From Verrucomicrobiales bacterium (GTDB taxonomy: Bacteria; Verrucomicrobiota; Verrucomicrobiia; Limisphaerales; UBA9464): a DNA stretch of 64,000 nt. Made by a program: the position numbers and the translations under genes. Below, piece by piece: positions 1 through 64,000 of this stretch (positions are counted from its first letter, which is position 1; every line of letters begins with the position of its first letter). A model generated the notes under the pieces. It did no database searches, was not told where the DNA came from, and saw only the letters and a program-made list of their open reading frames with translations. Where the stretch lies: positions 1 to 64,000 of the forward strand of contig JAIYBC010000033.1 in assembly GCA_027488845.1 (NCBI GenBank), read 5' to 3'.

Positions 1-185
1 CACCGCCGCCTCCGGCGGCGCCAAGTATCTCCGGGTCCTCATTCGGCAAGGACTCTGCCACGGCTCCAGAACCTTCCGCGACGGGCGGCTTGTGCTCAGG
101 GGGCGAATGGGGGGGAGTTTCCGGCGCGGAGACGGATGGCACTCGGTTCCAGGGCAATGACTTCCGTGGATGCTCCGTGGGATGG

Positions 186-251
186 AGATTCCACTCTCGG
201 TGGGACGTGTCCCTAGGGCGGGAAGATGAGCGGGGTGTGACGTGTCCCTAG
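186..251. repeat. two copies of a GACGTGTCCC repeat, one palindromic
   Basis: Copy 1 (about 200-215) contains the palindrome GGGAC-GT-GTCCC and is followed by CCCTAGGG. Copy 2 (234-251) reads GGTGTGACGTGTCCCTAG. They are 34 bases apart in direct orientation. The 30 bases leading into copy 1 (186-214) also resemble those leading into the third copy at 446-474. Short palindromic extragenic repeats of this kind are often scattered by REP-associated tyrosine transposases; that link is inference, as no transposase is in the window. Confidence 0.55.
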
Positions 252-445
252 TCAGGGGAAGGAATGCTGGAACTCGAGATTGGCGGGTTCGGGGCGGTTG
301 CAGGAGCTGATCGGGACCCGGGCGGCTCCGTGGCAGTCCGTGTCTCGCTACAATAGCGCGAGCGGTCTCGCGCACTCCATGACGCCCGCGCGCTTCCCTC
401 GGCCGCGGAAGTGCCTCTCAAGCTCGGGATGAGCTATCCGGGTAG

Positions 446-474
446 GAATTCCCCTTTCGGTGTGACGTGTCCCC
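446..474. repeat. third copy of the GACGTGTCCC repeat
   Basis: The sequence GGTGTGACGTGTCCCC at 459-474 repeats copy 2 of the upstream pair. The preceding bases (446-458, GAATTCCCCTTTC) imperfectly match those before copy 1 (GAGATTCCACTCTC). The copy runs into CCCC-AAT-GGGG, which can form a small hairpin. It lies in the same non-coding stretch, about 530 bases beyond the 3' end of nuoN. Confidence 0.5.
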
Positions 475-1000
475 AATGGGGGAGGATGGATGCGGACGTG
501 GCGCTGCTGCTGGCCCACATCGGTCTACGTCTGCCGAAGGGCTCGCAGCTCGTGGAAAATGCAGTGGAGAAAACCAACGGCTGATCCGCGGAAACCCCGG
601 CGAAATCCACAAAACAGCCTCCTCAACTGCGGAACTTGGGTTACCGCGGCGGACATGGACATCATCCGGCGACGCGAGGGAGCCTTCCGAGGTGTCCTCC
701 GCAAATGTCGCAGACCGACGCGGATGCTTCGGTCCCGGGGTTGCCACTCCCGGGTGCAACAACCAAAGCGGGAGGGACATTTCCCGACGTGAAGTCGCCA
801 GCGAATCGGAGCGGAAACGCGGCGCCTTCCTGGGTCGAACCCGCTCGCCCATTTCGGCCAAGGATTCCCAGTGCCCTTCGAGTCGTCGCGTTTTCGAAGT
901 GATCGCCCTCGCTCCACCACCGATTCGTCGGTTCAGGGATCCGCGGTCATCGGCGTCCTCTGTGGATGACTTCGGCCCTGCGGAACCGGAGGCCGAGGGC

Positions 1001-2479
1001 TCAGTGCGCGGCGGCGTGCTGGGCGGCCGCGGTGGCGGACTTCGGCTGGACGGCCTGGTCGGCGATCTTCAGCAGGCTGTTTGGGGCGACGCCAAGGAAG
1101 ACGATTCCACCGATGCAGGCGGCGAGGGCGACCTTGGTGCCCAAGGAGGTGGAGATCGGGGCGAGGCTCGAGGGATTGGCCCCCCAGTAGATCGAGCGGA
1201 TCACGCCGAAGTAGTAGTAGAGCGACAGCACCACGCCGACGACCGCCACAGCGAGCAGCAGGTAGAAGGACGGATGGGCGGCAGCACCCTCGAAGACGGC
1301 GCGGAGCAGCAGGACCTTGCCGAAGAAGCCGACCATCGGCGGGATGCCCGCGAGGGACACAAAGGCGATGGAGAGGGCTGCAGCCAGGAAGGGGGACCGT
1401 TGGCCGAGTCCGGCGAGGTTGGCGATGTCGTCGCCCTCGACATGTTCCGCGATGGCGCAGATGACGGTGAACGCGGCGAGCACGGTGAAGAAGTATCCGC
1501 CCAGGTAGTAGAGCACCGCGGTGGAACCGGAGGTGGACATGGCGACGACGCCGAGGAGGAGGTAGCCGGCGTTGGCGATGGACGAGTAGCCCATCAGGCG
1601 CTTGAGGTTCCGCTGCGGCAGGGCGCAGAGGCTGCCGTAGGCGATGGTGCCGGCGGCCATCACGACCAGCAGGCGGTTCCATTCGGCGGCGATCTGCGGG
1701 ACGGCCTGGGTGACGAGGCGGACGAGCAGGACGAAGCCGGCGGCCTTGGAACCGACGGCGAGGAAGGCGGTCGCGGGGGCCGGCGAGCCCTGGTAGACGT
1801 CCGGCGCCCAGGCCTGGAAGGGGAAGGCGGCGATCTTGAAGCCGAGTCCGACCAGGACCAGGAGCAGGCCGGTGAGGAAGACCGTGGAATGGGCCAGTTC
1901 AGCCTGGCGGGAGGCGATGACGCCGAAGTTGGTGGAGTTGGCCGAGCCGAAAACGAGGGCGATGCCGAACACCATGAAGCCGGAAGCCACGGCGCCGAGG
2001 ATGAGGTACTTGATGCCGGCCTCGAGCGAGGCGATGCGGCCCCGCTGGAAGCTGTTCAGGACGTAGAAGGTGACGGTGATCAGCTCAAGGCTGACGAAGA
2101 GCATCACGAGGTCGTTGGCGGAGGCGGCGAAGAGCATCCCGACGAGGGCGAAGCAGACGAGCGCGTAGAACTCCGAGAGGCCGGAGCCGATCTTCGGGGC
2201 GAAGTCGACCGTCATGAGCACCACCACGAAGGCGCCGAACAGGAAGAAGGTCTTGAAGTAGCGGGCGAGGTCGTCGACGACGAAGGTGTTGTGGAACCCG
2301 AGCCCGGCCTGGGGCGAGAGGGAACCGGCGGCGAACGCGAGCAGGCATCCGAGCGCGGCGGCGGTGCCGTAGCCGAGGGCGCGGCGGGCGGACGCGGGGA
2401 TCCACAGGTCCACCATCAGGGCGCCGAGGCCGACGATGACGGCGAGGATTTCCAGCGTGATCAGCGAATAGTCGTTCAT
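1001..2479 (-). CDS. nuoN: NADH-quinone oxidoreductase subunit N
   Basis: One of the three antiporter-like membrane subunits of complex I that move protons across the inner membrane. The 492-residue product is almost wholly hydrophobic, with about 14 likely helices. Functional residues known from E. coli NuoN are visible: Glu132 in VSLELIT, Lys157, Lys215 in GFKIAAFPFQ, and Lys245 just after the loop AWAPDVYQGSPAP. The ATG at 2479 gives the usual N-terminus. It is the last gene of the nuo cluster, 49 bases after nuoM, and ends in an unusual Ala/His tail. No convincing intrinsic terminator follows. Identification is secure from sequence and position. Confidence 0.97.
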   Translation of the reverse strand: MNDYSLITLEILAVIVGLGALMVDLWIPASARRALGYGTAAALGCLLAFAAGSLSPQAGLGFHNTFVVDDLARYFKTFFLFGAFVVVLMTVDFAPKIGSGLSEFYALVCFALVGMLFAASANDLVMLFVSLELITVTFYVLNSFQRGRIASLEAGIKYLILGAVASGFMVFGIALVFGSANSTNFGVIASRQAELAHSTVFLTGLLLVLVGLGFKIAAFPFQAWAPDVYQGSPAPATAFLAVGSKAAGFVLLVRLVTQAVPQIAAEWNRLLVVMAAGTIAYGSLCALPQRNLKRLMGYSSIANAGYLLLGVVAMSTSGSTAVLYYLGGYFFTVLAAFTVICAIAEHVEGDDIANLAGLGQRSPFLAAALSIAFVSLAGIPPMVGFFGKVLLLRAVFEGAAAHPSFYLLLAVAVVGVVLSLYYYFGVIRSIYWGANPSSLAPISTSLGTKVALAACIGGIVFLGVAPNSLLKIADQAVQPKSATAAAQHAAAH

Positions 2480-2528
2480 CTCTCCAGGTTCGTCTGCGGC
2501 GGGAAGGCCCGTCCGCGGGGTGCTTCCA

Positions 2529-4055
2529 TCAGTGGGACAGTGCGGCGACGGGTTCGGCCGCCGGGGTGGCCGGCGGGCGGGTGGCGGACTTCACGATCTC
2601 CCGGGCCACCGGTTCGATGCGGGTGCTGAGCAGGCCGGGTGCGACGCCGAACAGGAGCAGGGCGCCGACGAGGAGGGCGAGCGGCAGGCGTCGCCACCAT
2701 CCGGTGTCCTCGACCTTGGCCAATTCCGGGCGTTCCTCGCCGTAGAGGACGGCGCGGAGGGCGCGGAGCATGTAAACGCCGCCGAGGATGAGTCCGCTCC
2801 AGGCGGCCGCGAGGACCACCCAGGGCAGGGACTTCCAGGAGCCGAAGAGGACGGTGGCCTCGCCGGCGAAGTTGGCGAAGCCCGGGAGGCCGCAGCCGGC
2901 CATGAAGGCCATCACCAGCAGCGTGCCGAACACCGGCATGCGCTTGAGCAGGCCGCCGAGACGGGTCATGTCGACGGTGCCGGTCTGGGATTCGAGGTAG
3001 CCGCTGAGGGCGAAGCTCAGGGCGGCCAGCAGCGCGTGGGCGACCATCACGATGACGGTGCCGGTGACGCCGATGACGGTGAGGCTCGCGATGCCGAGGA
3101 AGGCGAAGCCCATGTGGGCGAGGCTGGAGTTGCCGATGAGGAGGTTGAGGTCCTTCTGGCGGAGGGCGACGAAGCCGCAGTGGAGGAGGTTGCCGACGCA
3201 GAGCCAGGCCAGCACCGGGAGCCAGGTGGCGGCGCCCTCGGGCAGCAGCGGAAGGGCGACCCGGAGGATGGCATAGAGGCCGGCCTTCTTGAGGATGCCG
3301 GCATGCATCATGGCGGTGGCGGTCGGGGCCGCGGCATAACCGCCCGGGGCCCAGGAATGGAACGGGAAGAGGCCGACCAGGGTGCCGAAGCCGAAGAGCA
3401 GCAGGGCGAAGATCCAGATCTGGGAGGTCGGGCTGAGAGGGTTGGCGGCGAGGGCGGCCTTGAGCGCGAGGACGTCGAAGGTCTTCGCACCGGTCGCCAC
3501 ATGGAGCGCGATGAGTCCGGCGAGGGCGGCGAGCGCGCCGAGGGTCAGGTAGAGCGTGATGCGGAACGCCTGGTAGGTCTTGTCCTCACCGCGTCCCCAG
3601 ACGCCGATCATGATGAACGTCGGCACCAGGGCCAATTCGTTGAAGAAGTAGAAGAACAGCAGGTCGTGCGAGGCGAAGGCGCCGAGGGCGCCGGCGATGA
3701 CGAGGAGCAGCAGGACGTAGAAGAGCTTCGGGTTGCGCTCGATGTTCCAGGAGGCGAGGACGGAGGCGAATCCGACGAGGCCGGTGACGAGCAGGAGCCC
3801 GATGTTCAGGCCGTCGGCGCCGACATGGTAGGCGAGCTCGAGGGAGCCGACATGGATCCAGGGCACGGTGGATTCGAACTGGAGGCCTTCCTGTCCCGGA
3901 TGGAATCCGAAGAAGGCGAGGACGGCGAGCCACGCGGTGAGGCCGGAGCCGACCACGGCGAGGGCTCGGACGACGACCCGGTAGTTTCCGGGCACCAGGA
4001 GGACCAGCAACGCCGTGAACAGCGGGGTCAGGATGAGCGGTGTGAGGGAGGCCAT
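2529..4055 (-). CDS. nuoM: NADH-quinone oxidoreductase subunit M, lacking the usual TM7 lysine
   Basis: Second antiporter-like proton channel subunit of complex I, 508 residues, about 14 helices. The conserved helix-5 glutamate is present (Glu140 in FFYFFNELALVPTF), as is the helix-8 lysine in HAGILKKAGLY. However, the helix-7 segment that in E. coli reads FAVKMPVVPLHGWLPDAH is here GTLVGLFPFHSWAPGGY: the lysine essential for pumping in E. coli is a leucine, and the PDAH loop is PGGY. This resembles the variant NuoM class rather than the canonical one, so proton transfer through this subunit may differ. It starts 1 base after the nuoL stop and precedes nuoN by 49 bases. Confidence 0.96.
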   Translation of the reverse strand: MASLTPLILTPLFTALLVLLVPGNYRVVVRALAVVGSGLTAWLAVLAFFGFHPGQEGLQFESTVPWIHVGSLELAYHVGADGLNIGLLLVTGLVGFASVLASWNIERNPKLFYVLLLLVIAGALGAFASHDLLFFYFFNELALVPTFIMIGVWGRGEDKTYQAFRITLYLTLGALAALAGLIALHVATGAKTFDVLALKAALAANPLSPTSQIWIFALLLFGFGTLVGLFPFHSWAPGGYAAAPTATAMMHAGILKKAGLYAILRVALPLLPEGAATWLPVLAWLCVGNLLHCGFVALRQKDLNLLIGNSSLAHMGFAFLGIASLTVIGVTGTVIVMVAHALLAALSFALSGYLESQTGTVDMTRLGGLLKRMPVFGTLLVMAFMAGCGLPGFANFAGEATVLFGSWKSLPWVVLAAAWSGLILGGVYMLRALRAVLYGEERPELAKVEDTGWWRRLPLALLVGALLLFGVAPGLLSTRIEPVAREIVKSATRPPATPAAEPVAALSH

Positions 4056-4056
4056 G

Positions 4057-6006
4057 TTACTTCCGGGCGAGGAGGACGACGAGGACGACGCCCACGGTGA
4101 AGAGGAAGGCGTAGGTCTGGATGCTGCCGGTCTGGGCGAGGCGGAGGGCGCGGCCGGTGAGGTCGACGGCGCCGGTCAGGCCGCGGACGAACAGTCCGGC
4201 GACCAGCCAGCGGTCGACCCAGTCGGCGACATGCGAGGCGAGGTTGTGCAGCGGGATGAAGACCGACTCGTAGATCTCGTCGAAGTAGAAGCGGTTGCGC
4301 ATCGCGCGGGACAAAAGTCCAAGGCGGGCCGGCAGGGGATCCTTCTCGGCCTTCCAGTAGAGTGAGAACGCGAGGGAGAAGCCGAACAACGCCGCCCCGA
4401 AGCCGAAGAACGCGGCGATGGGGTTGTGGTTGAACGGGCCGAAGAGGATGTCGCCGCCATGGCCATGGAATTCGGGGCGGAACTGGCGGGTGAGGTACTC
4501 GCCGATCGGCAGCCAGGCGACCGCAACGCTCGGGATCGCGAGGGTGACCAGGGGCCACTTCATGCTGCCCGGGGACTCGTGAGCGTGGTCCGCGGACCCG
4601 CTGCGGGCGCCGCCGAAGAAGGTCACCAGCAGCAGCCGGCTCATGTAGAAGGTGGTCAGGACGGTGACCAGGACGCCGACGCCGAACAGGACCGGATTCG
4701 ACTCCAGGGCGGTCGCGAGGATCTCGTCCTTGGAATAGAACCCGCTGAAGGGCGGGAGACCCGCGAGGGCGGCGGTCCCGATGAGGAAGGTCCAGAACGT
4801 GACCGGCATCTTCGCGCGGAGGCCACCCATCTTCCAGATGTCCTGCTCATGGTGGCAGGCGTGGATGACCGAGCCGGCGCCGAGGAAGAGCATGGCCTTG
4901 AAGAAGGCGTGGGTGACGAGGTGGTACATCGAGGCGGACGGATCGCCGTGCTTCGCACCGAGGCCGACGGCCATGACCATCAGGCCGAGCTGGGAGAGGG
5001 TGGAGTAGGCGAGGATGCGCTTGATGTCGTTCTGCTGGACCGCGATGACGGCGGCGAGCAGGGCGGTGAAGGCGCCGATGAACGAAAGGATCGTCGCCGC
5101 GGAAAGTCCGCCGAGGAATCCAAGGGCCGCGGGCCAGCCGGGGGCGGCGGTGTAGATGAAGAAGACGCGGCAGAGCATGTAGACGCCGGCCGCCACCATG
5201 GTGGCGGCGTGGATCAGCGCGGAGACCGGGGTCGGGCCCTCCATGGCGTCGGGCAACCAGACATGGAGCGGGAACTGGGCGCTCTTGCCCATGGCACCCA
5301 TGAACACGAGGAGACCGGCGATGCCGGCCATGGTGCCCAGGGCGGCGGGGTTCTCGACCAGCTTGGCCTTGGCCGCGGCGAAGTCGACGGTGCCCAAGGC
5401 GGACCAGACGACGAGGATGCCGAGCATGAAGCCGAAGTCGCCGATGCGGTTCGTGAGGAAGGCCTTCTTCGAGGCGTCCGCGGCGGCGGGACGTCCGTAC
5501 CAGAATCCGATGAGCAGGTAGGACGAGACGCCGACGAGTTCCCAGAAGAGGAACATCATCACGAAGTTGTCGGCGAGCACGATGCCGAGCATCGAGAACA
5601 CGAAGAGGCTGAGGCTGGAGAAGAAGCGCGGGTAGGAGGCGTCCTCGTGCATGTAGCCGGTGGAGTAGATCATCACCAGCGAGGCCACGCCGGTGACCAC
5701 GAGCAGCATCAGCAGCGAGAGGCCGTCGAGGTGCAGCCCGATGCGGACGTCGAGTCCCTCGACGGGCAGCCAGCGGAAAGGCGTGCAGTCCGCGGAGGAG
5801 CCGCCGAAGGCGAAGAGCAGGACGACGCTGAGGAGGAAGGAAAGGACGACTCCGCTGATGTTGAACAGGGCGGAGAGCGTGCGGTCCTTGCGGATGAGCA
5901 GGGTGGTGCCCGCGGCCATGACCAGGGGGATGAGCAGGACCATCCAGGCGAGATCCTGGAGGGTGGACCCGGAGCCTGCGGCGTGTTGGGCGACGGCGTG
6001 TTCCAT
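4057..6006 (-). CDS. nuoL: NADH-quinone oxidoreductase subunit L
   Basis: Largest antiporter-like subunit (649 residues) at the far end of the complex I membrane arm. It has the usual 14-helix antiporter core plus a C-terminal extension that carries the long lateral helix and an anchoring helix. The core motifs are canonical: LFWELVGVSSYLLIGFWY holds the helix-5 Glu, and GAMGKSAQFPLHVWLPDAMEGPTPVSA holds the helix-7 Lys followed by the PDAMEGPTPVSALIHAATMV signature. The canonical Lys here contrasts with its loss in neighbouring nuoM. ATG at 6006, 8 bases after the nuoK stop. Normal length for the family. Confidence 0.97.
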   Translation of the reverse strand: MEHAVAQHAAGSGSTLQDLAWMVLLIPLVMAAGTTLLIRKDRTLSALFNISGVVLSFLLSVVLLFAFGGSSADCTPFRWLPVEGLDVRIGLHLDGLSLLMLLVVTGVASLVMIYSTGYMHEDASYPRFFSSLSLFVFSMLGIVLADNFVMMFLFWELVGVSSYLLIGFWYGRPAAADASKKAFLTNRIGDFGFMLGILVVWSALGTVDFAAAKAKLVENPAALGTMAGIAGLLVFMGAMGKSAQFPLHVWLPDAMEGPTPVSALIHAATMVAAGVYMLCRVFFIYTAAPGWPAALGFLGGLSAATILSFIGAFTALLAAVIAVQQNDIKRILAYSTLSQLGLMVMAVGLGAKHGDPSASMYHLVTHAFFKAMLFLGAGSVIHACHHEQDIWKMGGLRAKMPVTFWTFLIGTAALAGLPPFSGFYSKDEILATALESNPVLFGVGVLVTVLTTFYMSRLLLVTFFGGARSGSADHAHESPGSMKWPLVTLAIPSVAVAWLPIGEYLTRQFRPEFHGHGGDILFGPFNHNPIAAFFGFGAALFGFSLAFSLYWKAEKDPLPARLGLLSRAMRNRFYFDEIYESVFIPLHNLASHVADWVDRWLVAGLFVRGLTGAVDLTGRALRLAQTGSIQTYAFLFTVGVVLVVLLARK

Positions 6007-6014
6007 TCGAGCGG

Positions 6015-6320
6015 TCAGAGTTTGAGGGTGGTGAGGTCCTCGACATGCGCCGTCTGGCGCTTGCGGTACAGGGCCACGATGAGGGCGAGACCGACGGCGA
6101 CCTCGGCGGCGGCGACGGTGATGATGAAGAAGACCATCACCTGGCCGTCGAGGTTCGCGTTGTAGCGCGAGAACGCCACGAGGGAGAGGTTGGCGGCGTT
6201 GAGCATCAGCTCGAGACCCATGAAGATCACGAGGAGGTTGCGACGCACGACCACGCCGAGCAGGCCGAGGCTGAAGAGCAGCCCGCTGACGATCAGGTAG
6301 TGTTGGAGGCCGACGTTCAT
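6015..6320 (-). CDS. nuoK: NADH-quinone oxidoreductase subunit K
   Basis: Small three-helix membrane subunit of complex I (101 residues) that carries buried glutamates of the central proton path. The helix-2 motif [19 protein letters not shown] and the helix-3 motif [20 protein letters not shown] each show the conserved Glu. The frame is open upstream to 6458, but homology begins at MNVGLQHYL. The ATG at 6320 therefore sets the start and gives the typical length of about 100 residues, and it leaves nuoJ (stop at 6349) non-overlapping. It lies between nuoJ (28 bases upstream) and nuoL (8 bases downstream). Confidence 0.96.
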
Positions 6321-6348
6321 GGAAGGTTGCTGGATCCGGTCCGGGTGG

Positions 6349-6864
6349 TCACTTGAGGTCCTTCTTGCTGAGCAGGATGACCCCGACCATGGCCACGAGG
6401 AGCAGGACGGAGAGGATCTCGAATGGGAGAAGCCAGTGGTTGAAAAGCACCTTGCCAAGCTCGGCGGTGTCGCCGACGGCGAGCCGGGTCTGGCCGGCGG
6501 GGGAGCCGGGCTTGGCCGAGAGCGCGGACACGGTGAGGATGCCGAGAAGGGCGGCGACGGCGACCGACCCGACGCCGACCGTGAAGGTCTTCAGGCGGCG
6601 TCGTTCCTCCTCCTTGATGTCGAGGAGCATGATGACGAAGAGGAAGAGCACCATCACGGCGCCGGCGTAGACGAGCACCTGGACGGCGGCGAGGAAGAAG
6701 GCGTGCAGGAGCAGGTAGAGCCCGGCGAGCGAGATGATCGTCAGCACCAGGAACATGGCGCTGGTGACCGGGTTGCGGCTGATCGGGTTCGCGACGGTGA
6801 GGAAGCCGAACAGCAGGGCCATCCCGGCGAAGGCGAAGAAGAGGAGGTCGGTGAACTGGGGCAT
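6349..6864 (-). CDS. nuoJ: NADH-quinone oxidoreductase subunit J
   Basis: Five-helix membrane subunit of complex I next to NuoK and NuoH, 171 residues. The diagnostic segment is [20 protein letters not shown] in helix 3, the flexible pi-bulge helix that links quinone chemistry to proton movement. A hydrophilic loop (about residues 95-135) separates the fourth and fifth helices, and the protein ends in a short Lys-rich tail. ATG at 6864, 19 bases after the nuoI stop; 28 bases separate it from nuoK. Length and order are normal for the family. Confidence 0.96.
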
Positions 6865-6883
6865 GTGGGTGTTCTCCTGGGCG

Positions 6884-7453
6884 TCACCGGGTCTGGACCG
6901 GGAAGGTCTCCTGCGCCTCGGCCTCCTCCAGCTTGTGCTTCCACTTCTGGATGCCGGCGTGGGTGCCGCCGAGCTTCAGCAGCTTCTCCTTGTTGAAGAC
7001 CATCTCGGTGCGGGACTCGCCGGTGAGGGAGTAGTCCTTCTGGAGGAAGATCGCCTCCTCCGGGCAGACCTCCTGGCACATGCCGCAGAAGATGCAGCGG
7101 AGCATGTTGATCTCGAATTCCTTCGGCATCTTCTCCGCGTTGCGTCGGTCGGCGGGCTGTCCGTCGGCGCCCGGAGGCGTGATGCGGATGGCCTTGGGCG
7201 GGCAGACGAACTCGCAGAGCTGGCAGCTGACGCACTTGGTCGCGCCGTCCTGGTCCTTCACCAGGTAGGGGGCGCCGCGGTAGCCCTCGGGGACGACCCA
7301 GCGTTCCTCGGGATACTGCATGGTGACGGACTTGCCCTTGAAGACGGTGTCCGCGAAGTGCTTTGCGGTGACCTTGAGTCCGCCGAGGATGGCCGGCAGG
7401 TAGGTGCGCTCGTAGAAGGTGAGCGGGGAGCGGTCGACGACTTTGGTGCTCAT
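6884..7453 (-). CDS. nuoI: NADH-quinone oxidoreductase subunit I (2x[4Fe-4S] ferredoxin-like)
   Basis: Peripheral-arm subunit that carries iron-sulfur clusters N6a and N6b and passes electrons towards NuoB. The 189-residue product has two complete ferredoxin motifs: CVSCQLCEFVCPPKAI and CIFCGMCQEVCPEEAI, each CxxCxxCxxxCP. The N-terminal amphipathic helix (ILGGLKVTAKHFADTVFK) matches the membrane-docking helix of the family, and the following MQYPEE is conserved. The open frame runs far upstream to 8419, but that is the antisense-like extension over nuoH. The ATG at 7453 (MSTKVVDRS) is the start that fits homology, leaving 17 bases to the nuoH stop. Confidence 0.97.
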   Translation of the reverse strand: MSTKVVDRSPLTFYERTYLPAILGGLKVTAKHFADTVFKGKSVTMQYPEERWVVPEGYRGAPYLVKDQDGATKCVSCQLCEFVCPPKAIRITPPGADGQPADRRNAEKMPKEFEINMLRCIFCGMCQEVCPEEAIFLQKDYSLTGESRTEMVFNKEKLLKLGGTHAGIQKWKHKLEEAEAQETFPVQTR

Positions 7454-7470
7454 GGGCGGGAGTAGGGGGT

Positions 7471-8550
7471 TCAGAGGGCCACGACCACGGCGGTGAGGAG
7501 GATGTTGGCGAGGGCGACCGGGATGAAGCGGCGCCATCCGATGTCCATGAGCTGGTCGTAGCGGAAGCGCGGAAGCATCCAGCGCACCCAGATGAACACG
7601 ACCATGAACACGGCCATCTTGGCGAGGAACACGCCGATGTGGAGCAGGCCGACGAGGAACGAGGCGGAAGGCGTGCTGAGCAGCGTGCCGGGCAGGGTCC
7701 AGCCGCCGCAGAAGAGCGTCACCATCATCGCCGACGAGGCGATCATGTTGGCGTACTCGCCGAGGAAGAAGAGGGCGAACTTCATCGAGCTGTACTCGGT
7801 GTGGTAGCCGCCCACGAGTTCGGTCTCGGACTCGGGAAGGTCGAACGGCAGGCGGTTGGTCTCGGCGAAGGCCGCGATCAGGAAGATCACGAAGGCGACC
7901 GGCTGCTTGAGGATCATCCAGCCGTGGTCGGCCTGGTACTTCACGATGTCGCCGAGGTTGAGGCTCTCGGACAGGAGGAAGATGGGGACCACGCTGAGGC
8001 CCATCGCGATCTCGTACGAGATCATCTGGGCGCTGGACCGGATGCCGCCGAGGAAGGGGTACTTGGAGTTCGACGCGTAGCCGGCGAGGACGATGCCGTA
8101 CACGCCGAGGGAGACGATGCCGAAGGTGTAGAGGATGCCGACGTTGAGGTCGGCGATGACCATCTTCTCGGAGCCGAGCGTCGACCCGAAGGGGATCACC
8201 GCCACGGTCATGAGCGCCGGGACCACGGTGATGGCCGGGGCGAGCCAGAAGTAGACCTTGCGGACGTAGTTCGGAGTGAAGTCCTCCTTGAGCATGAACT
8301 TCAGGCCGTCGGCCATCGGCTGGAAGATGCCGAGGCGGACCAGGAAGGGCCCGATGACCGGGATGTAGTCGACGAAGAAGGGCGAGGTGCGGTTCGGGCC
8401 GACGCGGTCCTGGATCCACGCCGAGACCTTGCGCTCGACGAGCACCGCGTAGGCGACGCCGGTCATGACCACGCCGAAGACCACGAGGATCTTCAGCGCG
8501 CTGAAGAGGACGAACTGGGTCGTCGGACTGAGGTACTGGAGGGATTCCAT
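7471..8550 (-). CDS. nuoH: NADH-quinone oxidoreductase subunit H
   Basis: Eight-helix membrane subunit (359 residues) that forms much of the quinone-binding chamber and joins the peripheral and membrane arms. Family signatures include AWIQDRVGPNR near residue 45, YPFLGGIRSSAQMISYEI and the acidic loop TNRLPFDLPESETELVGGYHTEYSSMKFALFFLGEY, which lines the E-channel. ATG at 8550, 7 bases after the nuoG stop; the downstream gap to nuoI is 17 bases, in keeping with a single transcript. Length is normal and no residue anomalies were seen. Confidence 0.97.
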   Translation of the reverse strand: MESLQYLSPTTQFVLFSALKILVVFGVVMTGVAYAVLVERKVSAWIQDRVGPNRTSPFFVDYIPVIGPFLVRLGIFQPMADGLKFMLKEDFTPNYVRKVYFWLAPAITVVPALMTVAVIPFGSTLGSEKMVIADLNVGILYTFGIVSLGVYGIVLAGYASNSKYPFLGGIRSSAQMISYEIAMGLSVVPIFLLSESLNLGDIVKYQADHGWMILKQPVAFVIFLIAAFAETNRLPFDLPESETELVGGYHTEYSSMKFALFFLGEYANMIASSAMMVTLFCGGWTLPGTLLSTPSASFLVGLLHIGVFLAKMAVFMVVFIWVRWMLPRFRYDQLMDIGWRRFIPVALANILLTAVVVAL

Positions 8551-8557
8551 GGCGGGG

Positions 8558-10279
8558 CTAGATCTTCACGTCGACGCCGGTGTCGCCGATCTTCGCCCAT
8601 TCGAGTCCGGCAAACGCCGGGACCTCGCGGGCCATCTGGTTGAAAAGGCCCTCGATGGTCGAGTAGCCGTTCTGTCCGGTCACGCCGTGCACGAGCTCGT
8701 GCAGGAACTCCCACTCGGCCCGGGCGTCGCCGGGGGCCTCGACGGCCTTCATGAACTTCTGCAGGCGTCCCTTCACGTTGACGAAGGTGCCCCGCTTCTC
8801 CGCGTGGGCGGCGCCCGGAAGGAGGTGGGTCGCCAGGGCGGTGGTCGCGTTGGGCAGGATGTCGCTGACGACCAGCGTCTCGAGCTTCGCGAGGGTCGCG
8901 GCCGGGATGCCGTGCTTCGTGACGTCCTCGCCGAAGACGACGAGCGTCTTGACGGTTCCGGCCTCGATGGCGGCGGCGATCTCCGGGATGCGGATGCCGG
9001 CCTCGGTGAACGAGATTCCGGTGAGGCGCGCGCCGTTGGAATTCGGGTTGCGGTCGGCGGCGACCAGCAGGCGGTCGGCCTCGCCTTCGCGGGCGACGGA
9101 ATCGGTCGTGGCACCGGTCTTCGCGGCCAGCTTCTTCAGCAGGTACAGCTCCTCGGTGGCCTGCCGGGCGGAGGCGACGACCGCGACGCTGCCCGCCGGG
9201 GCCTTGGAGAGGCGGGCGGTGAGGTCCTGCAGGGCGGCCGACCAGGTGGAACGGGTCCCGCGGACGAGCACCTCACGGAGCCGGTCGGCCCGGCCGATCC
9301 ACTTGTAGTTCAGGCGGCCGGAATCGCACATCCACGGGCCGTTGACCGCGTCGTTCTCGCGCGGTTCGTAGCGGTGCACGACCCCTTCGCGGGAGCCGAC
9401 GGTGATGTTGCAGCCGGTGCCGCAGGAGGTGCAGACGCTCTTGGATTCCTTGAGGAACCAGACGCGCATCTTGAAGCGGAAATCCTTCGACGTGAGCGCG
9501 CCCACCGGACAGAGGTCGACGGTGTTGAGCGTGTAGTTGTTGTCGAACTTGCCGGTCTCGAACGCGCTGATGGTGTTGTAGGAACCGCGGTTGACGATGC
9601 CGAGGGCGTCGTCGCCGGCGATGTCCTTGGAGAAGCGGATGCAGCGGGTGCAGAGCACGCAGCGCTCGTCGTCGAGAACGATGCGGGGTCCGAGGTCGAC
9701 CGCCTTGGGCTTGTGGACCTTGGCCTCGACGAAGCGGCTTCCGGCCTGTCCGTGCTGGACCGAGTACTCCTGGAGCTTGCACTCGCCGGCCTGGTCGCAG
9801 ATGGGGCAGTCCAGCGGGTGGTTGATGAGGAGCGATTCCAACACCGCCTCGCGCATCTGCAGGGTGGCCTTGGAATCGGCGTAGATCTCCATGCCCGGGG
9901 AGATCGGCGTGGCGCAGGCGATGGCGCCGCGGGGGGTGCCGGGTTCGTAGGGCAGGACCGACTTGGCGATCTTCGGGGAGCCGTCCTCGTTCAGGACGGG
10001 CTTCCGGGTCGCGGGATCCATCATCGGCGTGCCGAACTCGACGAGGCACATGCGGCAGTTGCCGGCGACGGGCAGCTTGTCGTGGTAGCAGTAGTGCGGG
10101 ATGTCCACGCCGGCACAACGGGCGGCCTGGAGCATCGTCGTCGGCTGGGGCTTGCCCTGCCAGTCGGGGTGGGTCTTCGGCACCTGGACGGTCTTGCCGT
10201 TGACCTTGACGGTCATGGTCTCGACCGGAGGCGGGGCCTGCGGGGCGGGGGCCGGAGCGGGTTGGGCGGGGGCGGACAT
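8558..10279 (-). CDS. nuoG: NADH-quinone oxidoreductase subunit G (short form)
   Basis: Iron-sulfur relay subunit of the complex I peripheral arm. The N-terminal half has the 2Fe-2S ferredoxin domain (CAGVDIPHYCYHDKL, NCRMC), the His/Cys motif HPLDCPICDQAGECKLQEY, and the pair CVLCTRC and VDLCPVGAL. A further cluster motif CTSCGTGCNITV follows. The molybdopterin-oxidoreductase-like C-terminal domain is much reduced: 573 residues in all, against roughly 700-900 in many homologues. The start is the ATG at 10279 (MSAPAQ); the frame is open to 10549 but that would overlap nuoF. A Pro/Ala-rich leader (about 20 residues) precedes the ferredoxin domain. It is 8 bases from nuoF. Confidence 0.95.
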   Translation of the reverse strand: MSAPAQPAPAPAPQAPPPVETMTVKVNGKTVQVPKTHPDWQGKPQPTTMLQAARCAGVDIPHYCYHDKLPVAGNCRMCLVEFGTPMMDPATRKPVLNEDGSPKIAKSVLPYEPGTPRGAIACATPISPGMEIYADSKATLQMREAVLESLLINHPLDCPICDQAGECKLQEYSVQHGQAGSRFVEAKVHKPKAVDLGPRIVLDDERCVLCTRCIRFSKDIAGDDALGIVNRGSYNTISAFETGKFDNNYTLNTVDLCPVGALTSKDFRFKMRVWFLKESKSVCTSCGTGCNITVGSREGVVHRYEPRENDAVNGPWMCDSGRLNYKWIGRADRLREVLVRGTRSTWSAALQDLTARLSKAPAGSVAVVASARQATEELYLLKKLAAKTGATTDSVAREGEADRLLVAADRNPNSNGARLTGISFTEAGIRIPEIAAAIEAGTVKTLVVFGEDVTKHGIPAATLAKLETLVVSDILPNATTALATHLLPGAAHAEKRGTFVNVKGRLQKFMKAVEAPGDARAEWEFLHELVHGVTGQNGYSTIEGLFNQMAREVPAFAGLEWAKIGDTGVDVKI

Positions 10280-10287
10280 CGCGGAAA

Positions 10288-11721
10288 TCAGTGATGGTTG
10301 GGGCTGGCGGCCATCTTGACGCCGTGCACGGGGCCGGCGCCTTGGGCGCGGGCGGCCTCGTCGGCGGCTCCCTTGGCCTCGAACTCGTCGCGGAACTTCT
10401 TCACGAAGCTGAGCACCGGCCAGGAGGCGGCCTCGCCGAAGGCGCAGATCGTCCGGCCTTGGATGTTCTGGGCAATGTGGGAGAGGTAGTCGGCGTCCGC
10501 CTTGCGTCCCTCGCCGTGGGCGAGTCGGTGGGTCGCCTTGGCCAGCCACAGCGCGCCCTCACGGCACGGGGTGCATTGGCCGCAGCTCTCATGCGCGTAG
10601 AATTCGGACAGGTTGCCGAGCGTCTCGACCATGCTCCGGGAATCGTCGAGCACGATCACCGCGCTCGAGCCGGACATCGTGCCGGCCTGCTGCAGGGAAT
10701 CGAAGTCGTACGGGAGATCCAGCAGCGGGACGTCGACCTTGGCCATCTGGCCGTCGGCGCCCTTGCGGTTCAGTTTGAAGACCTCGCCGGCCTTCAGGAC
10801 CTTGGAGGAGGAACCGCCGGGGATGATCGCCTTGAGCGTGCGTCCGGGGCGGAGGCCGCCGCCGAAGTTCGCGTCGTGGATCAGCTCGCCGAGGGTGACC
10901 TTGCCGACCTGGATCTCGTAGTAGCCGGGGCGCATCACGTCGCCGCTGAGGCTCACGATGCGGGTGCCGGTGTTGTTCGGCGTGCCCAGCTTCGCGTACT
11001 CGGCCGCGCCCATATTCACGATGTGGGTGACGTGGCAGAGCGTCTCCACGTTGTTCACGATCGTCGGGCACATGTAGAGCCCGAGGACGGCGGGGAAGTA
11101 GGGCGGCTTGATGCGGGGATAGGCCCGCTTGCCCTCGAGCGACTCGATGAGGCCGGTCTCCTCGCCGCAGATGTAGGCGCCGGCGCCGCGGTGGACGTGG
11201 ATCTCGAGGTCGTAGCCGGTGCCGAGGATGTTCTTGCCGAGGAATCCGTTCTCGCGGGCCTCCTTGAGGGCCTGGTTCAACAGGCGCGCGCCTTCGGGCA
11301 TCTCGCCGCGGATGTAGATGTAGGCGAGCTTCACGTCGTTGGCCCAGCACGAGATGATCATGCCCTCGACCAGCTGGTGCGGGTCCTTGTGGATGATCTG
11401 GCGGTCCTTGAACGTGCCCGGCTCGGACTCGTCGGCATTGCAGATCAGGTAGATCGGCTTGCCGCTGCGGCGGTCGACGAAGCTCCACTTGAGCCCGGCG
11501 GAGAAGCCGGCGCCGCCGCGGCCCCGGAGACCGGAGGCCTTGACGTCCTCGCGGACGACTTCCTGCGGAGAGAGCTTCTTGCCCTCGGCGAGTTCACGCA
11601 CCGGCGTGGCGAGCGCCTTCCTCAGGCCCGCGTATCCGCCATGACGCAGGTAGCACGCGATGTCCGGGGTGTAGCCCGGCTCGTCGATGTGCTTCGTGAT
11701 CAGTTTGAATTGTTCCGGCAT
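10288..11721 (-). CDS. nuoF: NADH-quinone oxidoreductase subunit F (NADH/FMN site)
   Basis: Subunit that binds NADH and FMN and carries cluster N3, where electrons enter complex I. The 477-residue product shows GLRGRGGAGFSAGLKWSF (FMN/NADH fold), CNADESEPGTFKDR, the loop YICGEETGLIESLEGKR, and the cluster ligands ESCGQCTPCREG with the distal Cys in GRTICAFGEAASWP. Full length for the family. ATG at 11721. Unlike other junctions in the cluster, 163 bases separate it from nuoE, and that gap holds a tRNA gene on the opposite strand. Confidence 0.97.
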   Translation of the reverse strand: MPEQFKLITKHIDEPGYTPDIACYLRHGGYAGLRKALATPVRELAEGKKLSPQEVVREDVKASGLRGRGGAGFSAGLKWSFVDRRSGKPIYLICNADESEPGTFKDRQIIHKDPHQLVEGMIISCWANDVKLAYIYIRGEMPEGARLLNQALKEARENGFLGKNILGTGYDLEIHVHRGAGAYICGEETGLIESLEGKRAYPRIKPPYFPAVLGLYMCPTIVNNVETLCHVTHIVNMGAAEYAKLGTPNNTGTRIVSLSGDVMRPGYYEIQVGKVTLGELIHDANFGGGLRPGRTLKAIIPGGSSSKVLKAGEVFKLNRKGADGQMAKVDVPLLDLPYDFDSLQQAGTMSGSSAVIVLDDSRSMVETLGNLSEFYAHESCGQCTPCREGALWLAKATHRLAHGEGRKADADYLSHIAQNIQGRTICAFGEAASWPVLSFVKKFRDEFEAKGAADEAARAQGAGPVHGVKMAASPNHH

Positions 11722-11775
11722 GGCAGTGCTTGACTGTGTGACGATTCTACCTAGCTTCTCCCGCGCTTACCGGCC

Positions 11776-11849
11776 TGCCCGATGGTGTAATGGTAGCACA
11801 ACAGTCTCTGAATCTGTTTGTCATGGTTCGAATCCATGTCGGGCAACCA
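11776..11849 (+). tRNA. trnQ: tRNA-Gln (anticodon CTG), antisense inside the nuo operon
   Basis: A complete cloverleaf can be read. The acceptor stem TGCCCGA pairs with TCGGGCA, the D-arm is GTGT-AATGGTA-GCAC, and the T-arm is CATGG-TTCGAAT-CCATG with a four-base variable loop. The anticodon loop CTCTGAA gives anticodon CTG, which reads CAG. The anticodon stem has one T-T mismatch next to the loop. Discriminator A and a genomically encoded CCA (11847-11849) complete the 3' end. The gene sits in the 163-base gap between nuoE and nuoF but on the other strand, so a nuo transcript would contain its antisense. Assignment by eye; a covariance-model scan would confirm. Confidence 0.95.
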
Positions 11850-11884
11850 CCTCAAAAGGCCGGATTTCCAAGCGAAGCTCCCCT

Positions 11885-12376
11885 TCAGGCCGCCTTCCCC
11901 TTCTGAAGGATCGCGTCCGCATCCGCGGACGAGACCTTGTGGTGGAGCTCCTCGTTGACCAGGACGACCGGGGCCGTGCCGCAGCTCGCGAGGCATTCGA
12001 CGAACTCGACCGTGAACTTTCCGTCCGGCGTCGTCTGCGGCGCGTGTGCGTGCGGATCCAGTCCGAGCCTGGAGCAGAAACGCTCCCGGAGCTCGCCGCT
12101 GCCCTGCAGGGCGCAGCTCAACGTGCGGCAGACCTTGACGTGCGTCTTCCCGAGCGGCTCCTGACGGAACATCGGGTAGAACGTCACCAGTTCGTACACG
12201 TTGATCGGCTGCAGGCCCAACTTGCGGGCGGTCCACTCCACGGCGTCCTTGGAGACGTATCCGAAGTGCTCCTGCAGCGCGTGCAGGAACATGAGCGACG
12301 CGCTCCGCTTGACCGGGTAGTGCGTCGTGATCTCGTCGAGCTCGGACTCGAGATGGCTGGGAACGGTGAAACTCAT
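11885..12376 (-). CDS. nuoE: NADH-quinone oxidoreductase subunit E ([2Fe-2S])
   Basis: 24-kDa-type subunit of the NADH dehydrogenase module, partner of NuoF, carrying cluster N1a. The thioredoxin-like fold has all four ligands: Cys83 and Cys88 (CRTLSC) with Cys128 and Cys132 (CLASC). The N-terminal helical part includes PVKRSASLMFLHALQEHFGYVS, typical of the family. 163 residues, normal length. ATG at 12376, 12 bases after the nuoD stop. The stop at 11885 is followed by the antisense tRNA-Gln, so transcription into nuoF must pass through the tRNA gene unless nuoF has its own promoter. Confidence 0.97.
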   Translation of the reverse strand: MSFTVPSHLESELDEITTHYPVKRSASLMFLHALQEHFGYVSKDAVEWTARKLGLQPINVYELVTFYPMFRQEPLGKTHVKVCRTLSCALQGSGELRERFCSRLGLDPHAHAPQTTPDGKFTVEFVECLASCGTAPVVLVNEELHHKVSSADADAILQKGKAA

Positions 12377-12388
12377 CGTCGGAATTCC

Positions 12389-13672
12389 TTATCGGTCACA
12401 CTCGCCCATCACGAAATCGAACGAGCCGAGGATCGACACGATGTCGCTCATCATGTGGCCTGGCAGCACCTCGGGCAGGATGCCGAGGTTCACGAACGAC
12501 GGGGCCCGGATCTTCAGCCGGTAGGGCGTGCCGCCACCGCGGCTGTGGATGTAGAAGCCGAGTTCCCCCTTCGGGTTCTCGGCTCCGAAATAGACCTCGC
12601 CCGGAGGCGCGTTGACCCCCTGGGTCACGATCATGAACTGGTGGATCAGCTCCTCCATGCCCGTCAGCACCTTGGTCTTCGGAGGCAAGGTGACCTTGCC
12701 GTCCTGGATGCTGACCGGTTCCCGCGACGCGTTGTCGGCCCCACCGGGGATGCGGTCGAGGCACTGGCGCAGGATCCGGACGCTCTGGCGCATCTCCTCC
12801 ATGCGGACGAGATAACGGTCGTAGCAATCGCCCACGGAACCCACCGGGACGTCGAACTCGAGGTCCTTGTAGACGAGGTAGGGGTTGGCCTTGCGGACGT
12901 CGTAGTCCACACCGCTGCCCCGCAGGTTCGGACCCGTGAGGCCGTAGTCGATGGCCAGCTGACGTGAAATGACGCCGACGTCGCGGGTGCGGTCCACGAA
13001 GATGCGGTTGCGGGTCAGCAACGTCTCGGACTCGGCGATGTTGAGAACGACCTCGTCGAGGAACTTGCGGACCGCCTGGATCCATCCCGGCGGACAGTCG
13101 CGGGTCAGGCCGCCCACCCGCGTGTAGCTGGTGGTGAAGCGGGCGCCGGTCAGCGACTCGCACAGATTGTAGATCTTCTCCCGCTCGGTGAAGGTGTGGA
13201 GGAAGACCGTCAGCGCGCCGACGTCCATCGCGAACGCGCCCAGGCCGAGCAGGTGGGCCGAGATGCGGGCCAGCTCGCAGCAGATGACCCGCAGGTACTG
13301 ACCGCGCGGCGGGATCGCGCCGTCGATGCCCATCAGCTTCTCGACGGCGAGGACGTAGGCGACGTTGTTCGCGAGCGGTGCGAGGTAGTCCAACCGGTCC
13401 GTGTAGGGCACGAACTGGTTGTAGGTCATGTTCTCGGCGATCTTCTCGTCGCCCCGATGGAGGTAGCCGACGTCGGGAATCGCCTTGGTGATGGTCTCAC
13501 CGTCCATCTCCACCAGGATCCGCAACACGCCGTGCGTGGACGGATGCGACGGGCCCATGTTGAGCACGAGCTTGTCGCCCTTGAGATCCTGGATGTCGTC
13601 GTCGGAGGCGGCCGCCACCGCGGCGGAAGCACGGGCCGCGGGGTCCTTGAATTCGATGGTCTGCGTGGCCAT
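12389..13672 (-). CDS. nuoD: NADH-quinone oxidoreductase subunit D
   Basis: 49-kDa-type subunit, related to the [NiFe]-hydrogenase large subunit, that forms the quinone site with NuoB. The 427-residue protein shows LNMGPSHPSTHGVLRILVEMDGE, the quinone-site loop GYLHRGDEK, and the C-terminal GYMGECDR-type ending (here FVMGECDR), which is the diagnostic end of NuoD. The hydrogenase nickel cysteines are absent, as expected. A 25-residue Ala-rich leader precedes homology. ATG at 13672, only 3 bases after the nuoC stop. nuoC and nuoD are separate genes here, not fused as in E. coli. Confidence 0.97.
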   Translation of the reverse strand: MATQTIEFKDPAARASAAVAAASDDDIQDLKGDKLVLNMGPSHPSTHGVLRILVEMDGETITKAIPDVGYLHRGDEKIAENMTYNQFVPYTDRLDYLAPLANNVAYVLAVEKLMGIDGAIPPRGQYLRVICCELARISAHLLGLGAFAMDVGALTVFLHTFTEREKIYNLCESLTGARFTTSYTRVGGLTRDCPPGWIQAVRKFLDEVVLNIAESETLLTRNRIFVDRTRDVGVISRQLAIDYGLTGPNLRGSGVDYDVRKANPYLVYKDLEFDVPVGSVGDCYDRYLVRMEEMRQSVRILRQCLDRIPGGADNASREPVSIQDGKVTLPPKTKVLTGMEELIHQFMIVTQGVNAPPGEVYFGAENPKGELGFYIHSRGGGTPYRLKIRAPSFVNLGILPEVLPGHMMSDIVSILGSFDFVMGECDR

Positions 13673-13675
13673 GGC

Positions 13676-14257
13676 TTACTCTTCGGGATTCCGGACGCGG
13701 GGTTCGCGGGCGATGGCGTCCTTGCCGCCGGCCACGGTGACGAAAGGTCCGCCCTCGAGGGGCGCGGACCGGGTGAAGGCGACCTCGGGCAATTCGGTGG
13801 GCTTGCCCGCCAGCGGGAAGTCCTTGCGCAGCGGGAAGTACGGATAGCCGTCCCACATCAGGATGCGCCGCAGGTCCGGATGACCCGAGAACCGGATGCC
13901 CATCATGTCGTAGACCTCGCGCTCATGCCAATCGGCCGTGCGCCACACACCGCAAACGGTGGGAACCTCCGACGACTCCTCTCCGACCGAGGTCTTGAGA
14001 CGCAGGTGGGCGTGGTGCCCGGTGCCGTAGAGTTCATAGACCACGGTCCAGCGGGGATCCTCGCCGTAGTTGTCGATGCTGCTGAGGTCCAACAACATGT
14101 CGAAGCCGAGGGTGCCTTTGGCAAACTGGCAGACCTCGACGATCCGGCCCGGGTCGGAAACGGTGAGGGTCGCCTCGCCGCGGAATTCGACCGGGGCGGA
14201 CAACAACTCGCCGAACTTCTCGCGAAGCTGGTTCGCGAATTCAATGGGTGTGGCCAC
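13676..14257 (-). CDS. nuoC: NADH-quinone oxidoreductase subunit C
   Basis: 30-kDa-type subunit of the complex I connecting module, 193 residues. Recognisable segments are LDLSSIDNYGEDPRWTVVYEL in the middle and the signature HEREVYDMMGIRFSGHPDLRRILMWDGYPYFPLRKDFPL near the C-terminus. The start is a GTG at 14257, since the frame begins MATPIEFANQLREKF and no in-frame ATG gives the family N-terminus. The C-terminal tail (about 30 residues, Arg/Glu-rich) extends beyond the conserved core. Twelve bases separate it from nuoB and three from nuoD, so translational coupling with nuoD is likely. Confidence 0.96.
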   Translation of the reverse strand: MATPIEFANQLREKFGELLSAPVEFRGEATLTVSDPGRIVEVCQFAKGTLGFDMLLDLSSIDNYGEDPRWTVVYELYGTGHHAHLRLKTSVGEESSEVPTVCGVWRTADWHEREVYDMMGIRFSGHPDLRRILMWDGYPYFPLRKDFPLAGKPTELPEVAFTRSAPLEGGPFVTVAGGKDAIAREPRVRNPEE

Positions 14258-14269
14258 GAAATCTCTTGG

Positions 14270-14872
14270 TTAACGTTGAAGGACCTCGCCGCGTTCTCCG
14301 AGTTCGATGCCCAAGGAGCCATACTTCTCCGGGGCGGCATCGCGCTTCAGGTCGCGGGTGATGGTTTCCTTGCCGACCTTGTTCTGCAGGCGGATCAAGG
14401 CGTCGAGAAGGGCTTCCGGCCGGGGCGGACATCCGGCCACGTACACGTCCACGGGAAGGATGTTGTCGACGCCTTGGAGCACCGCGTAGCTGCGGTACAT
14501 GCCACCGGTCGAGGCGCAGGCGCCCATGGCGATCACCCACTTGGGTTCGGCCATCTGCTCGTAGATGCGCCGGACGGCCAGGGCCATCTTGTAGGTGACC
14601 GTACCGGCCACGATCATCACGTCGGACTGCCGGGGCGAGAAACGCATCACCTCGGAACCGAAGCGGGAGATGTCGAACCGGCTGGCACCGACGGCCATCA
14701 GCTCGATGCCGCAGCAGGCCAGACCCATCGGCATCGGCCACAGCGAGTTCTTTCGGAACCAGTTCAGCGCCGCATCGACGGTGGTGTGGACGACTTCACC
14801 CTCGATCTTCGAGTTGTATCCGAATTCCGCGGTGGACGGACCACGGCCGGAGGCTGGGGAGGAGACATCCAT
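14270..14872 (-). CDS. nuoB: NADH-quinone oxidoreductase subunit B (cluster N2)
   Basis: Carries the terminal [4Fe-4S] cluster N2, which reduces quinone. All four cysteines are present: the tandem pair in LACCGIELM, one in [13 protein letters not shown] and one in [14 protein letters not shown]. 200 residues from the ATG at 14872; a TTG three codons further upstream (14881) is possible but less likely. This is the first gene of the cluster. nuoA, normally just upstream, is absent: the next gene upstream, 125 bases away, is aat. A CRP/FNR-like palindrome and a candidate promoter lie in that gap. Confidence 0.97.
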
Positions 14873-14947
14873 AAAAGACAAGGGACGGGGAGGAATCCCC
14901 GGGACGGGGCGAAACTATGTTTGCGTCTCCCGGAGCGGCAAGAGGGT

Positions 14948-14967
14948 TTTGTGAAGTTTTTCACAAA
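14948..14967. promoter_or_regulatory. CRP/FNR-type palindrome upstream of the nuo operon
   Basis: Perfect inverted repeat TTTGTGAA-N4-TTCACAAA, which contains the exact CRP/FNR-family core TGTGA-N6-TCACA. It lies 76 bases upstream of the nuoB ATG within the 125-base nuoB-aat gap. On the minus strand a plausible sigma-70 promoter follows it: TTGCCG, 16 bases, CATAGT. The same palindrome, with seven of the arm bases identical, occurs upstream of atpB. The regulator is not in the window; binding is inferred from the motif alone. Confidence 0.65.
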
Positions 14968-14997
14968 GTCCCGCAAGTCACCGACAACGGGTGGCAA

Positions 14998-15654
14998 TCA
15001 GCCGAAACGGCACGGGGTCTCCACCGCCACGGCCAGGCGCTTCAGGTACTCCGTCCGGGGAATCTCGTGGGCACCCAACTGACGCGTGGTCGGAGTGAGC
15101 ATCTGGGTGTCGAACAGCCGGTAGCCCCGCTCGGCCAACCGGCGCTCCAGATGCACCAGTGCCACCTTCGAGGCGTCGTCGGCCCGATGGAACATCGATT
15201 CCCCGGCGAAGAAGGCCCCGATCGAGACACCGTAGATGCCGCCGACCAGGACGCCGTCCTTCCAACACTCCACGCTGTGGGCGTGTCCCGCCCGGGCGAG
15301 GGCGTTGTAGGCATGGATGAAGGCGTCGGAGATCCAGCAGGCCGATTCCCGCCGGGGAACCATGGCGCAGCATCGGATCACCGAGTCGAACGCCTTGTCG
15401 TAGGTGACTTCGTACGGCGCCTTCTTCAGCGTGCGCGCGAGCGAGCGTCCGATGTGGAGGCCTCCGATCTCGAAGACGGCGCGGGGTTCGGGGCTCCACC
15501 AGGTGATGGGTTCCGCCGACCACGGGAAGAGCCCGCTCCGGTAGGCGAGCAACATCCGGGGAACCGTGAGGTCTCCACCCACCGCAACCAGTCCGTCATC
15601 CCGGGACTTGCGGGGATCCGGAAACCAGAGCCGTTCGTCGAGGAAGGTCACCAT
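14998..15654 (-). CDS. aat: leucyl/phenylalanyl-tRNA--protein transferase
   Basis: Transfers Leu or Phe from aminoacyl-tRNA to N-terminal Arg/Lys of proteins, creating bacterial N-degrons in the cytoplasm. The 218-residue product matches the family throughout: YRSGLFPWS near residue 40, [22 protein letters not shown], a central [29 protein letters not shown] stretch, and the end [13 protein letters not shown]-like (here [16 protein letters not shown]). ATG at 15654. It is the third gene of a minus-strand operon, 6 bases after a DUF2017 gene that overlaps clpS. That places the enzyme making N-degrons with the adaptor that recognises them. Confidence 0.96.
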   Translation of the reverse strand: [218 protein letters not shown]

Positions 15655-15660
15655 GCGGAT

Positions 15661-16131
15661 TCACTCCGGATCCAATCCCCGCAGGACGACGTTCAGGAAG
15701 CGGCCCGAGAGCTCGAGGATCCAATGGTCGAGGAACTCCACCGTACCGGGGACCGCCTCGACACGATCCTCTTCGCCGACAGGACATCCGAGACGTTCCC
15801 AGGCACCGATCCGGATCTCGTTCAAGGACTGGAGCAGCATCTCGGTCTGATCGGGATCCAGGGTCCACCGGTGGCCTTCGTCGGCGGCGATGCACAGGAC
15901 CGGGTCCCTCAGGGATCCGGTGAGCACGCGATGGTTGCCGGCCCGGCCTTCCTCGAGGCGCTCGGCGAGGTCGGCACGGTAACGGGCGTCGAGTCCGGGG
16001 GATTGCCGGCTGAGCCCCGGCGTGCGTCCAGGCCGCGTGATCGCCGCCTCGAACAACAACAGCAGCAGATCCCTCTGGCCCGAACGCAGGTGCCAGACCG
16101 TCGTGCCGTGTTCCCTGGAAAGCAGTCTCAC
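15661..16131 (-). CDS. DUF2017-like protein between clpS and aat
   Basis: A 156-residue cytoplasmic protein of unknown biochemical role. The segment TLDPDQTEMLLQSLNEIRIGAWERLG resembles the helical core of DUF2017, a family that in Actinobacteria sits directly after clpS. A second conserved-looking block is VEFLDHWILELSGRFLNVVL at the C-terminus. It begins with GTG at 16131, overlapping the clpS stop by four bases (GTGA), so the two are probably translationally coupled. The aat gene follows 6 bases on. The context argues for a part in N-degron handling; the family match is by eye and only moderately certain. Confidence 0.75.
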   Translation of the reverse strand: MRLLSREHGTTVWHLRSGQRDLLLLLFEAAITRPGRTPGLSRQSPGLDARYRADLAERLEEGRAGNHRVLTGSLRDPVLCIAADEGHRWTLDPDQTEMLLQSLNEIRIGAWERLGCPVGEEDRVEAVPGTVEFLDHWILELSGRFLNVVLRGLDPE

Positions 16132-16427
16132 GCGTCCTGTTCCACCGTGGCGTTCAGCGAATAGCCCTGCAAGGCGTGGACATGGAACTCCGCCCTCTCG
16201 AAGTCCTCGCGGACCAACACGCTCTTCCCCTTCTCGTGCACCTCCATCATGTGGCGCTCCGCCTTCGCGCGGTCCCAGCCGAAGACCTTCTGGAAGACAT
16301 GGGTCACGTAGTTCATCAGGTTCACGGGGTCGTCCCAGCAGACGACCAGGTAACCCGGTTCCTTCGCGGTCTTGGCCTCCGGATCGGTGTCGATCGCGGG
16401 TGCCGGATTCTCGGTGGTTCCCGCCAT
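16128..16427 (-). CDS. clpS: ClpS adaptor protein
   Basis: Adaptor that binds N-degron substrates and hands them to ClpA/ClpC-type unfoldases. The 99-residue protein has an unstructured 25-residue N-terminal arm and then the folded domain: LVVCWDDPVNLMNYVTHVFQKVFG, AERHMMEVHEKGKSVL and ERAEFHVHALQGYSLNATVE. These match the ClpS pocket, including the Asp pair near the start of the domain and His-rich helix 2. The start is the ATG at 16427 (MAGTTENP); longer in-frame starts add no homology. First gene of clpS-DUF2017-aat. The divergent kinase gene starts 111 bases away. Confidence 0.95.
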   Translation of the reverse strand: MAGTTENPAPAIDTDPEAKTAKEPGYLVVCWDDPVNLMNYVTHVFQKVFGWDRAKAERHMMEVHEKGKSVLVREDFERAEFHVHALQGYSLNATVEQDA

Positions 16428-16537
16428 GGCGTAGACACTAGTGGGATGCCTCCGGCCGACAAGGGCGCGGAAACCCGAACCTCGGGAACTCGGTTTCTGC
16501 GTGTTCCGACCTCCCTCATCCCACAGGATCACGACGC

Positions 16538-18457
16538 GTGACCCGTCAACCCGCAACGACGGCGCCCACCGGCCCGCGATGCCGGTGGGAAAGTCCGTTC
16601 GGGACCGGCGTCCTGCGCTGGTGGTGTCTGCTGCTGCTGCTGCTCGCGGGCGCGCCGCAGGCGCTTCCGGAATCCAGCGTTCCGGCGCCGCCCCTCCCGG
16701 CCCCGCCACCCGCACTGCCTGTGCTCCGATCCCTGTTCCGTGCCGGCGACGATCCCGCCTGGGGCCAGCGGACGATCTCCGAGTCGGCTTGGAAGACGGT
16801 CCGGCTCGACCGTGGATGGCATTCCCAGGAGTTGGGAATGCCCTGGAAGGTCGGGGACCGCGGTTGGTACCGCATCTGGATCGAGGCTCCGTCCGATGCG
16901 GCCGAGGAAACCTGGGCGGTTTCCGCCGGATTCGTCGGCAACATCTCGGAGCTGTGGGTGAATGGGCACGCGGTCGGAACCAACGGTTCCTTCACCGCCC
17001 ACGAGGTGACCGCGCAACGGCTCGTCCATGCGGCCCTGGTTCCACCAGGTCGGATACGGCCGGGTTCGAACCTGTTCGCGGTCCGGGTGCTGAACATCGG
17101 AGGCGAGGGCGGGATCCTCGGCGGCCCGGTCGGCGTGTTCCCGGCCCGGCGGTTCATCCCCCTCTGGACCCACACCGAACTCCAACGCGAGGTCATCCGC
17201 ATCGGCCTGGCGGCGCTCTGCTTCGGCTGGGCCGCCATTCCCCTGCTCTTCCGCCTGGTGGGCGACCGAACACGGATCCTGCGGGGTTCCGCCGTCCCCG
17301 CGATGCTGCTGGGCCTGCTCACGCTCATCCACACCCAGTGGTGGAACTCGGTCGACCTCGGGCCCATGCGACCTTTGCTGCCGCTGGTCGGCTGGTTGGC
17401 CGCGGGCATCAATGCCGCGGCGATCTACGGCTTCGCCCACAATCTCGGGAGCCCGTCCCGTCTGTGGGACACCTGGGCCACGGTGGGGCTCGTCGCGTTC
17501 TTCCCGGTCTCGCTCCAGTTCGTCTCCGACATGGAGGCGTTCATGGAGGTGTACGCGGGCTATGCGGCCTTCATGCAGGTGGCCATCGCCGCCCAATGCC
17601 TCCGCGCGCCGCACGAACGGCGTCCGGTTGCCCTCGCCACCCTCGTCGGCACCCTCGCCCTGACCGCAGGCAGCCTCTCCGTCGCCGCGCTCGGCATCTG
17701 GCCGTTCCTTCCCTTCGCCGCCTTGAGATGGTCGCCCACGGACGTCTCCATCCTGGCATTCCTCGCCCTGCTCGCCGGTTCCCTCCTCCGCGGGCACGTG
17801 CGCGCCCGCAACGCCCAGGTCGAACTCGGAAGACGCCTGGTCGCCGCCCACTCCGAGGAACGGCGCCAGATCGGCCGCCAACTCCACGACGGCGTGCTGC
17901 AGGACATCCAGTATTGGAGGCTGCAGTCCGACCGCTCGATGGAAGACCTCGACGGTCATGCCGCGGCGGAGCGGCTCGACCGGGTCTCCTCCGGCCTGCT
18001 CAACACCGCCCGCGACCTCCGCCGGGTAGCCGAGGATCTCCAGCCCCTGACCACCCGTGAGGTCGGCCTCGGCGAGGCCCTCGAGGCGCTTGGCCGGCGC
18101 CTCTCGGAGCGCCACGGGGTCGCGGTCCGCACCACCACCCAACTGCGCGACGACGTTCCGGATTGGGTGCGGGAAACGCTCTACCGGATTGCGCAGGAAT
18201 CGGGCGGCAACGCCTGCCGCCACTCCGGCGCACCCGAGGTCTCGATCGTCGTGAACGACGACGGCAAGTCGGTCCGGCTCGAGGTCCTCGACGCGGGCTG
18301 CGGCTTCGATCCTGGGAAGGTTCCCGAGGGCCACCTCGGAGTCCGCTTCCTCCGTGACCATGCCGAATGGATCGGCGGACGGCTCGGTGTGGAGTCGTCG
18401 CCCGGAACCGGCACTCGCGTGTGGATCCAGATCGACCGACCCTTCCTCCATCGATGA
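16538..18457 (+). CDS. 7TM-type membrane sensor histidine kinase (NarL class)
   Basis: A 639-residue inner-membrane sensor. In order: an N-terminal hydrophobic segment (about 27-42); a periplasmic beta-rich domain (about 60-205, WYRIWIEAP, GNISELWVNGHAVGTNGSF) that looks like a galactose-binding/jelly-roll fold; about seven helices (about 210-425); then the HisKA_3 dimerisation domain with His450 in RRQIGRQLHDGVLQD; and an HATPase_c domain with N-box ESGGNACRHSGA and G-box DAGCGFD. This layout resembles 7TMR-DISM receptors. The start is a GTG. Its TGA overlaps the ATG of the response regulator that follows (ATGA), making a clear two-component pair. The ligand is unknown; carbohydrate is a guess from the fold. 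Confidence 0.9.
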   Translation: MTRQPATTAPTGPRCRWESPFGTGVLRWWCLLLLLLAGAPQALPESSVPAPPLPAPPPALPVLRSLFRAGDDPAWGQRTISESAWKTVRLDRGWHSQELGMPWKVGDRGWYRIWIEAPSDAAEETWAVSAGFVGNISELWVNGHAVGTNGSFTAHEVTAQRLVHAALVPPGRIRPGSNLFAVRVLNIGGEGGILGGPVGVFPARRFIPLWTHTELQREVIRIGLAALCFGWAAIPLLFRLVGDRTRILRGSAVPAMLLGLLTLIHTQWWNSVDLGPMRPLLPLVGWLAAGINAAAIYGFAHNLGSPSRLWDTWATVGLVAFFPVSLQFVSDMEAFMEVYAGYAAFMQVAIAAQCLRAPHERRPVALATLVGTLALTAGSLSVAALGIWPFLPFAALRWSPTDVSILAFLALLAGSLLRGHVRARNAQVELGRRLVAAHSEERRQIGRQLHDGVLQDIQYWRLQSDRSMEDLDGHAAAERLDRVSSGLLNTARDLRRVAEDLQPLTTREVGLGEALEALGRRLSERHGVAVRTTTQLRDDVPDWVRETLYRIAQESGGNACRHSGAPEVSIVVNDDGKSVRLEVLDAGCGFDPGKVPEGHLGVRFLRDHAEWIGGRLGVESSPGTGTRVWIQIDRPFLHR

Positions 18458-19086
18458 GCCTCGACGCCATCACCGTCCTGATCGCGGACGACCATCCCCT
18501 GTTCCGGGAGGGAATCCGTTCACTGCTGACCCGCGACGGACGGTTCGTGGTCGTGGCCGAGGCCGCACGAGGCGACGAGGCGTTGCGGAAGCTGGCGGAA
18601 TTGCGGCCATGCATCGCACTGCTCGACCACCAGATGCCGGGACTCAGCGGGCTCGAGGTGATCCGTGAGGTCCGGAAGCTGGGATTGTCCACGCGCAGCG
18701 GACTGTTGACCTCCTTCGGCAAGGCCGCGCTGGTGGCCGAGGCGGTGCGGAGCGGTGCGGACGGTTATCTGCTGAAGGAGGATCCGGCGCGGGTTCTTGT
18801 GGACACCGCGGCCCGCATGGCGGCGGGTGAATGCGCGCTGAGCCCGGGTCTGGACGCCGCCGCAGTGAAGGAGGCGATGAACACCTTGGCCATCAGCGGA
18901 CGCGAGTCGGACGTGCTGCGGCTCATGGTGACCGGGACCCCGGCGCCGGAGATCGCGGCGAGATTGGGCATCAGTCCCCGCACGGTGGAGACCTACCGGA
19001 ACCAGCTCGTGGCCAAGTTCGGCGCCCGCAACGCCATGGATCTGATCCGGCGTGCGGTGGAATCCGGTTTCGTCATCGGCTCCTGA
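18454..19086 (+). CDS. LuxR/NarL-family response regulator
   Basis: A 210-residue DNA-binding regulator, partner of the preceding kinase. The receiver domain has the acidic pair Asp12-Asp13 (LIADDHPLFREG), phospho-acceptor Asp58 (ALLDHQMPGLSG) and Lys in GYLLKED. The C-terminal HTH_LuxR domain reads SGRESDVLRLMVTGTPAPEIAARLGISPRTVETYRNQL. The first ATG that fits the receiver fold is at 18454 and overlaps the kinase stop codon. The gene is convergent with atpC; the 243-base gap between them holds the atp terminator. Targets are unknown. Confidence 0.94.
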   Translation: MSLDAITVLIADDHPLFREGIRSLLTRDGRFVVVAEAARGDEALRKLAELRPCIALLDHQMPGLSGLEVIREVRKLGLSTRSGLLTSFGKAALVAEAVRSGADGYLLKEDPARVLVDTAARMAAGECALSPGLDAAAVKEAMNTLAISGRESDVLRLMVTGTPAPEIAARLGISPRTVETYRNQLVAKFGARNAMDLIRRAVESGFVIGS

Positions 19087-19269
19087 GGCCGGTCAGCGAC
19101 CCGATTCGGAGCCCTGGAATCGGGCGCGGGCATCGCGAGGTTCACGAGTCCGCACGCACTGGAGTGGGAGAGGGATTCGCTGTGCCTTCCCGCTGTGGGT
19201 TGGGTCGCGCCTCGGCCGCGGGCCTGACTATGCGTTCACAACGCGGGAGAGATCAGCATCGGCGGTCAG

Positions 19270-19311
19270 AAATTAAAAAGGCCAGACTCATCCTTGCGGA
19301 AGGTCCGGCCT
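19270..19311 (-). terminator. intrinsic terminator of the atp operon
   Basis: Read on the minus strand, 19 bases past the atpC stop, AGGCCGGAC pairs with GTCTGGCCT (one mismatch) around a 15-base loop. It is followed directly by TTTTTAATTT. The T-run is present only on the minus strand, so it serves atpC rather than the convergent response-regulator gene. No comparable signal was seen on the plus strand. Confidence 0.85.
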
Positions 19312-19329
19312 GAAAAAGCGGTCGTGGGC

Positions 19330-19740
19330 TCAGCGGCGCTGGCGGCGCTTCACGTTCAATTGCGTGAGCGAGTGCATGAGGGCGGCCTGGACGGACGCCA
19401 TCTCCTCTTCGCCGATCTTCTCGCCCAAGCGGGCTTCGGCGCGCTTGCGGGCCTCCTCGGCGCGGGCTTCGTCGATGTCGTCGGCACGGATGGCCATGTC
19501 CGTGAGGATGGCCACGCGTTCACCGGTGATCTCCACGAATCCCTCGCCGACGGCCAGGCACTGTTCCTGGCCGCCCTTGCGGGCGATGATCTCGCCGTGG
19601 ACGACCTGGGTCATGAGCGGGATGTGCATCGGGAAGATGCCCATCTCGCCCTCGACGCCGGGCAGCGTGACCATGTCCACGTCCTCGGAATAGATCCGGG
19701 CCTCGGGGGTGACGATCTCGAGCTTCAGGGTGTTGGCCAT
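19330..19740 (-). CDS. atpC: ATP synthase epsilon subunit
   Basis: Central-stalk subunit of F1, 136 residues, which couples rotation to catalysis and often inhibits ATP hydrolysis. The N-terminal beta-sandwich contains the family signature LPGVEGEMGIFPMHIPLMTQV (compare GxxGxxxxxPxHxPL). The C-terminal helical hairpin follows (DDIDEARAEEARKRAEARLGEKIGEEEMASVQAAL) and ends in Arg-rich KRRQRR. ATG at 19740, 40 bases after the atpD stop. Last gene of the operon, with an intrinsic terminator just downstream. Confidence 0.96.
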   Translation of the reverse strand: MANTLKLEIVTPEARIYSEDVDMVTLPGVEGEMGIFPMHIPLMTQVVHGEIIARKGGQEQCLAVGEGFVEITGERVAILTDMAIRADDIDEARAEEARKRAEARLGEKIGEEEMASVQAALMHSLTQLNVKRRQRR

Positions 19741-19780
19741 GTTGACTTGAGTTGGGAAGTGGTTCCGGAAGGTCCGGCGC

Positions 19781-22130
<2,350 letters not shown>

Positions 22131-22160
22131 GGTCTGTGGGGCTCGGTGAGCAGGCCCGGA

Positions 22161-23687
<1,527 letters not shown>

Positions 23688-23714
23688 GTCGTCAGTGGGA
23701 GTTGGAAACGGTGT

Positions 23715-24107
23715 TCAGAAGCTGTTCTCGAGGGCGGCGAGCCGTGATTTCACGGTGCCGTCGTACACATCGCTGCCGACCTGGATTCGCAGGCCGCCGA
23801 TGAGCTCGGGTTTGATGAAGAACTGGAAGTCGAGGCCGGGGCCGTGGAGTCGGGTCAGGCTCGAACGGATTTCGGCCATGAGGGCGTCGGAGGTGGGCAC
23901 GGCGTTCTCCACGCGCACGGTGCGACGCTGGATGTCCAACTGCACCAGGCGTTGGAAGTGGGCCAGCGTGCCCAGGTAGTTGCGGGGCTTGGCCGCCAGG
24001 ACCTGGCTGACCGTCTGCCGGACACGTCCCTCGTCGAGGACGCCTTCACGGCGGCAGGCCAGGTAGAGGTCCTTCGCGTCGCGGCGGGCTTGTTTTCCGA
24101 TCTTCAT
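23715..24107 (-). CDS. atpH: ATP synthase delta subunit, shortened N-terminal domain
   Basis: Peripheral-stalk subunit linking F1 to the b subunits. The C-terminal domain is recognisable: IKPELIGGLRIQVGSDVYDGTVKSRLAALE matches the family's final beta/helix block. The product is only 130 residues, against about 175-185 usually. The N-terminal six-helix bundle appears cut to about 60 residues (RRDAKDLYLACRREGV, then RNYLGTLAHFQRLVQLDIQRRT). The ATG at 24107 is 22 bases after the atpF stop and no upstream start would lengthen it without running into atpF. The shortening therefore looks genuine and not a mis-called start. Role is assigned from position plus the C-terminal motif. Confidence 0.9.
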   Translation of the reverse strand: MKIGKQARRDAKDLYLACRREGVLDEGRVRQTVSQVLAAKPRNYLGTLAHFQRLVQLDIQRRTVRVENAVPTSDALMAEIRSSLTRLHGPGLDFQFFIKPELIGGLRIQVGSDVYDGTVKSRLAALENSF

Positions 24108-24129
24108 CCTCGGGTTCCGGTGGCGACGT

Positions 24130-24693
24130 TCAGGCGGCGAACTGCTGCTGGGTCTCCTGGGCGAGGCGCTGGCGGTCGGCGTCGGTCAGGATCTTGCCGG
24201 TGACCTGCACGGAGGCGGCCACCACCAGGCGGCCCACTTCCTTGCGCAGCTCGAGCCGCATGCGGTTGAACTCGGCCTCGTTGGCCAGCTTGGCCTTGGC
24301 GATGATCTCGGCCGCGGCGGCCACGGCGCGCTGCGTCTCGGCCTCGGCGATCTTCGCGGCGGCGGCGCGGGCCTCCTCGACGATGCGGGTCGCCTGGGCT
24401 CCGGCCTCGGCGAGCACGCGCTTGCGGTCCTCGTCGGCCTTGGCCAGGTCGGCCTTCATCTTCTCCGCGGCGGCAAGGCTGTCGGAGATCTTCTTCTCAC
24501 GGTCGTCCAGCAGGGCCAGCAGCGGCTTGTACGCAAACCGGTGCAGCAGGAAGGCGACGATGAAGAAGCCGATGAGCTGGGAGACGAAGAGCTGGGTGTT
24601 GAACCCGAACTTCTCACCCACCTCGGCGGCGGTGTGCTTGAGACCGTCTACGACTCCGCCTTCGGTGGCGGCCAGGAGGAAACCCGATTGCAT
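24130..24693 (-). CDS. atpF: ATP synthase subunit b
   Basis: Membrane-anchored peripheral-stalk subunit, 187 residues from the ATG at 24693; a GTG seven codons earlier is the alternative. One transmembrane helix (about 30-50, QLFVSQLIGFFIVAFLLHRFAYKPLLALLDDREKKI) is followed by a long, highly charged Ala/Glu/Lys coiled coil typical of b. The conserved RxxxIxxxLxxAE pattern appears as REKKISDSLAAAEKMK. An unusual hydrophilic stretch of about 25 residues precedes the helix (ATEGGVVDGLKHTAAEVGEKFGFN). It is 48 bases from atpE and 22 from atpH. Only one b-type gene is present in the operon. Confidence 0.95.
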   Translation of the reverse strand: MQSGFLLAATEGGVVDGLKHTAAEVGEKFGFNTQLFVSQLIGFFIVAFLLHRFAYKPLLALLDDREKKISDSLAAAEKMKADLAKADEDRKRVLAEAGAQATRIVEEARAAAAKIAEAETQRAVAAAAEIIAKAKLANEAEFNRMRLELRKEVGRLVVAASVQVTGKILTDADRQRLAQETQQQFAA

Positions 24694-24741
24694 ACTCAGT
24701 GGAAAGGGAGACACGGAGCCGTTTTCACGGCCCCGTGAGGG

Positions 24742-24930
24742 TTACTTGCCCATCAGGATGGTGATGATCAGGGCGCCTTCCGCGAGCGCGGCGCTCAGGA
24801 GCGCCTGCACGAGGATCTTGCCCGAAGCACCCGGATTGCGGCCGACGGCTTCAGCGGCCTTGAAGCCGATGAGTCCGAGGGCGATCGTGCCGCCCAGGGC
24901 GGCGCCGGCGATGGCGATGTTTCCTTGCAT
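24742..24930 (-). CDS. atpE: ATP synthase subunit c (very short, proton type)
   Basis: Ring-forming proteolipid of F0. Two helices are clear: the glycine-rich first helix (AIAGAALGGTIALGLIGFKAAEAVG) and the second with the ion-carrying Glu51 (LLSAALAEGALIITILMG), joined by the polar loop RNPGAS. The Gln and the Glu-Ser pair of sodium-type c subunits are absent, so a proton ring is expected. From the ATG at 24930 the protein has just 62 residues, shorter than the usual 70-90, with almost nothing after helix 2. The frame is open upstream to 25002 but those residues are polar and unlike the family. Confidence 0.94.
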   Translation of the reverse strand: MQGNIAIAGAALGGTIALGLIGFKAAEAVGRNPGASGKILVQALLSAALAEGALIITILMGK

Positions 24931-25002
24931 GTGTTCTTTCTTTGGTGTTTCACGGCCGCCCCCGCAGAACTTGCCACGGTCCGACGGCCGAAATCCTGTC
25001 AA

Positions 25003-25968
25003 TCAGTGGTGTCCGCCCTCCTCCGCATGCGCGTGCTCCTCGGAGTGCGTGCACATGAGCGAGGTGAAGACCGCGGTGAGAAGCGTGAAGACGAGCGCCT
25101 GGATCAGGCCGACCATGAGCTCGAGCCCGTAGAAGGGAAGCGCCACGAGCCAGCCGAAGATCGGCCCGCCGAGGTTGAGCATGGTCTCCAGCAGGGATTC
25201 GCCGGCGTAGATGTTGCCGAAGAGACGGAAGGTCAACGAGATGGGACGGATCATGATGGAGATGACCTCCAGGAATCCGACCAGGAAGAACATCACCAGC
25301 AACAGCACCTTGAGAATGCCCTTGTCCTCGCCGTGGTAGACGAAGATGTGGGAGAGGAAGCCTCCGACGCCGTTGGCCTTGATGGACCAGATCAGCCAGC
25401 ACGCGAAGAAGCCCACGGCCAAGGCCAGGGTCATGTTCAGGTCGGCGTCGGCGCCGCGGAGGATCGGACGGGAGATGTGGTGGAGGGCGCCGTTCGCATC
25501 GGGATGACCGAAACCGATCGAGCCGACACCGGGCAGCAGGCCGAACCAGTTGGCCGAAGCGATGAAGAGGAAGACGGTGGCGAAGAACCAGAAGGTGTCC
25601 TTGGCCAGCTTCGGGCCGAGGATGCCGCCGAGGAAGTCGCGGAGGGATTCCACGATCCATTCGGCGAAGTTCTGGAGGCCCTTGGGGACCATCTGGATGT
25701 TGCGGGTGGCCAGCTGGGCGAAGGTGATCAGGCCAAGGGCGACGATGGCCATGACCAGCATCGAGTTGGTCACCTTGAAGGCCCCGATCTCGTAGATGAC
25801 CGGCGCCGCGAGGGGGAGACCCTCCTCGGCGTGGGCCGCATGCGCCACATGGGTGGCGGCGCCGTGCGCGGCCGCCGCGGCCGCCTCGACGGCATGCTCC
25901 GCACCAAGGACCGCCGTCGCGGTCCCCACCAACAGGGCCATCACCTTGAGCAAACTGGGCAAGCGCAT
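25003..25968 (-). CDS. atpB: ATP synthase subunit a
   Basis: Stator membrane subunit that forms the proton half-channels, 321 residues. The essential arginine lies in RPISLTFRLFGNIYAGESLL. Other family blocks are GLQNFAEWIVESLRDFLG and SANWFGLLPGVGSIGF. An N-terminal signal-like segment (RLPSLLKVMALLVGTATAVLGAEH) and an Ala/His-rich linker of about 40 residues precede the first homologous helix, and the C-terminus is His-rich (EEHAHAEEGGHH). The start is the ATG at 25968; the frame is open to 26127 but those residues cross the regulatory palindrome at 26057-26074. First gene of atpBEFHAGDC; no atpI is seen. Confidence 0.97.
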   Translation of the reverse strand: MRLPSLLKVMALLVGTATAVLGAEHAVEAAAAAAHGAATHVAHAAHAEEGLPLAAPVIYEIGAFKVTNSMLVMAIVALGLITFAQLATRNIQMVPKGLQNFAEWIVESLRDFLGGILGPKLAKDTFWFFATVFLFIASANWFGLLPGVGSIGFGHPDANGALHHISRPILRGADADLNMTLALAVGFFACWLIWSIKANGVGGFLSHIFVYHGEDKGILKVLLLVMFFLVGFLEVISIMIRPISLTFRLFGNIYAGESLLETMLNLGGPIFGWLVALPFYGLELMVGLIQALVFTLLTAVFTSLMCTHSEEHAHAEEGGHH

Positions 25969-26056
25969 GTGAACAGTTCCAATGTCGACGACACACGGGG
26001 ACGCGCATGCGTCACCCGAAGGCAGTTCCATCGAAAAGCGCCGGGACGCTGTGGGA

Positions 26057-26074
26057 TTGTGAAATGTTTCACAA
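26057..26074. promoter_or_regulatory. CRP/FNR-type palindrome upstream of atpB
   Basis: Perfect inverted repeat TTGTGAA-N4-TTCACAA containing TGTGA-N6-TCACA, the same core as the site upstream of nuoB. Its edges lie 88 bases from both the atpB ATG (25968, minus) and the divergent metallopeptidase ATG (26163, plus), so it is central in the 194-base divergent gap. Either or both genes could be controlled. The identity of the binding protein is inference from the motif. Confidence 0.65.
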
Positions 26075-26162
26075 GAGGTTTTTCGGTGGATTGGGCACTC
26101 CCCGCACCGGAAGTTGCGGTTTTCCACGGGAATTGACCCGAAGGCGATTCCCCATTTTTGTC

Positions 26163-26546
26163 ATGGGCATGTCCGATTCCTGGAACGAGCTCGTGCGGAT
26201 CGCCGAGGAGGAAGTGGCCGCCACCTGTGCCGCGTTGCCCGCCGACCTCAAGCCCCACTTGGCCGCCGTGCCGATCCGGTACCAGTCCTATCCGGACGAC
26301 GCCTTGATCGAGGAAGGGTGGGATCCCGACCTGCTGGGCCTCTACACGGGCGATCCCGTCGGGGTGGCCGACTTCGAGGCGAGCCCGGTGCCCAGGGAGA
26401 TCCGACTGTTCCTGCAGAATCTCTGGGACTACTCCGACGGCGAGGAGGAGATCTACCGCGAGGAGATCCGCATCACCTTCCTCCACGAGTTCGGACACTA
26501 CCTCGGACTGGACGAGGACGGCATGGAGGAACGCGGCCTGATGTAG
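26163..26546 (+). CDS. zincin-like metallopeptidase family protein
   Basis: A 127-residue cytoplasmic protein with the zinc-binding motif HEFGHYLGLDEDGMEERGL at its C-terminus (HExxH plus downstream acidic residues), as in the small DUF1025/metallopeptidase family found in many bacteria. Upstream it has LGLYTGDPVGVADFEA and REIRLFLQNLWDYSDGEEEIYREEIRITFLHE, also typical. No signal peptide or membrane helix. The ATG at 26163 or the one two codons later could be used; longer frames add non-homologous residues over the divergent promoter. Divergent from atpB and convergent with the beta-propeller gene. Biological substrate unknown. Confidence 0.85.
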   Translation: MGMSDSWNELVRIAEEEVAATCAALPADLKPHLAAVPIRYQSYPDDALIEEGWDPDLLGLYTGDPVGVADFEASPVPREIRLFLQNLWDYSDGEEEIYREEIRITFLHEFGHYLGLDEDGMEERGLM

Positions 26547-26623
26547 TGCGACGGACCGAACCGGTTTGGACCCTGGTCGGGAGTGTGCGGCGGATCCCGA
26601 GCAACGCGGGCACAGCCGTCGTC

Positions 26624-28819
26624 TCAGGGTGAACGTGTTCGGAAAAACTGGGCCGGGACGGCATTGGTGGTGGTGTCGACGAGGATGAGAAGTCCCGAGG
26701 AATCGGTGATCTCGAACGCGTTCCCATCGGACCATTCCCGGAGGTCTCCGGAACGTTCGAAGACGAAGGATTGGTCGGGTTCCCCTTCGAAGAGGAACAG
26801 GCTTTCCTCCGGCGCCTTCGGGAATCCCTGCAAACGGACGGGCTGCGGATAGGGAGTGAGGCGTGCACGGAGGATTCCCCCGCTGGCACCGGCGACCACG
26901 AGACGGTCGTCGATGGCGGTGGCGGTGTAGAGGTTCCGCAGCGTCGGCAGGGGGACGAGGGTCCATTGTCCGAGATCGGCGGAGACGGCGACCATGCCGG
27001 AGTCGCCCGCCAGGTAGTAGGCGTCGGAGGTCCGGACGACGTCGTTCCACCAGACATTGGTTCCGGTGTCGTGGCGGTTCCAGGCAAGTCCGTCGGTGCT
27101 GCTGAGAACGGCACCTCCCTGGCCCACGGCGACCAGGCGGTCCTGCAGCCAGCGCACCTTCCAAATCCAACCCATGGACGCGACGACCGATGTCGTCCAA
27201 CGGATCCCGTCAGGGCTGGCGAGGATGGTTCCGGCCTCGCCGGTGGCGACGAAGCCGCCGGGCCAGGAGGCGACGGACGACAGGAACGCCGTGGTTCCGG
27301 AGGTGCGGCGCGTCCAGTTCGAGCCGTTCGTGCTGGTGAGGATGGCACCGCGGGAACCGGCGACCACGGCCAGCGTGTCGGACATGGCGACACCCTGGAG
27401 GTCGTTGGTGACGCCGGAGACGACGGCGTCCCAGGCGATGCCGAGCAGGTTGATGCGGTTGGTGAGGACGACCGTGGACACCGTGGTGCCGTTGGTGAGT
27501 CGGTTGGTGGTGATGGAGGGCAGGAACTCCGGGAGGCTGCGGGCGATGGCGCCGCCGGAGCCGGCGGCGAGGACCAGACCGGGACGGGACGCGATCCCGA
27601 AGTAGTCGGTGTTGGTCGCGGACGCCGGGGAGAGCCCGACGTTCCAGGAGCGACCGTCCACGCTGTCGAGGATCTGCGCGCGTTCGCCGACGGCGACGCG
27701 GAAGGGGGTGGGGAGGGTGTTGGTCGAGAGGACCGGGATGCCCGCCTCGAGCCGCACCGTGACGTTGGTGGAATCGGCGGTGACGAACGTGGAGTCCCAA
27801 ACGGTGGAACGTCCCACGGGCGCGGTGTGGCTCCATGAGAATCCGGCGAAGGAGAGGGATCGGGTTCCCAACGCGAACACGCCGTTTCGGGTGCCGGCGA
27901 CGATGCGGGATCCGTCGAAGACCAGCGCCTGATACTCGGCCACGGGCGCTGGAGAGGCGCGCAGGCCGGTGACTTCGGAGGACCAGACGAAGCTGTTGGC
28001 GACCTGGATGCCGAACCAGCATTCGCCGCCACCGCCGACGAGGCGTTCGGAAGCGCTCGGAGCGACCACGGACAGCAGCGGCAAGGGGGTGTTGATGCGC
28101 GATGCGTCCCATTGGCTGAGCTGGGTGCCGCGGCTGGAAAGCACCGTGCCGTTGTCGCCGACGGCGAGGAAGCCGGTGGAGACCGGAGCCACGGCGTTGA
28201 GGGCGACCGAGACCCTGCCCGCGGCGCGCTGGGTCCAGGTGCGGCCATCGGGACTGCTCGCCACGTAGCCGCCTTCGCCGACCGCAAGGAAGAGCCCCGA
28301 ACCGTAGGCGACCGCGCGAAGCCACTGGGTGGTGCCGCTCGCCGAGGCGGTCCAGTCGACACCGTTGGTGCTCACCAGCACGAGGCCGGCATCACCCACC
28401 GCGACCAGTCGATCCGCCGACGCGGCGACGGCTTCGATCCAGTTGGTGCGGCCGGTTTCGACCTTTTGGAACTGGTCGTCGTCGGACCAGAGCACGACGC
28501 CCGCCTCGCCCACCACGACCGCGCGGTTCCCAAGATAGGCGGCGGCGCGCAGGGACTTCGTCGTGCCGGTGAAGACGGTCCGCCACGACGTGGGCTCCGC
28601 GGCGACCTGGAGACGTCCACGTTCCCCCGGGGCCAGATACAGCCGGTTGGTCCTCCAGGCGAGGCCGCTGACCGCGGTGCCCGACGGCGCGGGATTGGAC
28701 CACTTCCAGTCCAACGGATGGGTCGGGTCGGCAGACACCAACTCCAGCAACAGGAGCCAGAGGGACACCACGAAAGGGACCCTTGGAGACTTCGGGGGCA
28801 TACCAGTTGTCGGACTCAT
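26624..28819 (-). CDS. secreted BNR/beta-propeller repeat protein with C-terminal FYR-type module
   Basis: Exported protein of 731 residues. A signal peptide (about residues 10-32, PFVVSLWLLLLELVSA) is followed by many repeats of the form LRAVAYGSGLFLAVGEGGYVASSPDGRTW. This is the pattern 'visible-to-user' of BNR/Asp-box and photosystem-assembly (Ycf48)-like propellers: aromatic, AVG-x-x-G, SxDGxxW. Roughly ten repeats can be seen, enough for one or two propellers. The final 70 residues (VFERSGDLREWSDG ... FFRTRSP) resemble the C-terminal module seen on two other exported proteins in this window. The start is the ATG at 28819 or 28801. Function unknown; a surface or extracellular binding role is likely. 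Confidence 0.75.
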   Translation of the reverse strand: MSPTTGMPPKSPRVPFVVSLWLLLLELVSADPTHPLDWKWSNPAPSGTAVSGLAWRTNRLYLAPGERGRLQVAAEPTSWRTVFTGTTKSLRAAAYLGNRAVVVGEAGVVLWSDDDQFQKVETGRTNWIEAVAASADRLVAVGDAGLVLVSTNGVDWTASASGTTQWLRAVAYGSGLFLAVGEGGYVASSPDGRTWTQRAAGRVSVALNAVAPVSTGFLAVGDNGTVLSSRGTQLSQWDASRINTPLPLLSVVAPSASERLVGGGGECWFGIQVANSFVWSSEVTGLRASPAPVAEYQALVFDGSRIVAGTRNGVFALGTRSLSFAGFSWSHTAPVGRSTVWDSTFVTADSTNVTVRLEAGIPVLSTNTLPTPFRVAVGERAQILDSVDGRSWNVGLSPASATNTDYFGIASRPGLVLAAGSGGAIARSLPEFLPSITTNRLTNGTTVSTVVLTNRINLLGIAWDAVVSGVTNDLQGVAMSDTLAVVAGSRGAILTSTNGSNWTRRTSGTTAFLSSVASWPGGFVATGEAGTILASPDGIRWTTSVVASMGWIWKVRWLQDRLVAVGQGGAVLSSTDGLAWNRHDTGTNVWWNDVVRTSDAYYLAGDSGMVAVSADLGQWTLVPLPTLRNLYTATAIDDRLVVAGASGGILRARLTPYPQPVRLQGFPKAPEESLFLFEGEPDQSFVFERSGDLREWSDGNAFEITDSSGLLILVDTTTNAVPAQFFRTRSP

Positions 28820-28871
28820 TCCGGGAAACCGGACCGGGATAGTCCCTCGTGGGTGTCGCTGGCAATGCCGG

Positions 28872-30254
28872 TCAACCGACGTTTCCTGCAACCCGTGCCG
28901 GTGGAATGCGCAGGAGGAACACGGAACCGCTGGGTCCCGTGGACTCGAGGGCGACCTCGGCGCCCATGGCCAAGGCGAGCCTTCGCGTGATCGCGAGGCC
29001 GATTCCGGCGCCATCGGGTCGCGAGGAGATCGTCGGCTGGAAAAGATCCGCCCGAAGTCGATCCGGAATCCCGGACCCGGAATCGGCCACGCGGAATTCG
29101 AGGGGACCATCCGCTGCTCCCGAAAGCCGAACGCAGACCTCGGCGCCGTCCGGTGAAGCCTGCGCCGCGTTGGCGATCAGGTTCTCGAGGACCAACAGGA
29201 GCAGGTTGGCCTCGCGGTTCCCGAGGCGTCGTCGGGAATCGGCTTCGATGCGGAGCGAGACCCCGCGGGCGACACAGGCAGGAGGAATCCCCCGGGCCAG
29301 AATCGGCATCAGCTCCGCCACGGGAACCTCGTGTCCAAGAAGCCCGGAGTCGTCGCGCAGCACCCGCACGACCTCGTCGATCATCACCTTCATCCGACGT
29401 GCGGTGTCGCGCGCGTCGGTGACGCCCGCGCTGTCGGCAACACCGTCGGAAAGTCCGGCGACGAACGCCTGCAGCCCGGCGAGCGGACTTCGGAGGCCAT
29501 GGACGAGGTGCGAGGCGACGGCACCGACGGCGCCGGTCCTGTTCGCGAGGCTCAATTCGCGGTTGGTCTGCTCGAGAAGCCGGGTGCGTTCGGCCAGCAG
29601 GCGGTTGGCGCGGGCCAGACCGGAGAAGGCGACCGCCAGGGCGGCGGCCAGCGCGAACCCGGAAAGGACGAGCGTCAACGCTCCCTGCCGGCGCAACGCC
29701 TGGTCCATCCGCAGGTACTCCTGCTCGAGGCCGGAGGCGTCCAGTTCCAAGGCCAGGATCCCGCCGACGGCACCGACCTCGTCACGCAACGGGAAATGCA
29801 CCCGCAGCCGAGCGCCGGCGATGCCGTTGCCCGGGATGAATTGCGCTGCAGGCAAACCCGGAGCTGCCGGAACACCCGACGTCACCATCGGCGGCGGCAC
29901 GGCATCCTCGCCGACCAACCGGGAAGGAAACCGACCCTCCGCATCGTAGAGGGTCACCCCACGGAGGTTCTCCATCTGGGGCAACGCCGCGAACTCGACC
30001 GCCGCAAGAAGCGGATCGTCGAAGCCCTCGGAGCGCAGCGCGGAAAGGCGTCCCTCGAAGAGCGACGACACCGAACGGGCTTCCCGCACGGCCAACAGGG
30101 AATGGAGGTCCTGCTGGAGCCGTCGCCGCGTATGCAGGACCGTCGCCACGAGGATCCCGAGCGCGACCAGCGCCGCGAGGGCGGTGGTCAATGGGATCGG
30201 GGCCGTCCGACGGAAGAGCATGGTCTCGCCGAAGACTAGGGATCGACGTCTCAT
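28872..30254 (-). CDS. membrane sensor histidine kinase of an NtrB/NtrC-type pair
   Basis: A 460-residue inner-membrane kinase. Helix 1 (about 18-40) and helix 2 (about 191-215) flank a periplasmic sensor domain of about 150 residues. The HisKA domain has His252 in VASHLVHGLRSPLAGL, and the HATPase domain has N-box NLIANAAQAS, DSGSGIPD and FQPTISSRPDGAGIGLAI, the style of kinases that pair with sigma-54 activators. The start is the ATG at 30254, 4 bases after the stop of the barrel gene. It is the third gene of a minus-strand operon whose divergent neighbour at 32413 is an NtrC-type regulator lacking a kinase next to it on its own strand, so the two probably pair. Confidence 0.88.
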   Translation of the reverse strand: MRRRSLVFGETMLFRRTAPIPLTTALAALVALGILVATVLHTRRRLQQDLHSLLAVREARSVSSLFEGRLSALRSEGFDDPLLAAVEFAALPQMENLRGVTLYDAEGRFPSRLVGEDAVPPPMVTSGVPAAPGLPAAQFIPGNGIAGARLRVHFPLRDEVGAVGGILALELDASGLEQEYLRMDQALRRQGALTLVLSGFALAAALAVAFSGLARANRLLAERTRLLEQTNRELSLANRTGAVGAVASHLVHGLRSPLAGLQAFVAGLSDGVADSAGVTDARDTARRMKVMIDEVVRVLRDDSGLLGHEVPVAELMPILARGIPPACVARGVSLRIEADSRRRLGNREANLLLLVLENLIANAAQASPDGAEVCVRLSGAADGPLEFRVADSGSGIPDRLRADLFQPTISSRPDGAGIGLAITRRLALAMGAEVALESTGPSGSVFLLRIPPARVAGNVG

Positions 30255-30258
30255 CGCA

Positions 30259-31563
30259 CTAGAACTCCCATTCGAGGCCCGTCTGGACGGTGTGGGCATC
30301 GAAGGTTTCCAGCACCACGTTCGAGTCCTGGCGCTCGTAGAGTTCCTCGACGAACACGGTGAGGTGGTTCCCGAAACGCCGTTGGACGCGGAGCGTCAAC
30401 TCCAGGTCGTCGCGGCGACGGTAGGTGAAGAGGTCCTCGGGCGCCGGCGAGATGAACTGGCGCGCATAGCTCCAGTGGCTCCAGCGGCCGGACAGCGAAG
30501 CCGACCAAAGCCGAACATCCAGACGCAGCGTCGTGGCGACACCCATCCGGTCGAAGTCGTAGAAACCCACCTCCTCGTCCCGGTTGCCCTGGTGGAACAA
30601 CCGCACGGTGGTGCGGAACCTCGGCTTCTCCGTCCACTGATGCCGCCACACCAGTTCGGTCTGCATCTGCGTGAAACGTGCGAGGGTGTCCGGTTCCGGG
30701 ATGCCGAGCAGGTTCGCCGCGGGCCGCGAATCGTAGGCGCGGTCCTCGAGCCGCCACAGCAGTTCGACCGAGGAACCCGGCCGGTAGTCCCATCCCGCCG
30801 ACAGCCTCGGTCCCACGTTCCAGAATCCGTCGAGCGGCGTCTCGAAGTTCTGCCGCTGCCATTGGAAGCCGGCATCCATCCGCAACGAGCCCACCGGGTT
30901 CCAACGCAGCGAGGGATGCACCGAAAGGCTGTGCACTGTCGACCGCACCGCTCCGAGCCCGTCGAGCAGGGACGACGCGTCGAAGACCTGGTCCGCATAC
31001 AGGTGTTGGGCCACGAGGTCGGCGCTGAGGTGTTCTCCGAACAGCCGACGGTAGTCCGCCTGGGTGGCGAAGATCGTCTCCCCGCGGGCAGGCTCCTGGC
31101 CATCGGGAGCCCGCAATGAGCGCAGGTACCTCCGGTCGTCGCCCGTGAGCATCAGGTTGAACCGATGGGCGTCCACCGGCAGACGGAAGAGGAAGAACTC
31201 GAGACCCACCCCGGCGAACGGCGTCGCCTGCGAATTGGTCCCGGCCAGCAGCACGTTGTCCCTCCAGCCACCGGTCGACCTCAGCGTGAAAAGGGTCTGC
31301 CAGGCGAGGGATTCGGCGGTCGGCACGTCCTCCGGCACCCGGATCGGACCCGCGCTCCAAGGACCCGCCACCGCCCGGCGGTCCCAGCCGGCGAGGCCGA
31401 CGCAGACCAGGATGAGGAGGCAAAGACGTCCCAGCCGCCCGGAACCGACCCGGAACCGGCGGAAGGCGGAAATGGGACAGGCGGACCGGATGAGCGGTCC
31501 GCCTGTCCTCCAACCCGGACGCCGGAGACCCGTCCGGCGTCCCCGTTGGAAATTCTCAGCCAC
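30259..31563 (-). CDS. outer-membrane beta-barrel-like protein
   Basis: About 434 residues. A hydrophobic export signal (RLGRLCLLILVCVGLAGW, about residues 48-65 from this start) is followed by alternating polar/aromatic beta strands (LFTLRSTGGWRDNVLLAG, RFNLMLTGDDRRYLRSL, LRMDAGFQWQRQNF, LRLDVRLWSASLSGRWSHWSYARQF). The chain ends in GLEWEF, and a terminal Phe is the usual BAM recognition signal. The start is uncertain: GTG at 31563 overlaps the previous stop by a few bases and avoids a long overlap, while ATG at 31650 would overlap it by 95. Family not recognised. Between a helical periplasmic protein and a sensor kinase, it could be the regulated target or part of the sensing. Confidence 0.7.
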   Translation of the reverse strand: MAENFQRGRRTGLRRPGWRTGGPLIRSACPISAFRRFRVGSGRLGRLCLLILVCVGLAGWDRRAVAGPWSAGPIRVPEDVPTAESLAWQTLFTLRSTGGWRDNVLLAGTNSQATPFAGVGLEFFLFRLPVDAHRFNLMLTGDDRRYLRSLRAPDGQEPARGETIFATQADYRRLFGEHLSADLVAQHLYADQVFDASSLLDGLGAVRSTVHSLSVHPSLRWNPVGSLRMDAGFQWQRQNFETPLDGFWNVGPRLSAGWDYRPGSSVELLWRLEDRAYDSRPAANLLGIPEPDTLARFTQMQTELVWRHQWTEKPRFRTTVRLFHQGNRDEEVGFYDFDRMGVATTLRLDVRLWSASLSGRWSHWSYARQFISPAPEDLFTYRRRDDLELTLRVQRRFGNHLTVFVEELYERQDSNVVLETFDAHTVQTGLEWEF

Positions 31564-32044
31564 GAGGACGATCGCCGCCACGTCCACGGCCCTGGCCGCC
31601 ACCGGTGCCGGTGCCGTCCTGCTGCTCGCGCAGCGTGTGCCGGATCTCACGGAGCTGGTCTCGGATCTCGGTGCGGAGCGTCTGGGTGTCCGTCAGGAAA
31701 CGCTCGCGGTTCGCACGGAGCTGTTCGCGGATCCGGTTGCGTTCCTCCTCGGTCGCCGCCCGGAGAGTCGAGGTCAGCTCGCGCTGCCCGCTGATGAAGG
31801 TCTGGGAAAGCTCGCGGTAGCGGGCGATCTGGTCCTGCAACGCCTGCGGCAGCTGGCTCAACACGCCCGAGGGAACCTCGATGCGCGGGACCTCGATGCG
31901 CGGGCCACGACCCGGCCTCTCGGCGGGAGGGGTCGTCGTGGGACGGTCCTCCCGGCGGACTTCCGTCTCGGCGCCGAAAGCGGTCGCGCCGGCGGCCAGA
32001 GCGGCCACCACGGTCAGGATGCGAATGGAACTGTGGATCTTCAT
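31556..32044 (-). CDS. exported charged helical protein, Spy-like in character
   Basis: A 162-residue protein with a clear signal peptide (MKIHSSIRILTVVAALAAGATAFGAE). The mature part is long, highly charged helix (QDQIARYRELSQTFISGQRE, ATEEERNRIREQLRANRERF, LRTEIRDQLREIRHTLREQQ), followed by a Gly/Arg tail. It resembles periplasmic Spy/CpxP-type chaperones in size and character, but no LTxxQ motif is seen, so the likeness is only general. First gene of the operon with the barrel protein and kinase. A sigma-54-type promoter lies about 85 bases upstream. The start is the ATG at 32044, preceded by a purine-rich stretch (AAGAAGGGCAAGAAC). Confidence 0.75.
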   Translation of the reverse strand: MKIHSSIRILTVVAALAAGATAFGAETEVRREDRPTTTPPAERPGRGPRIEVPRIEVPSGVLSQLPQALQDQIARYRELSQTFISGQRELTSTLRAATEEERNRIREQLRANRERFLTDTQTLRTEIRDQLREIRHTLREQQDGTGTGGGQGRGRGGDRPRG

Positions 32045-32128
32045 GTTCTTGCCCTTCTTGGATTGCTGACTTCGCTGCGGCCGCTCCGGAACCCATCCGG
32101 ACATGCCCCGCGATTCTGCCAACTCCCC

Positions 32129-32144
32129 TGCACATGGAATGCCA
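32129..32144 (-). promoter_or_regulatory. candidate sigma-54 promoter for the 32044-28872 operon
   Basis: On the minus strand the sequence TGGCATTCCATGTGCA matches the sigma-54 pattern TGGCAC-N5-TTGCA, with the required GG-N10-GC spacing. It is about 85 bases upstream of the ATG at 32044 and about 80 bases downstream of the first CCCCAGTTGGGG palindrome. Such a promoter needs an NtrC-type activator, and one is encoded divergently at 32413. Inferred from motif and position only. Confidence 0.55.
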
Positions 32145-32221
32145 GCCCGCCGAAGAATCTGGAACACCTTTCAATCAGGCACTTACGATGGATGTCACGC
32201 TCCATGAGCCTGCGGGGCCGG

Positions 32222-32267
32222 CCCCAGTTGGGGAATAGTCCCCAACCCGCGGACCCCAGTTGGGGAA
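32222..32267. promoter_or_regulatory. paired CCCCAGTTGGGG palindromes, candidate enhancer sites
   Basis: Two identical copies of CCCCAGTTGGGGAA start at 32222 and 32254. Their centres are 32 bases apart, three turns of the helix. The first also forms the longer dyad GTTGGGG-N6-CCCCAAC (32227-32246). They lie in the 368-base gap between divergent genes, upstream of the sigma-54-type promoter at 32129-32144. Spacing and symmetry suit dimeric binding of a Fis-type HTH regulator such as the one encoded at 32413. Nothing else recognisable is in the gap. Confidence 0.55.
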
Positions 32268-32412
32268 CCGACCCCGACAGTACCAGAGGTTCGTGCGGAT
32301 CGGGCTTTCCGATCACGTTGGTTTCCCGATAGAAGCCGTCCTGTTCCGAAGTCCGACGTCCAACCAGGGATGGCACCTCCGGTCGCGCCGTCCTCAAACC
32401 TTCCGCCGCCTC

Positions 32413-33831
32413 ATGTCCTCCGATCCGCTCGCCGGCCTGAACGTGTTCGTCCTCGAGGACGAACCGCTCTGGCGTCGCCATGTCGTGTCCGGCCTCGAAC
32501 GCCTCGGGGCCGAAGTCACCGCCGTCGACCGCGTCGCCGCCGCGCGGGAGATCCTCGCCAAGGACAACTTCGACTTCGCGCTGATCGACGTGAACCTGCC
32601 GGACGGCCTCGGACCCGACCTGCTTCGGGACCGGGTGTTCCCCTCCCACACCGGCGTGGTGGTCATGACCTCGGAGGGCGGGATCCGCGGCGCGGTCGAG
32701 GCGATGCGGCTCGGCGCCTTGGACTACCTGCCGAAGCCCTTCGAACCGGACGCGCTGGCCCTGACCCTGCGTCGGGCCCGCTCGGCCCGCGCCGCCGGCC
32801 GCGTCGAGGAACAGCGCCGCTCGGGTTCGCCCCGACTCTTCTTCGGACCCGCGCTGGCGGGCGTCGAGGCGCAGGTGCGGAAGATCCTCGCGGCCGACCA
32901 GCGCATGCTGACCGCCTTGCCCCCGGTGCTCATCCAAGGGGAAACCGGCACGGGCAAGACCACCGTCGCCCGCTGGCTCCACAACGAGGGACCCCGCGGC
33001 AGCGCCCCACTGGTCGAGGCGAACTGCTCCGCCATCCCCGACTCGCTCGCGGAATCCGAGCTCTTCGGCCACGAGAAGGGCGCCTTCACGGACGCCCGTT
33101 CCACCCGCATCGGTCTCTTCGAGGCGGCCCACGGCGGCACCCTGTTCCTCGACGAACTCACCAGCCTCTCCCTCGGCATCCAGGCCAAGCTGCTCACCAC
33201 GCTCGAGGACCGGCGCATCCGGAGGGTCGGCGGCAACCGCTGGATTCCAGTGGATGTCCGCGTGGTCACCGCCGCAAACCGCGACCTTCGCGCGATGGTG
33301 GCCGCGGGGACCTTCCGCGAGGACCTGCTCCACCGACTGGACCTCTTCCGCGTCCATCTGCCGCCGCTCCGGGAACGCGCCGCGGACCTGCTCCCCCTCG
33401 CCGAGGCCCTCCTCGGGCAGGTCGCCGAACGGCACCGCCTTCCCCGACGGCCGCTCTCGGAGACCGGCCGTCGCCGCCTCCTCGGTTACACCTGGCCCGG
33501 CAACGTGCGGGAACTCATGCACGAACTGGAACGGGCGCTGGTCTTCGAGGAAGGACCCGCGTTGGACCTCGAATCGCTTCTCGGCGCCGGCGCCGGGGGA
33601 GCCAACGTATCGGCTGTTGCCACTTCCGATTCCCTGCCGGGCGGCACCGCAACCACCGACTGGTGGAATGCCGGCTTCCAGTTTCCCGAGTCCGGGTTCT
33701 CGCTGGAGGACGCCATCCTCCGCCTGATCCGCGAGGCGCTCGCCCAATCCGACGGGAACGTCTCCGCCGCCGCCCGTCGGCTCGGGGTTTCCCGCGACTA
33801 CCTCCGCTACCGCCTCGGTCCGGCGAAGTAG
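32413..33831 (+). CDS. NtrC-family sigma-54-dependent response regulator
   Basis: A 472-residue enhancer-binding protein. The receiver domain has Glu15-Asp16 (VLEDEPLWRRH) and phospho-acceptor Asp59 (ALIDVNLPDG). The AAA+ domain has Walker A GETGTGKTTVARW, ESELFGHEKGAFTDARS, Walker B GGTLFLDEL and the arginine-rich RIRRVGGNRWIPVDVRVVTAANRDL. The C-terminal Fis-type HTH is DGNVSAAARRLGVSRDYLRYRL. The sigma-54 contact loop reads GAFTDA where GAFTGA is usual; GAFTDA occurs in other members. The start is the ATG at 32413. No kinase is adjacent on its strand; the divergent operon supplies one. It precedes the cytochrome/WD40 gene by 54 bases. Confidence 0.94.
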   Translation: MSSDPLAGLNVFVLEDEPLWRRHVVSGLERLGAEVTAVDRVAAAREILAKDNFDFALIDVNLPDGLGPDLLRDRVFPSHTGVVVMTSEGGIRGAVEAMRLGALDYLPKPFEPDALALTLRRARSARAAGRVEEQRRSGSPRLFFGPALAGVEAQVRKILAADQRMLTALPPVLIQGETGTGKTTVARWLHNEGPRGSAPLVEANCSAIPDSLAESELFGHEKGAFTDARSTRIGLFEAAHGGTLFLDELTSLSLGIQAKLLTTLEDRRIRRVGGNRWIPVDVRVVTAANRDLRAMVAAGTFREDLLHRLDLFRVHLPPLRERAADLLPLAEALLGQVAERHRLPRRPLSETGRRRLLGYTWPGNVRELMHELERALVFEEGPALDLESLLGAGAGGANVSAVATSDSLPGGTATTDWWNAGFQFPESGFSLEDAILRLIREALAQSDGNVSAAARRLGVSRDYLRYRLGPAK

Positions 33832-33885
33832 GAATCGCCGCATCCAAGCCCCGCGGAGTTGCCAGCCGCCGATCCTACGGGCTCC

Positions 33886-36800
33886 ATGGGCGCGTCTCCC
33901 TTGAAGCGTCCCGTGGCAAACCTCCGGCCGTGGCTTCTCGCCGCCCTCCTCTGCCTTCCCATGAAGGCGGCGGCCGCGCCGTCGAAACAGACCCGTGCCG
34001 CGATGGAGGTCCTCCGCTCGGAATGCCTCTCCTGCCACGGCGAGAAGCGGAAGGGCGGTCTCGACCTGTCCAGCCGGGAAGGCCTGCTGCGCGGCGGCGA
34101 CGAAGGCCCGGCCGTCGTCCCGGGCCGCCCGGACCAAAGCCGCCTCGTCGCGCTCGTCGAGGTCCAAGGCGATCCGCACATGCCGCCGCGCAAGCAGCTC
34201 GATCCGGCCCGGATCCGCACGCTCCGCGACTGGGTCCGCGCCGGCGCCCCTTGGGACGCCGCGGCCCTCGGCGAAGAGGATTCGGGTCCGCGTCACGACG
34301 TCCGCCTGGAACCGCTGCCCGAAGGATTCCGCCCGGTGACCGCGCTGGCCGTTTCACCGGACGGCACACGGCTGGCAGTGGGACGCGGCGGCTCGATCCT
34401 CCTGCACGACCTCACCCGGACGAACCGTCCCGTCCTCAGGGAAGCCCAGGCCCACGTGGACGCCGTCCAGTCCCTCGCCTGGAGCCACGACGGGACACGC
34501 CTCGTCTCGGGGGCGTTCCGTTCCATCCGGTTCTGGAATCCGGACACGCTGGAACCCGACGGCGGCGCCTCCAATGTCCTCACCGGACGGATCACCGCGC
34601 TGGCCTTCAGCCCCGACGACGCCCGGCTGGCGGCCGCCGACGGCGGAGATGGCCGGCCCGGTTGGATCCGGATCCTCGCTTCCGGCACCCGACGCGCAGA
34701 GGCCTCATGGAAGGCCCATGGCGACACCGTCTTCAGCCTCCAGTACAGCCGCGACGGAAGCCGGCTCGTGAGCGCCGGCGGCGATTCCCTGGTGAAGGTC
34801 TGGGACGCCGCGAAGCGCTCCGAGATCGCCGTGCTCGAAGGGCATACCGCACAGGTGCTGTCCGCGGCGTTCAACACCAACGCCACACAGGTCGTCAGCG
34901 GCGGCGCCGACCGGCAAGTGAAGGTCTGGGACATCGCCACACGGGAGAAGGTCACGTCGCTGGGCAACCACACCGCCGGCATCACCGCGGTGGTCTGGCC
35001 GGCCGACGGCTCCGCGGTCGCCGTCGCCACCGAGAAGGGAGAGGTCTTCCGCTACACGCGGCTGAAGGCGCATTCCGGGGAACAGAGTTCGGCGACCGCG
35101 GACGAGCGGCGTATCGGTTCGCTCGATTCCACCGCGCTCAGCCTTGTGGCTTCGCCGGACGGACGTCTTCTCCACGCCGGCGGCCACGACGGTTCGGTGA
35201 AGGTCTGGGATGGCGAGTCGCGGCAGCTCGCGACGCTGTCGGTTCCGGGCTCTTCGGCACCATCCCTTCCAGCGCCCCGAAGGGATCCGGCGCCTCCGCG
35301 GAGCTCCGCCGCGGGGCCGGAGAAGACGCCCGCCACCCTGAAGTCGACGGCATTCCGTTCCATTGCGGTGCACCCGACGGAACTCGAACTCGGACCCCGG
35401 TCGCCACAGCGCGCATTCCGGGTCACGGGACTCGACGCCGACGGCTTCGAGGTCGACCTGACACCCTATGTCCGTGTCGACGTGCCACGGCGCTCGGGCC
35501 TGGAATCCCTTGGGATCCGTGGACTCCGTCTGCTTCCCGGCACCGCCGCCGGAACCAACGCGGTCGGCCTGCGGTTCGGACGGCTGACGACGACGCTGCG
35601 GGTACGAAACGGGACGATGCCGACTACGGAACCCGATCCATCCTTCGTCGGGGACGTGCTGCCGCTGCTGAGCCAGGCCGGCTGCGCTGCCGGAGCCTGC
35701 CACGCCAAGCCCGATGGCCAGAATGGGTTCAAGCTCTCGGTGTTTTCCTTCGACCCGGCTTCGGACCACGCCGAGATCGTGAAGGAGGACCGCGGCCGCC
35801 GTGTCTTCCCCGCCGCACCCGACGAAAGCCTGCTCCTGCAGAAGGCGACCGGCCGGATCCCACACGAAGGCGGACGCCGGTTCGAGGTGGGCTCGCCGAT
35901 CCACCGGACCCTCGTCGGTTGGATCCGAGCGGGCATGCCCTACGTGGCCACGAACGAACCGGCCCTCGCCTCGCTGGAGGTGTTTCCGTCCGCCCGACGC
36001 CACCGGAACGGAGCCACACAGCGGCTGCTCGTCGAAGCCCGATACACGGACGGTTCGACTCGGGACGTCACCGCGCTCGCCGCCTTCGAGTCCAACGATC
36101 CCGAGCTGGCCCGCGTCGACCCGGAAGGACGCATCACGATCGGCCAGGTCGCCGGGCAAGGCGTGGTCGTGGCCCGCTACATGGGGCTCGTCGCCGATTC
36201 CCGGATCCTGGTCCCGGCACGACGCCTCTTCCCGATGGCCGACTACGCGGCGATTCCCACCAACAACTTCATCGACGCGTTCGCGCTGGCTCGCTTCCAG
36301 GAGCTGGGGTTGAAGCCGTCCGAAGTCTGTGACGACTCCGTCTTCCTGCGACGTGCAACGCTCGATACCCTCGGTCGAATCCCCACGGCGGACGAGGTCC
36401 GGGAGTTTCTCGCCGACACCGACCCGGCCCGGCGTTCGAAGCTCGTGGACCGGCTTCTCGAGGATACCGCCTACGCCGACCACTGGGCCAACAAGTGGAC
36501 CGACCTGCTTCGGCCAAACCCGGACCGCGTCGGGGTGAAGAGCGTCTTCGTGCTGGACCAGTGGGTGCGCGAGCAGTTCCGCCGGAACGTCCCCTACGAC
36601 CGGTTCGTCCGCGACATCCTCACCGCAGAAGGCTCCAACCACCGGGACGGACCGGCGGTGATCTACCGCGACCGTCGGGAGCCCGCGGAGCTGACCACGA
36701 TGTTCAGCCAACTCTTCCTCGGCACGCGGCTCGAGTGCGCACGGTGCCACCACCACCCGAACGAGAAGTGGAGCCAGGAGGACTTCTACCGCCTCGCAGC

Positions 36801-37743
36801 CTATTTCGGGCCGGTGAAGCAGAAGGGTGCCGGCCTCTCGCCGCCGATCTCCGCAGGCACGGAGACCTTCTTCGCCGCCTCGGGCGGGAGGGTCACACAT
36901 CCGGTCACCGGAGAGGTGTTGAGCCCCCGCCCACCCGATGGGCCGGCGCCCGCCTCGGCTTCCGGAGACCCACGCATCGCGTTGGCCGACTGGCTCACCG
37001 CGCCACGGAATCCCTTCTTCGCCCGGGCCGCGGTGAACCGGGTCTGGGCGGCGTTCTTCGGACGGGGAGTCGTGCATCCGGTGGACGACTTCCGCATCTC
37101 CAATCCGGGCGCCAACACAGCGCTGCTCGATGCGCTCGCGGAAGACTTCGAGGCGAACGGCCACGACTTGAAGCGCCTGATGCGGACGATCCTGGGTTCG
37201 CGGCTCTACCAGCTCTCCTCCGAGCCGAACGAGACCAATGTCGGCGACAACCGTGCGTTCTCGCGGGCGTACCGACGGCGACTTCCGGCGGAGGTGCTGT
37301 TGGACGCGGTGAGCGACGTCACCGGCGTCCCCGAATCCTTCTCGGCAGTGCCCATCGGCGGCCGCGCCAACCAGGCCTGGAGCTACAAGATCGAGTCGCA
37401 CTTCATGGACGCCTTCGGCCGGCCGAACTCCAGCAGCGACTGCCCCTGCGAACGCGACCAGCAGCTCAGCGTGGTCCAGTCGCTGCACCTGATGAACTCC
37501 CGGTCGCTCCAGTCCAAGCTCTCTTCCGACTCCGGCCGTGCCGCGAAGCTGGCCGCCGGAGACTGGCCGCCGGCGCGGATCGTCGAGGAGCTGTATCTCG
37601 TCACGCTGGCCCGCCGTCCGACTCCGACCGAAGTGGAACGCGCAACCACGGCGTTCGCCGCGAAGGAAGCCACCCGGCGGACCGCGACCGAGGATCTCCT
37701 CTGGGCCTTGCTCAACTCGCCGGAGTTCCTGTTGAACCATTGA
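33886..37743 (+). CDS. giant exported cytochrome-WD40-DUF1549-DUF1553 protein
   Basis: A 1285-residue exported protein of the Planctomycete/Verrucomicrobium type. In order: signal peptide (PWLLAALLCLPMKAAAA, about 15-31); a cytochrome-like domain with one CxxCH haem site (Cys47-Cys50-His51, ECLSCHG); six to seven WD40 repeats (about 125-440, e.g. GDSLVKVWDAAKRSEIAVLEGH); a Pro-rich linker; a second Cys motif GCAAGACHAKPDG near residue 600 (CX4CH, usual in this family); an Ig-like BIG2 segment (about 690-780); DUF1549 (about 793-1010); and DUF1553 (about 1028-1285). The start is the ATG at 33886; a TTG nine codons upstream is possible. The DUF1501 partner often found next to such genes is absent. 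Electron transfer or polysaccharide-linked oxidation is speculated for the family; function unproven. Confidence 0.93.
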   Translation: MGASPLKRPVANLRPWLLAALLCLPMKAAAAPSKQTRAAMEVLRSECLSCHGEKRKGGLDLSSREGLLRGGDEGPAVVPGRPDQSRLVALVEVQGDPHMPPRKQLDPARIRTLRDWVRAGAPWDAAALGEEDSGPRHDVRLEPLPEGFRPVTALAVSPDGTRLAVGRGGSILLHDLTRTNRPVLREAQAHVDAVQSLAWSHDGTRLVSGAFRSIRFWNPDTLEPDGGASNVLTGRITALAFSPDDARLAAADGGDGRPGWIRILASGTRRAEASWKAHGDTVFSLQYSRDGSRLVSAGGDSLVKVWDAAKRSEIAVLEGHTAQVLSAAFNTNATQVVSGGADRQVKVWDIATREKVTSLGNHTAGITAVVWPADGSAVAVATEKGEVFRYTRLKAHSGEQSSATADERRIGSLDSTALSLVASPDGRLLHAGGHDGSVKVWDGESRQLATLSVPGSSAPSLPAPRRDPAPPRSSAAGPEKTPATLKSTAFRSIAVHPTELELGPRSPQRAFRVTGLDADGFEVDLTPYVRVDVPRRSGLESLGIRGLRLLPGTAAGTNAVGLRFGRLTTTLRVRNGTMPTTEPDPSFVGDVLPLLSQAGCAAGACHAKPDGQNGFKLSVFSFDPASDHAEIVKEDRGRRVFPAAPDESLLLQKATGRIPHEGGRRFEVGSPIHRTLVGWIRAGMPYVATNEPALASLEVFPSARRHRNGATQRLLVEARYTDGSTRDVTALAAFESNDPELARVDPEGRITIGQVAGQGVVVARYMGLVADSRILVPARRLFPMADYAAIPTNNFIDAFALARFQELGLKPSEVCDDSVFLRRATLDTLGRIPTADEVREFLADTDPARRSKLVDRLLEDTAYADHWANKWTDLLRPNPDRVGVKSVFVLDQWVREQFRRNVPYDRFVRDILTAEGSNHRDGPAVIYRDRREPAELTTMFSQLFLGTRLECARCHHHPNEKWSQEDFYRLAAYFGPVKQKGAGLSPPISAGTETFFAASGGRVTHPVTGEVLSPRPPDGPAPASASGDPRIALADWLTAPRNPFFARAAVNRVWAAFFGRGVVHPVDDFRISNPGANTALLDALAEDFEANGHDLKRLMRTILGSRLYQLSSEPNETNVGDNRAFSRAYRRRLPAEVLLDAVSDVTGVPESFSAVPIGGRANQAWSYKIESHFMDAFGRPNSSSDCPCERDQQLSVVQSLHLMNSRSLQSKLSSDSGRAAKLAAGDWPPARIVEELYLVTLARRPTPTEVERATTAFAAKEATRRTATEDLLWALLNSPEFLLNH

Positions 37744-37825
37744 CCCACCACCGCCCGGGCGCGGTCCGGTTGTCCCAAGGAACGCCGACATTGTCCGTGG
37801 CGATCCAGGGTGGAAACTTCATCCC

Positions 37826-38689
37826 ATGCGCCTTCCACTGCTCCTTTGCCTGCTCGCAGCCATCCCGGCCTGGGCCGAGGAGATCCGACTGCCGGCCCAG
37901 ATCCGCATGCCACTGTGGTCGGCGTCTGCTCCGGATGGCCGTGGCGGGGTGGATGCGTCGGCGAAGCCGATGGTCACCTTCCACCGGGCACCGGAACCCG
38001 ACGGCACCGTGATCGTCGTCTGCCCCGGAGGCGGCTACGGCGGACTGGTGACCGACGCCGAAGGCCATGGGATCGCGCGCTGGCTCAACGGGCATGGAAT
38101 CTCCGCGGTGGTGCTGGAGTACCGGCTGCCGGCGGGCAGGTCCGAGGTGCCGCTGCTGGATGCGAAACGGGCGATCCGCCTGGCGCGGCATCACGCGGCC
38201 GAATGGGGCGTGAAGACGAACCGCGTCGGCATCGTGGGCTTCTCCGCCGGAGGACACCTCGCCGCCACCGCCGCCACCCTCTTCGACGCCGGGGACTCCG
38301 GCGCGTCGGATCCCGTTGAGCGCCTCGGTTCCCGACCCGACTTCGCGATCCTCGTCTATCCGGTCATCACCATGGGCCCCGTGGGTCACCAGGGCTCGCG
38401 AGAGAACCTGCTCGGCAAGGATCCCGGACCGGAGCTGCTGAAGCGGTTCTCCGCCGAGCGGCAGGTGACATCGAAGACACCGCCGGTCTTCCTCGCGCAT
38501 GCCGTGGACGACCGGGTCGTGGACATCGGAAACAGCCGCAGGATGGCGGCGGCGCTCCAGTCCGCTGGCGTACCCCACACCCTGGTGGAACTGCCGGATG
38601 GCGACCACGGATTGAACGGCTACAAGGGAGCCTCCTGGGACCGCTGGCAACGGGAGTCGGTCGAATGGATCCGTTCCCGGTTGAAGTGA
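37826..38689 (+). CDS. secreted alpha/beta-hydrolase, acetyl-esterase-like
   Basis: A 287-residue exported esterase. The signal peptide is MRLPLLLCLLAAIPAWAEE. The oxyanion-type motif CPGGGYGGL (about 66-74) and the nucleophile Ser140 in GFSAGGH, then the acid in AHAVDDRVV and the His in DGDHGLNGY, make a complete catalytic triad. This is the pattern of BD-FAE/acetyl-xylan-esterase-like hydrolases that deacetylate plant polysaccharides. The ATG at 37826 is 82 bases after the preceding cytochrome/WD40 gene. The substrate is not certain; other short-chain esters are possible. Confidence 0.85.
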   Translation: MRLPLLLCLLAAIPAWAEEIRLPAQIRMPLWSASAPDGRGGVDASAKPMVTFHRAPEPDGTVIVVCPGGGYGGLVTDAEGHGIARWLNGHGISAVVLEYRLPAGRSEVPLLDAKRAIRLARHHAAEWGVKTNRVGIVGFSAGGHLAATAATLFDAGDSGASDPVERLGSRPDFAILVYPVITMGPVGHQGSRENLLGKDPGPELLKRFSAERQVTSKTPPVFLAHAVDDRVVDIGNSRRMAAALQSAGVPHTLVELPDGDHGLNGYKGASWDRWQRESVEWIRSRLK

Positions 38690-38702
38690 GGAAGGGCCGG
38701 CG

Positions 38703-39293
38703 GTGGACCGGCGTGGAGCCGATGCCGCGTCCACGAATTTCTTGCCGCTTCCACCAACCGGGCTTCCCGGGAATGCTGACCTCATCGTGACCTTCCAGAG
38801 AGACCGGCTTCTCCTGTGGATCGCCCAAGGCTTCGGCTCGGGTCGTCTGCGTCCGGGCCCCGGGACCTGGGGAAGCCTCGTGGGCCTGGCGATGGCCATT
38901 CCCCTGCTGCGACTGCCCGTCGCGGTCCAAGCCGCCGTCGCGGTCTCGCTGGCCATCCTCGCGGTGCCAGTGTGTGCGGCGGGCGAGCGCATCCTCGGAC
39001 GCAAGGACCCCGGCTCCGTGGTCTTCGACGAGATCGTCGCCATGCCTTTGGTGTTCCTCCCGGCCGCGGCCTTCTGGAACGCCCAGCCGCCGCCGAACCA
39101 GCTCCACAGGGCTTGGCCGGTGTTCCTCGCCGGGTTCGTCCTCTTCCGCGTCCTGGACATCTGGAAGCCATGGCCCATCCGGAGCCTTCAGAACCTCCAC
39201 GGAGGACTGGGCGTCGTCGTCGACGACCTCGCCGCGGCTCTGATCGCCGGCGGGGTGCTGATTCCGCTGTCGACCCTGCTGCCCAGACTTTGA
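38703..39293 (+). CDS. pgpA: phosphatidylglycerophosphatase A
   Basis: Membrane phosphatase making phosphatidylglycerol. Family signatures are GFGSGRLRPGPGTWGSLVG near the N-terminus, the acidic motif VVFDEIVAMPLVFL, the segment GFVLFRVLDIWKPWPIRSLQNLHGGLGVVVDD with several conserved residues, and a final hydrophobic helix. Two GTG starts are possible. 38703 has a good purine-rich ribosome site (GAGGAAGG) and gives 196 residues; 38787 gives 168 and fits the shortest family members. The gene follows the esterase by 13 bases, so an operon with it is possible but no functional link is clear. Confidence 0.92.
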   Translation: MDRRGADAASTNFLPLPPTGLPGNADLIVTFQRDRLLLWIAQGFGSGRLRPGPGTWGSLVGLAMAIPLLRLPVAVQAAVAVSLAILAVPVCAAGERILGRKDPGSVVFDEIVAMPLVFLPAAAFWNAQPPPNQLHRAWPVFLAGFVLFRVLDIWKPWPIRSLQNLHGGLGVVVDDLAAALIAGGVLIPLSTLLPRL

Positions 39294-39359
39294 GCAACGC
39301 GTCAGCCGGTCGGTGAAGCCATTGCCGGACCGAAACGCATCGAGGAGGATCGGTGGCGC

Positions 39360-40622
39360 ATGAACCGCCGACCGGCACTCGGATTCATCTTCGTCACGCT
39401 CTTCCTCGACGTGCTGGGGATCGGCCTGATCATCCCGATCCTTCCGAAGCTGGTGGAGAACTTCCACGGCGGGAACACCTCGAAGGCTTCCGTCACCGTC
39501 GGGGTCCTGTCCTCGCTCTACGCGCTGATGCAGTTCGTCTTCGCGCCCATCCTTGGCAACCTTTCCGACCGGTACGGGCGTCGGCCGGTGATCCTCGGAT
39601 CGCTCTTCGGCGGAGGGCTCGACTACATCCTCCTCGCCTTCGCGCCGAACCTCGGGTGGTTCTATGTCGGACGGGTCATCGCGGGCATGTCCGGCGCGAA
39701 CTTCACCGCCGCCACGGCCTACATCGCCGACATCAGCACGCCGGAGAAGCGTGCCGCGAACTTCGGCATCATCGGAGCCGCGTTCGGACTGGGATTCATC
39801 ACGGGCCCGGCACTCGGCGGATGGCTGGGAGCCACCGACCTGAAGCTGCCCTTCCTGGTCGCCGCCGGGCTCTCCCTCACCAACTGGCTCTACGGGTTCT
39901 TCGTGTTGCCCGAGTCGCTGGCCGTGGAGAACCGGCGCAGCTTCGACTGGAAGCGCGCCAATCCGCTCGGGTCCCTGCTGGCGCTTTCACGCTACCCCAT
40001 GGTGGGTGGACTCGCGTTGTCCACGTTCCTCGGCGGCGTGGCGATGCTCATCCTCCACAGCCTTTGGGCCATCTACACCGAGTACCGTTTCCAGTGGTCC
40101 CCGAAGGCGGTCGGCGGATCGCTGGCCTTCGTCGGCCTGCTCGCCGCGATCGTCCAAGGCGGACTCGCCCGCGTGATCGTGCCGAAGCTCGGCGAGATCC
40201 GCTCGGTGAAGGTCGGTCTCACGCTCGTCACGGTCAGCTACGTCGGATACGCCTTCTCGAACGCCGGATGGTTGATGTTCCTGCCGCTGCTCGTCGGCTG
40301 CATGGGCGGCATCGCCCAACCCGCCATGCAGGCGCTCGTGGCACACCGGGTGCCGGCCAATGAACAGGGCGCCGTCCAAGGGGCCATGCAGAGCCTCATG
40401 AGCGTCGCCGGCATCATCGGCCCGCTGATGGGGACCCAGGTCTTCGCCTTCTTCATCGGCCCTTCCGCGCCGTTCGTCTTCCCCGGCGCGCCGTTCCTGG
40501 TTTCCGCCGTCCTCGCGTCCATCGCCTTGGTCTCGGTGGTGAGGACCTTGAACCGCTTCCCTTCCCAATCGGGAAACGGTTCCCCTGCCCCCGCCACCGG
40601 CGACCTCCCACCCGGCCATTGA
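39360..40622 (+). CDS. MFS drug/tetracycline-type efflux transporter
   Basis: A 420-residue inner-membrane exporter of the DHA1/TCR (TetA-like) branch. It has 12 likely helices, the N-terminal [26 protein letters not shown] typical of TetA relatives, motif A in the loop after helix 2 ([14 protein letters not shown]), and motif C-like [17 protein letters not shown] in helix 5. The ATG at 39360 has a strong GAGGAGG site about 12 bases upstream. The substrate cannot be deduced; members export tetracyclines and other small hydrophobic molecules. The neighbouring pgpA (66 bases upstream) and flavoprotein (49 bases downstream) share its direction. Confidence 0.9.
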
Positions 40623-40671
40623 GATCGACCGACGTCATCCCCAACTCGTAGCGTCAGACGCCCTTTCCCGG

Positions 40672-42093
40672 ATGCACTTTCCCAAGATCGCCACACTGAA
40701 TTCCCCGGAGGTTTTCCAACGCCGGCTTTCCGAACTCGGCCTCAACCTGTCCTTTGATCCGTCTCCCAGACCGGAGGTCCTTGGCCGCCCCATTCCGGCG
40801 GGAACCGGTGTTCCGCAACCCATCGGCAACCGCTTCGCGATCCTGCCCATGGAAGGTTGGGACGGAACCGCGGACGGACGGCCCACCGAACTGGTCCGCC
40901 GTCGCTGGAGACGCTTCGGAGAGAGCGGTGCGAAGCTGGTGTGGGGCGGCGAGGCCGTGGCCGTGCGGCACGACGGACGCGCGAACCCCCGGCAACTGGT
41001 CCTCTCGCCGGATCATGTCGGCGACATCGCCGGACTGCGGGCCGAACTCGTGGCCGAACACCGGCGGGTCCACGGCGGGACCGACGACCTCCTCGTGGGT
41101 GTCCAGCTGACCCACTCCGGCCGATTCGCCCGTCCCAACGATCCCAAGAGGCTCGAACCCCGCATCGCCTACCGGCATCCGCTCCTCGACGCGCGCTTCG
41201 GCATCACCGGGGACTCGGCCGTGCTCACCGACACCGAGGTCTCGGATCTGGTCGGAGACATCGTCGCCGCCGCCGTCCGCTCCCGGGAGGCGGGCTTCGG
41301 GTTCGTGGACATCAAGCACTGCCACGGCTACCTCGGACACGAGTTCCTCTCGGCCGTGACCCGACAGGGCCGCTATGGCGGTTCCTTCGTGAACCGGACC
41401 CGCTTCCTCACCGAGATCGTCGAGGGAATCCGCCGCGATGCGCCGGGTCTTGCCATCGGTGTCCGGCTCAGCCTGTTCGACTCCTTCCCATTCCAGAAGG
41501 GACCCGACGGAACCGGCATCCCGACGCCGTGGGAAGGCGACTACCCCTTCGCCTTCGGCGCGGATCCGAAGAACGCGCTCGAACAGGATCCCACCGAGCC
41601 GTACCGGTTCCTGGAGCTCCTCCTGGGACTTGGCATCCGCCTGGTCTGCCTAACGGCCGCCAGCCCGTACTACAATCCCCACCTCCAGCGTCCCGCCTCG
41701 ACACCGCCGAGCGACGGATATCTGCCCCCGGAAGACCCGCTGGTGGGAGTGGTGCGTCAGATCCAGGCGGTTGCCCGCGCCAAGGCGGCGTTCCCGGACC
41801 TCGTCGTCGTGGGATCCGCCTACACCTACCTCCAGGACTGGCTGCCGCAGGTCGCTTCGGCCCAGGTGGCCGCCGGCCACGTGGATGTCGTCGGACTCGG
41901 CCGGATGGTGCTCAGCTATCCGGAACTTCCGGCGGACATCCTAGCCGGAAGAACCGTCCAACGTCGCCGCATCTGCCGGACGTTCAGCGAATGCACCACC
42001 GGGCCCCGCAACGGTCTGGTGAGCGGCTGCTTCCCCCTCGACGACTTCTACAAGGGGCATCCCGACGCAATCCGGCTGAAGGCCCTCCGCTAG
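40672..42093 (+). CDS. old-yellow-enzyme-family NADH:flavin oxidoreductase
   Basis: FMN-dependent oxidoreductase of the OYE/TIM-barrel family, 473 residues. FMN-barrel landmarks are [12 protein letters not shown] (strand 1), [32 protein letters not shown] (the family's HAAHGYLL-like active-site helix), GVRLSLFD and a final phosphate-binding GLGRM. The C-terminal tail holds a few cysteines (CRTFSEC, SGC) but not the four-Cys cluster spacing of dienoyl-CoA reductases, so a [4Fe-4S] cluster is not supported. A long insertion (about 275-350) is unusual. ATG at 40672. Convergent with the ClpX-like gene, only 3 bases apart. Substrate unknown. Confidence 0.85.
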
Positions 42094-42096
42094 CCG

Positions 42097-43383
42097 TCAT
42101 TCCGCGGCCGGCGGCTCCTTTCGGGGCTTTGCGGACCGGGCCTCGGACAGGAGGCGCTTGAGCACGACAGCGGGCTTCTCGACCAGTTCCGGCGTGACCT
42201 GGAAGGACCGGACCCGGCTCGACGGCAAGGCGAACTTCAGGTCGCGGAAGACGCGTTCGCAGACGGTCATCAGGCCGCGTGCGCCGGTGTTCTCGCCGGT
42301 GGCCAGCTCGGCAAGTCGCCTCAGGCCTTCGTCGGTGAACTCCGCGGTGATGCCATACGCGGCGAAGGCCCGCTCGTATTGCCGGATCAGGCTGCTTTCG
42401 CTCCGGCGCAGCACCTCAAACAGATGCCCGGTGTCCAAGCCATGGCAGGCCACGCGGACCGGAAGGCGTCCGACAAACTCCGGCTCGAGGCCGTACTGGA
42501 TGAAGTCGGCGGTCATCGCCCGGGCGTACAGCTCGTCGGCTTCCAAACGTTGCACCTTCGCCCTCGCCGGCGTCCCGCCTTCGGCGCCGGCGGCTTCGGC
42601 AAGCCGATGCCGGATCTGTTTCTCCATCCCGGCGAAGGCGCCGCTCACGATGAAGAGGATGTGACGGGTGTTGATGGTCTCCGGCTGGGCCGATCCACCA
42701 CCACGCATCGCGCTCATCGCGTTCTGGATCTGGCCGGTCATGTCGTTCGGCGAGACCAGCGGAACGTCACCGTCCTCCATCAGCTTCAGCAGGTTCGTCT
42801 GCACCCCGCGGCCGGAGACGTCGCGCCCCCCGCCTTCCCCGCGGGTCGCCAGCTTGTCCACCTCGTCGAGGTAGATGATGCCATGGGATGCCTTCTTGAC
42901 GCTGCCGCCAGCCCGGCGGACGAGGTCGCGGACGAGGTCGTCGACATCGCCGCCGACGTAGCCGGTCTCGCTGAACTTGGTGGCGTCGGCCTTCACGAAG
43001 GGCACGCCGATCAGTTCCGCGGCGGAACGGATGAGGTGGGTCTTGCCGACACCGGTCGGACCCAGCAGCAGCACGTTCTGCTTCTGGTAGAACGGGGCCT
43101 CCTCTCCGTCGAGGCATCGGCGCACATGTTGGAAATGGTCGCACAAGGCGACGCTGAGGACCTTCTTCGCTTCGGCCTGTCCGATGACGAACCGGTCGAG
43201 ATGACGCGCGATCTGGCGCGGGAGTAGATCGAAGGCGAACTCCTCGGAGGGGGTCGCCGTCTGCATCACACCCGGTTTCGGTGCCACGTCCTCCGCCGGG
43301 GCAGTGGCGGCTGCGGATCTGCGAGGGCGGGAGGGGCCACGGGTGACGGGGCCCAAGGCGGAGGGATGACCAGATGCAGGCAT
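42097..43383 (-). CDS. ClpX-like AAA+ ATPase without zinc domain or ClpP-docking loop
   Basis: A 428-residue AAA+ ATPase clearly in the ClpX family: Walker A LLLGPTGVGKTHL (108-115), pore loop ETGYVGGDVDDLV (141-144 GYVG), Walker B IIYLDEVDK, the block EPEFVGRLPV, and sensor-2 NTGARGLM. Three ClpX hallmarks are missing. There is no four-Cys N-terminal zinc-binding domain (the N-terminus is a 45-residue Ala/Pro linker). The RKH pore-2 loop is replaced by SPNDMTGQIQNAMSAMRGGG. The ClpP-binding IGF tripeptide is absent from the AEAAGAEGGTPARAK loop. ATG at 43383; an internal ATG at 43266 would still keep the ATPase. Probably an unfoldase that does not dock ClpP. The usual clpP/tig neighbours are absent. 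Confidence 0.88.
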   Translation of the reverse strand: MPASGHPSALGPVTRGPSRPRRSAAATAPAEDVAPKPGVMQTATPSEEFAFDLLPRQIARHLDRFVIGQAEAKKVLSVALCDHFQHVRRCLDGEEAPFYQKQNVLLLGPTGVGKTHLIRSAAELIGVPFVKADATKFSETGYVGGDVDDLVRDLVRRAGGSVKKASHGIIYLDEVDKLATRGEGGGRDVSGRGVQTNLLKLMEDGDVPLVSPNDMTGQIQNAMSAMRGGGSAQPETINTRHILFIVSGAFAGMEKQIRHRLAEAAGAEGGTPARAKVQRLEADELYARAMTADFIQYGLEPEFVGRLPVRVACHGLDTGHLFEVLRRSESSLIRQYERAFAAYGITAEFTDEGLRRLAELATGENTGARGLMTVCERVFRDLKFALPSSRVRSFQVTPELVEKPAVVLKRLLSEARSAKPRKEPPAAE

Positions 43384-43488
43384 GACGATGTCGGGACAAT
43401 TCGACACTTCCAAGGTGGGGGCATTTGGCACGAACCCCAAATCCGAAGTTCGCGGCGCACGGAATGGGCGTGTCCGAAGCGGAACGAG

Positions 43489-44181
43489 ATGCGTTGCATC
43501 CGACCGGTTCGGATCAAGACTTCCGGGGTGCCACGGGAAAGCAAAGCCGCCCGCCAGGAGCGGACCCAAAGGATCCTGGAGGTCCTCCAAACCACCTATC
43601 CCAACGCCTACTGCGAGCTGACCTTCTCCACGCCGCTGGAACTCCTGGTGGCCACCATCCTGTCGGCCCAGTGCACCGACAAGCAGGTCAACATCGTCAC
43701 CGCAGACCTCTTCAGGAAGTATCGGAGTGCTGCCGACTACGCGTCTGCGGATCCCCTGGTCCTGGAGTCCGACGTCCGTCGGATCGGCCTCTACCGGAAC
43801 AAGGCGAAGAACATCCAGGCCTGCTGTCGCGCCCTTCTGGAGCGTCACGGTGGCGAGGTGCCACGGCGGATGGAGGATCTCACGGCCCTCGCCGGAGTCG
43901 GACGAAAGACCGCCAACGTCGTCCTCGGAAACGCCTTCGGCATCAACGTCGGCGTGGTGGTGGACACCCATGTGGGACGACTCTCAACGAGACTGGGGCT
44001 GACCCGGGAGACGGATCCGGTCCACGTCGAGCGGGCCTTGATGGAGCTGGTGCCGCAGCCGCGCTGGACCGACTTCAGTCACCAGCTGATCTGGCACGGA
44101 CGACGCCGTTGTGCCGCCCGGAAACCGGACTGCGCCCACTGCGAGTTGGCCGCCCTGTGTCCTTCCAACGGTCGGGTTTGA
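43489..44181 (+). CDS. nth: endonuclease III
   Basis: DNA glycosylase/AP lyase for oxidised pyrimidines, 230 residues. The helix-hairpin-helix GVGRKTANVVLGNAF carries catalytic Lys140, and catalytic Asp159 is in VVVDTHVGR. The [4Fe-4S] loop is complete (CAARKPDCAHCELAALC, spacing C-x6-C-x2-C-x5-C). The start is the ATG at 43489; a GTG at 43528 would give 217 residues, closer to E. coli Nth, and also fits. Divergent from the ClpX-like gene, with 105 bases between the starts, and followed 91 bases on by pyrE. Confidence 0.95.
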   Translation: MRCIRPVRIKTSGVPRESKAARQERTQRILEVLQTTYPNAYCELTFSTPLELLVATILSAQCTDKQVNIVTADLFRKYRSAADYASADPLVLESDVRRIGLYRNKAKNIQACCRALLERHGGEVPRRMEDLTALAGVGRKTANVVLGNAFGINVGVVVDTHVGRLSTRLGLTRETDPVHVERALMELVPQPRWTDFSHQLIWHGRRRCAARKPDCAHCELAALCPSNGRV

Positions 44182-44272
44182 GCCGACGATGGCGTTCGAA
44201 TTGGGTTTGGGACGGTGATGGCCGATTTCGAAACGCTTCCTCCCCAGGGGTGACCCGGTTTAGCGTGCCGCC

Positions 44273-44839
44273 ATGACTTCGGACGAGGCCCTTGGATTGT
44301 TCCGTCAAACCGGTGCGTTGCTGGAAGGCCACTTCCTGCTCCGGAGCGGTCTGCACAGCCGGCAGTTCTTCCAATGCGCACTCGCCCTGCAGCGGATGCC
44401 GATCGTGGAGAAGTTCGGCGCCGCATTGGCCGCACGGGTGGCGGACCTGGGCGTCGAGACGGTCGTGGCACCGGCCATGGGTGGACTTGTGATCGGCCAG
44501 GAGGTCGCCCGCCAACTGGGTTGCCGCTTCATCTTCGCGGAAAAGGAAGAAGGGCGTCTGGTGCTCCGTCGTGGATTCACGCTGCGTCCCGGTGAACGTT
44601 GCCTGGTGGTCGAGGACGTCGTCACGAAGGGTGGACGCGCCTTGGAGACCATCGAAATCGTCAAGGGCTTGGGAGGCGTGGTGACCGGCGTCGCCATGTT
44701 GGTCAACCGCTCGGATGGCACCTTGGATCTGGGTGCCCCGCTGTTCGAGTTGATCCGGTTGAACGTCGAAACCTTCGCTCCGGAGAACCTGCCCTCAGAT
44801 CTGGCGGCGACGCCCGCCATCAAGCCAGGAAGCAAGTAG
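44273..44839 (+). CDS. pyrE: orotate phosphoribosyltransferase
   Basis: Joins orotate to PRPP in pyrimidine synthesis. The 188-residue cytoplasmic protein has the PRPP-binding motif CLVVEDVVTKGGR (about 118-130), FRQTGALLEGHFLLRSGLHS at the N-terminus and the flexible-loop lysines near IFAEKEEGRLVLRRGF. The active-site region VVAPAMGGLVIGQEVARQLG is typical. ATG at 44273. Follows nth on the same strand with a 91-base gap. It is convergent with coaE, 32 bases apart; only a weak hairpin lies between them. Confidence 0.95.
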   Translation: MTSDEALGLFRQTGALLEGHFLLRSGLHSRQFFQCALALQRMPIVEKFGAALAARVADLGVETVVAPAMGGLVIGQEVARQLGCRFIFAEKEEGRLVLRRGFTLRPGERCLVVEDVVTKGGRALETIEIVKGLGGVVTGVAMLVNRSDGTLDLGAPLFELIRLNVETFAPENLPSDLAATPAIKPGSK

Positions 44840-44871
44840 GACGAGCCCGGCCACTACGAGGGCTTGGGTAC

Positions 44872-45471
44872 TCAGCCCGGAAGGCAACCCCACCGGTCGA
44901 GCAGCAGCCTCCACTGATCATCGAGGCAGAGGAGGTCGCCTTCGTTCCAGATCACCGCATCGGATCGCTTCAACTTCTCCTCCATTGGAATCTGGGCTTC
45001 GAGGCGGGCCTTGATCTGGTCGCCGCTCCATCCCCGGTTACCGAGGCGGATCCTCTGGGTGATCGCTGAGCAACCGATCCCCACCACGTGATCGAAGTGG
45101 GCCGCGTAGTCCTTCTCGAAGAGCAGTGGAATCACGACGAAGGCGACGGGGGATCCAACTGAACGCCGTTGATCAAGCCAAGCCTGCCAACGCTCTTGGA
45201 TGCGTGGATGGAGGATCCGCTCCAATTCGAGCCGAGCCGCAGGATCCGGGAAGACGCGGGCGGCCATCGCCGCGCGGTTGAGGCCGCAATCGGCGTCCAA
45301 GAATCCTGTGCCGAACGAACGGACGACCGCATCCAGGCCCGCTGTACCCGGAGCGACGACATCCCGGGCAACTTGATCGGTATCGAGAACCGGAAGTCCG
45401 AGACGGCACAGAAGGTCGGAAGAAGCCGATTTGCCTGCACCGATCCCGCCCGTGATTCCAACCGATTTCAT
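44872..45471 (-). CDS. coaE: dephospho-CoA kinase
   Basis: Last step of coenzyme A synthesis: phosphorylates dephospho-CoA. The 199-residue protein opens with the P-loop SVGITGGIGAGKSAS (P-loop residues 8-15), then LDTDQVARDVVAPGT (substrate site), HPRIQERW and VVIPLLFEKDYAAHFDHVVGI, all of which match the CoaE fold (P-loop, CoA domain, lid). ATG at 45471. The terminator of the upstream surface-protein operon lies directly before this start (45474-45510), so coaE needs its own promoter, or is reached by read-through. No such promoter was recognised. Confidence 0.95.
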   Translation of the reverse strand: MKSVGITGGIGAGKSASSDLLCRLGLPVLDTDQVARDVVAPGTAGLDAVVRSFGTGFLDADCGLNRAAMAARVFPDPAARLELERILHPRIQERWQAWLDQRRSVGSPVAFVVIPLLFEKDYAAHFDHVVGIGCSAITQRIRLGNRGWSGDQIKARLEAQIPMEEKLKRSDAVIWNEGDLLCLDDQWRLLLDRWGCLPG

Positions 45472-45473
45472 GA

Positions 45474-45510
45474 AATGAAAAAGGCGCCGGAAGTCATCCC
45501 CCCGGCGCCT
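45474..45510 (-). terminator. intrinsic terminator of the surface-protein operon
   Basis: On the minus strand GGCGCCGG is followed by an 11-base loop and CCGGCGCC, an eight-base perfect stem, and then TTTTTCATTTC. It starts 13 bases after the stop codon of the 1094-residue exported protein (45523) and ends just before the coaE ATG at 45471. Confidence 0.85.
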
Positions 45511-45522
45511 TGGATCACCCGT

Positions 45523-48500
45523 TCAGGGCGTATAGACGACCCGGTAGGTCTTGGCACCGGTGCCTTGGGACATCGGATCGTAGAACTTGAGCACCTTGCT
45601 GGAGGTGTTCGAGTTGGAGATCGAACCAATCCGAGTCCAAGCGGTCCCAGCGGCGGGTTCATTCGCCATGATGGAGTAGCTCGTGCCCGGTGCAGCATTC
45701 CAACCGATCTCGAAGTAGGGCTGGTTGTTGAGGCTGACCACCTTGGTGGCGATGTTGACTCCCGCGAAGGGAGTCGCATCCGCGGCGTTGACCACGCCAT
45801 CACCATCGGAGTCGATTGAAGCGCTGTAGCGGAACGACCAGGGAGCCTGCACACTGAATCCACCGCCAACCGTGGTCACCACGCTTCCTCCGGAAACCGA
45901 AGGGTTGGCAACGCGACGCAGACGACCGTTGTAGGCGCCATCGAGCACCGTGGCATTCAACTCGATGCCATCGACGGTGACGACGTTGTAGTAGAGGCGG
46001 AAGTTCGGATCGATATCGAGAGCGGTCTCGAGGCCGTCGAAGTCCACGATGTTGTTGGTGACGTCGATGAAGTAGGCAAAGCCAGGGCCCAACTCAAGGC
46101 GACGCACGTAGAGGGCTGCCGGCGCGCTGGAAGACGGCGAAAGGAGGATCTGGCCGAACTCATCGACATCCAAGGTCAGGGCCCCGAGCGCGGAGTTGTT
46201 GGCAAACCCGGCCTCACCTGGACCACGGTCCGCAGACGGCCACTCAAGCGAGGCCAGCCCGAAGCGGCCCGCAGCGAGGTCCACATTCACCCCTTCGAGG
46301 TTGTTCACAGGCGCATTGCGCTCAAGTCGAACCCCAAGGCCGGAAATGGTGAGCAACGGGGGGCCGGCGGTGAACCCATTCGCGTTGAAGGAGTTCGTGG
46401 CGTCCAAGACCACCAATCCCGGACCGGCGATGAAGCCGCCAGAGGTGACGTTCAAATCCCCGGCTCGGATGGTCAGTGCCCCTCCAGATTGAATGTTGAC
46501 GAAGGCACCGGCCAGCGTCATCTGGCTCGCGGACAAATTCATCACGTTCAGCGCCCGAAGGGCACCAGCATTGGTCAACTGGGTTGCATGGGCACCGAGG
46601 AATCCACTGGAGAAGATGGTTCCTTGGTTGACCAAACCATTGAGGGTCCTGCCGTTCCTGGGTTCAAAGGCGAATACCTCGCCGAAAATCAGGCCGGAGT
46701 TGAAGAGATTGGACAGCCTCGGAAAACTACGAGGTGTCACGCCAGTCGAACCGGAAACAGTGAACGAAGACTCGTTATTCCAGTTCTCGGTAATCGGCGC
46801 CACTTGCTCCGCGGAGGCCGGCACGATAGCGGCGGGATCAATCCCAGGGAAGAAGGAGTTCACCGCGGTCGGATCTGGAATCGTGAAGTCGATCGGATCG
46901 ACAGTGGTCAGATTGGTCGCCCGAAGCTTCAGAGAAACCAGTTGCCCAATCGTCTCAAGGGGCTGGAAGTCCGCATCGATCACCATGACACGGAAGAAGG
47001 TTTCGCCATGCAGTGCGGTCGTGGAATTCGTGTCAGTGGAGTTCGGATCGGCAAAATCAGCCGAGTTCGTCCAAGCCATGACCATCATACGGACCGTGCC
47101 GTTGAGGTTCGGTTGACCGATTGGATTCAATCCCTGATAGACGAGCGTACCATTGGTCGAACCGAGATCGTAATGGGCGAACGGAGCGGCGATACTGGTG
47201 TTGCGAGAGGAAGTGACATGATCAGCCCGGATCCGCGCAACACCGGACGCGCGAATCCGCGTATCACGCAGATCCAGATTGGTTGCATCCAAGCGGATAC
47301 GCCCAGCCATGTTTGTGAGGAAGGCGATCTCCGGGAGTCGGCTAAAGCTTCCAAGCAGTCCAGGTGGAAGATTGATTCCAAGGAAGTTCAAGAGCCCGCT
47401 GTTGGCCGGACTCGGAATCTGAGAAGGCAATGAGGTGAGGCTGAACTCGTACGACATATAGTCGTTGGTCATCACCGAGTTCGTGTAGGGAATCGTTCCT
47501 TGGAGGATGTCAAAATAGCCATCCGTGAAGAGGAGCGGAGTGAAGGAGGCGTTTGCCCCAGTGTCATCATCCCCGAGAAGGGTCAATAGATTGGTACGAG
47601 AGATCGGGTTGCGGATGTCGAAGGGATCTCCCAAGAAGGCCCGATCCTCCCGACTGACCGGAATACGAACTCCTGGCTGGACACCGATGGATACATACCG
47701 AGGAATCATCCGATCGGCGAAATTATATTCCCGAGCGTAGGGAGCGTTGGTTGGATAGTTTTGACTCCAACCCTCAGAGATGGTGACCACGCGGAAATCG
47801 ACAGAGCTGTCAGTATTATTGGTGACAACATAGCCGAAGCGGGCTTCCAACGGCTGCCCAAGACCGACGGTCGCAGATGCCAGAACCTCCGGGTTGCGAT
47901 TGATGATGAAAACCGCGCTGATCTCGTTGTTGGTTGGCGAGAGAAGGTTGGTCGAGATGTAGGTTAGTGCCCCGACGTTGGGGTTCAGTCCCGTAGTGGA
48001 AAGGACACGAGTGATCCATCCTGAGGGATCCGAAGCCGGGTCCGTCGGAGGAACATCTGTAGAGGAGATATAGCGGAGATTCAGTTCCGCATTGGTCTTC
48101 ACCACGGAAACGATTCCAGCAGGAGTGGCGAAGTCCTCAGTCACCTCCAGCGGAGCGGCAAAGCTGGCAAGATCCGTACGAACCGAATAGAAGCCCCAGT
48201 TCAATCCCCGGACCCCAGGAGGATTGTAGGCGACATGCATTTGGGGCGGATCGTAGAAGGTGACCCGTGTCTGTTCGATTTCGGTTTTCTGGAGAGTCAG
48301 CAGCGACGAACGACGGAGATCAACATTGGCTCCAGCAACGGCAAGGTCGCCCCAGTAGGCCACCGAGAAAACACCGCGATTGATGATGCTGTTCGCCGAG
48401 AAGTTCAGATAGCCACCATCACCGAAGCTGTAACCCTGGCCGCTCGGGAAGCCGAACGCAATTTCGGGTGAGCCTTCTGCATCGATGACACCGGTCTGTG

Positions 48501-48807
48501 CATTGAAAATCGATGATGCAGGAGTACGAAGCCCACTAGAGTTCTCTGTGAGGAACTCCATCCCAAGCCTTGCAGAGATTGTTCCCTCGTTGGTGTAGGA
48601 GAGCGTGTTGCGGGTAGTGAAAAGGTCGAACAATGGAACCGTGAAGGTTCCGGCGTTGTGGAATGTGGTGGCCTCCAGCGGGCGATCCACACGGAAGTTT
48701 CCTCCGTTGTAGAAGGCGCTCTGGGCCAGAAGGGACACTGACGCGAACACGCAAGCCGAAACCCCGGCCGCGGACAGCTTCCAAAGAGATGAAAGGGACT
48801 GTTTCAT
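45523..48807 (-). CDS. large exported beta-rich protein with C-terminal module
   Basis: A 1094-residue exported protein, not recognised as a known enzyme. The signal peptide is within MKQSLSSLWKLSAAGVSACVFASVSLLAQS. The chain is rich in Asn, Thr, Gly and Val with repeated beta-strand segments of beta-helix/autotransporter character (NAGTFTVPLFDLF, NEGTISARLGMEF, NQGTIFSSGFLGAHATQLTNAGALRALNVMNLSASQMTLAGAFVNIQSGGAL). The last 70 residues (YFEIGWNAAPGTSYSIMANEP ... TYRVVYTP) resemble the module on two other secreted proteins here. GC content is visibly lower than the rest of the window (about 50% in sampled lines). It is the third gene of an operon that ends in a terminator. Probably a surface or matrix protein. 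Confidence 0.75.
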   Translation of the reverse strand: MKQSLSSLWKLSAAGVSACVFASVSLLAQSAFYNGGNFRVDRPLEATTFHNAGTFTVPLFDLFTTRNTLSYTNEGTISARLGMEFLTENSSGLRTPASSIFNAQTGVIDAEGSPEIAFGFPSGQGYSFGDGGYLNFSANSIINRGVFSVAYWGDLAVAGANVDLRRSSLLTLQKTEIEQTRVTFYDPPQMHVAYNPPGVRGLNWGFYSVRTDLASFAAPLEVTEDFATPAGIVSVVKTNAELNLRYISSTDVPPTDPASDPSGWITRVLSTTGLNPNVGALTYISTNLLSPTNNEISAVFIINRNPEVLASATVGLGQPLEARFGYVVTNNTDSSVDFRVVTISEGWSQNYPTNAPYAREYNFADRMIPRYVSIGVQPGVRIPVSREDRAFLGDPFDIRNPISRTNLLTLLGDDDTGANASFTPLLFTDGYFDILQGTIPYTNSVMTNDYMSYEFSLTSLPSQIPSPANSGLLNFLGINLPPGLLGSFSRLPEIAFLTNMAGRIRLDATNLDLRDTRIRASGVARIRADHVTSSRNTSIAAPFAHYDLGSTNGTLVYQGLNPIGQPNLNGTVRMMVMAWTNSADFADPNSTDTNSTTALHGETFFRVMVIDADFQPLETIGQLVSLKLRATNLTTVDPIDFTIPDPTAVNSFFPGIDPAAIVPASAEQVAPITENWNNESSFTVSGSTGVTPRSFPRLSNLFNSGLIFGEVFAFEPRNGRTLNGLVNQGTIFSSGFLGAHATQLTNAGALRALNVMNLSASQMTLAGAFVNIQSGGALTIRAGDLNVTSGGFIAGPGLVVLDATNSFNANGFTAGPPLLTISGLGVRLERNAPVNNLEGVNVDLAAGRFGLASLEWPSADRGPGEAGFANNSALGALTLDVDEFGQILLSPSSSAPAALYVRRLELGPGFAYFIDVTNNIVDFDGLETALDIDPNFRLYYNVVTVDGIELNATVLDGAYNGRLRRVANPSVSGGSVVTTVGGGFSVQAPWSFRYSASIDSDGDGVVNAADATPFAGVNIATKVVSLNNQPYFEIGWNAAPGTSYSIMANEPAAGTAWTRIGSISNSNTSSKVLKFYDPMSQGTGAKTYRVVYTP

Positions 48808-48818
48808 GGGTGACAGGT

Positions 48819-50276
48819 CTAGTTCCGCGTCAGGAAATCGATGACCGCTTCCAGATCAGAGATGCGGGTTCCAACAGGGAATACAGTAGGCAAATTGGTG
48901 GAGCCGTCGAAGGTTGACCAAATGCGACCCCGAATGGCGTCCTGCTCGTCGCTGTTTCCGTTGTTCAAGTTATGTATTCCAATCTTGCTGAGGCGAAAGA
49001 CGAATTGGGGCTCGATATTACCCGGTCCCTCCGCATTGGCGGTCAAATTGATTCCATTATTGACGAAGTTGAGCTGCGTCACCTCTGCCGGGACCGGAAC
49101 CTCGTCGATGACCCCGAGGTCACCCGCGCTGATTTGGAAATCAGGAACCGTATTGGTCCGAACGACGATCTGGCTGATAACCACACCATTCGAGATAACC
49201 AGTTCCGGATAGGAGACCACGACGGGTAGTGGGGAGACTCGGAGGATGGGATCCAGGTCGACCCTAATGAACTGAACGTGATCCACACCAGCCCGCACAC
49301 CGAGGTTTACCAGCTGCCGAGTTGTTCCGGTTGTCACGGCATTCGTGCCAATCGCAGCAGTTCCACCAGCGATGGTCCAAGGCGAATCCAAAGAGGAACC
49401 GCTGCCCAAGGTGCTGACGACGCCCGAACCACGCACGGATCCGGCCGGAGCTGTTTCGTAGTTGAAGTTCTCAGTGCGATAAATGTAGCGGAGCCCACCA
49501 ATGTCGTCGCGGGTCAGTCCGGTAAAATAGCGGCCCACCGTCGAAGTGGCCCGAGCGATCCGGCTATCGAGCTGCAATTGCTCTTCGGCGTCATCTCGAA
49601 TGAATGATGCCACGGCAATGTTGGGGTTCGCGGAGTCGATTGGAATTTCCCGGGCGTCGTAGCCCACAACTGCCCCGGCATCATCGAATACTTCACGGAT
49701 GACATAGGAGTAGAGGGTTCCGTTGACGTAGCGGCTCGGGAGACCGGTTGCCGGGTCGAAATTGAAGTTCGCCACCGAGTACTGGGGAATGCCGCTAGGG
49801 GGAACGAAGCGCGCCCGGATGGACCAAACCCATCGATCTGGCGTGGTCAATCCAAGGCTTTCCAAGACCGTGGACATCAACTGCGACTTCAGGTCGATGA
49901 GGCCCAAGGACCGCGCCAACGGATTCACGCCGTCGGCCTTCAGCGGGTACTCGGACAGGCTTTCGCTCATGGCCGAGTAGTTGGTCAGGTTGTTGAAGAC
50001 GTCGAAGGCGTCCGTCACGGCCTGCATACCCGGTGCGCCGAAGAATTCGACGAAGGCTCCATCGAAACCGAAGGTCACGATCGGCGTCGAGATGCGGTAT
50101 TCGTCGCCACGGAGACGGGGTCCGCCGTTTTCCTCTCCTGTGGTGGGAGGAAGATCATAACCGATGTCGGACGTTTGCCATGCCGAATACGGACCCAGCA
50201 GCGAAAAGGCGGAAACCTTTGTCACCAGCAATGCCACCACGACTGGGAGGCAGGTCAAGAATCTGGAAATTCGCAT
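48819..50276 (-). CDS. exported protein of unknown function
   Basis: A 485-residue exported protein. The N-terminal signal is MRISRFLTCLPVVVALLVTKVSA. The first third (FDGAFVEFFGAPGMQAVTDAFDVFNNLTNYS) and the segment RYFTGLTRDDIGGLRYIYRTENF recall the family of Verrucomicrobium/Planctomycete secreted proteins with a matrixin-like fold outline, but no HExxH zinc motif is present, so no peptidase claim is made. The rest is beta-rich. It starts 2 bases after the stop of the preceding gene and ends 11 bases before the next, so the three form one transcript. A role at the cell surface is inferred only from export and context. Confidence 0.7.
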   Translation of the reverse strand: MRISRFLTCLPVVVALLVTKVSAFSLLGPYSAWQTSDIGYDLPPTTGEENGGPRLRGDEYRISTPIVTFGFDGAFVEFFGAPGMQAVTDAFDVFNNLTNYSAMSESLSEYPLKADGVNPLARSLGLIDLKSQLMSTVLESLGLTTPDRWVWSIRARFVPPSGIPQYSVANFNFDPATGLPSRYVNGTLYSYVIREVFDDAGAVVGYDAREIPIDSANPNIAVASFIRDDAEEQLQLDSRIARATSTVGRYFTGLTRDDIGGLRYIYRTENFNYETAPAGSVRGSGVVSTLGSGSSLDSPWTIAGGTAAIGTNAVTTGTTRQLVNLGVRAGVDHVQFIRVDLDPILRVSPLPVVVSYPELVISNGVVISQIVVRTNTVPDFQISAGDLGVIDEVPVPAEVTQLNFVNNGINLTANAEGPGNIEPQFVFRLSKIGIHNLNNGNSDEQDAIRGRIWSTFDGSTNLPTVFPVGTRISDLEAVIDFLTRN

Positions 50277-50278
50277 AT

Positions 50279-51811
50279 TCAGCGGGCGAGTTTGACTCGG
50301 TAGAAGGTGGTGGGAGATGCGGCATCCAGCGAGATCGACTGCTGGCTTGAACTGGCCGCGGCGACCGACTGCAGGGTTGTCCAATTCTCCAGATTGGTGG
50401 ACGACTCGAGGAGGTAGGGTTCGCCTGGAACCGAGTTCCACGACAGCTTGATGCTGCGGACCGAGGTGCCTGTGAGTTTCTTCACGTCACGAGCCTTCAG
50501 ATCGATGCCAGTGGAAAGGCTTCCAAGAGAACTCCAGATGACCCGGAATCCTTGGGGAGTTGCCGCCACGGCGGGGCCGGTTTGGTCGGCGGTACGCTGG
50601 GAGTTGGCGACGAATTCATCGCCGCGCGGGGTTCCGAACTGGTCCAAGGCCCTGGCGGAGGCACCGAGTCCGGAACCGTCAGCGCCCCGGCTGTTCCAGA
50701 CTGCCAAGGCATCGTTGCCGCTGACCCCGAACTGAAGCCCCAGCTGTTCGTGGGAGCGGTAGGTATTCAGCGTCGACGGCGAGGCGGGCATCGTTCCGCT
50801 GGCGTCGATGACGGCGGTTCGGATGTCCCAGCCGGTCGTACCGTCGGTGGCAAACTCACTCCAGCCGATCAAGGTCCGGCCGGAGGACAAGGCTGCGATG
50901 GCCGGAGCATCGCATGGACGCGAAGCTCCGTTGATCCAGATCAGCTGCCCAACTTGGCCACCAGGCTGGATGATCTGCGCGAAGATGTCGGAATTGACCT
51001 CGGATCGAGTTGCGGCTCCGCCGAGTCCGAGGACGTCGGTCTGGGCCATTTCAGCAACCCAAGCCACGACAACCGAGCCATCAGCGTGAGAGGCCAAGGT
51101 CGGGCGACGGTCCACGCGACCCGAGGTTCCCAAGATACGTACAACTCCGTCTGAGGCGCCATTCGCCGCGAAGCGTTGGATGTGGATCTTGCGGGAGACC
51201 CCATCAGGTCCGGCAGCTTCCCAAGCCACAACGAACCCGGAACCCGAAGGGACGACGGCCGGATTGTAAAACCCGGAGGACGCATCGGCCTGGGCGATTT
51301 GGATCTCGTTTCCGGAAACACCTCCCGTTCGGCTGAGCAACCGGGCGCGGATGGATTGATGCCCCACCTTTCCGGATTGCCAGACAACGACAGCTCCACC
51401 GTTGGAGAGGGCTGCCACCTTGGGATTCTCCTGGTTTAAGAGGGAATCCTGATTCACCCGGACGATCTGCGGACTGGAGATGCCTGTCTGGAGGTTCAGG
51501 AATCGGGCTCCGATTCCAAGACCGTTCCCATCGATGGCATTGTCCTGCCAAACCACGAATCCGTTTACCCCGGAGGATGCGATGGATGCAGCGACCTGAT
51601 CACCAACCAACCCAACGGCCGAGGACGTATTGGCGAGGAGTCGAAGTTCCGATCCGATCGCCTCAACGGTAGGAGGAGCGATCTCTTCGATGCTCAACCG
51701 AGGCGAAAGAGGGTCGGCAACGCCTTGCGCAACGGCCGCAGGCGCCAACGCAATGCAGGCGGCCAAGCCCGTGGCCAAGCGTCGCACAGATTCTCTGGTT
51801 GCAGGATTCAT
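50279..51811 (-). CDS. exported repeat protein with C-terminal FYR-type module
   Basis: A 510-residue exported protein, first gene of the three-gene surface operon. The signal peptide is MNPATRESVRRLATGLAACIALAPAAVAQ. The body is a set of roughly 60-residue repeats with 'AVVVWQSGKVGHQSIRARL', 'FVVAWEAAGPDGVSRKIHIQRF', 'VVVAWVAEMAQ' and 'TLIGWSEFATDGTTGWDIR' as the most similar strands, consistent with a propeller-like fold. The C-terminal module (IKLSWNSVPGEPYLLESSTNLENWTTLQS ... FYRVKLAR) resembles that on 26624-28819 and 45523-48807. It begins 25 bases after a 16-bp perfect hairpin that separates it from the secretin gene. Confidence 0.72.
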   Translation of the reverse strand: MNPATRESVRRLATGLAACIALAPAAVAQGVADPLSPRLSIEEIAPPTVEAIGSELRLLANTSSAVGLVGDQVAASIASSGVNGFVVWQDNAIDGNGLGIGARFLNLQTGISSPQIVRVNQDSLLNQENPKVAALSNGGAVVVWQSGKVGHQSIRARLLSRTGGVSGNEIQIAQADASSGFYNPAVVPSGSGFVVAWEAAGPDGVSRKIHIQRFAANGASDGVVRILGTSGRVDRRPTLASHADGSVVVAWVAEMAQTDVLGLGGAATRSEVNSDIFAQIIQPGGQVGQLIWINGASRPCDAPAIAALSSGRTLIGWSEFATDGTTGWDIRTAVIDASGTMPASPSTLNTYRSHEQLGLQFGVSGNDALAVWNSRGADGSGLGASARALDQFGTPRGDEFVANSQRTADQTGPAVAATPQGFRVIWSSLGSLSTGIDLKARDVKKLTGTSVRSIKLSWNSVPGEPYLLESSTNLENWTTLQSVAAASSSQQSISLDAASPTTFYRVKLAR

Positions 51812-51835
51812 GCAGGTCTTCCGGAAGGTCGGACA

Positions 51836-51871
51836 ACCATGGAGTGATTACAGAAGTAATCACTCCATGGT
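51836..51871. promoter_or_regulatory. perfect 16-bp-arm hairpin between secretin and surface operon
   Basis: CCATGGAGTGATTAC and GTAATCACTCCATGG are perfectly complementary around AGAA, and the flanking A and T also pair, making 16-base arms. It lies 12 bases beyond the stop of the secretin gene (51884) and ends 25 bases before the ATG at 51811. The minus-strand sequence after it is TTGTCC, with no true T-run, so it may act as a weak terminator, an mRNA-stabilising end or a processing site. Confidence 0.6.
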
Positions 51872-51883
51872 CTTCCGTAAAGT

Positions 51884-54754
51884 TTATTTCACCGAAGCGG
51901 TCTGCGCGGGAATGCTGTTCGGGTCGTAGGGGAGGCTCTCCGACGAGTGGACACGCTTTCCAGCCGGATCGATGATCGTGGCGGTCACGAAGATCATCAG
52001 GTTCTTCTTCACGCTGCGGCTGTTCTCGCTGCGGAAGAGACGACCGAGGACCGGGAGGTCACCCAGCACCGGCACCTTGTCCCGGGACTTGAAGTTGTCT
52101 TCGGCGATCAGACCGCCCAGCACGACGGTCTGTCCGTCCCAGACGATGGCCGAGGTGGTCACCATCCGCACGCGGAGGCGCGGGAGGGGAAGAACCGCAG
52201 TACGGCTGATCGGAGCGCTGCCCGAGGTCAGACCGAGAATTTGAGGAACGAACGGACCCGGATCATCATATCCAACGAACTCGGTGATCGTCGGAAGGAT
52301 GGTCATCTGGATTGAGACATCGTCCGAAGAGACGTACGGGATCACATCGAGCACCGGACCGAACGGTTGGGCGACAGAACCAGGGATGATGAGGTTGATC
52401 GCGGCCTGGTTGACGTTGTTTCCAACACCACCACCGGCAGCAGCCCCGCCACCACCACCGCCCTGACCGCCGCCACCACCTTGGTTGTTGAGTCCGGAGA
52501 CGATGGTGCGGACGTCGGAGACTTCGACGTGGGCCTGACGACCGCTGAGGGTCGTGACCTTGGGAGCGGAGAGGAGATCGACTCCGTCACGCTGCTCGAG
52601 TGCTCGGATGACCACCCGGAACTGGGGATCCGTGAGGATGCCGGTGAGCGAGAAGACTTCGGGGATGGACGAACCGTCGGCGGTGAGGTTCCGGAGACCG
52701 GACGTCACGCGCTGATCGTTCGCCGAGGCGCCGACGGTGTTGGCCGTACTGGTTCCCGGGAACACGCCGCCGGGGAGGATCTGGGCACCGCTGGTGAGGT
52801 CGATGGAACCGGGGTTGGCGGCGCTGGGGGCACCGACGTAGCTCGGAGCGCTTCCACCGCTGAGGCCAAGGCGGCCACCACCGAGCAGGGTGTTTCCGAG
52901 CAACCAATCGAAGCCGAGGGCCTTGCCATCGGTTTGGTTGATCTCGGCGAACCGTGCTTCGATTTCAACCTGAGGCGGGGCGACATTGAGGATCTGGATC
53001 GCCTTCTCGATGACATCGAGGTCGGACAGAGTCGCACGAACAAAGAGGATACCGGTGCGGTCGTTGAAGAACAGGGCCTTCTGATCCTGTTCGATCTGTT
53101 GGCCCTGACCTCCGAACTGGCCACCGAGGCCGCCGCCGCCGAAGCCACCACCACCGCCGAGGCCGCCGCCGCCGAAACCGCCGGCGCCGCCCAAGCCACC
53201 GCCGCCCGGGGCGAAGGTCTGCGGGAAGTTGAGACCGCAAGCCTGGAAGAATTGGCGGACGAGAACCTGGACATTCGCCGTGAGGTTCGTGCGGGTCACA
53301 CCGTTGATTCCGGAGCCGCCCTGGCCACCGGCACCACCACCGGCGCCACCACCACCGCCACCGCCGCCGATACCACCGGCCACAGCGCCACTGACCTCGA
53401 CACGGGGAATGGTGAACACGCCGCCCTGGCCGCCGGCACCGCCGCCGGCACCGCCCCCGCCGCCGCCCTGACCGCCACCCTGACCGCCGCCGACCACGGC
53501 GGGGCTGATTCCGGTGACGCTTTCGAGACCTTCGAGGAAGGTGTTCGGGTTGACACGCCACCAACGGGTGTGGAGCTGAACGGGCTCAGGCAGACGCTGG
53601 GTGAACATGACACCCCACTCTTCAACGGAGAACTTGAGGGGCTTCTCGGCCACCTTGGCCACGACTTCCAACACATCGGCGAGACGCATCTCGCGAAGCG
53701 GCGGGTTGATGGCGATGCGGATCGCATTCAGATCCACCGGTTCCGCTGCGGGCGCAGCGGCCGTCGGCTGACCGGTCAGGGGATCGATTCCACCACCCAG
53801 CGCCTGGGGAGGAGCATTGTCGATGGTCGAGTTGACAACGAAATTGATACCCTTCTTGTCCGGGTCGCGAAGCTTGGCCTGCTCGTCGAGGTACTTGACG
53901 ACTTCGCTGAGCGGAAGACCGTCGAACTTGACCTCGTTGATGACGATGGTGTCGAGCTTGTGGTGGATCAGTTGGCGTCCCGAACCGGTGTAGACCCGGT
54001 TGGTCTTCGCGAAGGGATTGCCGACGGGAAGATTGGACTTGGGCTGCTCCCAGTACTGCTCGACCTCGAGCAGCTTGTCCTTGTCGGTCAGCAACTTCGC
54101 CGTGCGGGCCCGGGTGTACTTGGACTCGCGGATGATGTTGAGGTAGCTGTAGGCTGCCGCGTTGTCAGGGTCGAGCTTGACCGCTTCCTTGAGCTTGGCC
54201 TCGGCCCTATCGAGATGGCCCATCTCGTAGGCGAGCTTGCCATCCTGAACGGCGATGGCCGCGCTGAGCTTGTTGGTTCGGTCCTGGCCTACGAAAGACA
54301 AGGCTTCCTCGGATGGAACCCGTCCGACGAGCCCGGCCAAACGCTGGTCATTCTCCCGCTTGAAGTTCTTGGCCTTGACGTTGTTGGGGTCGACCTTCAG
54401 GACCCGTTTCACCTGAAGGTCGGCCTCCTTGAAGTCGCCCTGCTTGGCGGCGTTATAGGCCAAGGTCAAGCGGGTGGCGGTGAGCCCCTCGACGGTGGTT
54501 CCCCGTTCCTTCTCGACGTTGCCACCCAGTTCTTCGGTCAGATTCCAGGCATCTTCGTACGCCTTGGCAGCGGTGAGCAGGTCACCTTGCTGGGTTGCCA
54601 CGGAGGCGCTGTCCAAAAGCTTGCGCAGGACAATGGCCTTCTCCTCGCGTCGGACCGCGATCTCGGCCGCGTCCTGGGCATGGACCGTGTACGAGACTGC
54701 ATGCAGTGCGGTGACGACCGCGACGAGGCTCAGTAACGATGAGACTTTCGTCAT
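51884..54754 (-). CDS. pilQ: type IV pilus secretin (PilQ/Amuc_1098-like) with TPR and Gly-rich blocks
   Basis: Outer-membrane secretin, 956 residues. In order: signal peptide (MTKVSSLLSLVAVVTALHAVSYTVHAQ); TPR-like helices (about 45-200, e.g. AEAKLKEAVKLDPDNAAAYSYL); N-domains; glycine-rich blocks; and the C-terminal secretin domain (ALEQRDGVDLLSAPKVTTLSGRQAHVEVSD ... VWDGQTVVLGGLIAEDNFKSRDKVPVLGDLPVLGRLFRSENSRSVKKNLMIFVTATII), which is the classical family end. Four very Gly-rich stretches (DNA 52420-52490, 53115-53215, 53310-53390, 53425-53500) are inserted. ATG at 54754 rather than an in-frame TTG 14 codons upstream. Last gene of the pilus cluster. Confidence 0.93.
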   Translation of the reverse strand: MTKVSSLLSLVAVVTALHAVSYTVHAQDAAEIAVRREEKAIVLRKLLDSASVATQQGDLLTAAKAYEDAWNLTEELGGNVEKERGTTVEGLTATRLTLAYNAAKQGDFKEADLQVKRVLKVDPNNVKAKNFKRENDQRLAGLVGRVPSEEALSFVGQDRTNKLSAAIAVQDGKLAYEMGHLDRAEAKLKEAVKLDPDNAAAYSYLNIIRESKYTRARTAKLLTDKDKLLEVEQYWEQPKSNLPVGNPFAKTNRVYTGSGRQLIHHKLDTIVINEVKFDGLPLSEVVKYLDEQAKLRDPDKKGINFVVNSTIDNAPPQALGGGIDPLTGQPTAAAPAAEPVDLNAIRIAINPPLREMRLADVLEVVAKVAEKPLKFSVEEWGVMFTQRLPEPVQLHTRWWRVNPNTFLEGLESVTGISPAVVGGGQGGGQGGGGGGAGGGAGGQGGVFTIPRVEVSGAVAGGIGGGGGGGGAGGGAGGQGGSGINGVTRTNLTANVQVLVRQFFQACGLNFPQTFAPGGGGLGGAGGFGGGGLGGGGGFGGGGLGGQFGGQGQQIEQDQKALFFNDRTGILFVRATLSDLDVIEKAIQILNVAPPQVEIEARFAEINQTDGKALGFDWLLGNTLLGGGRLGLSGGSAPSYVGAPSAANPGSIDLTSGAQILPGGVFPGTSTANTVGASANDQRVTSGLRNLTADGSSIPEVFSLTGILTDPQFRVVIRALEQRDGVDLLSAPKVTTLSGRQAHVEVSDVRTIVSGLNNQGGGGGQGGGGGGAAAGGGVGNNVNQAAINLIIPGSVAQPFGPVLDVIPYVSSDDVSIQMTILPTITEFVGYDDPGPFVPQILGLTSGSAPISRTAVLPLPRLRVRMVTTSAIVWDGQTVVLGGLIAEDNFKSRDKVPVLGDLPVLGRLFRSENSRSVKKNLMIFVTATIIDPAGKRVHSSESLPYDPNSIPAQTASVK

Positions 54755-54800
54755 GGGGTTCTTCTCTGGGTTTGCGGGGACGGACATGGGGGGCAAGGCT

Positions 54801-55604
54801 CTATTGGGCTGAGGCTCTGAGCACGGTGGTCCGCACGGAATTGGGCGCGGACACTACAAGCTCATCTTTCTCGATAGCAACAATCTTGTAGACTGCGCCG
54901 GACAGGTTGAGGGAGTCGCCGACTCGCTTGGTGTTGAAGCTCTGCTTGTTGGCTTCGTACCGAAGATCGGCCGAGTAGCCCTGAGTTTTCCGAAAGGTCT
55001 TGGTCTTGGAGATGGTGAACTGTTCACGAGTTGAAACGAGTTCACAAATGAAATCGGTGGGATCTTCCTTGGGGCCCTTGACCTCGAGCAGCTTGAAGAT
55101 CTGGTCCTTGCTTTCGGCACCGACAGCGACGGATTCAACAATGGGCGTCCGGAGTTTGGGAGTCTTCTCGTAGTCTCGGCGGATGCTGAACTGGTATCGC
55201 GGGGTTTCCGGGGTTCCGGCAACCGCCGAGAATCCGATTTCCAAGTACAGATCGTGGGATTCGACGTAGGCGAGTCCAGCGGCACCCATATCTGCACGAC
55301 CGCGAGTCGGCTCGATACGCCCATTGGCAGCCCGCGCCCAAGTCACAGGATTGAAGGTGTAGTGATCCGGGTCTCCGAGCACCACCGGCACGTGCTTCAC
55401 CACTCGGGCCAACTCCATCTCGTTGGTGACGAGATTGATCGGCTGTAGGGACTTCTGTTTGGCACCCGCGGCTTGCTCAAGGGCGGTTTGCAGATCCGCC
55501 TTCACCTGGCTCACGGAGAGCACGAGGTAGATCGCCACGCCGGCCACGGCGAGGAGGACGACGCCGAGAACCAGCTTCTCGTAATGCTTCTTGATGAAAT
55601 CCAT
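54801..55604 (-). CDS. inner-membrane pilus assembly protein (Amuc_1099-like)
   Basis: A 267-residue protein with one N-terminal transmembrane helix (about 12-32, VLGVVLLAVAGVAIYLVLS) and a soluble beta-rich periplasmic part. Its place between the secretin and the PilO-like gene matches the order in Akkermansia muciniphila, where the equivalent gene Amuc_1099 has no well-defined function. It may take the PilP role, coupling the inner-membrane ring to the secretin. Sequence similarity to PilP is not visible by eye. ATG at 55604, 19 bases after the stop of the previous gene and 46 bases before the secretin. Confidence 0.7.
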   Translation of the reverse strand: MDFIKKHYEKLVLGVVLLAVAGVAIYLVLSVSQVKADLQTALEQAAGAKQKSLQPINLVTNEMELARVVKHVPVVLGDPDHYTFNPVTWARAANGRIEPTRGRADMGAAGLAYVESHDLYLEIGFSAVAGTPETPRYQFSIRRDYEKTPKLRTPIVESVAVGAESKDQIFKLLEVKGPKEDPTDFICELVSTREQFTISKTKTFRKTQGYSADLRYEANKQSFNTKRVGDSLNLSGAVYKIVAIEKDELVVSAPNSVRTTVLRASAQ

Positions 55605-55623
55605 GACGTTAGAGCTTGGGTTC

Positions 55624-56613
55624 CTAGCGGCGGGGGCGGGCGGAGTTTCCGGCGGCCGGTTCCGGTTCGGGGATCAGGCGAACGACCTCGATTCCCAGGG
55701 TCACCTTGATCGGCTTCTGCTCGAGGACGACCTCGCCGATCTTGCCGGTGCTGGCGGCCGCCGGAGCGGCGGCGGCGGGCTGCGGCATCATGCGACCATA
55801 GCGGGCCATCATCGCCTGCATGGGATTGACTGCAGCGATGGGCGGCGCTGCGGCCCCAGATTCGTCGGAAGCGGTCCCGCGTTCGATGTTGACCACCTTG
55901 ATGACGTAGGCGTTTTGGGCGGCCACCAGACGGTTGAAGACATCGTCCAATTCCGAGGTGAAGCATTGGAACTGAACCTCGTAGGGGTGGATGCCAGCCT
56001 TTACCACCGAGTTGGTGGTGACCTTCTTGGAGAGCAGGTCACCGGACCCCGCGGTTTCGTTGGTTCCAATGGCGGTGCGGCGGATTGAGACCAATGAGTG
56101 GATCTTCGAAGCGAACAAAAGCTGGCAGACATCCTTGATGTCGGTGAGCGCCAAGGCCAACGGCTGCAGTGTGTTCGGAGGGAGGCGGAGTTCCCGGCGC
56201 TGGGTGTCGAAGGTGAAGTTGTACTTGGTCGAGCTCCCACTGGGAGCCGGAAGCTTGACGCCCTTCCGGTCCGCTTCGCGTTCCAGCTCGGAGATCACCT
56301 GGGAGAGAAGCGCCTTGAAGGAGGCATCATCCAGCGTCTCGATCTTGGGGTACTGCGAGAAGGTGCGAAGAACATTCGTGCGAAGGGTCAACAGCCTGGC
56401 CTGTTCGGCCTTGGCCAGCTCGATGTTCTTCGAATTGGGATATGGGTCCCGCTGCACCAGCTTGTCGTACTCGGACTTCTTCGATTCGAGTTCTCCGCTG
56501 GCGGTGTCGGCATCTCCTTTTGCGGAGAAGATGTAGAACGTACCCGCACCGATCAGCAGCAGTGCGACGGCCAGGCTGATCACGAAGACCAGATTGCGTT
56601 TGATCCAAGGCAT
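55624..56613 (-). CDS. PilO-like inner-membrane protein (Amuc_1100-like)
   Basis: A 329-residue protein with one helix near the N-terminus (about 9-29, FVISLAVALLLIGAGTFYIF), a coiled-coil stretch (SAKGDADTASGELESKKSEYDKLV, then AKAEQARLLTLRTNVLRTF), and two ferredoxin-like segments (LPPNTLQPLALALTDIKDVCQLLFASKI, VQFQCFTSELDDVFNRLVAAQNAYVIKVVNIE). It ends in a Pro/Ala-rich tail. Layout and position match Amuc_1100, the PilO-like pilus protein of Akkermansia. The match is by architecture, not identity. ATG at 56613, 1 base after the pilM stop. Confidence 0.78.
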   Translation of the reverse strand: MPWIKRNLVFVISLAVALLLIGAGTFYIFSAKGDADTASGELESKKSEYDKLVQRDPYPNSKNIELAKAEQARLLTLRTNVLRTFSQYPKIETLDDASFKALLSQVISELEREADRKGVKLPAPSGSSTKYNFTFDTQRRELRLPPNTLQPLALALTDIKDVCQLLFASKIHSLVSIRRTAIGTNETAGSGDLLSKKVTTNSVVKAGIHPYEVQFQCFTSELDDVFNRLVAAQNAYVIKVVNIERGTASDESGAAAPPIAAVNPMQAMMARYGRMMPQPAAAAPAAASTGKIGEVVLEQKPIKVTLGIEVVRLIPEPEPAAGNSARPRR

Positions 56614-56614
56614 A

Positions 56615-58483
56615 TCAGAGCTTGATGGGGCGCTTCAGCTTGATCTTGAGCGGGAAGGTGAACGAGGTGGCCGTATCCTCGACCTGCTCCAGATTACCCG
56701 AGAGCTGAGTCTCCGAGGCGTCGAACAGCGGACTGGACTTCGCCTCCTTTTCCAGATCGTAGGCAAGCTGTCCATTGGCCTCCTGCTTCACCTTCTGGAG
56801 ATTCACCGCGCGGATGTTGAGAGTCAGGACCGCCACCTCGTTGGTGGACGTGGACTTGGATTTGGCCGGCTTGGCGGCCGCTCCGTCGCCACCCTCTTCC
56901 GACGCGGCTCCTCCGGCCGGAGCCTTCAAGAGGCCGTATCGGATCATGAGCTCCTTGCTCATGGAGACGTATTTCGGGGCGTCTTCGGTGACCGTGTCGG
57001 CCACCGCCGGAGTTGCCGGTTCGGTGGAATAGAGGGTGTCCACCCAGATTCCGACCGGAACTCCCAACTTCTGCGAGGAAACCCCCTCCGCGGATTTGAG
57101 CACCCGCCGGACCTCGGCCAACACCTCGGGCCAGTAGGTTCTTTCGCGCAGGTAGGACGACATCTCGTCGATCTCGCCTTGGATGGCCTTGAGCTTGGCC
57201 TCTTCGGCGGAAAGGGTTCCTTCAGGCGTCGCCAGGAAACTCACCTTTTCTGCAATGGAAGCAACGCCTCCGTTCCGAACTTCGGCCACCTGAGCGAAAA
57301 AGAGTCCGGTGGCCCAGACCCCAAATCCGGCGACGAATGCGGCCGCCACCAGGAAGGGCTTCTTGGCGTTGAACTCCTGTCGTGTCCGGGAGCTCTTCGG
57401 CATCAGGTTGAGCTCGATCGGACAGTCCGCGATGTTGCGGAGGCCCAGACCGACGACCTCGCCGAAGCAGGAAGCGACCTTCTCCAGCTCCTCGACGTTG
57501 ACCGAGGGGTCGATCTGGATGTTGCGGAACGGGCTGAAGTACTCTACCGGAATGTTGAGCTTCTCGAGGAAGAACTCGGCGGAGTACGGCATCACGGCGC
57601 CACCGCCGCAGAGGTACACCCGCTGGGGAGCGCTGCCACCCTGCTGTGTCTTGTAGAACTGGATCGTCTGGTTCACCTGCATGTGCAGGCGGGTCAGGAC
57701 ATTGCGGGCGACCTTGGAGACCGCAGCGACCTTGGCGTCGTCGGGCTCTTCATAGGCACCGCCAAGGGAAACGAAGCCGTGGGCGATCTTGAACTTCTCA
57801 GCTTCGACGAACGGGGTCTTGGACTCCGCAGAGAACTCCTGGGTGATCGTGTTCGCACCGACGGGAACCGTTCGGACGTAGAACCGGTTCTTCTCGAACA
57901 GGAGGACGTTCGATGTCTTGGCCCCGATGTCGATGACCATCGAGCAACCCTCCTGATCGCCGTAGTTGAAGCGGAAGGCGTTGGCGAGCGCGGACACGGA
58001 GGCGTCCACGATCTCCATCTTCAGGCCGGACCCTTCGCCATTCGCGAAGAGCTTCTCGACGACCTCGGACTTGATCGCCACCAGCAGGACCTCGAGTCCG
58101 CCATCGGAACTGGTACCGAGGATCTGGTAGTCCCAGGAACTTTCGGCCAACGGGAACGGAACGTTCTGCTGGGCCTCGTACTGGATGATCTGGGTGACCT
58201 TGGAAGTGTCAACCGGAGGCAGTTTGACGAACTTGGAGAAGACTTGGTAGCCCGGCGCCGAGATGTTGGCCACACGTGAAGTGAAGCCGCCTTCGGCGAT
58301 CAACTCAGCCAAAGCCTTCTTCAGGACTCCGTCCCGGGCGGCATCCTGGGAACCCGGCAGCCCGAGAGGGCGGATGCCGAACCGCAGGAGCTTCAACCCG
58401 CCACCTTCGGCCGGTTCAAACTCGGCGATCTTCAGGCTTCCAGCCCCGAAGTCGACCCCCAGAAACGTCTTCGCTTTCAGCAT
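56615..58483 (-). CDS. pilM: PilM-PilN fusion pilus assembly ATPase-like protein (Amuc_1101-like)
   Basis: A 622-residue protein combining two pilus platform subunits. Residues 1-350 are an FtsA/actin-like PilM: FLGVDFGAGSLKIAEF (first phosphate loop), MVIDIGAKTSNVLLFE (second), and LCGGGAVMP. Residues from about 355 carry the PilN-type peptide IELNLMP, a transmembrane helix (about 376-396, FLVAAAFVAGFGVWATGLFF) and a periplasmic coiled-coil/ferredoxin-like domain. In most species these are separate genes. The start is the ATG at 58483. It is the first gene of pilMN-(1100-like)-(1099-like)-secretin; pilB, pilC, pilT and pilins are not in the window. Confidence 0.9.
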   Translation of the reverse strand: MLKAKTFLGVDFGAGSLKIAEFEPAEGGGLKLLRFGIRPLGLPGSQDAARDGVLKKALAELIAEGGFTSRVANISAPGYQVFSKFVKLPPVDTSKVTQIIQYEAQQNVPFPLAESSWDYQILGTSSDGGLEVLLVAIKSEVVEKLFANGEGSGLKMEIVDASVSALANAFRFNYGDQEGCSMVIDIGAKTSNVLLFEKNRFYVRTVPVGANTITQEFSAESKTPFVEAEKFKIAHGFVSLGGAYEEPDDAKVAAVSKVARNVLTRLHMQVNQTIQFYKTQQGGSAPQRVYLCGGGAVMPYSAEFFLEKLNIPVEYFSPFRNIQIDPSVNVEELEKVASCFGEVVGLGLRNIADCPIELNLMPKSSRTRQEFNAKKPFLVAAAFVAGFGVWATGLFFAQVAEVRNGGVASIAEKVSFLATPEGTLSAEEAKLKAIQGEIDEMSSYLRERTYWPEVLAEVRRVLKSAEGVSSQKLGVPVGIWVDTLYSTEPATPAVADTVTEDAPKYVSMSKELMIRYGLLKAPAGGAASEEGGDGAAAKPAKSKSTSTNEVAVLTLNIRAVNLQKVKQEANGQLAYDLEKEAKSSPLFDASETQLSGNLEQVEDTATSFTFPLKIKLKRPIKL

Positions 58484-58516
58484 GTTACGAATCGTGATTT
58501 CGGCGTCCCCAAGGAC

Positions 58517-58555
58517 CAAAAATCGCTCGCCACGGCGTGCCCTGCGGCGAGCGAT
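58517..58555 (-). terminator. terminator-type hairpin just upstream of pilM
   Basis: On the minus strand ATCGCTCGCC and GGCGAGCGAT form a perfect ten-base stem around a 14-base loop, followed by TTTTTGG. It lies 93 bases past the stop of the methyltransferase gene (58649) and only 34 bases before the pilM ATG. It could end the upstream operon; if the pilM promoter lies upstream of it, it would act as a leader attenuator. A direct repeat GTTCACAGCT-GTTCACAG lies at about 58631-58648, and candidate -10 hexamers (TGTAAT at 58566-58561) precede the hairpin. Confidence 0.7.
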
Positions 58556-58648
58556 CACGGATTACAACGAGCTAGCTAAAGAAAGCAGGTTGCATGGTCA
58601 AACAGAAAACGGTGGAGCACCCCAAATGTTGTTCACAGCTGTTCACAG

Positions 58649-59239
58649 TCAAGTCCCCTTCGTGCGACGACGCCACCACAGCATCCTCTCGCGGTTCTCG
58701 CGGCCTGGGAATGAGCGTGGAATCCATTCGGCCAGCAGCTCGAAGTGGGGGGTGAACCTCTCCAGGATTTCGGCTCGGGAAACGCCGAAGGGAGGTCCGG
58801 CCGGATCTCTCGGATTGAGATAGTGGATGGCGAGGAAATGACCTCCCGAACGCACCTGCGCCGCGGCCGACTTCACATAGGCGTCACGCTGTTCCAAGGG
58901 TATGGCGCAGAACAACGTATGTTCAAATAGACCTCCAAAACCGCGGCGGCCTTGGAGCCGAAGGAAGTCTCCGGCCTGGAAGCGGACTGAACCTTTCCCG
59001 GAAGCCTCGGCAGCGCGTTGCACGGCGGTGGGCGCCAGATCCAATCCGATCACGTCGTAGCCCCTGCCGGCCAAGGCCTTGGCGTCGTGACCAAGGCCAC
59101 AGCCAGGAACCAGGATGTCCGGATGGTGGAACGGAATCTGGTGCTCCAGGAAGTCCACGAGTCCCGGCGCCGGTTCCCCTTTGTCCCAAGGCGTCTCCCC
59201 CGATTTGTAACAGCTTTCCCAATCCACCGGTCGGTTCAC
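58649..59239 (-). CDS. TPMT-type SAM-dependent methyltransferase
   Basis: A 196-residue cytoplasmic methyltransferase. Its start PVDWESCYKSGETPWDKGEPAPGLVDFL is the classic opening of the thiopurine-methyltransferase family. The SAM-binding motif I follows (VPGCGLGHDAKALAGRGYDVIGLDLAPTAV), then FGGLFEHTLFCAIP. Members methylate sulfur, selenium or tellurium compounds; the substrate cannot be told here. It begins with GTG at 59239, overlapping the stop of the HAD gene (GTGA). The terminator hairpin at 58517-58555 follows. Confidence 0.85.
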   Translation of the reverse strand: MNRPVDWESCYKSGETPWDKGEPAPGLVDFLEHQIPFHHPDILVPGCGLGHDAKALAGRGYDVIGLDLAPTAVQRAAEASGKGSVRFQAGDFLRLQGRRGFGGLFEHTLFCAIPLEQRDAYVKSAAAQVRSGGHFLAIHYLNPRDPAGPPFGVSRAEILERFTPHFELLAEWIPRSFPGRENRERMLWWRRRTKGT

Positions 59240-59913
59240 TGGCAGACCTCCGCTGCACGGATGTCTTCCAAGGTCTCGGCCACCCAGGTGGCACCCGACT
59301 CCTTGAGCATCTCCGGGCTGCCTCCGCCGGTGGCGACGGCCAAGCACCGTGCTTCGATGGCCCGCGCACAGGCGACATCCAGTACGGTATCCCCGATCAC
59401 CAGGACCTCATCCCCCTTCAGGCGTCGCCCGAAATGTCGGGATCCCCGGTCCAAAGCAATACGCGCCAACTGGTTGCGATCCTCGTGATCGTCACCAAAC
59501 GCTCCCAGGACCCAGGGTTCCCATAGTCCGTGCGGGCGCAACTTCAGTTCCGCACCCAACCGGACGTTGCCGGTCAGCAGGCCCAGGACCGGTGGTTGCT
59601 TCATCCGGGTGAGGTCCTCGATGAACTCCAAAACCCCGGGGCAAACCTCACCGGGATGCTCCTGCATCCGGTGATCCAAGAGGAAAGTGTAGGCGTCGAG
59701 AAAATGGCGGATGTCCCAGTGGCGGGCCCCTTTTCCGTTCTGAAGAAGGAATTCCCGGATGATGGCCGTGTCGGTGCGGCCATGGAAATGGGTCCGTTCC
59801 GCGGCTCCCTTCACTCCGTAGAGCAGTTCCGCGGTTTGGCCGAAGGCTCCGACGCCGGCGCCTCCGGTGCGGATCAAGGTTCCATCGATGTCGAACAGGA
59901 CGAGTCGGACCAT
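59236..59913 (-). CDS. HAD-family phosphatase, phosphoglycolate-phosphatase-like
   Basis: A 225-residue hydrolase of the haloacid dehalogenase superfamily with a cap domain after motif I. The motifs are complete: LVLFDIDGTLIRTGGAG (motif I, nucleophile Asp), GLLTGN (motif II) and KGDEVLVIGDTVLDVACARA (motif III/IV). The cap resembles Gph-like enzymes, but such cap similarity does not fix the substrate. ATG at 59913. It lies between a TPR protein (27 bases upstream) and the methyltransferase it overlaps by 4 bases. Confidence 0.88.
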   Translation of the reverse strand: MVRLVLFDIDGTLIRTGGAGVGAFGQTAELLYGVKGAAERTHFHGRTDTAIIREFLLQNGKGARHWDIRHFLDAYTFLLDHRMQEHPGEVCPGVLEFIEDLTRMKQPPVLGLLTGNVRLGAELKLRPHGLWEPWVLGAFGDDHEDRNQLARIALDRGSRHFGRRLKGDEVLVIGDTVLDVACARAIEARCLAVATGGGSPEMLKESGATWVAETLEDIRAAEVCQ

Positions 59914-59940
59914 TCTGGGAAGGGGAAGGGACGTGGTAGG

Positions 59941-60474
59941 CTACTCGAGGCGACCGCCGTTGATTTCCACCCAAAGGGGCTTCAGGTCGGAATCGGCGAG
60001 GGCCATGGACTTGACCGCACCCTGGTTCTTGCTCAACGCCATGGCCTTGGAGAACCAGGACCGGGCGTCGTCGATCCGTTCCGTCTGGGCGCAATAGCAG
60101 GCCAAGTCGTAGGGGATCTCGAAGTTCTTGGGCCAGGTCTTCCGGACCGGGAGCAGCAGGTCGAAAGCCTCCGGGGTACGACCCATCCAATGCAGCGCCT
60201 GTGATCGATAAAGCCAGCCCCACATCTCCTCGGGGGCCTGCTCGATCAATTGCAGCGCAAACTGGAACGACTCGTCGGGCCTGCGTCGGGTGCGGGCGAC
60301 GTGGAAGCGCAGCTTCAGGACCTCGGGAGTCTGCTGGGCCTTCCCGGGAAGGGAGGCGAGCTCCAGCTCGGCATCGTCCGAAAGCCCCAGCTCGTACCAC
60401 CCTTGTGCGGCACGAAGGACATGTTCGAGATGGGGTTGCCCTGGGAAGACCTCGCTCACAACGCTCAAGGCCAT
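59941..60474 (-). CDS. TPR-repeat protein
   Basis: A 177-residue all-helical protein with about four tetratricopeptide-like repeats: HVLRAAQGWYELGLSDDAELELASLP, PEVLKLRFHVARTRRRPDESFQFALQLIEQAP, MWGWLYRSQALHWMGRTPEAFDLLLPV and FEIPYDLACYCAQTERIDDARSWFSKAMAL. No signal peptide or membrane helix. Such proteins mediate binding to partners; none is evident. The start is the ATG at 60474, because the frame's upstream part is not homologous-looking and reaches towards ileS. First gene of a minus-strand set with the HAD phosphatase and methyltransferase; divergent from ileS. Confidence 0.8.
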   Translation of the reverse strand: MALSVVSEVFPGQPHLEHVLRAAQGWYELGLSDDAELELASLPGKAQQTPEVLKLRFHVARTRRRPDESFQFALQLIEQAPEEMWGWLYRSQALHWMGRTPEAFDLLLPVRKTWPKNFEIPYDLACYCAQTERIDDARSWFSKAMALSKNQGAVKSMALADSDLKPLWVEINGGRLE

Positions 60475-60605
60475 CGTCGCGGAGTTCGAAGGCGAATAGA
60501 AGCCGGAAGCTCCGGAATCCGGGGAACCCCACCTCCACGGGGCCTTTACCCTTTGCCCGGCCAACCGGCGCCCGATAGCCTTCCCACTCCTTTCAACGGA
60601 GCGCG

Positions 60606-63428
60606 ATGGACTACAAGAACACCCTGAATCTGCCGCAGACGCAGTTCCCGATGCAGGCCGGGCTGGTGCAACGTGAACCCGAACGCCTCCAGAGTTGGCA
60701 GGCGGCCGACCTGTATGGACAGCTCATGAAGGCCCGTGCCGAGGCGCCTCGGTTCGTCCTTCACGACGGCCCGCCGTTTGCCAACGGCGACGTCCACATC
60801 GGCACCGCCCTCAACAAGATCCTCAAGGACCTCATCCTCAAGTCGAAGTCCCTCCGCGGCTTCCAGACGCCCTATGTGCCGGGCTGGGATTGCCACGGCC
60901 TTCCCATCGAATCGAAGGTCACCCAGGAACTCCGCGCTGCGGGTCGCACCGACGCCGACGCCGCCACGATCCGCAGCGCCTGCGACGCCTACGCCCGCAA
61001 GTACATCGATCTCCAGCGCTCGCAATTCCAACGCCTCGGCGTGCTCGGCGACTGGGACAACCCCTACCTCACGCTCACGCCACAGTATGAGGCCGACGAA
61101 CTCCGGATGTTCGCCGACATCGTGGACAAGGGCTTCGTCTACCGCGGCAAGAAGCCGGTCTATTGGAGCATTCCTTTCAAGACCGCCCTCGCCGAGGCCG
61201 AGGTCGAATACGCCGACCACGTCAGCCAGAGCGTCTATGTGAAGTTCCGCCTCGCCGGCGAACCGAACACCTTCGTCCTCATCTGGACCACCACCCCTTG
61301 GACGCTTCCGGCCAACCTAGCCGTCGCGTTCAACCCCAAGTTCTTCTACTCCTACGTCTTCGCCCAGGGGAACACCTACCTCGTCGCGAACTCCCTCCTC
61401 GCCGCCGTCAGCGAGAAGTGCGGGTGGGAAGGCTACCAGATCATCCGCACCGCCGGGGCCGACGAACTCGCCTCCCTCCAGTACGAGCATCCCTTCTGCG
61501 ACCGCACCGGAAAGCTGTTCCCGGCGGAATTCGTCGACGACTCCACCGGCACCGGCTTCGTCCACATCGCCCCCGGCCATGGTCAGGACGACTACCAGCT
61601 CGGTCTCAAGGTCGGGCTGCCGGTCTTCTGCCCGGTCGACGACGAGGGCCGTCTGGCCCACACCTCCGACCTGCCCAAGGAACAGCAGATGCCCGGGTCC
61701 CTGCTCGGCAAGTCGACGCTGGCCAAGGCCGGGAAGTCCGAGGCCAACGACGCCGTCCTTGCCCTGCTGTTGGAGAAGGAGGCGCTGATGAAGCGTGAGG
61801 ACTACCACCACAGCTACCCACATTGCTGGCGGTCCAAGACCCCGATCATCTTCCGGGCGGTCGACCAGTGGTTCATCCGGGTGGATCATGTCGGGGCCGA
61901 TGGAATCCCGTTCCGGAAGCAGGCCCTGACGGCCATCGACTCCGTTTCCTGGATCCCCGACTGGGGCAAGAACCGCATCCGCGGCGCAGTGGAGACCCGG
62001 CCCGACTGGTGCATCTCCCGCCAGCGTACCTGGGGCGTGCCGATCCCCGCGTTCTACGACGCCACCGGCGAACCGATCCTCAACGCCGCCATCGTCCGCA
62101 AGGCCGCCGACCTCATCGAGAAGGACGGCTCCAATGTCTGGTTCTCCACCCCGGCCGCCGAACTCTGGGCCTTGTGCCGTCCCGAGGGCTGGACCGGACC
62201 CGAAGCCGTCAACAGGGGCCAGGACACCCTCGACGTCTGGATCGACTCCGGTTCCTCCAGCCGTTCCGTCCTCCGACGCCGGAAGGAGCTCCTGCATCCC
62301 GACGGCTCCTGGCAGGCCGATGTCTATCTCGAGGGCTCGGACCAGCACCGCGGTTGGTTCCAGTCCTCGCTGCTGCTCTCGCTCGCCGGAAACGGTTCCG
62401 CGCCCTTCAAGACCGTGTTGACCCACGGCTTCATGGTCGACGAGGACCGCGAGAAGATCTCGAAGTCCAAGCAGGGCCAGGGCGGCTATCAGAAGCCCCA
62501 GACCGCCGAGCGCTACATCAAGGACTACGGCTGCGACGTCGTGCGCCTCTGGGTCGCCTCGCAGGATTACCGCAGCGACATCGTCGTCAGCGAGGAACGC
62601 CTGAAGAAGGTCGGCGAGACCTACCGCCTGATCCGCAACACGCTGCGCTACCAGCTTTCCAACCTCTACGACTTCGACCCGTCGACGCACTCGGTCGCTT
62701 CCGGCGACCTCACCGGGCTGGACCGTTGGATCCTTTCCGAGTTCGCAGGACTCGAATCCGCCGTCGCCCAGGCCTACGAGTCCTACGAGTTCCACGTCGT
62801 CTACCAGCTGGTCTCCCAGTTCTGCGCCGTCCAACTGAGCGCGCAGTACCACGACGTGGTGAAGGACCGTCTCTACACCGACCCGGCCGCGTCCGCCCGA
62901 CGCCGCAGCACCCAGACCGCCCTGCACCACATGGTCTCGCGGCTCTGCCAGATGCTCGCACCGGTGCTCGCCTTCACCGCCGACGAGGCGTGGGAGTTCA
63001 TCCCGGGCACCGCCACCAAGTCCGTCCACCTCAGCCACTGGGTGCCCGCATCAGGAACCGCCGTCGCCGACGACGTCTGGAAGTCCCTGTTCGCGCTCCG
63101 TGAGAAGGTCCTGCCGGAACTGGAGAAGGCGCGTCAGGCGAAGCTCATCGGCAAGGGGCTCGACGCCGTCCTCGACGTCGGTGTCACCGCCGCCGAACAC
63201 GGCCGTGTCGCCGCAGAATCCGAGTCGCTCCGCGAACTCTGCAACGTGTCCGCGCTGTCCCTCATGGAGGCGGCCGAGCCGACCATCCGCGTCCGCGTGG
63301 CCTCCGAGACCGGCGCCCGGAAGTGCGAGCGCTGCTGGCACTGGGAGCCGAACGTCGGCGTCGAACCGGCCCATCCGACCCTCTGCGGCCGCTGCGCCGA
63401 GGCGGTGAAGCCGTTCGCGACGGCTTGA
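60606..63428 (+). CDS. ileS: isoleucyl-tRNA synthetase
   Basis: Charges tRNA-Ile, 940 residues, full length. The ATP-binding signature reads HIGT in GDVHIGTALNKILKDL (HIGH in E. coli; HIGT/HMGT variants occur). PYVPGWDCHGLPIE follows. The editing domain includes LIWTTTPWTLPANLAVAF. The second signature is KISKS (DREKISKSKQGQG). The C-terminal zinc finger CERCWHWEPNVGVEPAHPTLCGRCAEAV places it in the common bacterial (mupirocin-sensitive type) class. ATG at 60606. The 131-base gap to the divergent TPR gene shows no T-box or other leader structure. Confidence 0.97.
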   Translation: MDYKNTLNLPQTQFPMQAGLVQREPERLQSWQAADLYGQLMKARAEAPRFVLHDGPPFANGDVHIGTALNKILKDLILKSKSLRGFQTPYVPGWDCHGLPIESKVTQELRAAGRTDADAATIRSACDAYARKYIDLQRSQFQRLGVLGDWDNPYLTLTPQYEADELRMFADIVDKGFVYRGKKPVYWSIPFKTALAEAEVEYADHVSQSVYVKFRLAGEPNTFVLIWTTTPWTLPANLAVAFNPKFFYSYVFAQGNTYLVANSLLAAVSEKCGWEGYQIIRTAGADELASLQYEHPFCDRTGKLFPAEFVDDSTGTGFVHIAPGHGQDDYQLGLKVGLPVFCPVDDEGRLAHTSDLPKEQQMPGSLLGKSTLAKAGKSEANDAVLALLLEKEALMKREDYHHSYPHCWRSKTPIIFRAVDQWFIRVDHVGADGIPFRKQALTAIDSVSWIPDWGKNRIRGAVETRPDWCISRQRTWGVPIPAFYDATGEPILNAAIVRKAADLIEKDGSNVWFSTPAAELWALCRPEGWTGPEAVNRGQDTLDVWIDSGSSSRSVLRRRKELLHPDGSWQADVYLEGSDQHRGWFQSSLLLSLAGNGSAPFKTVLTHGFMVDEDREKISKSKQGQGGYQKPQTAERYIKDYGCDVVRLWVASQDYRSDIVVSEERLKKVGETYRLIRNTLRYQLSNLYDFDPSTHSVASGDLTGLDRWILSEFAGLESAVAQAYESYEFHVVYQLVSQFCAVQLSAQYHDVVKDRLYTDPAASARRRSTQTALHHMVSRLCQMLAPVLAFTADEAWEFIPGTATKSVHLSHWVPASGTAVADDVWKSLFALREKVLPELEKARQAKLIGKGLDAVLDVGVTAAEHGRVAAESESLRELCNVSALSLMEAAEPTIRVRVASETGARKCERCWHWEPNVGVEPAHPTLCGRCAEAVKPFATA

Positions 63429-63483
63429 ACCGGTCCCGTTCGGATCGCCGCTGGGGAGTCCAATCCTTTCCCGCGGCCCCGGC

Positions 63484-64000
63484 TCACCTCCCCTTCCGAT
63501 CCTTGCGCTGGAGTTCCCGCAGGGGCCGCCAGCCGATCCGGATCACCTTTTCCCGCTCCAGGATCGCCCGGACCTCGGGATCGTTCGTGAAGGTCTCGAA
63601 CTCCTCCGAACGCGTCTTCCAGCTGTTGGTGATGGCCTTCAACTCGTCCGTCGGCTTCCCGGCGTGGATGTAGAGCTCGGTCACACCGGGCTTCAACGAG
63701 GCCAGCTTCCGCTTCCAGTAGCCGTTCGGGTCCTTCGGCATGTCCTTCAGGTCCTCGTAGACGAAGTCGTCGGGGAACACGATGCCCTTGGCGGCGAAGG
63801 CGGCCCGCTGCCCGCCGCCGCCGAACTTCTCCAGGGTCTCCTGCGAGGCCATCCGGACCGGCAGGTCGAACTCCACCGCGAGCTTCAGGTACTGCTCCAC
63901 GTAGGCGGGATTCAGCTGGAGCGTGCCCATGTGCGAGTCGAGGTGGGTCACGTCGACGCCGGCGTCGAGAGCCTTCCGGATCTGGGCACGCGACTCGATG
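63484..64000 (-). CDS. YdjC/ChbG-family carbohydrate deacetylase, 5' end outside window
   Basis: C-terminal part (at least 172 residues) of a ChbG/HpnK-type deacetylase. The visible strand-helix opening ESRAQIRKALDAGVDVTHLDSHMGTLQ carries the family's metal-site motif (TH-x-DSH). The frame continues past 64000, so the N-terminus with the first metal-binding residues is not seen. The C-terminal part includes LYIHAGKPTDELKAITNSW and RIGWRPLRELQRKDRKGR. Convergent with ileS, 55 bases apart. Substrate (chitin disaccharides, hopanoid sugars or others) cannot be assigned. Confidence 0.85.
   Translation of the reverse strand, partial: IESRAQIRKALDAGVDVTHLDSHMGTLQLNPAYVEQYLKLAVEFDLPVRMASQETLEKFGGGGQRAAFAAKGIVFPDDFVYEDLKDMPKDPNGYWKRKLASLKPGVTELYIHAGKPTDELKAITNSWKTRSEEFETFTNDPEVRAILEREKVIRIGWRPLRELQRKDRKGR

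Follow-up and report, generated by a model that had tools for sequence, protein, structure and literature searches.

The 64,000-nucleotide stretch analysed here (the window) holds the genes of complex I and of the ATP synthase, and the same palindrome stands ahead of both. The question raised by this locus is which regulator would bind the two copies, and in which direction it would act on the genes behind them. The original prediction assigned the pair to the CRP/FNR type. Herein, we propose that both palindromes are very probably operators of the redox-sensing repressor Rex; judging from the genomes compared, the entire respiratory chain seems to be under Rex control in this verrucomicrobial group.

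The two palindromes and the operons behind them

Ahead of the complex I operon, the predicted Rex operator (ROP) lies at 14948..14967 and reads TTTGTGAA-GTTT-TTCACAAA, and its counterpart at the ATP synthase operon lies at 26057..26074 (TTGTGAAATGTTTCACAA; read directly, TTGTGAA-ATGT-TTCACAA). Upon re-reading the sequence, both were found where they had been placed originally, both are exact TTGTGAA-N4-TTCACAA palindromes, and the TGTGA-N6-TCACA core named at that time is contained in the site. The first gene of the complex I operon, nuoB (14270..14872, minus strand; NCBIfam NF011390, E 1.8e-99), starts upon translation with the ATG at 14872 on the minus strand, and 76 bases lie between this ATG and position 14949, in agreement with the distance given before. 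The remaining cluster (1001..14257, minus strand) comprises C, D, E, F, G, H, J, K, L, M and N-type subunits; an I subunit was not confirmed there, and nuoA was not observed ahead of nuoB, with which the cluster starts. The aat gene is located directly upstream of this nuoB-headed cluster, as in several family members, and a tRNA-Gln (CTG) gene (11776-11849, plus strand) lies on the opposite strand in the nuoF-nuoE gap within the cluster. The predicted nuo core promoter spans 14912..14941 on the minus strand, with the -35 element TTGCCG at 14936-14941 and the -10 element within CATAGTTT at 14912-14919. This promoter, put forward earlier as TTGCCG-N16-CATAGT, is supported by the relatives, which have CTTGC, approximately 17 bp and TA(a/g)nTT at the same place. 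The first gene of the other operon, atpB (ATP synthase subunit a; 25003..25968, minus strand; PF00119, E 1.4e-44), has its probable start codon at 25968, and the downstream atp genes, together spanning 19781..24714 on the same strand, include atpF (24130-24714), atpA (22161-23687) and a beta-type ATP synthase subunit (19781-21232).

Two copies had been considered improbable by chance, and the counts agree with this view. Exact TTGTGAA-N4-TTCACAA was matched twice in the 64-kb window and never in 100 dinucleotide shuffles. Throughout the genome (5,390,984 bases in 69 contigs, 95% complete), the exact pattern TTGTGA-N6-TCACAA occurred in two places only, which are the nuo and atp sites, and one further site was found with one mismatch, while a reversed control pattern yielded none. 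At two mismatches, 33 sites were found versus 18 of the control, and thus these looser matches are mostly noise. The third site, TTGTGAAAACTTTCACGA, is located on contig 28, approximately 70 bases before a small secreted-protein gene (726-1430 of locus L003, minus strand), which is followed by ctaA, a UbiA-family gene (ctaB), COX1, COX3, COX4 and SCO1. The secreted protein, referred to below as the product of the oxidase head gene, has a sub-threshold Pfam match only; in our own reading of its sequence, it contains a copper-like motif, CNVHPWM. All three sites returned by the genome scan are therefore ahead of respiratory operons, and complexes I, V and IV are each preceded by one of the three best sites in the genome.

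Conservation of the sites and the predicted regulon

Conservation of the sites in related genomes was observed upstream of both nuoB and atpB. First, the site was kept with at most two mismatches in all 30 family atpB loci read, the present one included (no mismatch in 5, one in 18 and two in 7), whereas shuffles reached two mismatches in 1% and never fewer. Second, among the best 80 of 577 nuoB relatives, one of which has no usable upstream sequence, the 79 named Verrucomicrobiota loci contained 23 exact and 4 one-mismatch sites (27/79 at no more than one mismatch), beginning 53-114 bases before the nuoB match. One of the exact nuo sites belongs to a cultured relative, Roseibacillus persicicus KCTC 12988 (L069). 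In the other genomes sampled from the same genus (L179-L186), a site with at most one mismatch precedes nuoB in eight of eight. In the family, all 39 genomes have a site at this threshold, but the control pattern gives 58 matches there versus 203. Third, the 116 sampled genomes of the order carry 164 exact sites versus 8 of the control pattern. The possibility that chance or a local repeat produced the palindromes, which has only the shortness of the motif in its favour, is thus vanishingly small and already refuted by the shuffles, the control counts in the order and the uninterrupted series of atpB loci.

The sites also co-occur with Rex. Of the 116 genomes in the order, 72 have both the site and Rex, 11 the site only, 11 Rex only, and 22 neither (Fisher p 3e-8, with genomes treated as independent of kinship). 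In 65 genomes sampled from the rest of the class, Rex exceeds the cut-off in four, and each of these contains 7-9 exact sites; five of the other 61 carry a single one. No Rex match was obtained in 17 genomes of one genus (g89, which we guess to be Akkermansia), two of which have one site each. Outside the class, PF06971 scores above its cut-off in 103 of 128 genomes sampled from the phylum, but an exact site is present in only 20. In other words, the link between operator and Rex holds in the order and the class, but not phylum-wide by the exact pattern. The PF06971 scores outside the class are mostly lower, suggesting that the Rex of the wider phylum may use another operator; the matches there often number two per genome, with few exact sites.

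The genes behind the sites are largely those of the respiratory chain. The order has 164 exact sites, and 70 of the 75 places listed among them were read. In 58 of these 70, the site stands ahead of one of four gene types: 28 are located before nuoB, 2 between nuoB and a divergent actA, 1 before actA, 19 before the oxidase head gene, and 8 before atpB. The other 12 precede none of these four gene types. We take actA to be the cytochrome of alternative complex III, and its Pfam matches are to multihaem cytochrome c families. In the genome of the window, the alternative complex III gene has no site at up to two mismatches in the 3.6 kb read, and it is thus not claimed as a target there. After the oxidase head gene, ctaA is next on the same strand in 25 of 26 loci of relatives; the 26th (L127), in which the site is unusually far away (249 bases), ends at that point. 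A search of 38 other genomes in the family returned 29 loci, comprising 23 nuo, 4 oxidase, 1 actA and 1 other. In three genomes of two other families (G336, G327 and G215), 20 of the 21 sites read are located before nuoB/D/F/G/H, atpB, actA, an NDH-2-like gene, a cytochrome c gene or a polyprenyl synthetase gene, and the exception is L292, which is unassigned. These 21 were read out of 24 (5 of 8 in G215; in G339, 1 of 8 was read; 5-kb context), with eight of the genes checked using Pfam and the rest through tblastn or resemblance. The complex I genes are dispersed in three genomes (L284-L303), and separate nuo genes have their own predicted Rex operator; genomes with scattered complex I genes, each with its own operator, represent a natural replicate of the prediction. 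Taken together, the genome-wide rarity, the conservation and the nature of the operons carrying the site support the original idea of a shared global regulator of energy metabolism.

Rex and the CRP/FNR alternative

The family to which this regulator had been assigned was not borne out. One Rex gene was found in the genome (PF06971, 67.7 bits, E 6e-18), which also carries PF02629 over the cut-off. All eight PDB sequences matched by its product are Rex (best E 8e-42), seven of them deposited as such and one as an AT-rich DNA-binding protein. The protein has a winged HTH and a Rossmann NAD(H) domain with a sensing-type Tyr after the NAD motif. A comparison of 31 Rex proteins, of which 30 belong to the order and one to another family, showed QLRKDL in the recognition helix, Arg59-Gly60 in the wing and Tyr99 (fragment numbering) in every one; the NAD motif GxGNLG was nearly invariant, with the Asn kept in 30. 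The Lys, the Arg-Gly pair and the Tyr of Rex are described as DNA and nicotinamide contacts in passages of earlier studies (PMC8836258; PMC8063818), and we infer from the alignment that the conserved residues observed here are equivalent to the published contact residues. The ROP consensus given in passages of two further reports is TTGTGAA-N4-TTCACAA (PMC8376106; PMC5355995), a form of the Rex operator that also appears in PMC5317091, quoting Ravcheev et al. 2012. Thus, Rex is present, its published operator is identical to the palindromes of the window, and it co-occurs with the sites.

A different possibility is that a cAMP- or oxygen-responsive activator of the CRP/FNR family binds TGTGA-N6-TCACA ahead of both operons. 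The site of the CRP regulon is TGTGA-N6-TCACA, and this core is contained in the palindromes; since it is common to the ROP and the CRP site, the motif alone is not decisive. The central half-sites are shared by both systems, but the outer TT/AA is conserved here as well. Activators can work from a position just upstream of the -35 element, where the nuo site is located. Against this assignment, a search of the 95%-complete genome using two Pfam models only, HTH_Crp_2 and cNMP_binding, found no protein with a cNMP-binding domain joined to a CRP-type HTH, such that the CRP/FNR assignment fails by the refuting condition originally named for it. Furthermore, the sites track Rex over the 116 genomes of the order and the 65 of the class, and the nuo core promoter is equally good without the site (see below). 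A CRP/FNR-type activator therefore appears very improbable, and Rex remains the preferred regulator.

The individual matches to the two models were also inspected. Judging by their translations and gene neighbourhoods, we take the three proteins matching HTH_Crp_2 to be a plasmid-type replication protein, an MntR/DtxR-like regulator and a GntR/LacI-like regulator, and they were rejected as CRP/FNR members. Only two proteins matched the cNMP-binding model, and neither was accepted: one is a histidine kinase (L159, 1276-2559), in which the cyclic-nucleotide-binding domain is fused to the kinase with no detected DNA-binding domain, and the other likewise has no detected DNA-binding domain.

The rex gene itself does not seem to belong to the regulon in the order, as no site at up to two mismatches was found before rex in any of 30 loci, four of which have less than 600 bases upstream and one of these only 6. 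In two distant members of the phylum (L252 and L253), a site lies 56 and 38 bp, respectively, before the start of the Rex match, which suggests self-control of rex in those genomes, but not in the order.

Position of the operators and direction of control

The nuo, cox and atp operators adjoin or overlap a conserved -35-like element, i.e. the predicted promoter of the downstream gene. A TTG was looked for only 3-9 bases downstream of the site, and it occurs 5-8 bp downstream in 74 of 76 unique nuo promoters; the two rows lacking it are both from L035. In the 74 aligned promoters, in which TTG is invariant by selection, a C precedes it in 72, a TA(a/g)nTT element follows approximately 17 bases beyond, and the last base of the -10 element is T in 67. 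The oxidase promoters have the same 5-8 bp gap between site and TTG in 26 of 27, the odd one again being L127, and this spacing places the centre of the operator near -50 at both kinds of promoter. The arrangement at atp is different. In all 14 promoters profiled, an A tract and a C come before the site, and 17 bases past TTGTGA there is a CA(a)CnT-like hexamer (C 12, A 13, A 10, C 12 and T 12 of 14). These 14 had been selected with a protein from a wrong reading frame of the atpB stretch, and the correct frame bore out the atp site class and the 30 family loci. Thus, the atp operator itself seems to supply, and hence to contain, the -35 element, with its TTGTGA half on the minus strand coinciding with the putative element and its centre near -26; the inferred atp -10 agrees poorly with the standard consensus. 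The A tract, 5-9 bases before the operator on the minus strand upstream of 26074, resembles an UP element, with A in 13-14 of 14 promoters at each of five positions.

These positions also bear on the idea that the palindromes act at the RNA level, as transcription terminators or hairpins, instead of binding a protein. They are inverted repeats in intergenic DNA, and the nuo copy stands 30 bases past the aat stop. However, neither the nuo nor the atp palindrome is followed by a T run, the nuo site is upstream of the -35 element and thus outside the leader of the nuo promoter, the sequence itself is conserved beyond mere pairing, and aat neighbours the site in some of the loci read but not in all. 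The probability of this explanation is close to nil, and we continue with the reading as Rex operators.

The direction of control might be judged from the loci with no site. Within the 130 bases before the nuoB match, irrespective of the presence of Rex or of a nuoA start, a core promoter of the nuo kind was found in 39 of 52 loci without the site versus 22 of 27 with it, and in 7% of shuffles. The mean number of consensus matches, out of 12, was 6.5 without and 6.7 with the site. As the core promoter is equally frequent and equally good in both groups, the operator looks more like a repressor site that has been added than an activator site on which the promoter depends, and since relatives with no ROP keep the core promoter, Rex probably represses when NADH is low. 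By analogy with the Rex proteins described, we infer the binding of Rex, its release by NADH and the direction of control as follows. At a low NADH/NAD+ ratio, the Rex dimer with NAD+ would bind the sites and hold back three respiratory complexes (I, IV and V), joined in some relatives by alternative complex III. At atp, where the operator would cover the -35 element and the spacer, RNA polymerase might be blocked directly; at nuo and the oxidase operon, where the operator abuts the upstream edge of the -35 element (centre approximately -50), polymerase recruitment might be hindered instead. Upon a rise in NADH, through oxygen limitation or a blocked chain, Rex would be released, and the respiratory complexes could be made together.

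The two operator positions could also be taken to mean that Rex is an activator at nuo and cox, with the operator centre near -50, and a repressor at atp. The site lies 5-8 bp before TTG in the former and seems to hold the -35 element in the latter, and the nuo, atp and rex operators of S. avermitilis each include the -35 element according to one report (PMC5355995). However, the loci with no site keep the same core promoter, with no sign that nuo needs the help of Rex, and Rex is described as a repressor in the published accounts, as far as the passages concerned extend (PMC8836258; PMC8063818; PMC8376106; PMC5355995). We consider activation at nuo and cox unlikely, and the same doubt applies to its order-wide form, in which Rex would activate complex I and the haem-copper oxidase at low NADH and repress the ATP synthase, depending on position. 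If this dual action were true, then one NADH sensor would set the ratio of electron transport to ATP synthesis. Repression at all three operons remains the preferred reading, and with two operator positions the action of Rex from outside the core promoter is directly testable.

The predicted regulon largely resembles those of Streptomyces. The Rex regulon of S. avermitilis includes atpIBEFHAGDC, cydA1B1CD, nuoA1-N1, rex-hem, hppA and ndh2 in the passages available from PMC5355995, and that of S. coelicolor is recounted in PMC8063818. No published verrucomicrobial Rex regulon was found in a literature search, to which subscription journals were mostly inaccessible. The regulator, the operator and the overlapping targets are known already, as in actinobacteria: the operator sequence is the same, the complex I and ATP synthase operons are placed under one Rex (here by prediction), and Rex is of the canonical type, with a winged HTH and an NAD-binding domain. 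Several differences are also observed. First, the oxidase target found here is a haem-copper oxidase operon with ctaA-ctaB. Second, some relatives also have the site at alternative complex III. Third, rex has no self-control site in the 30 loci of the order that were read. Fourth, the nuo and cox operators are located upstream of the -35 element and not over it, a position that differs from S. avermitilis, where the nuo, atp and rex operators cover it. What is new is thus the lineage, the haem-copper oxidase and alternative complex III operons as predicted targets, and the operator position. The prediction would link the respiratory chain of a large and mostly uncultured lineage to a defined regulator, signal (NADH/NAD+) and regulon, in which the same operator stands ahead of complexes I, IV and V and, in certain relatives, ahead of alternative complex III.
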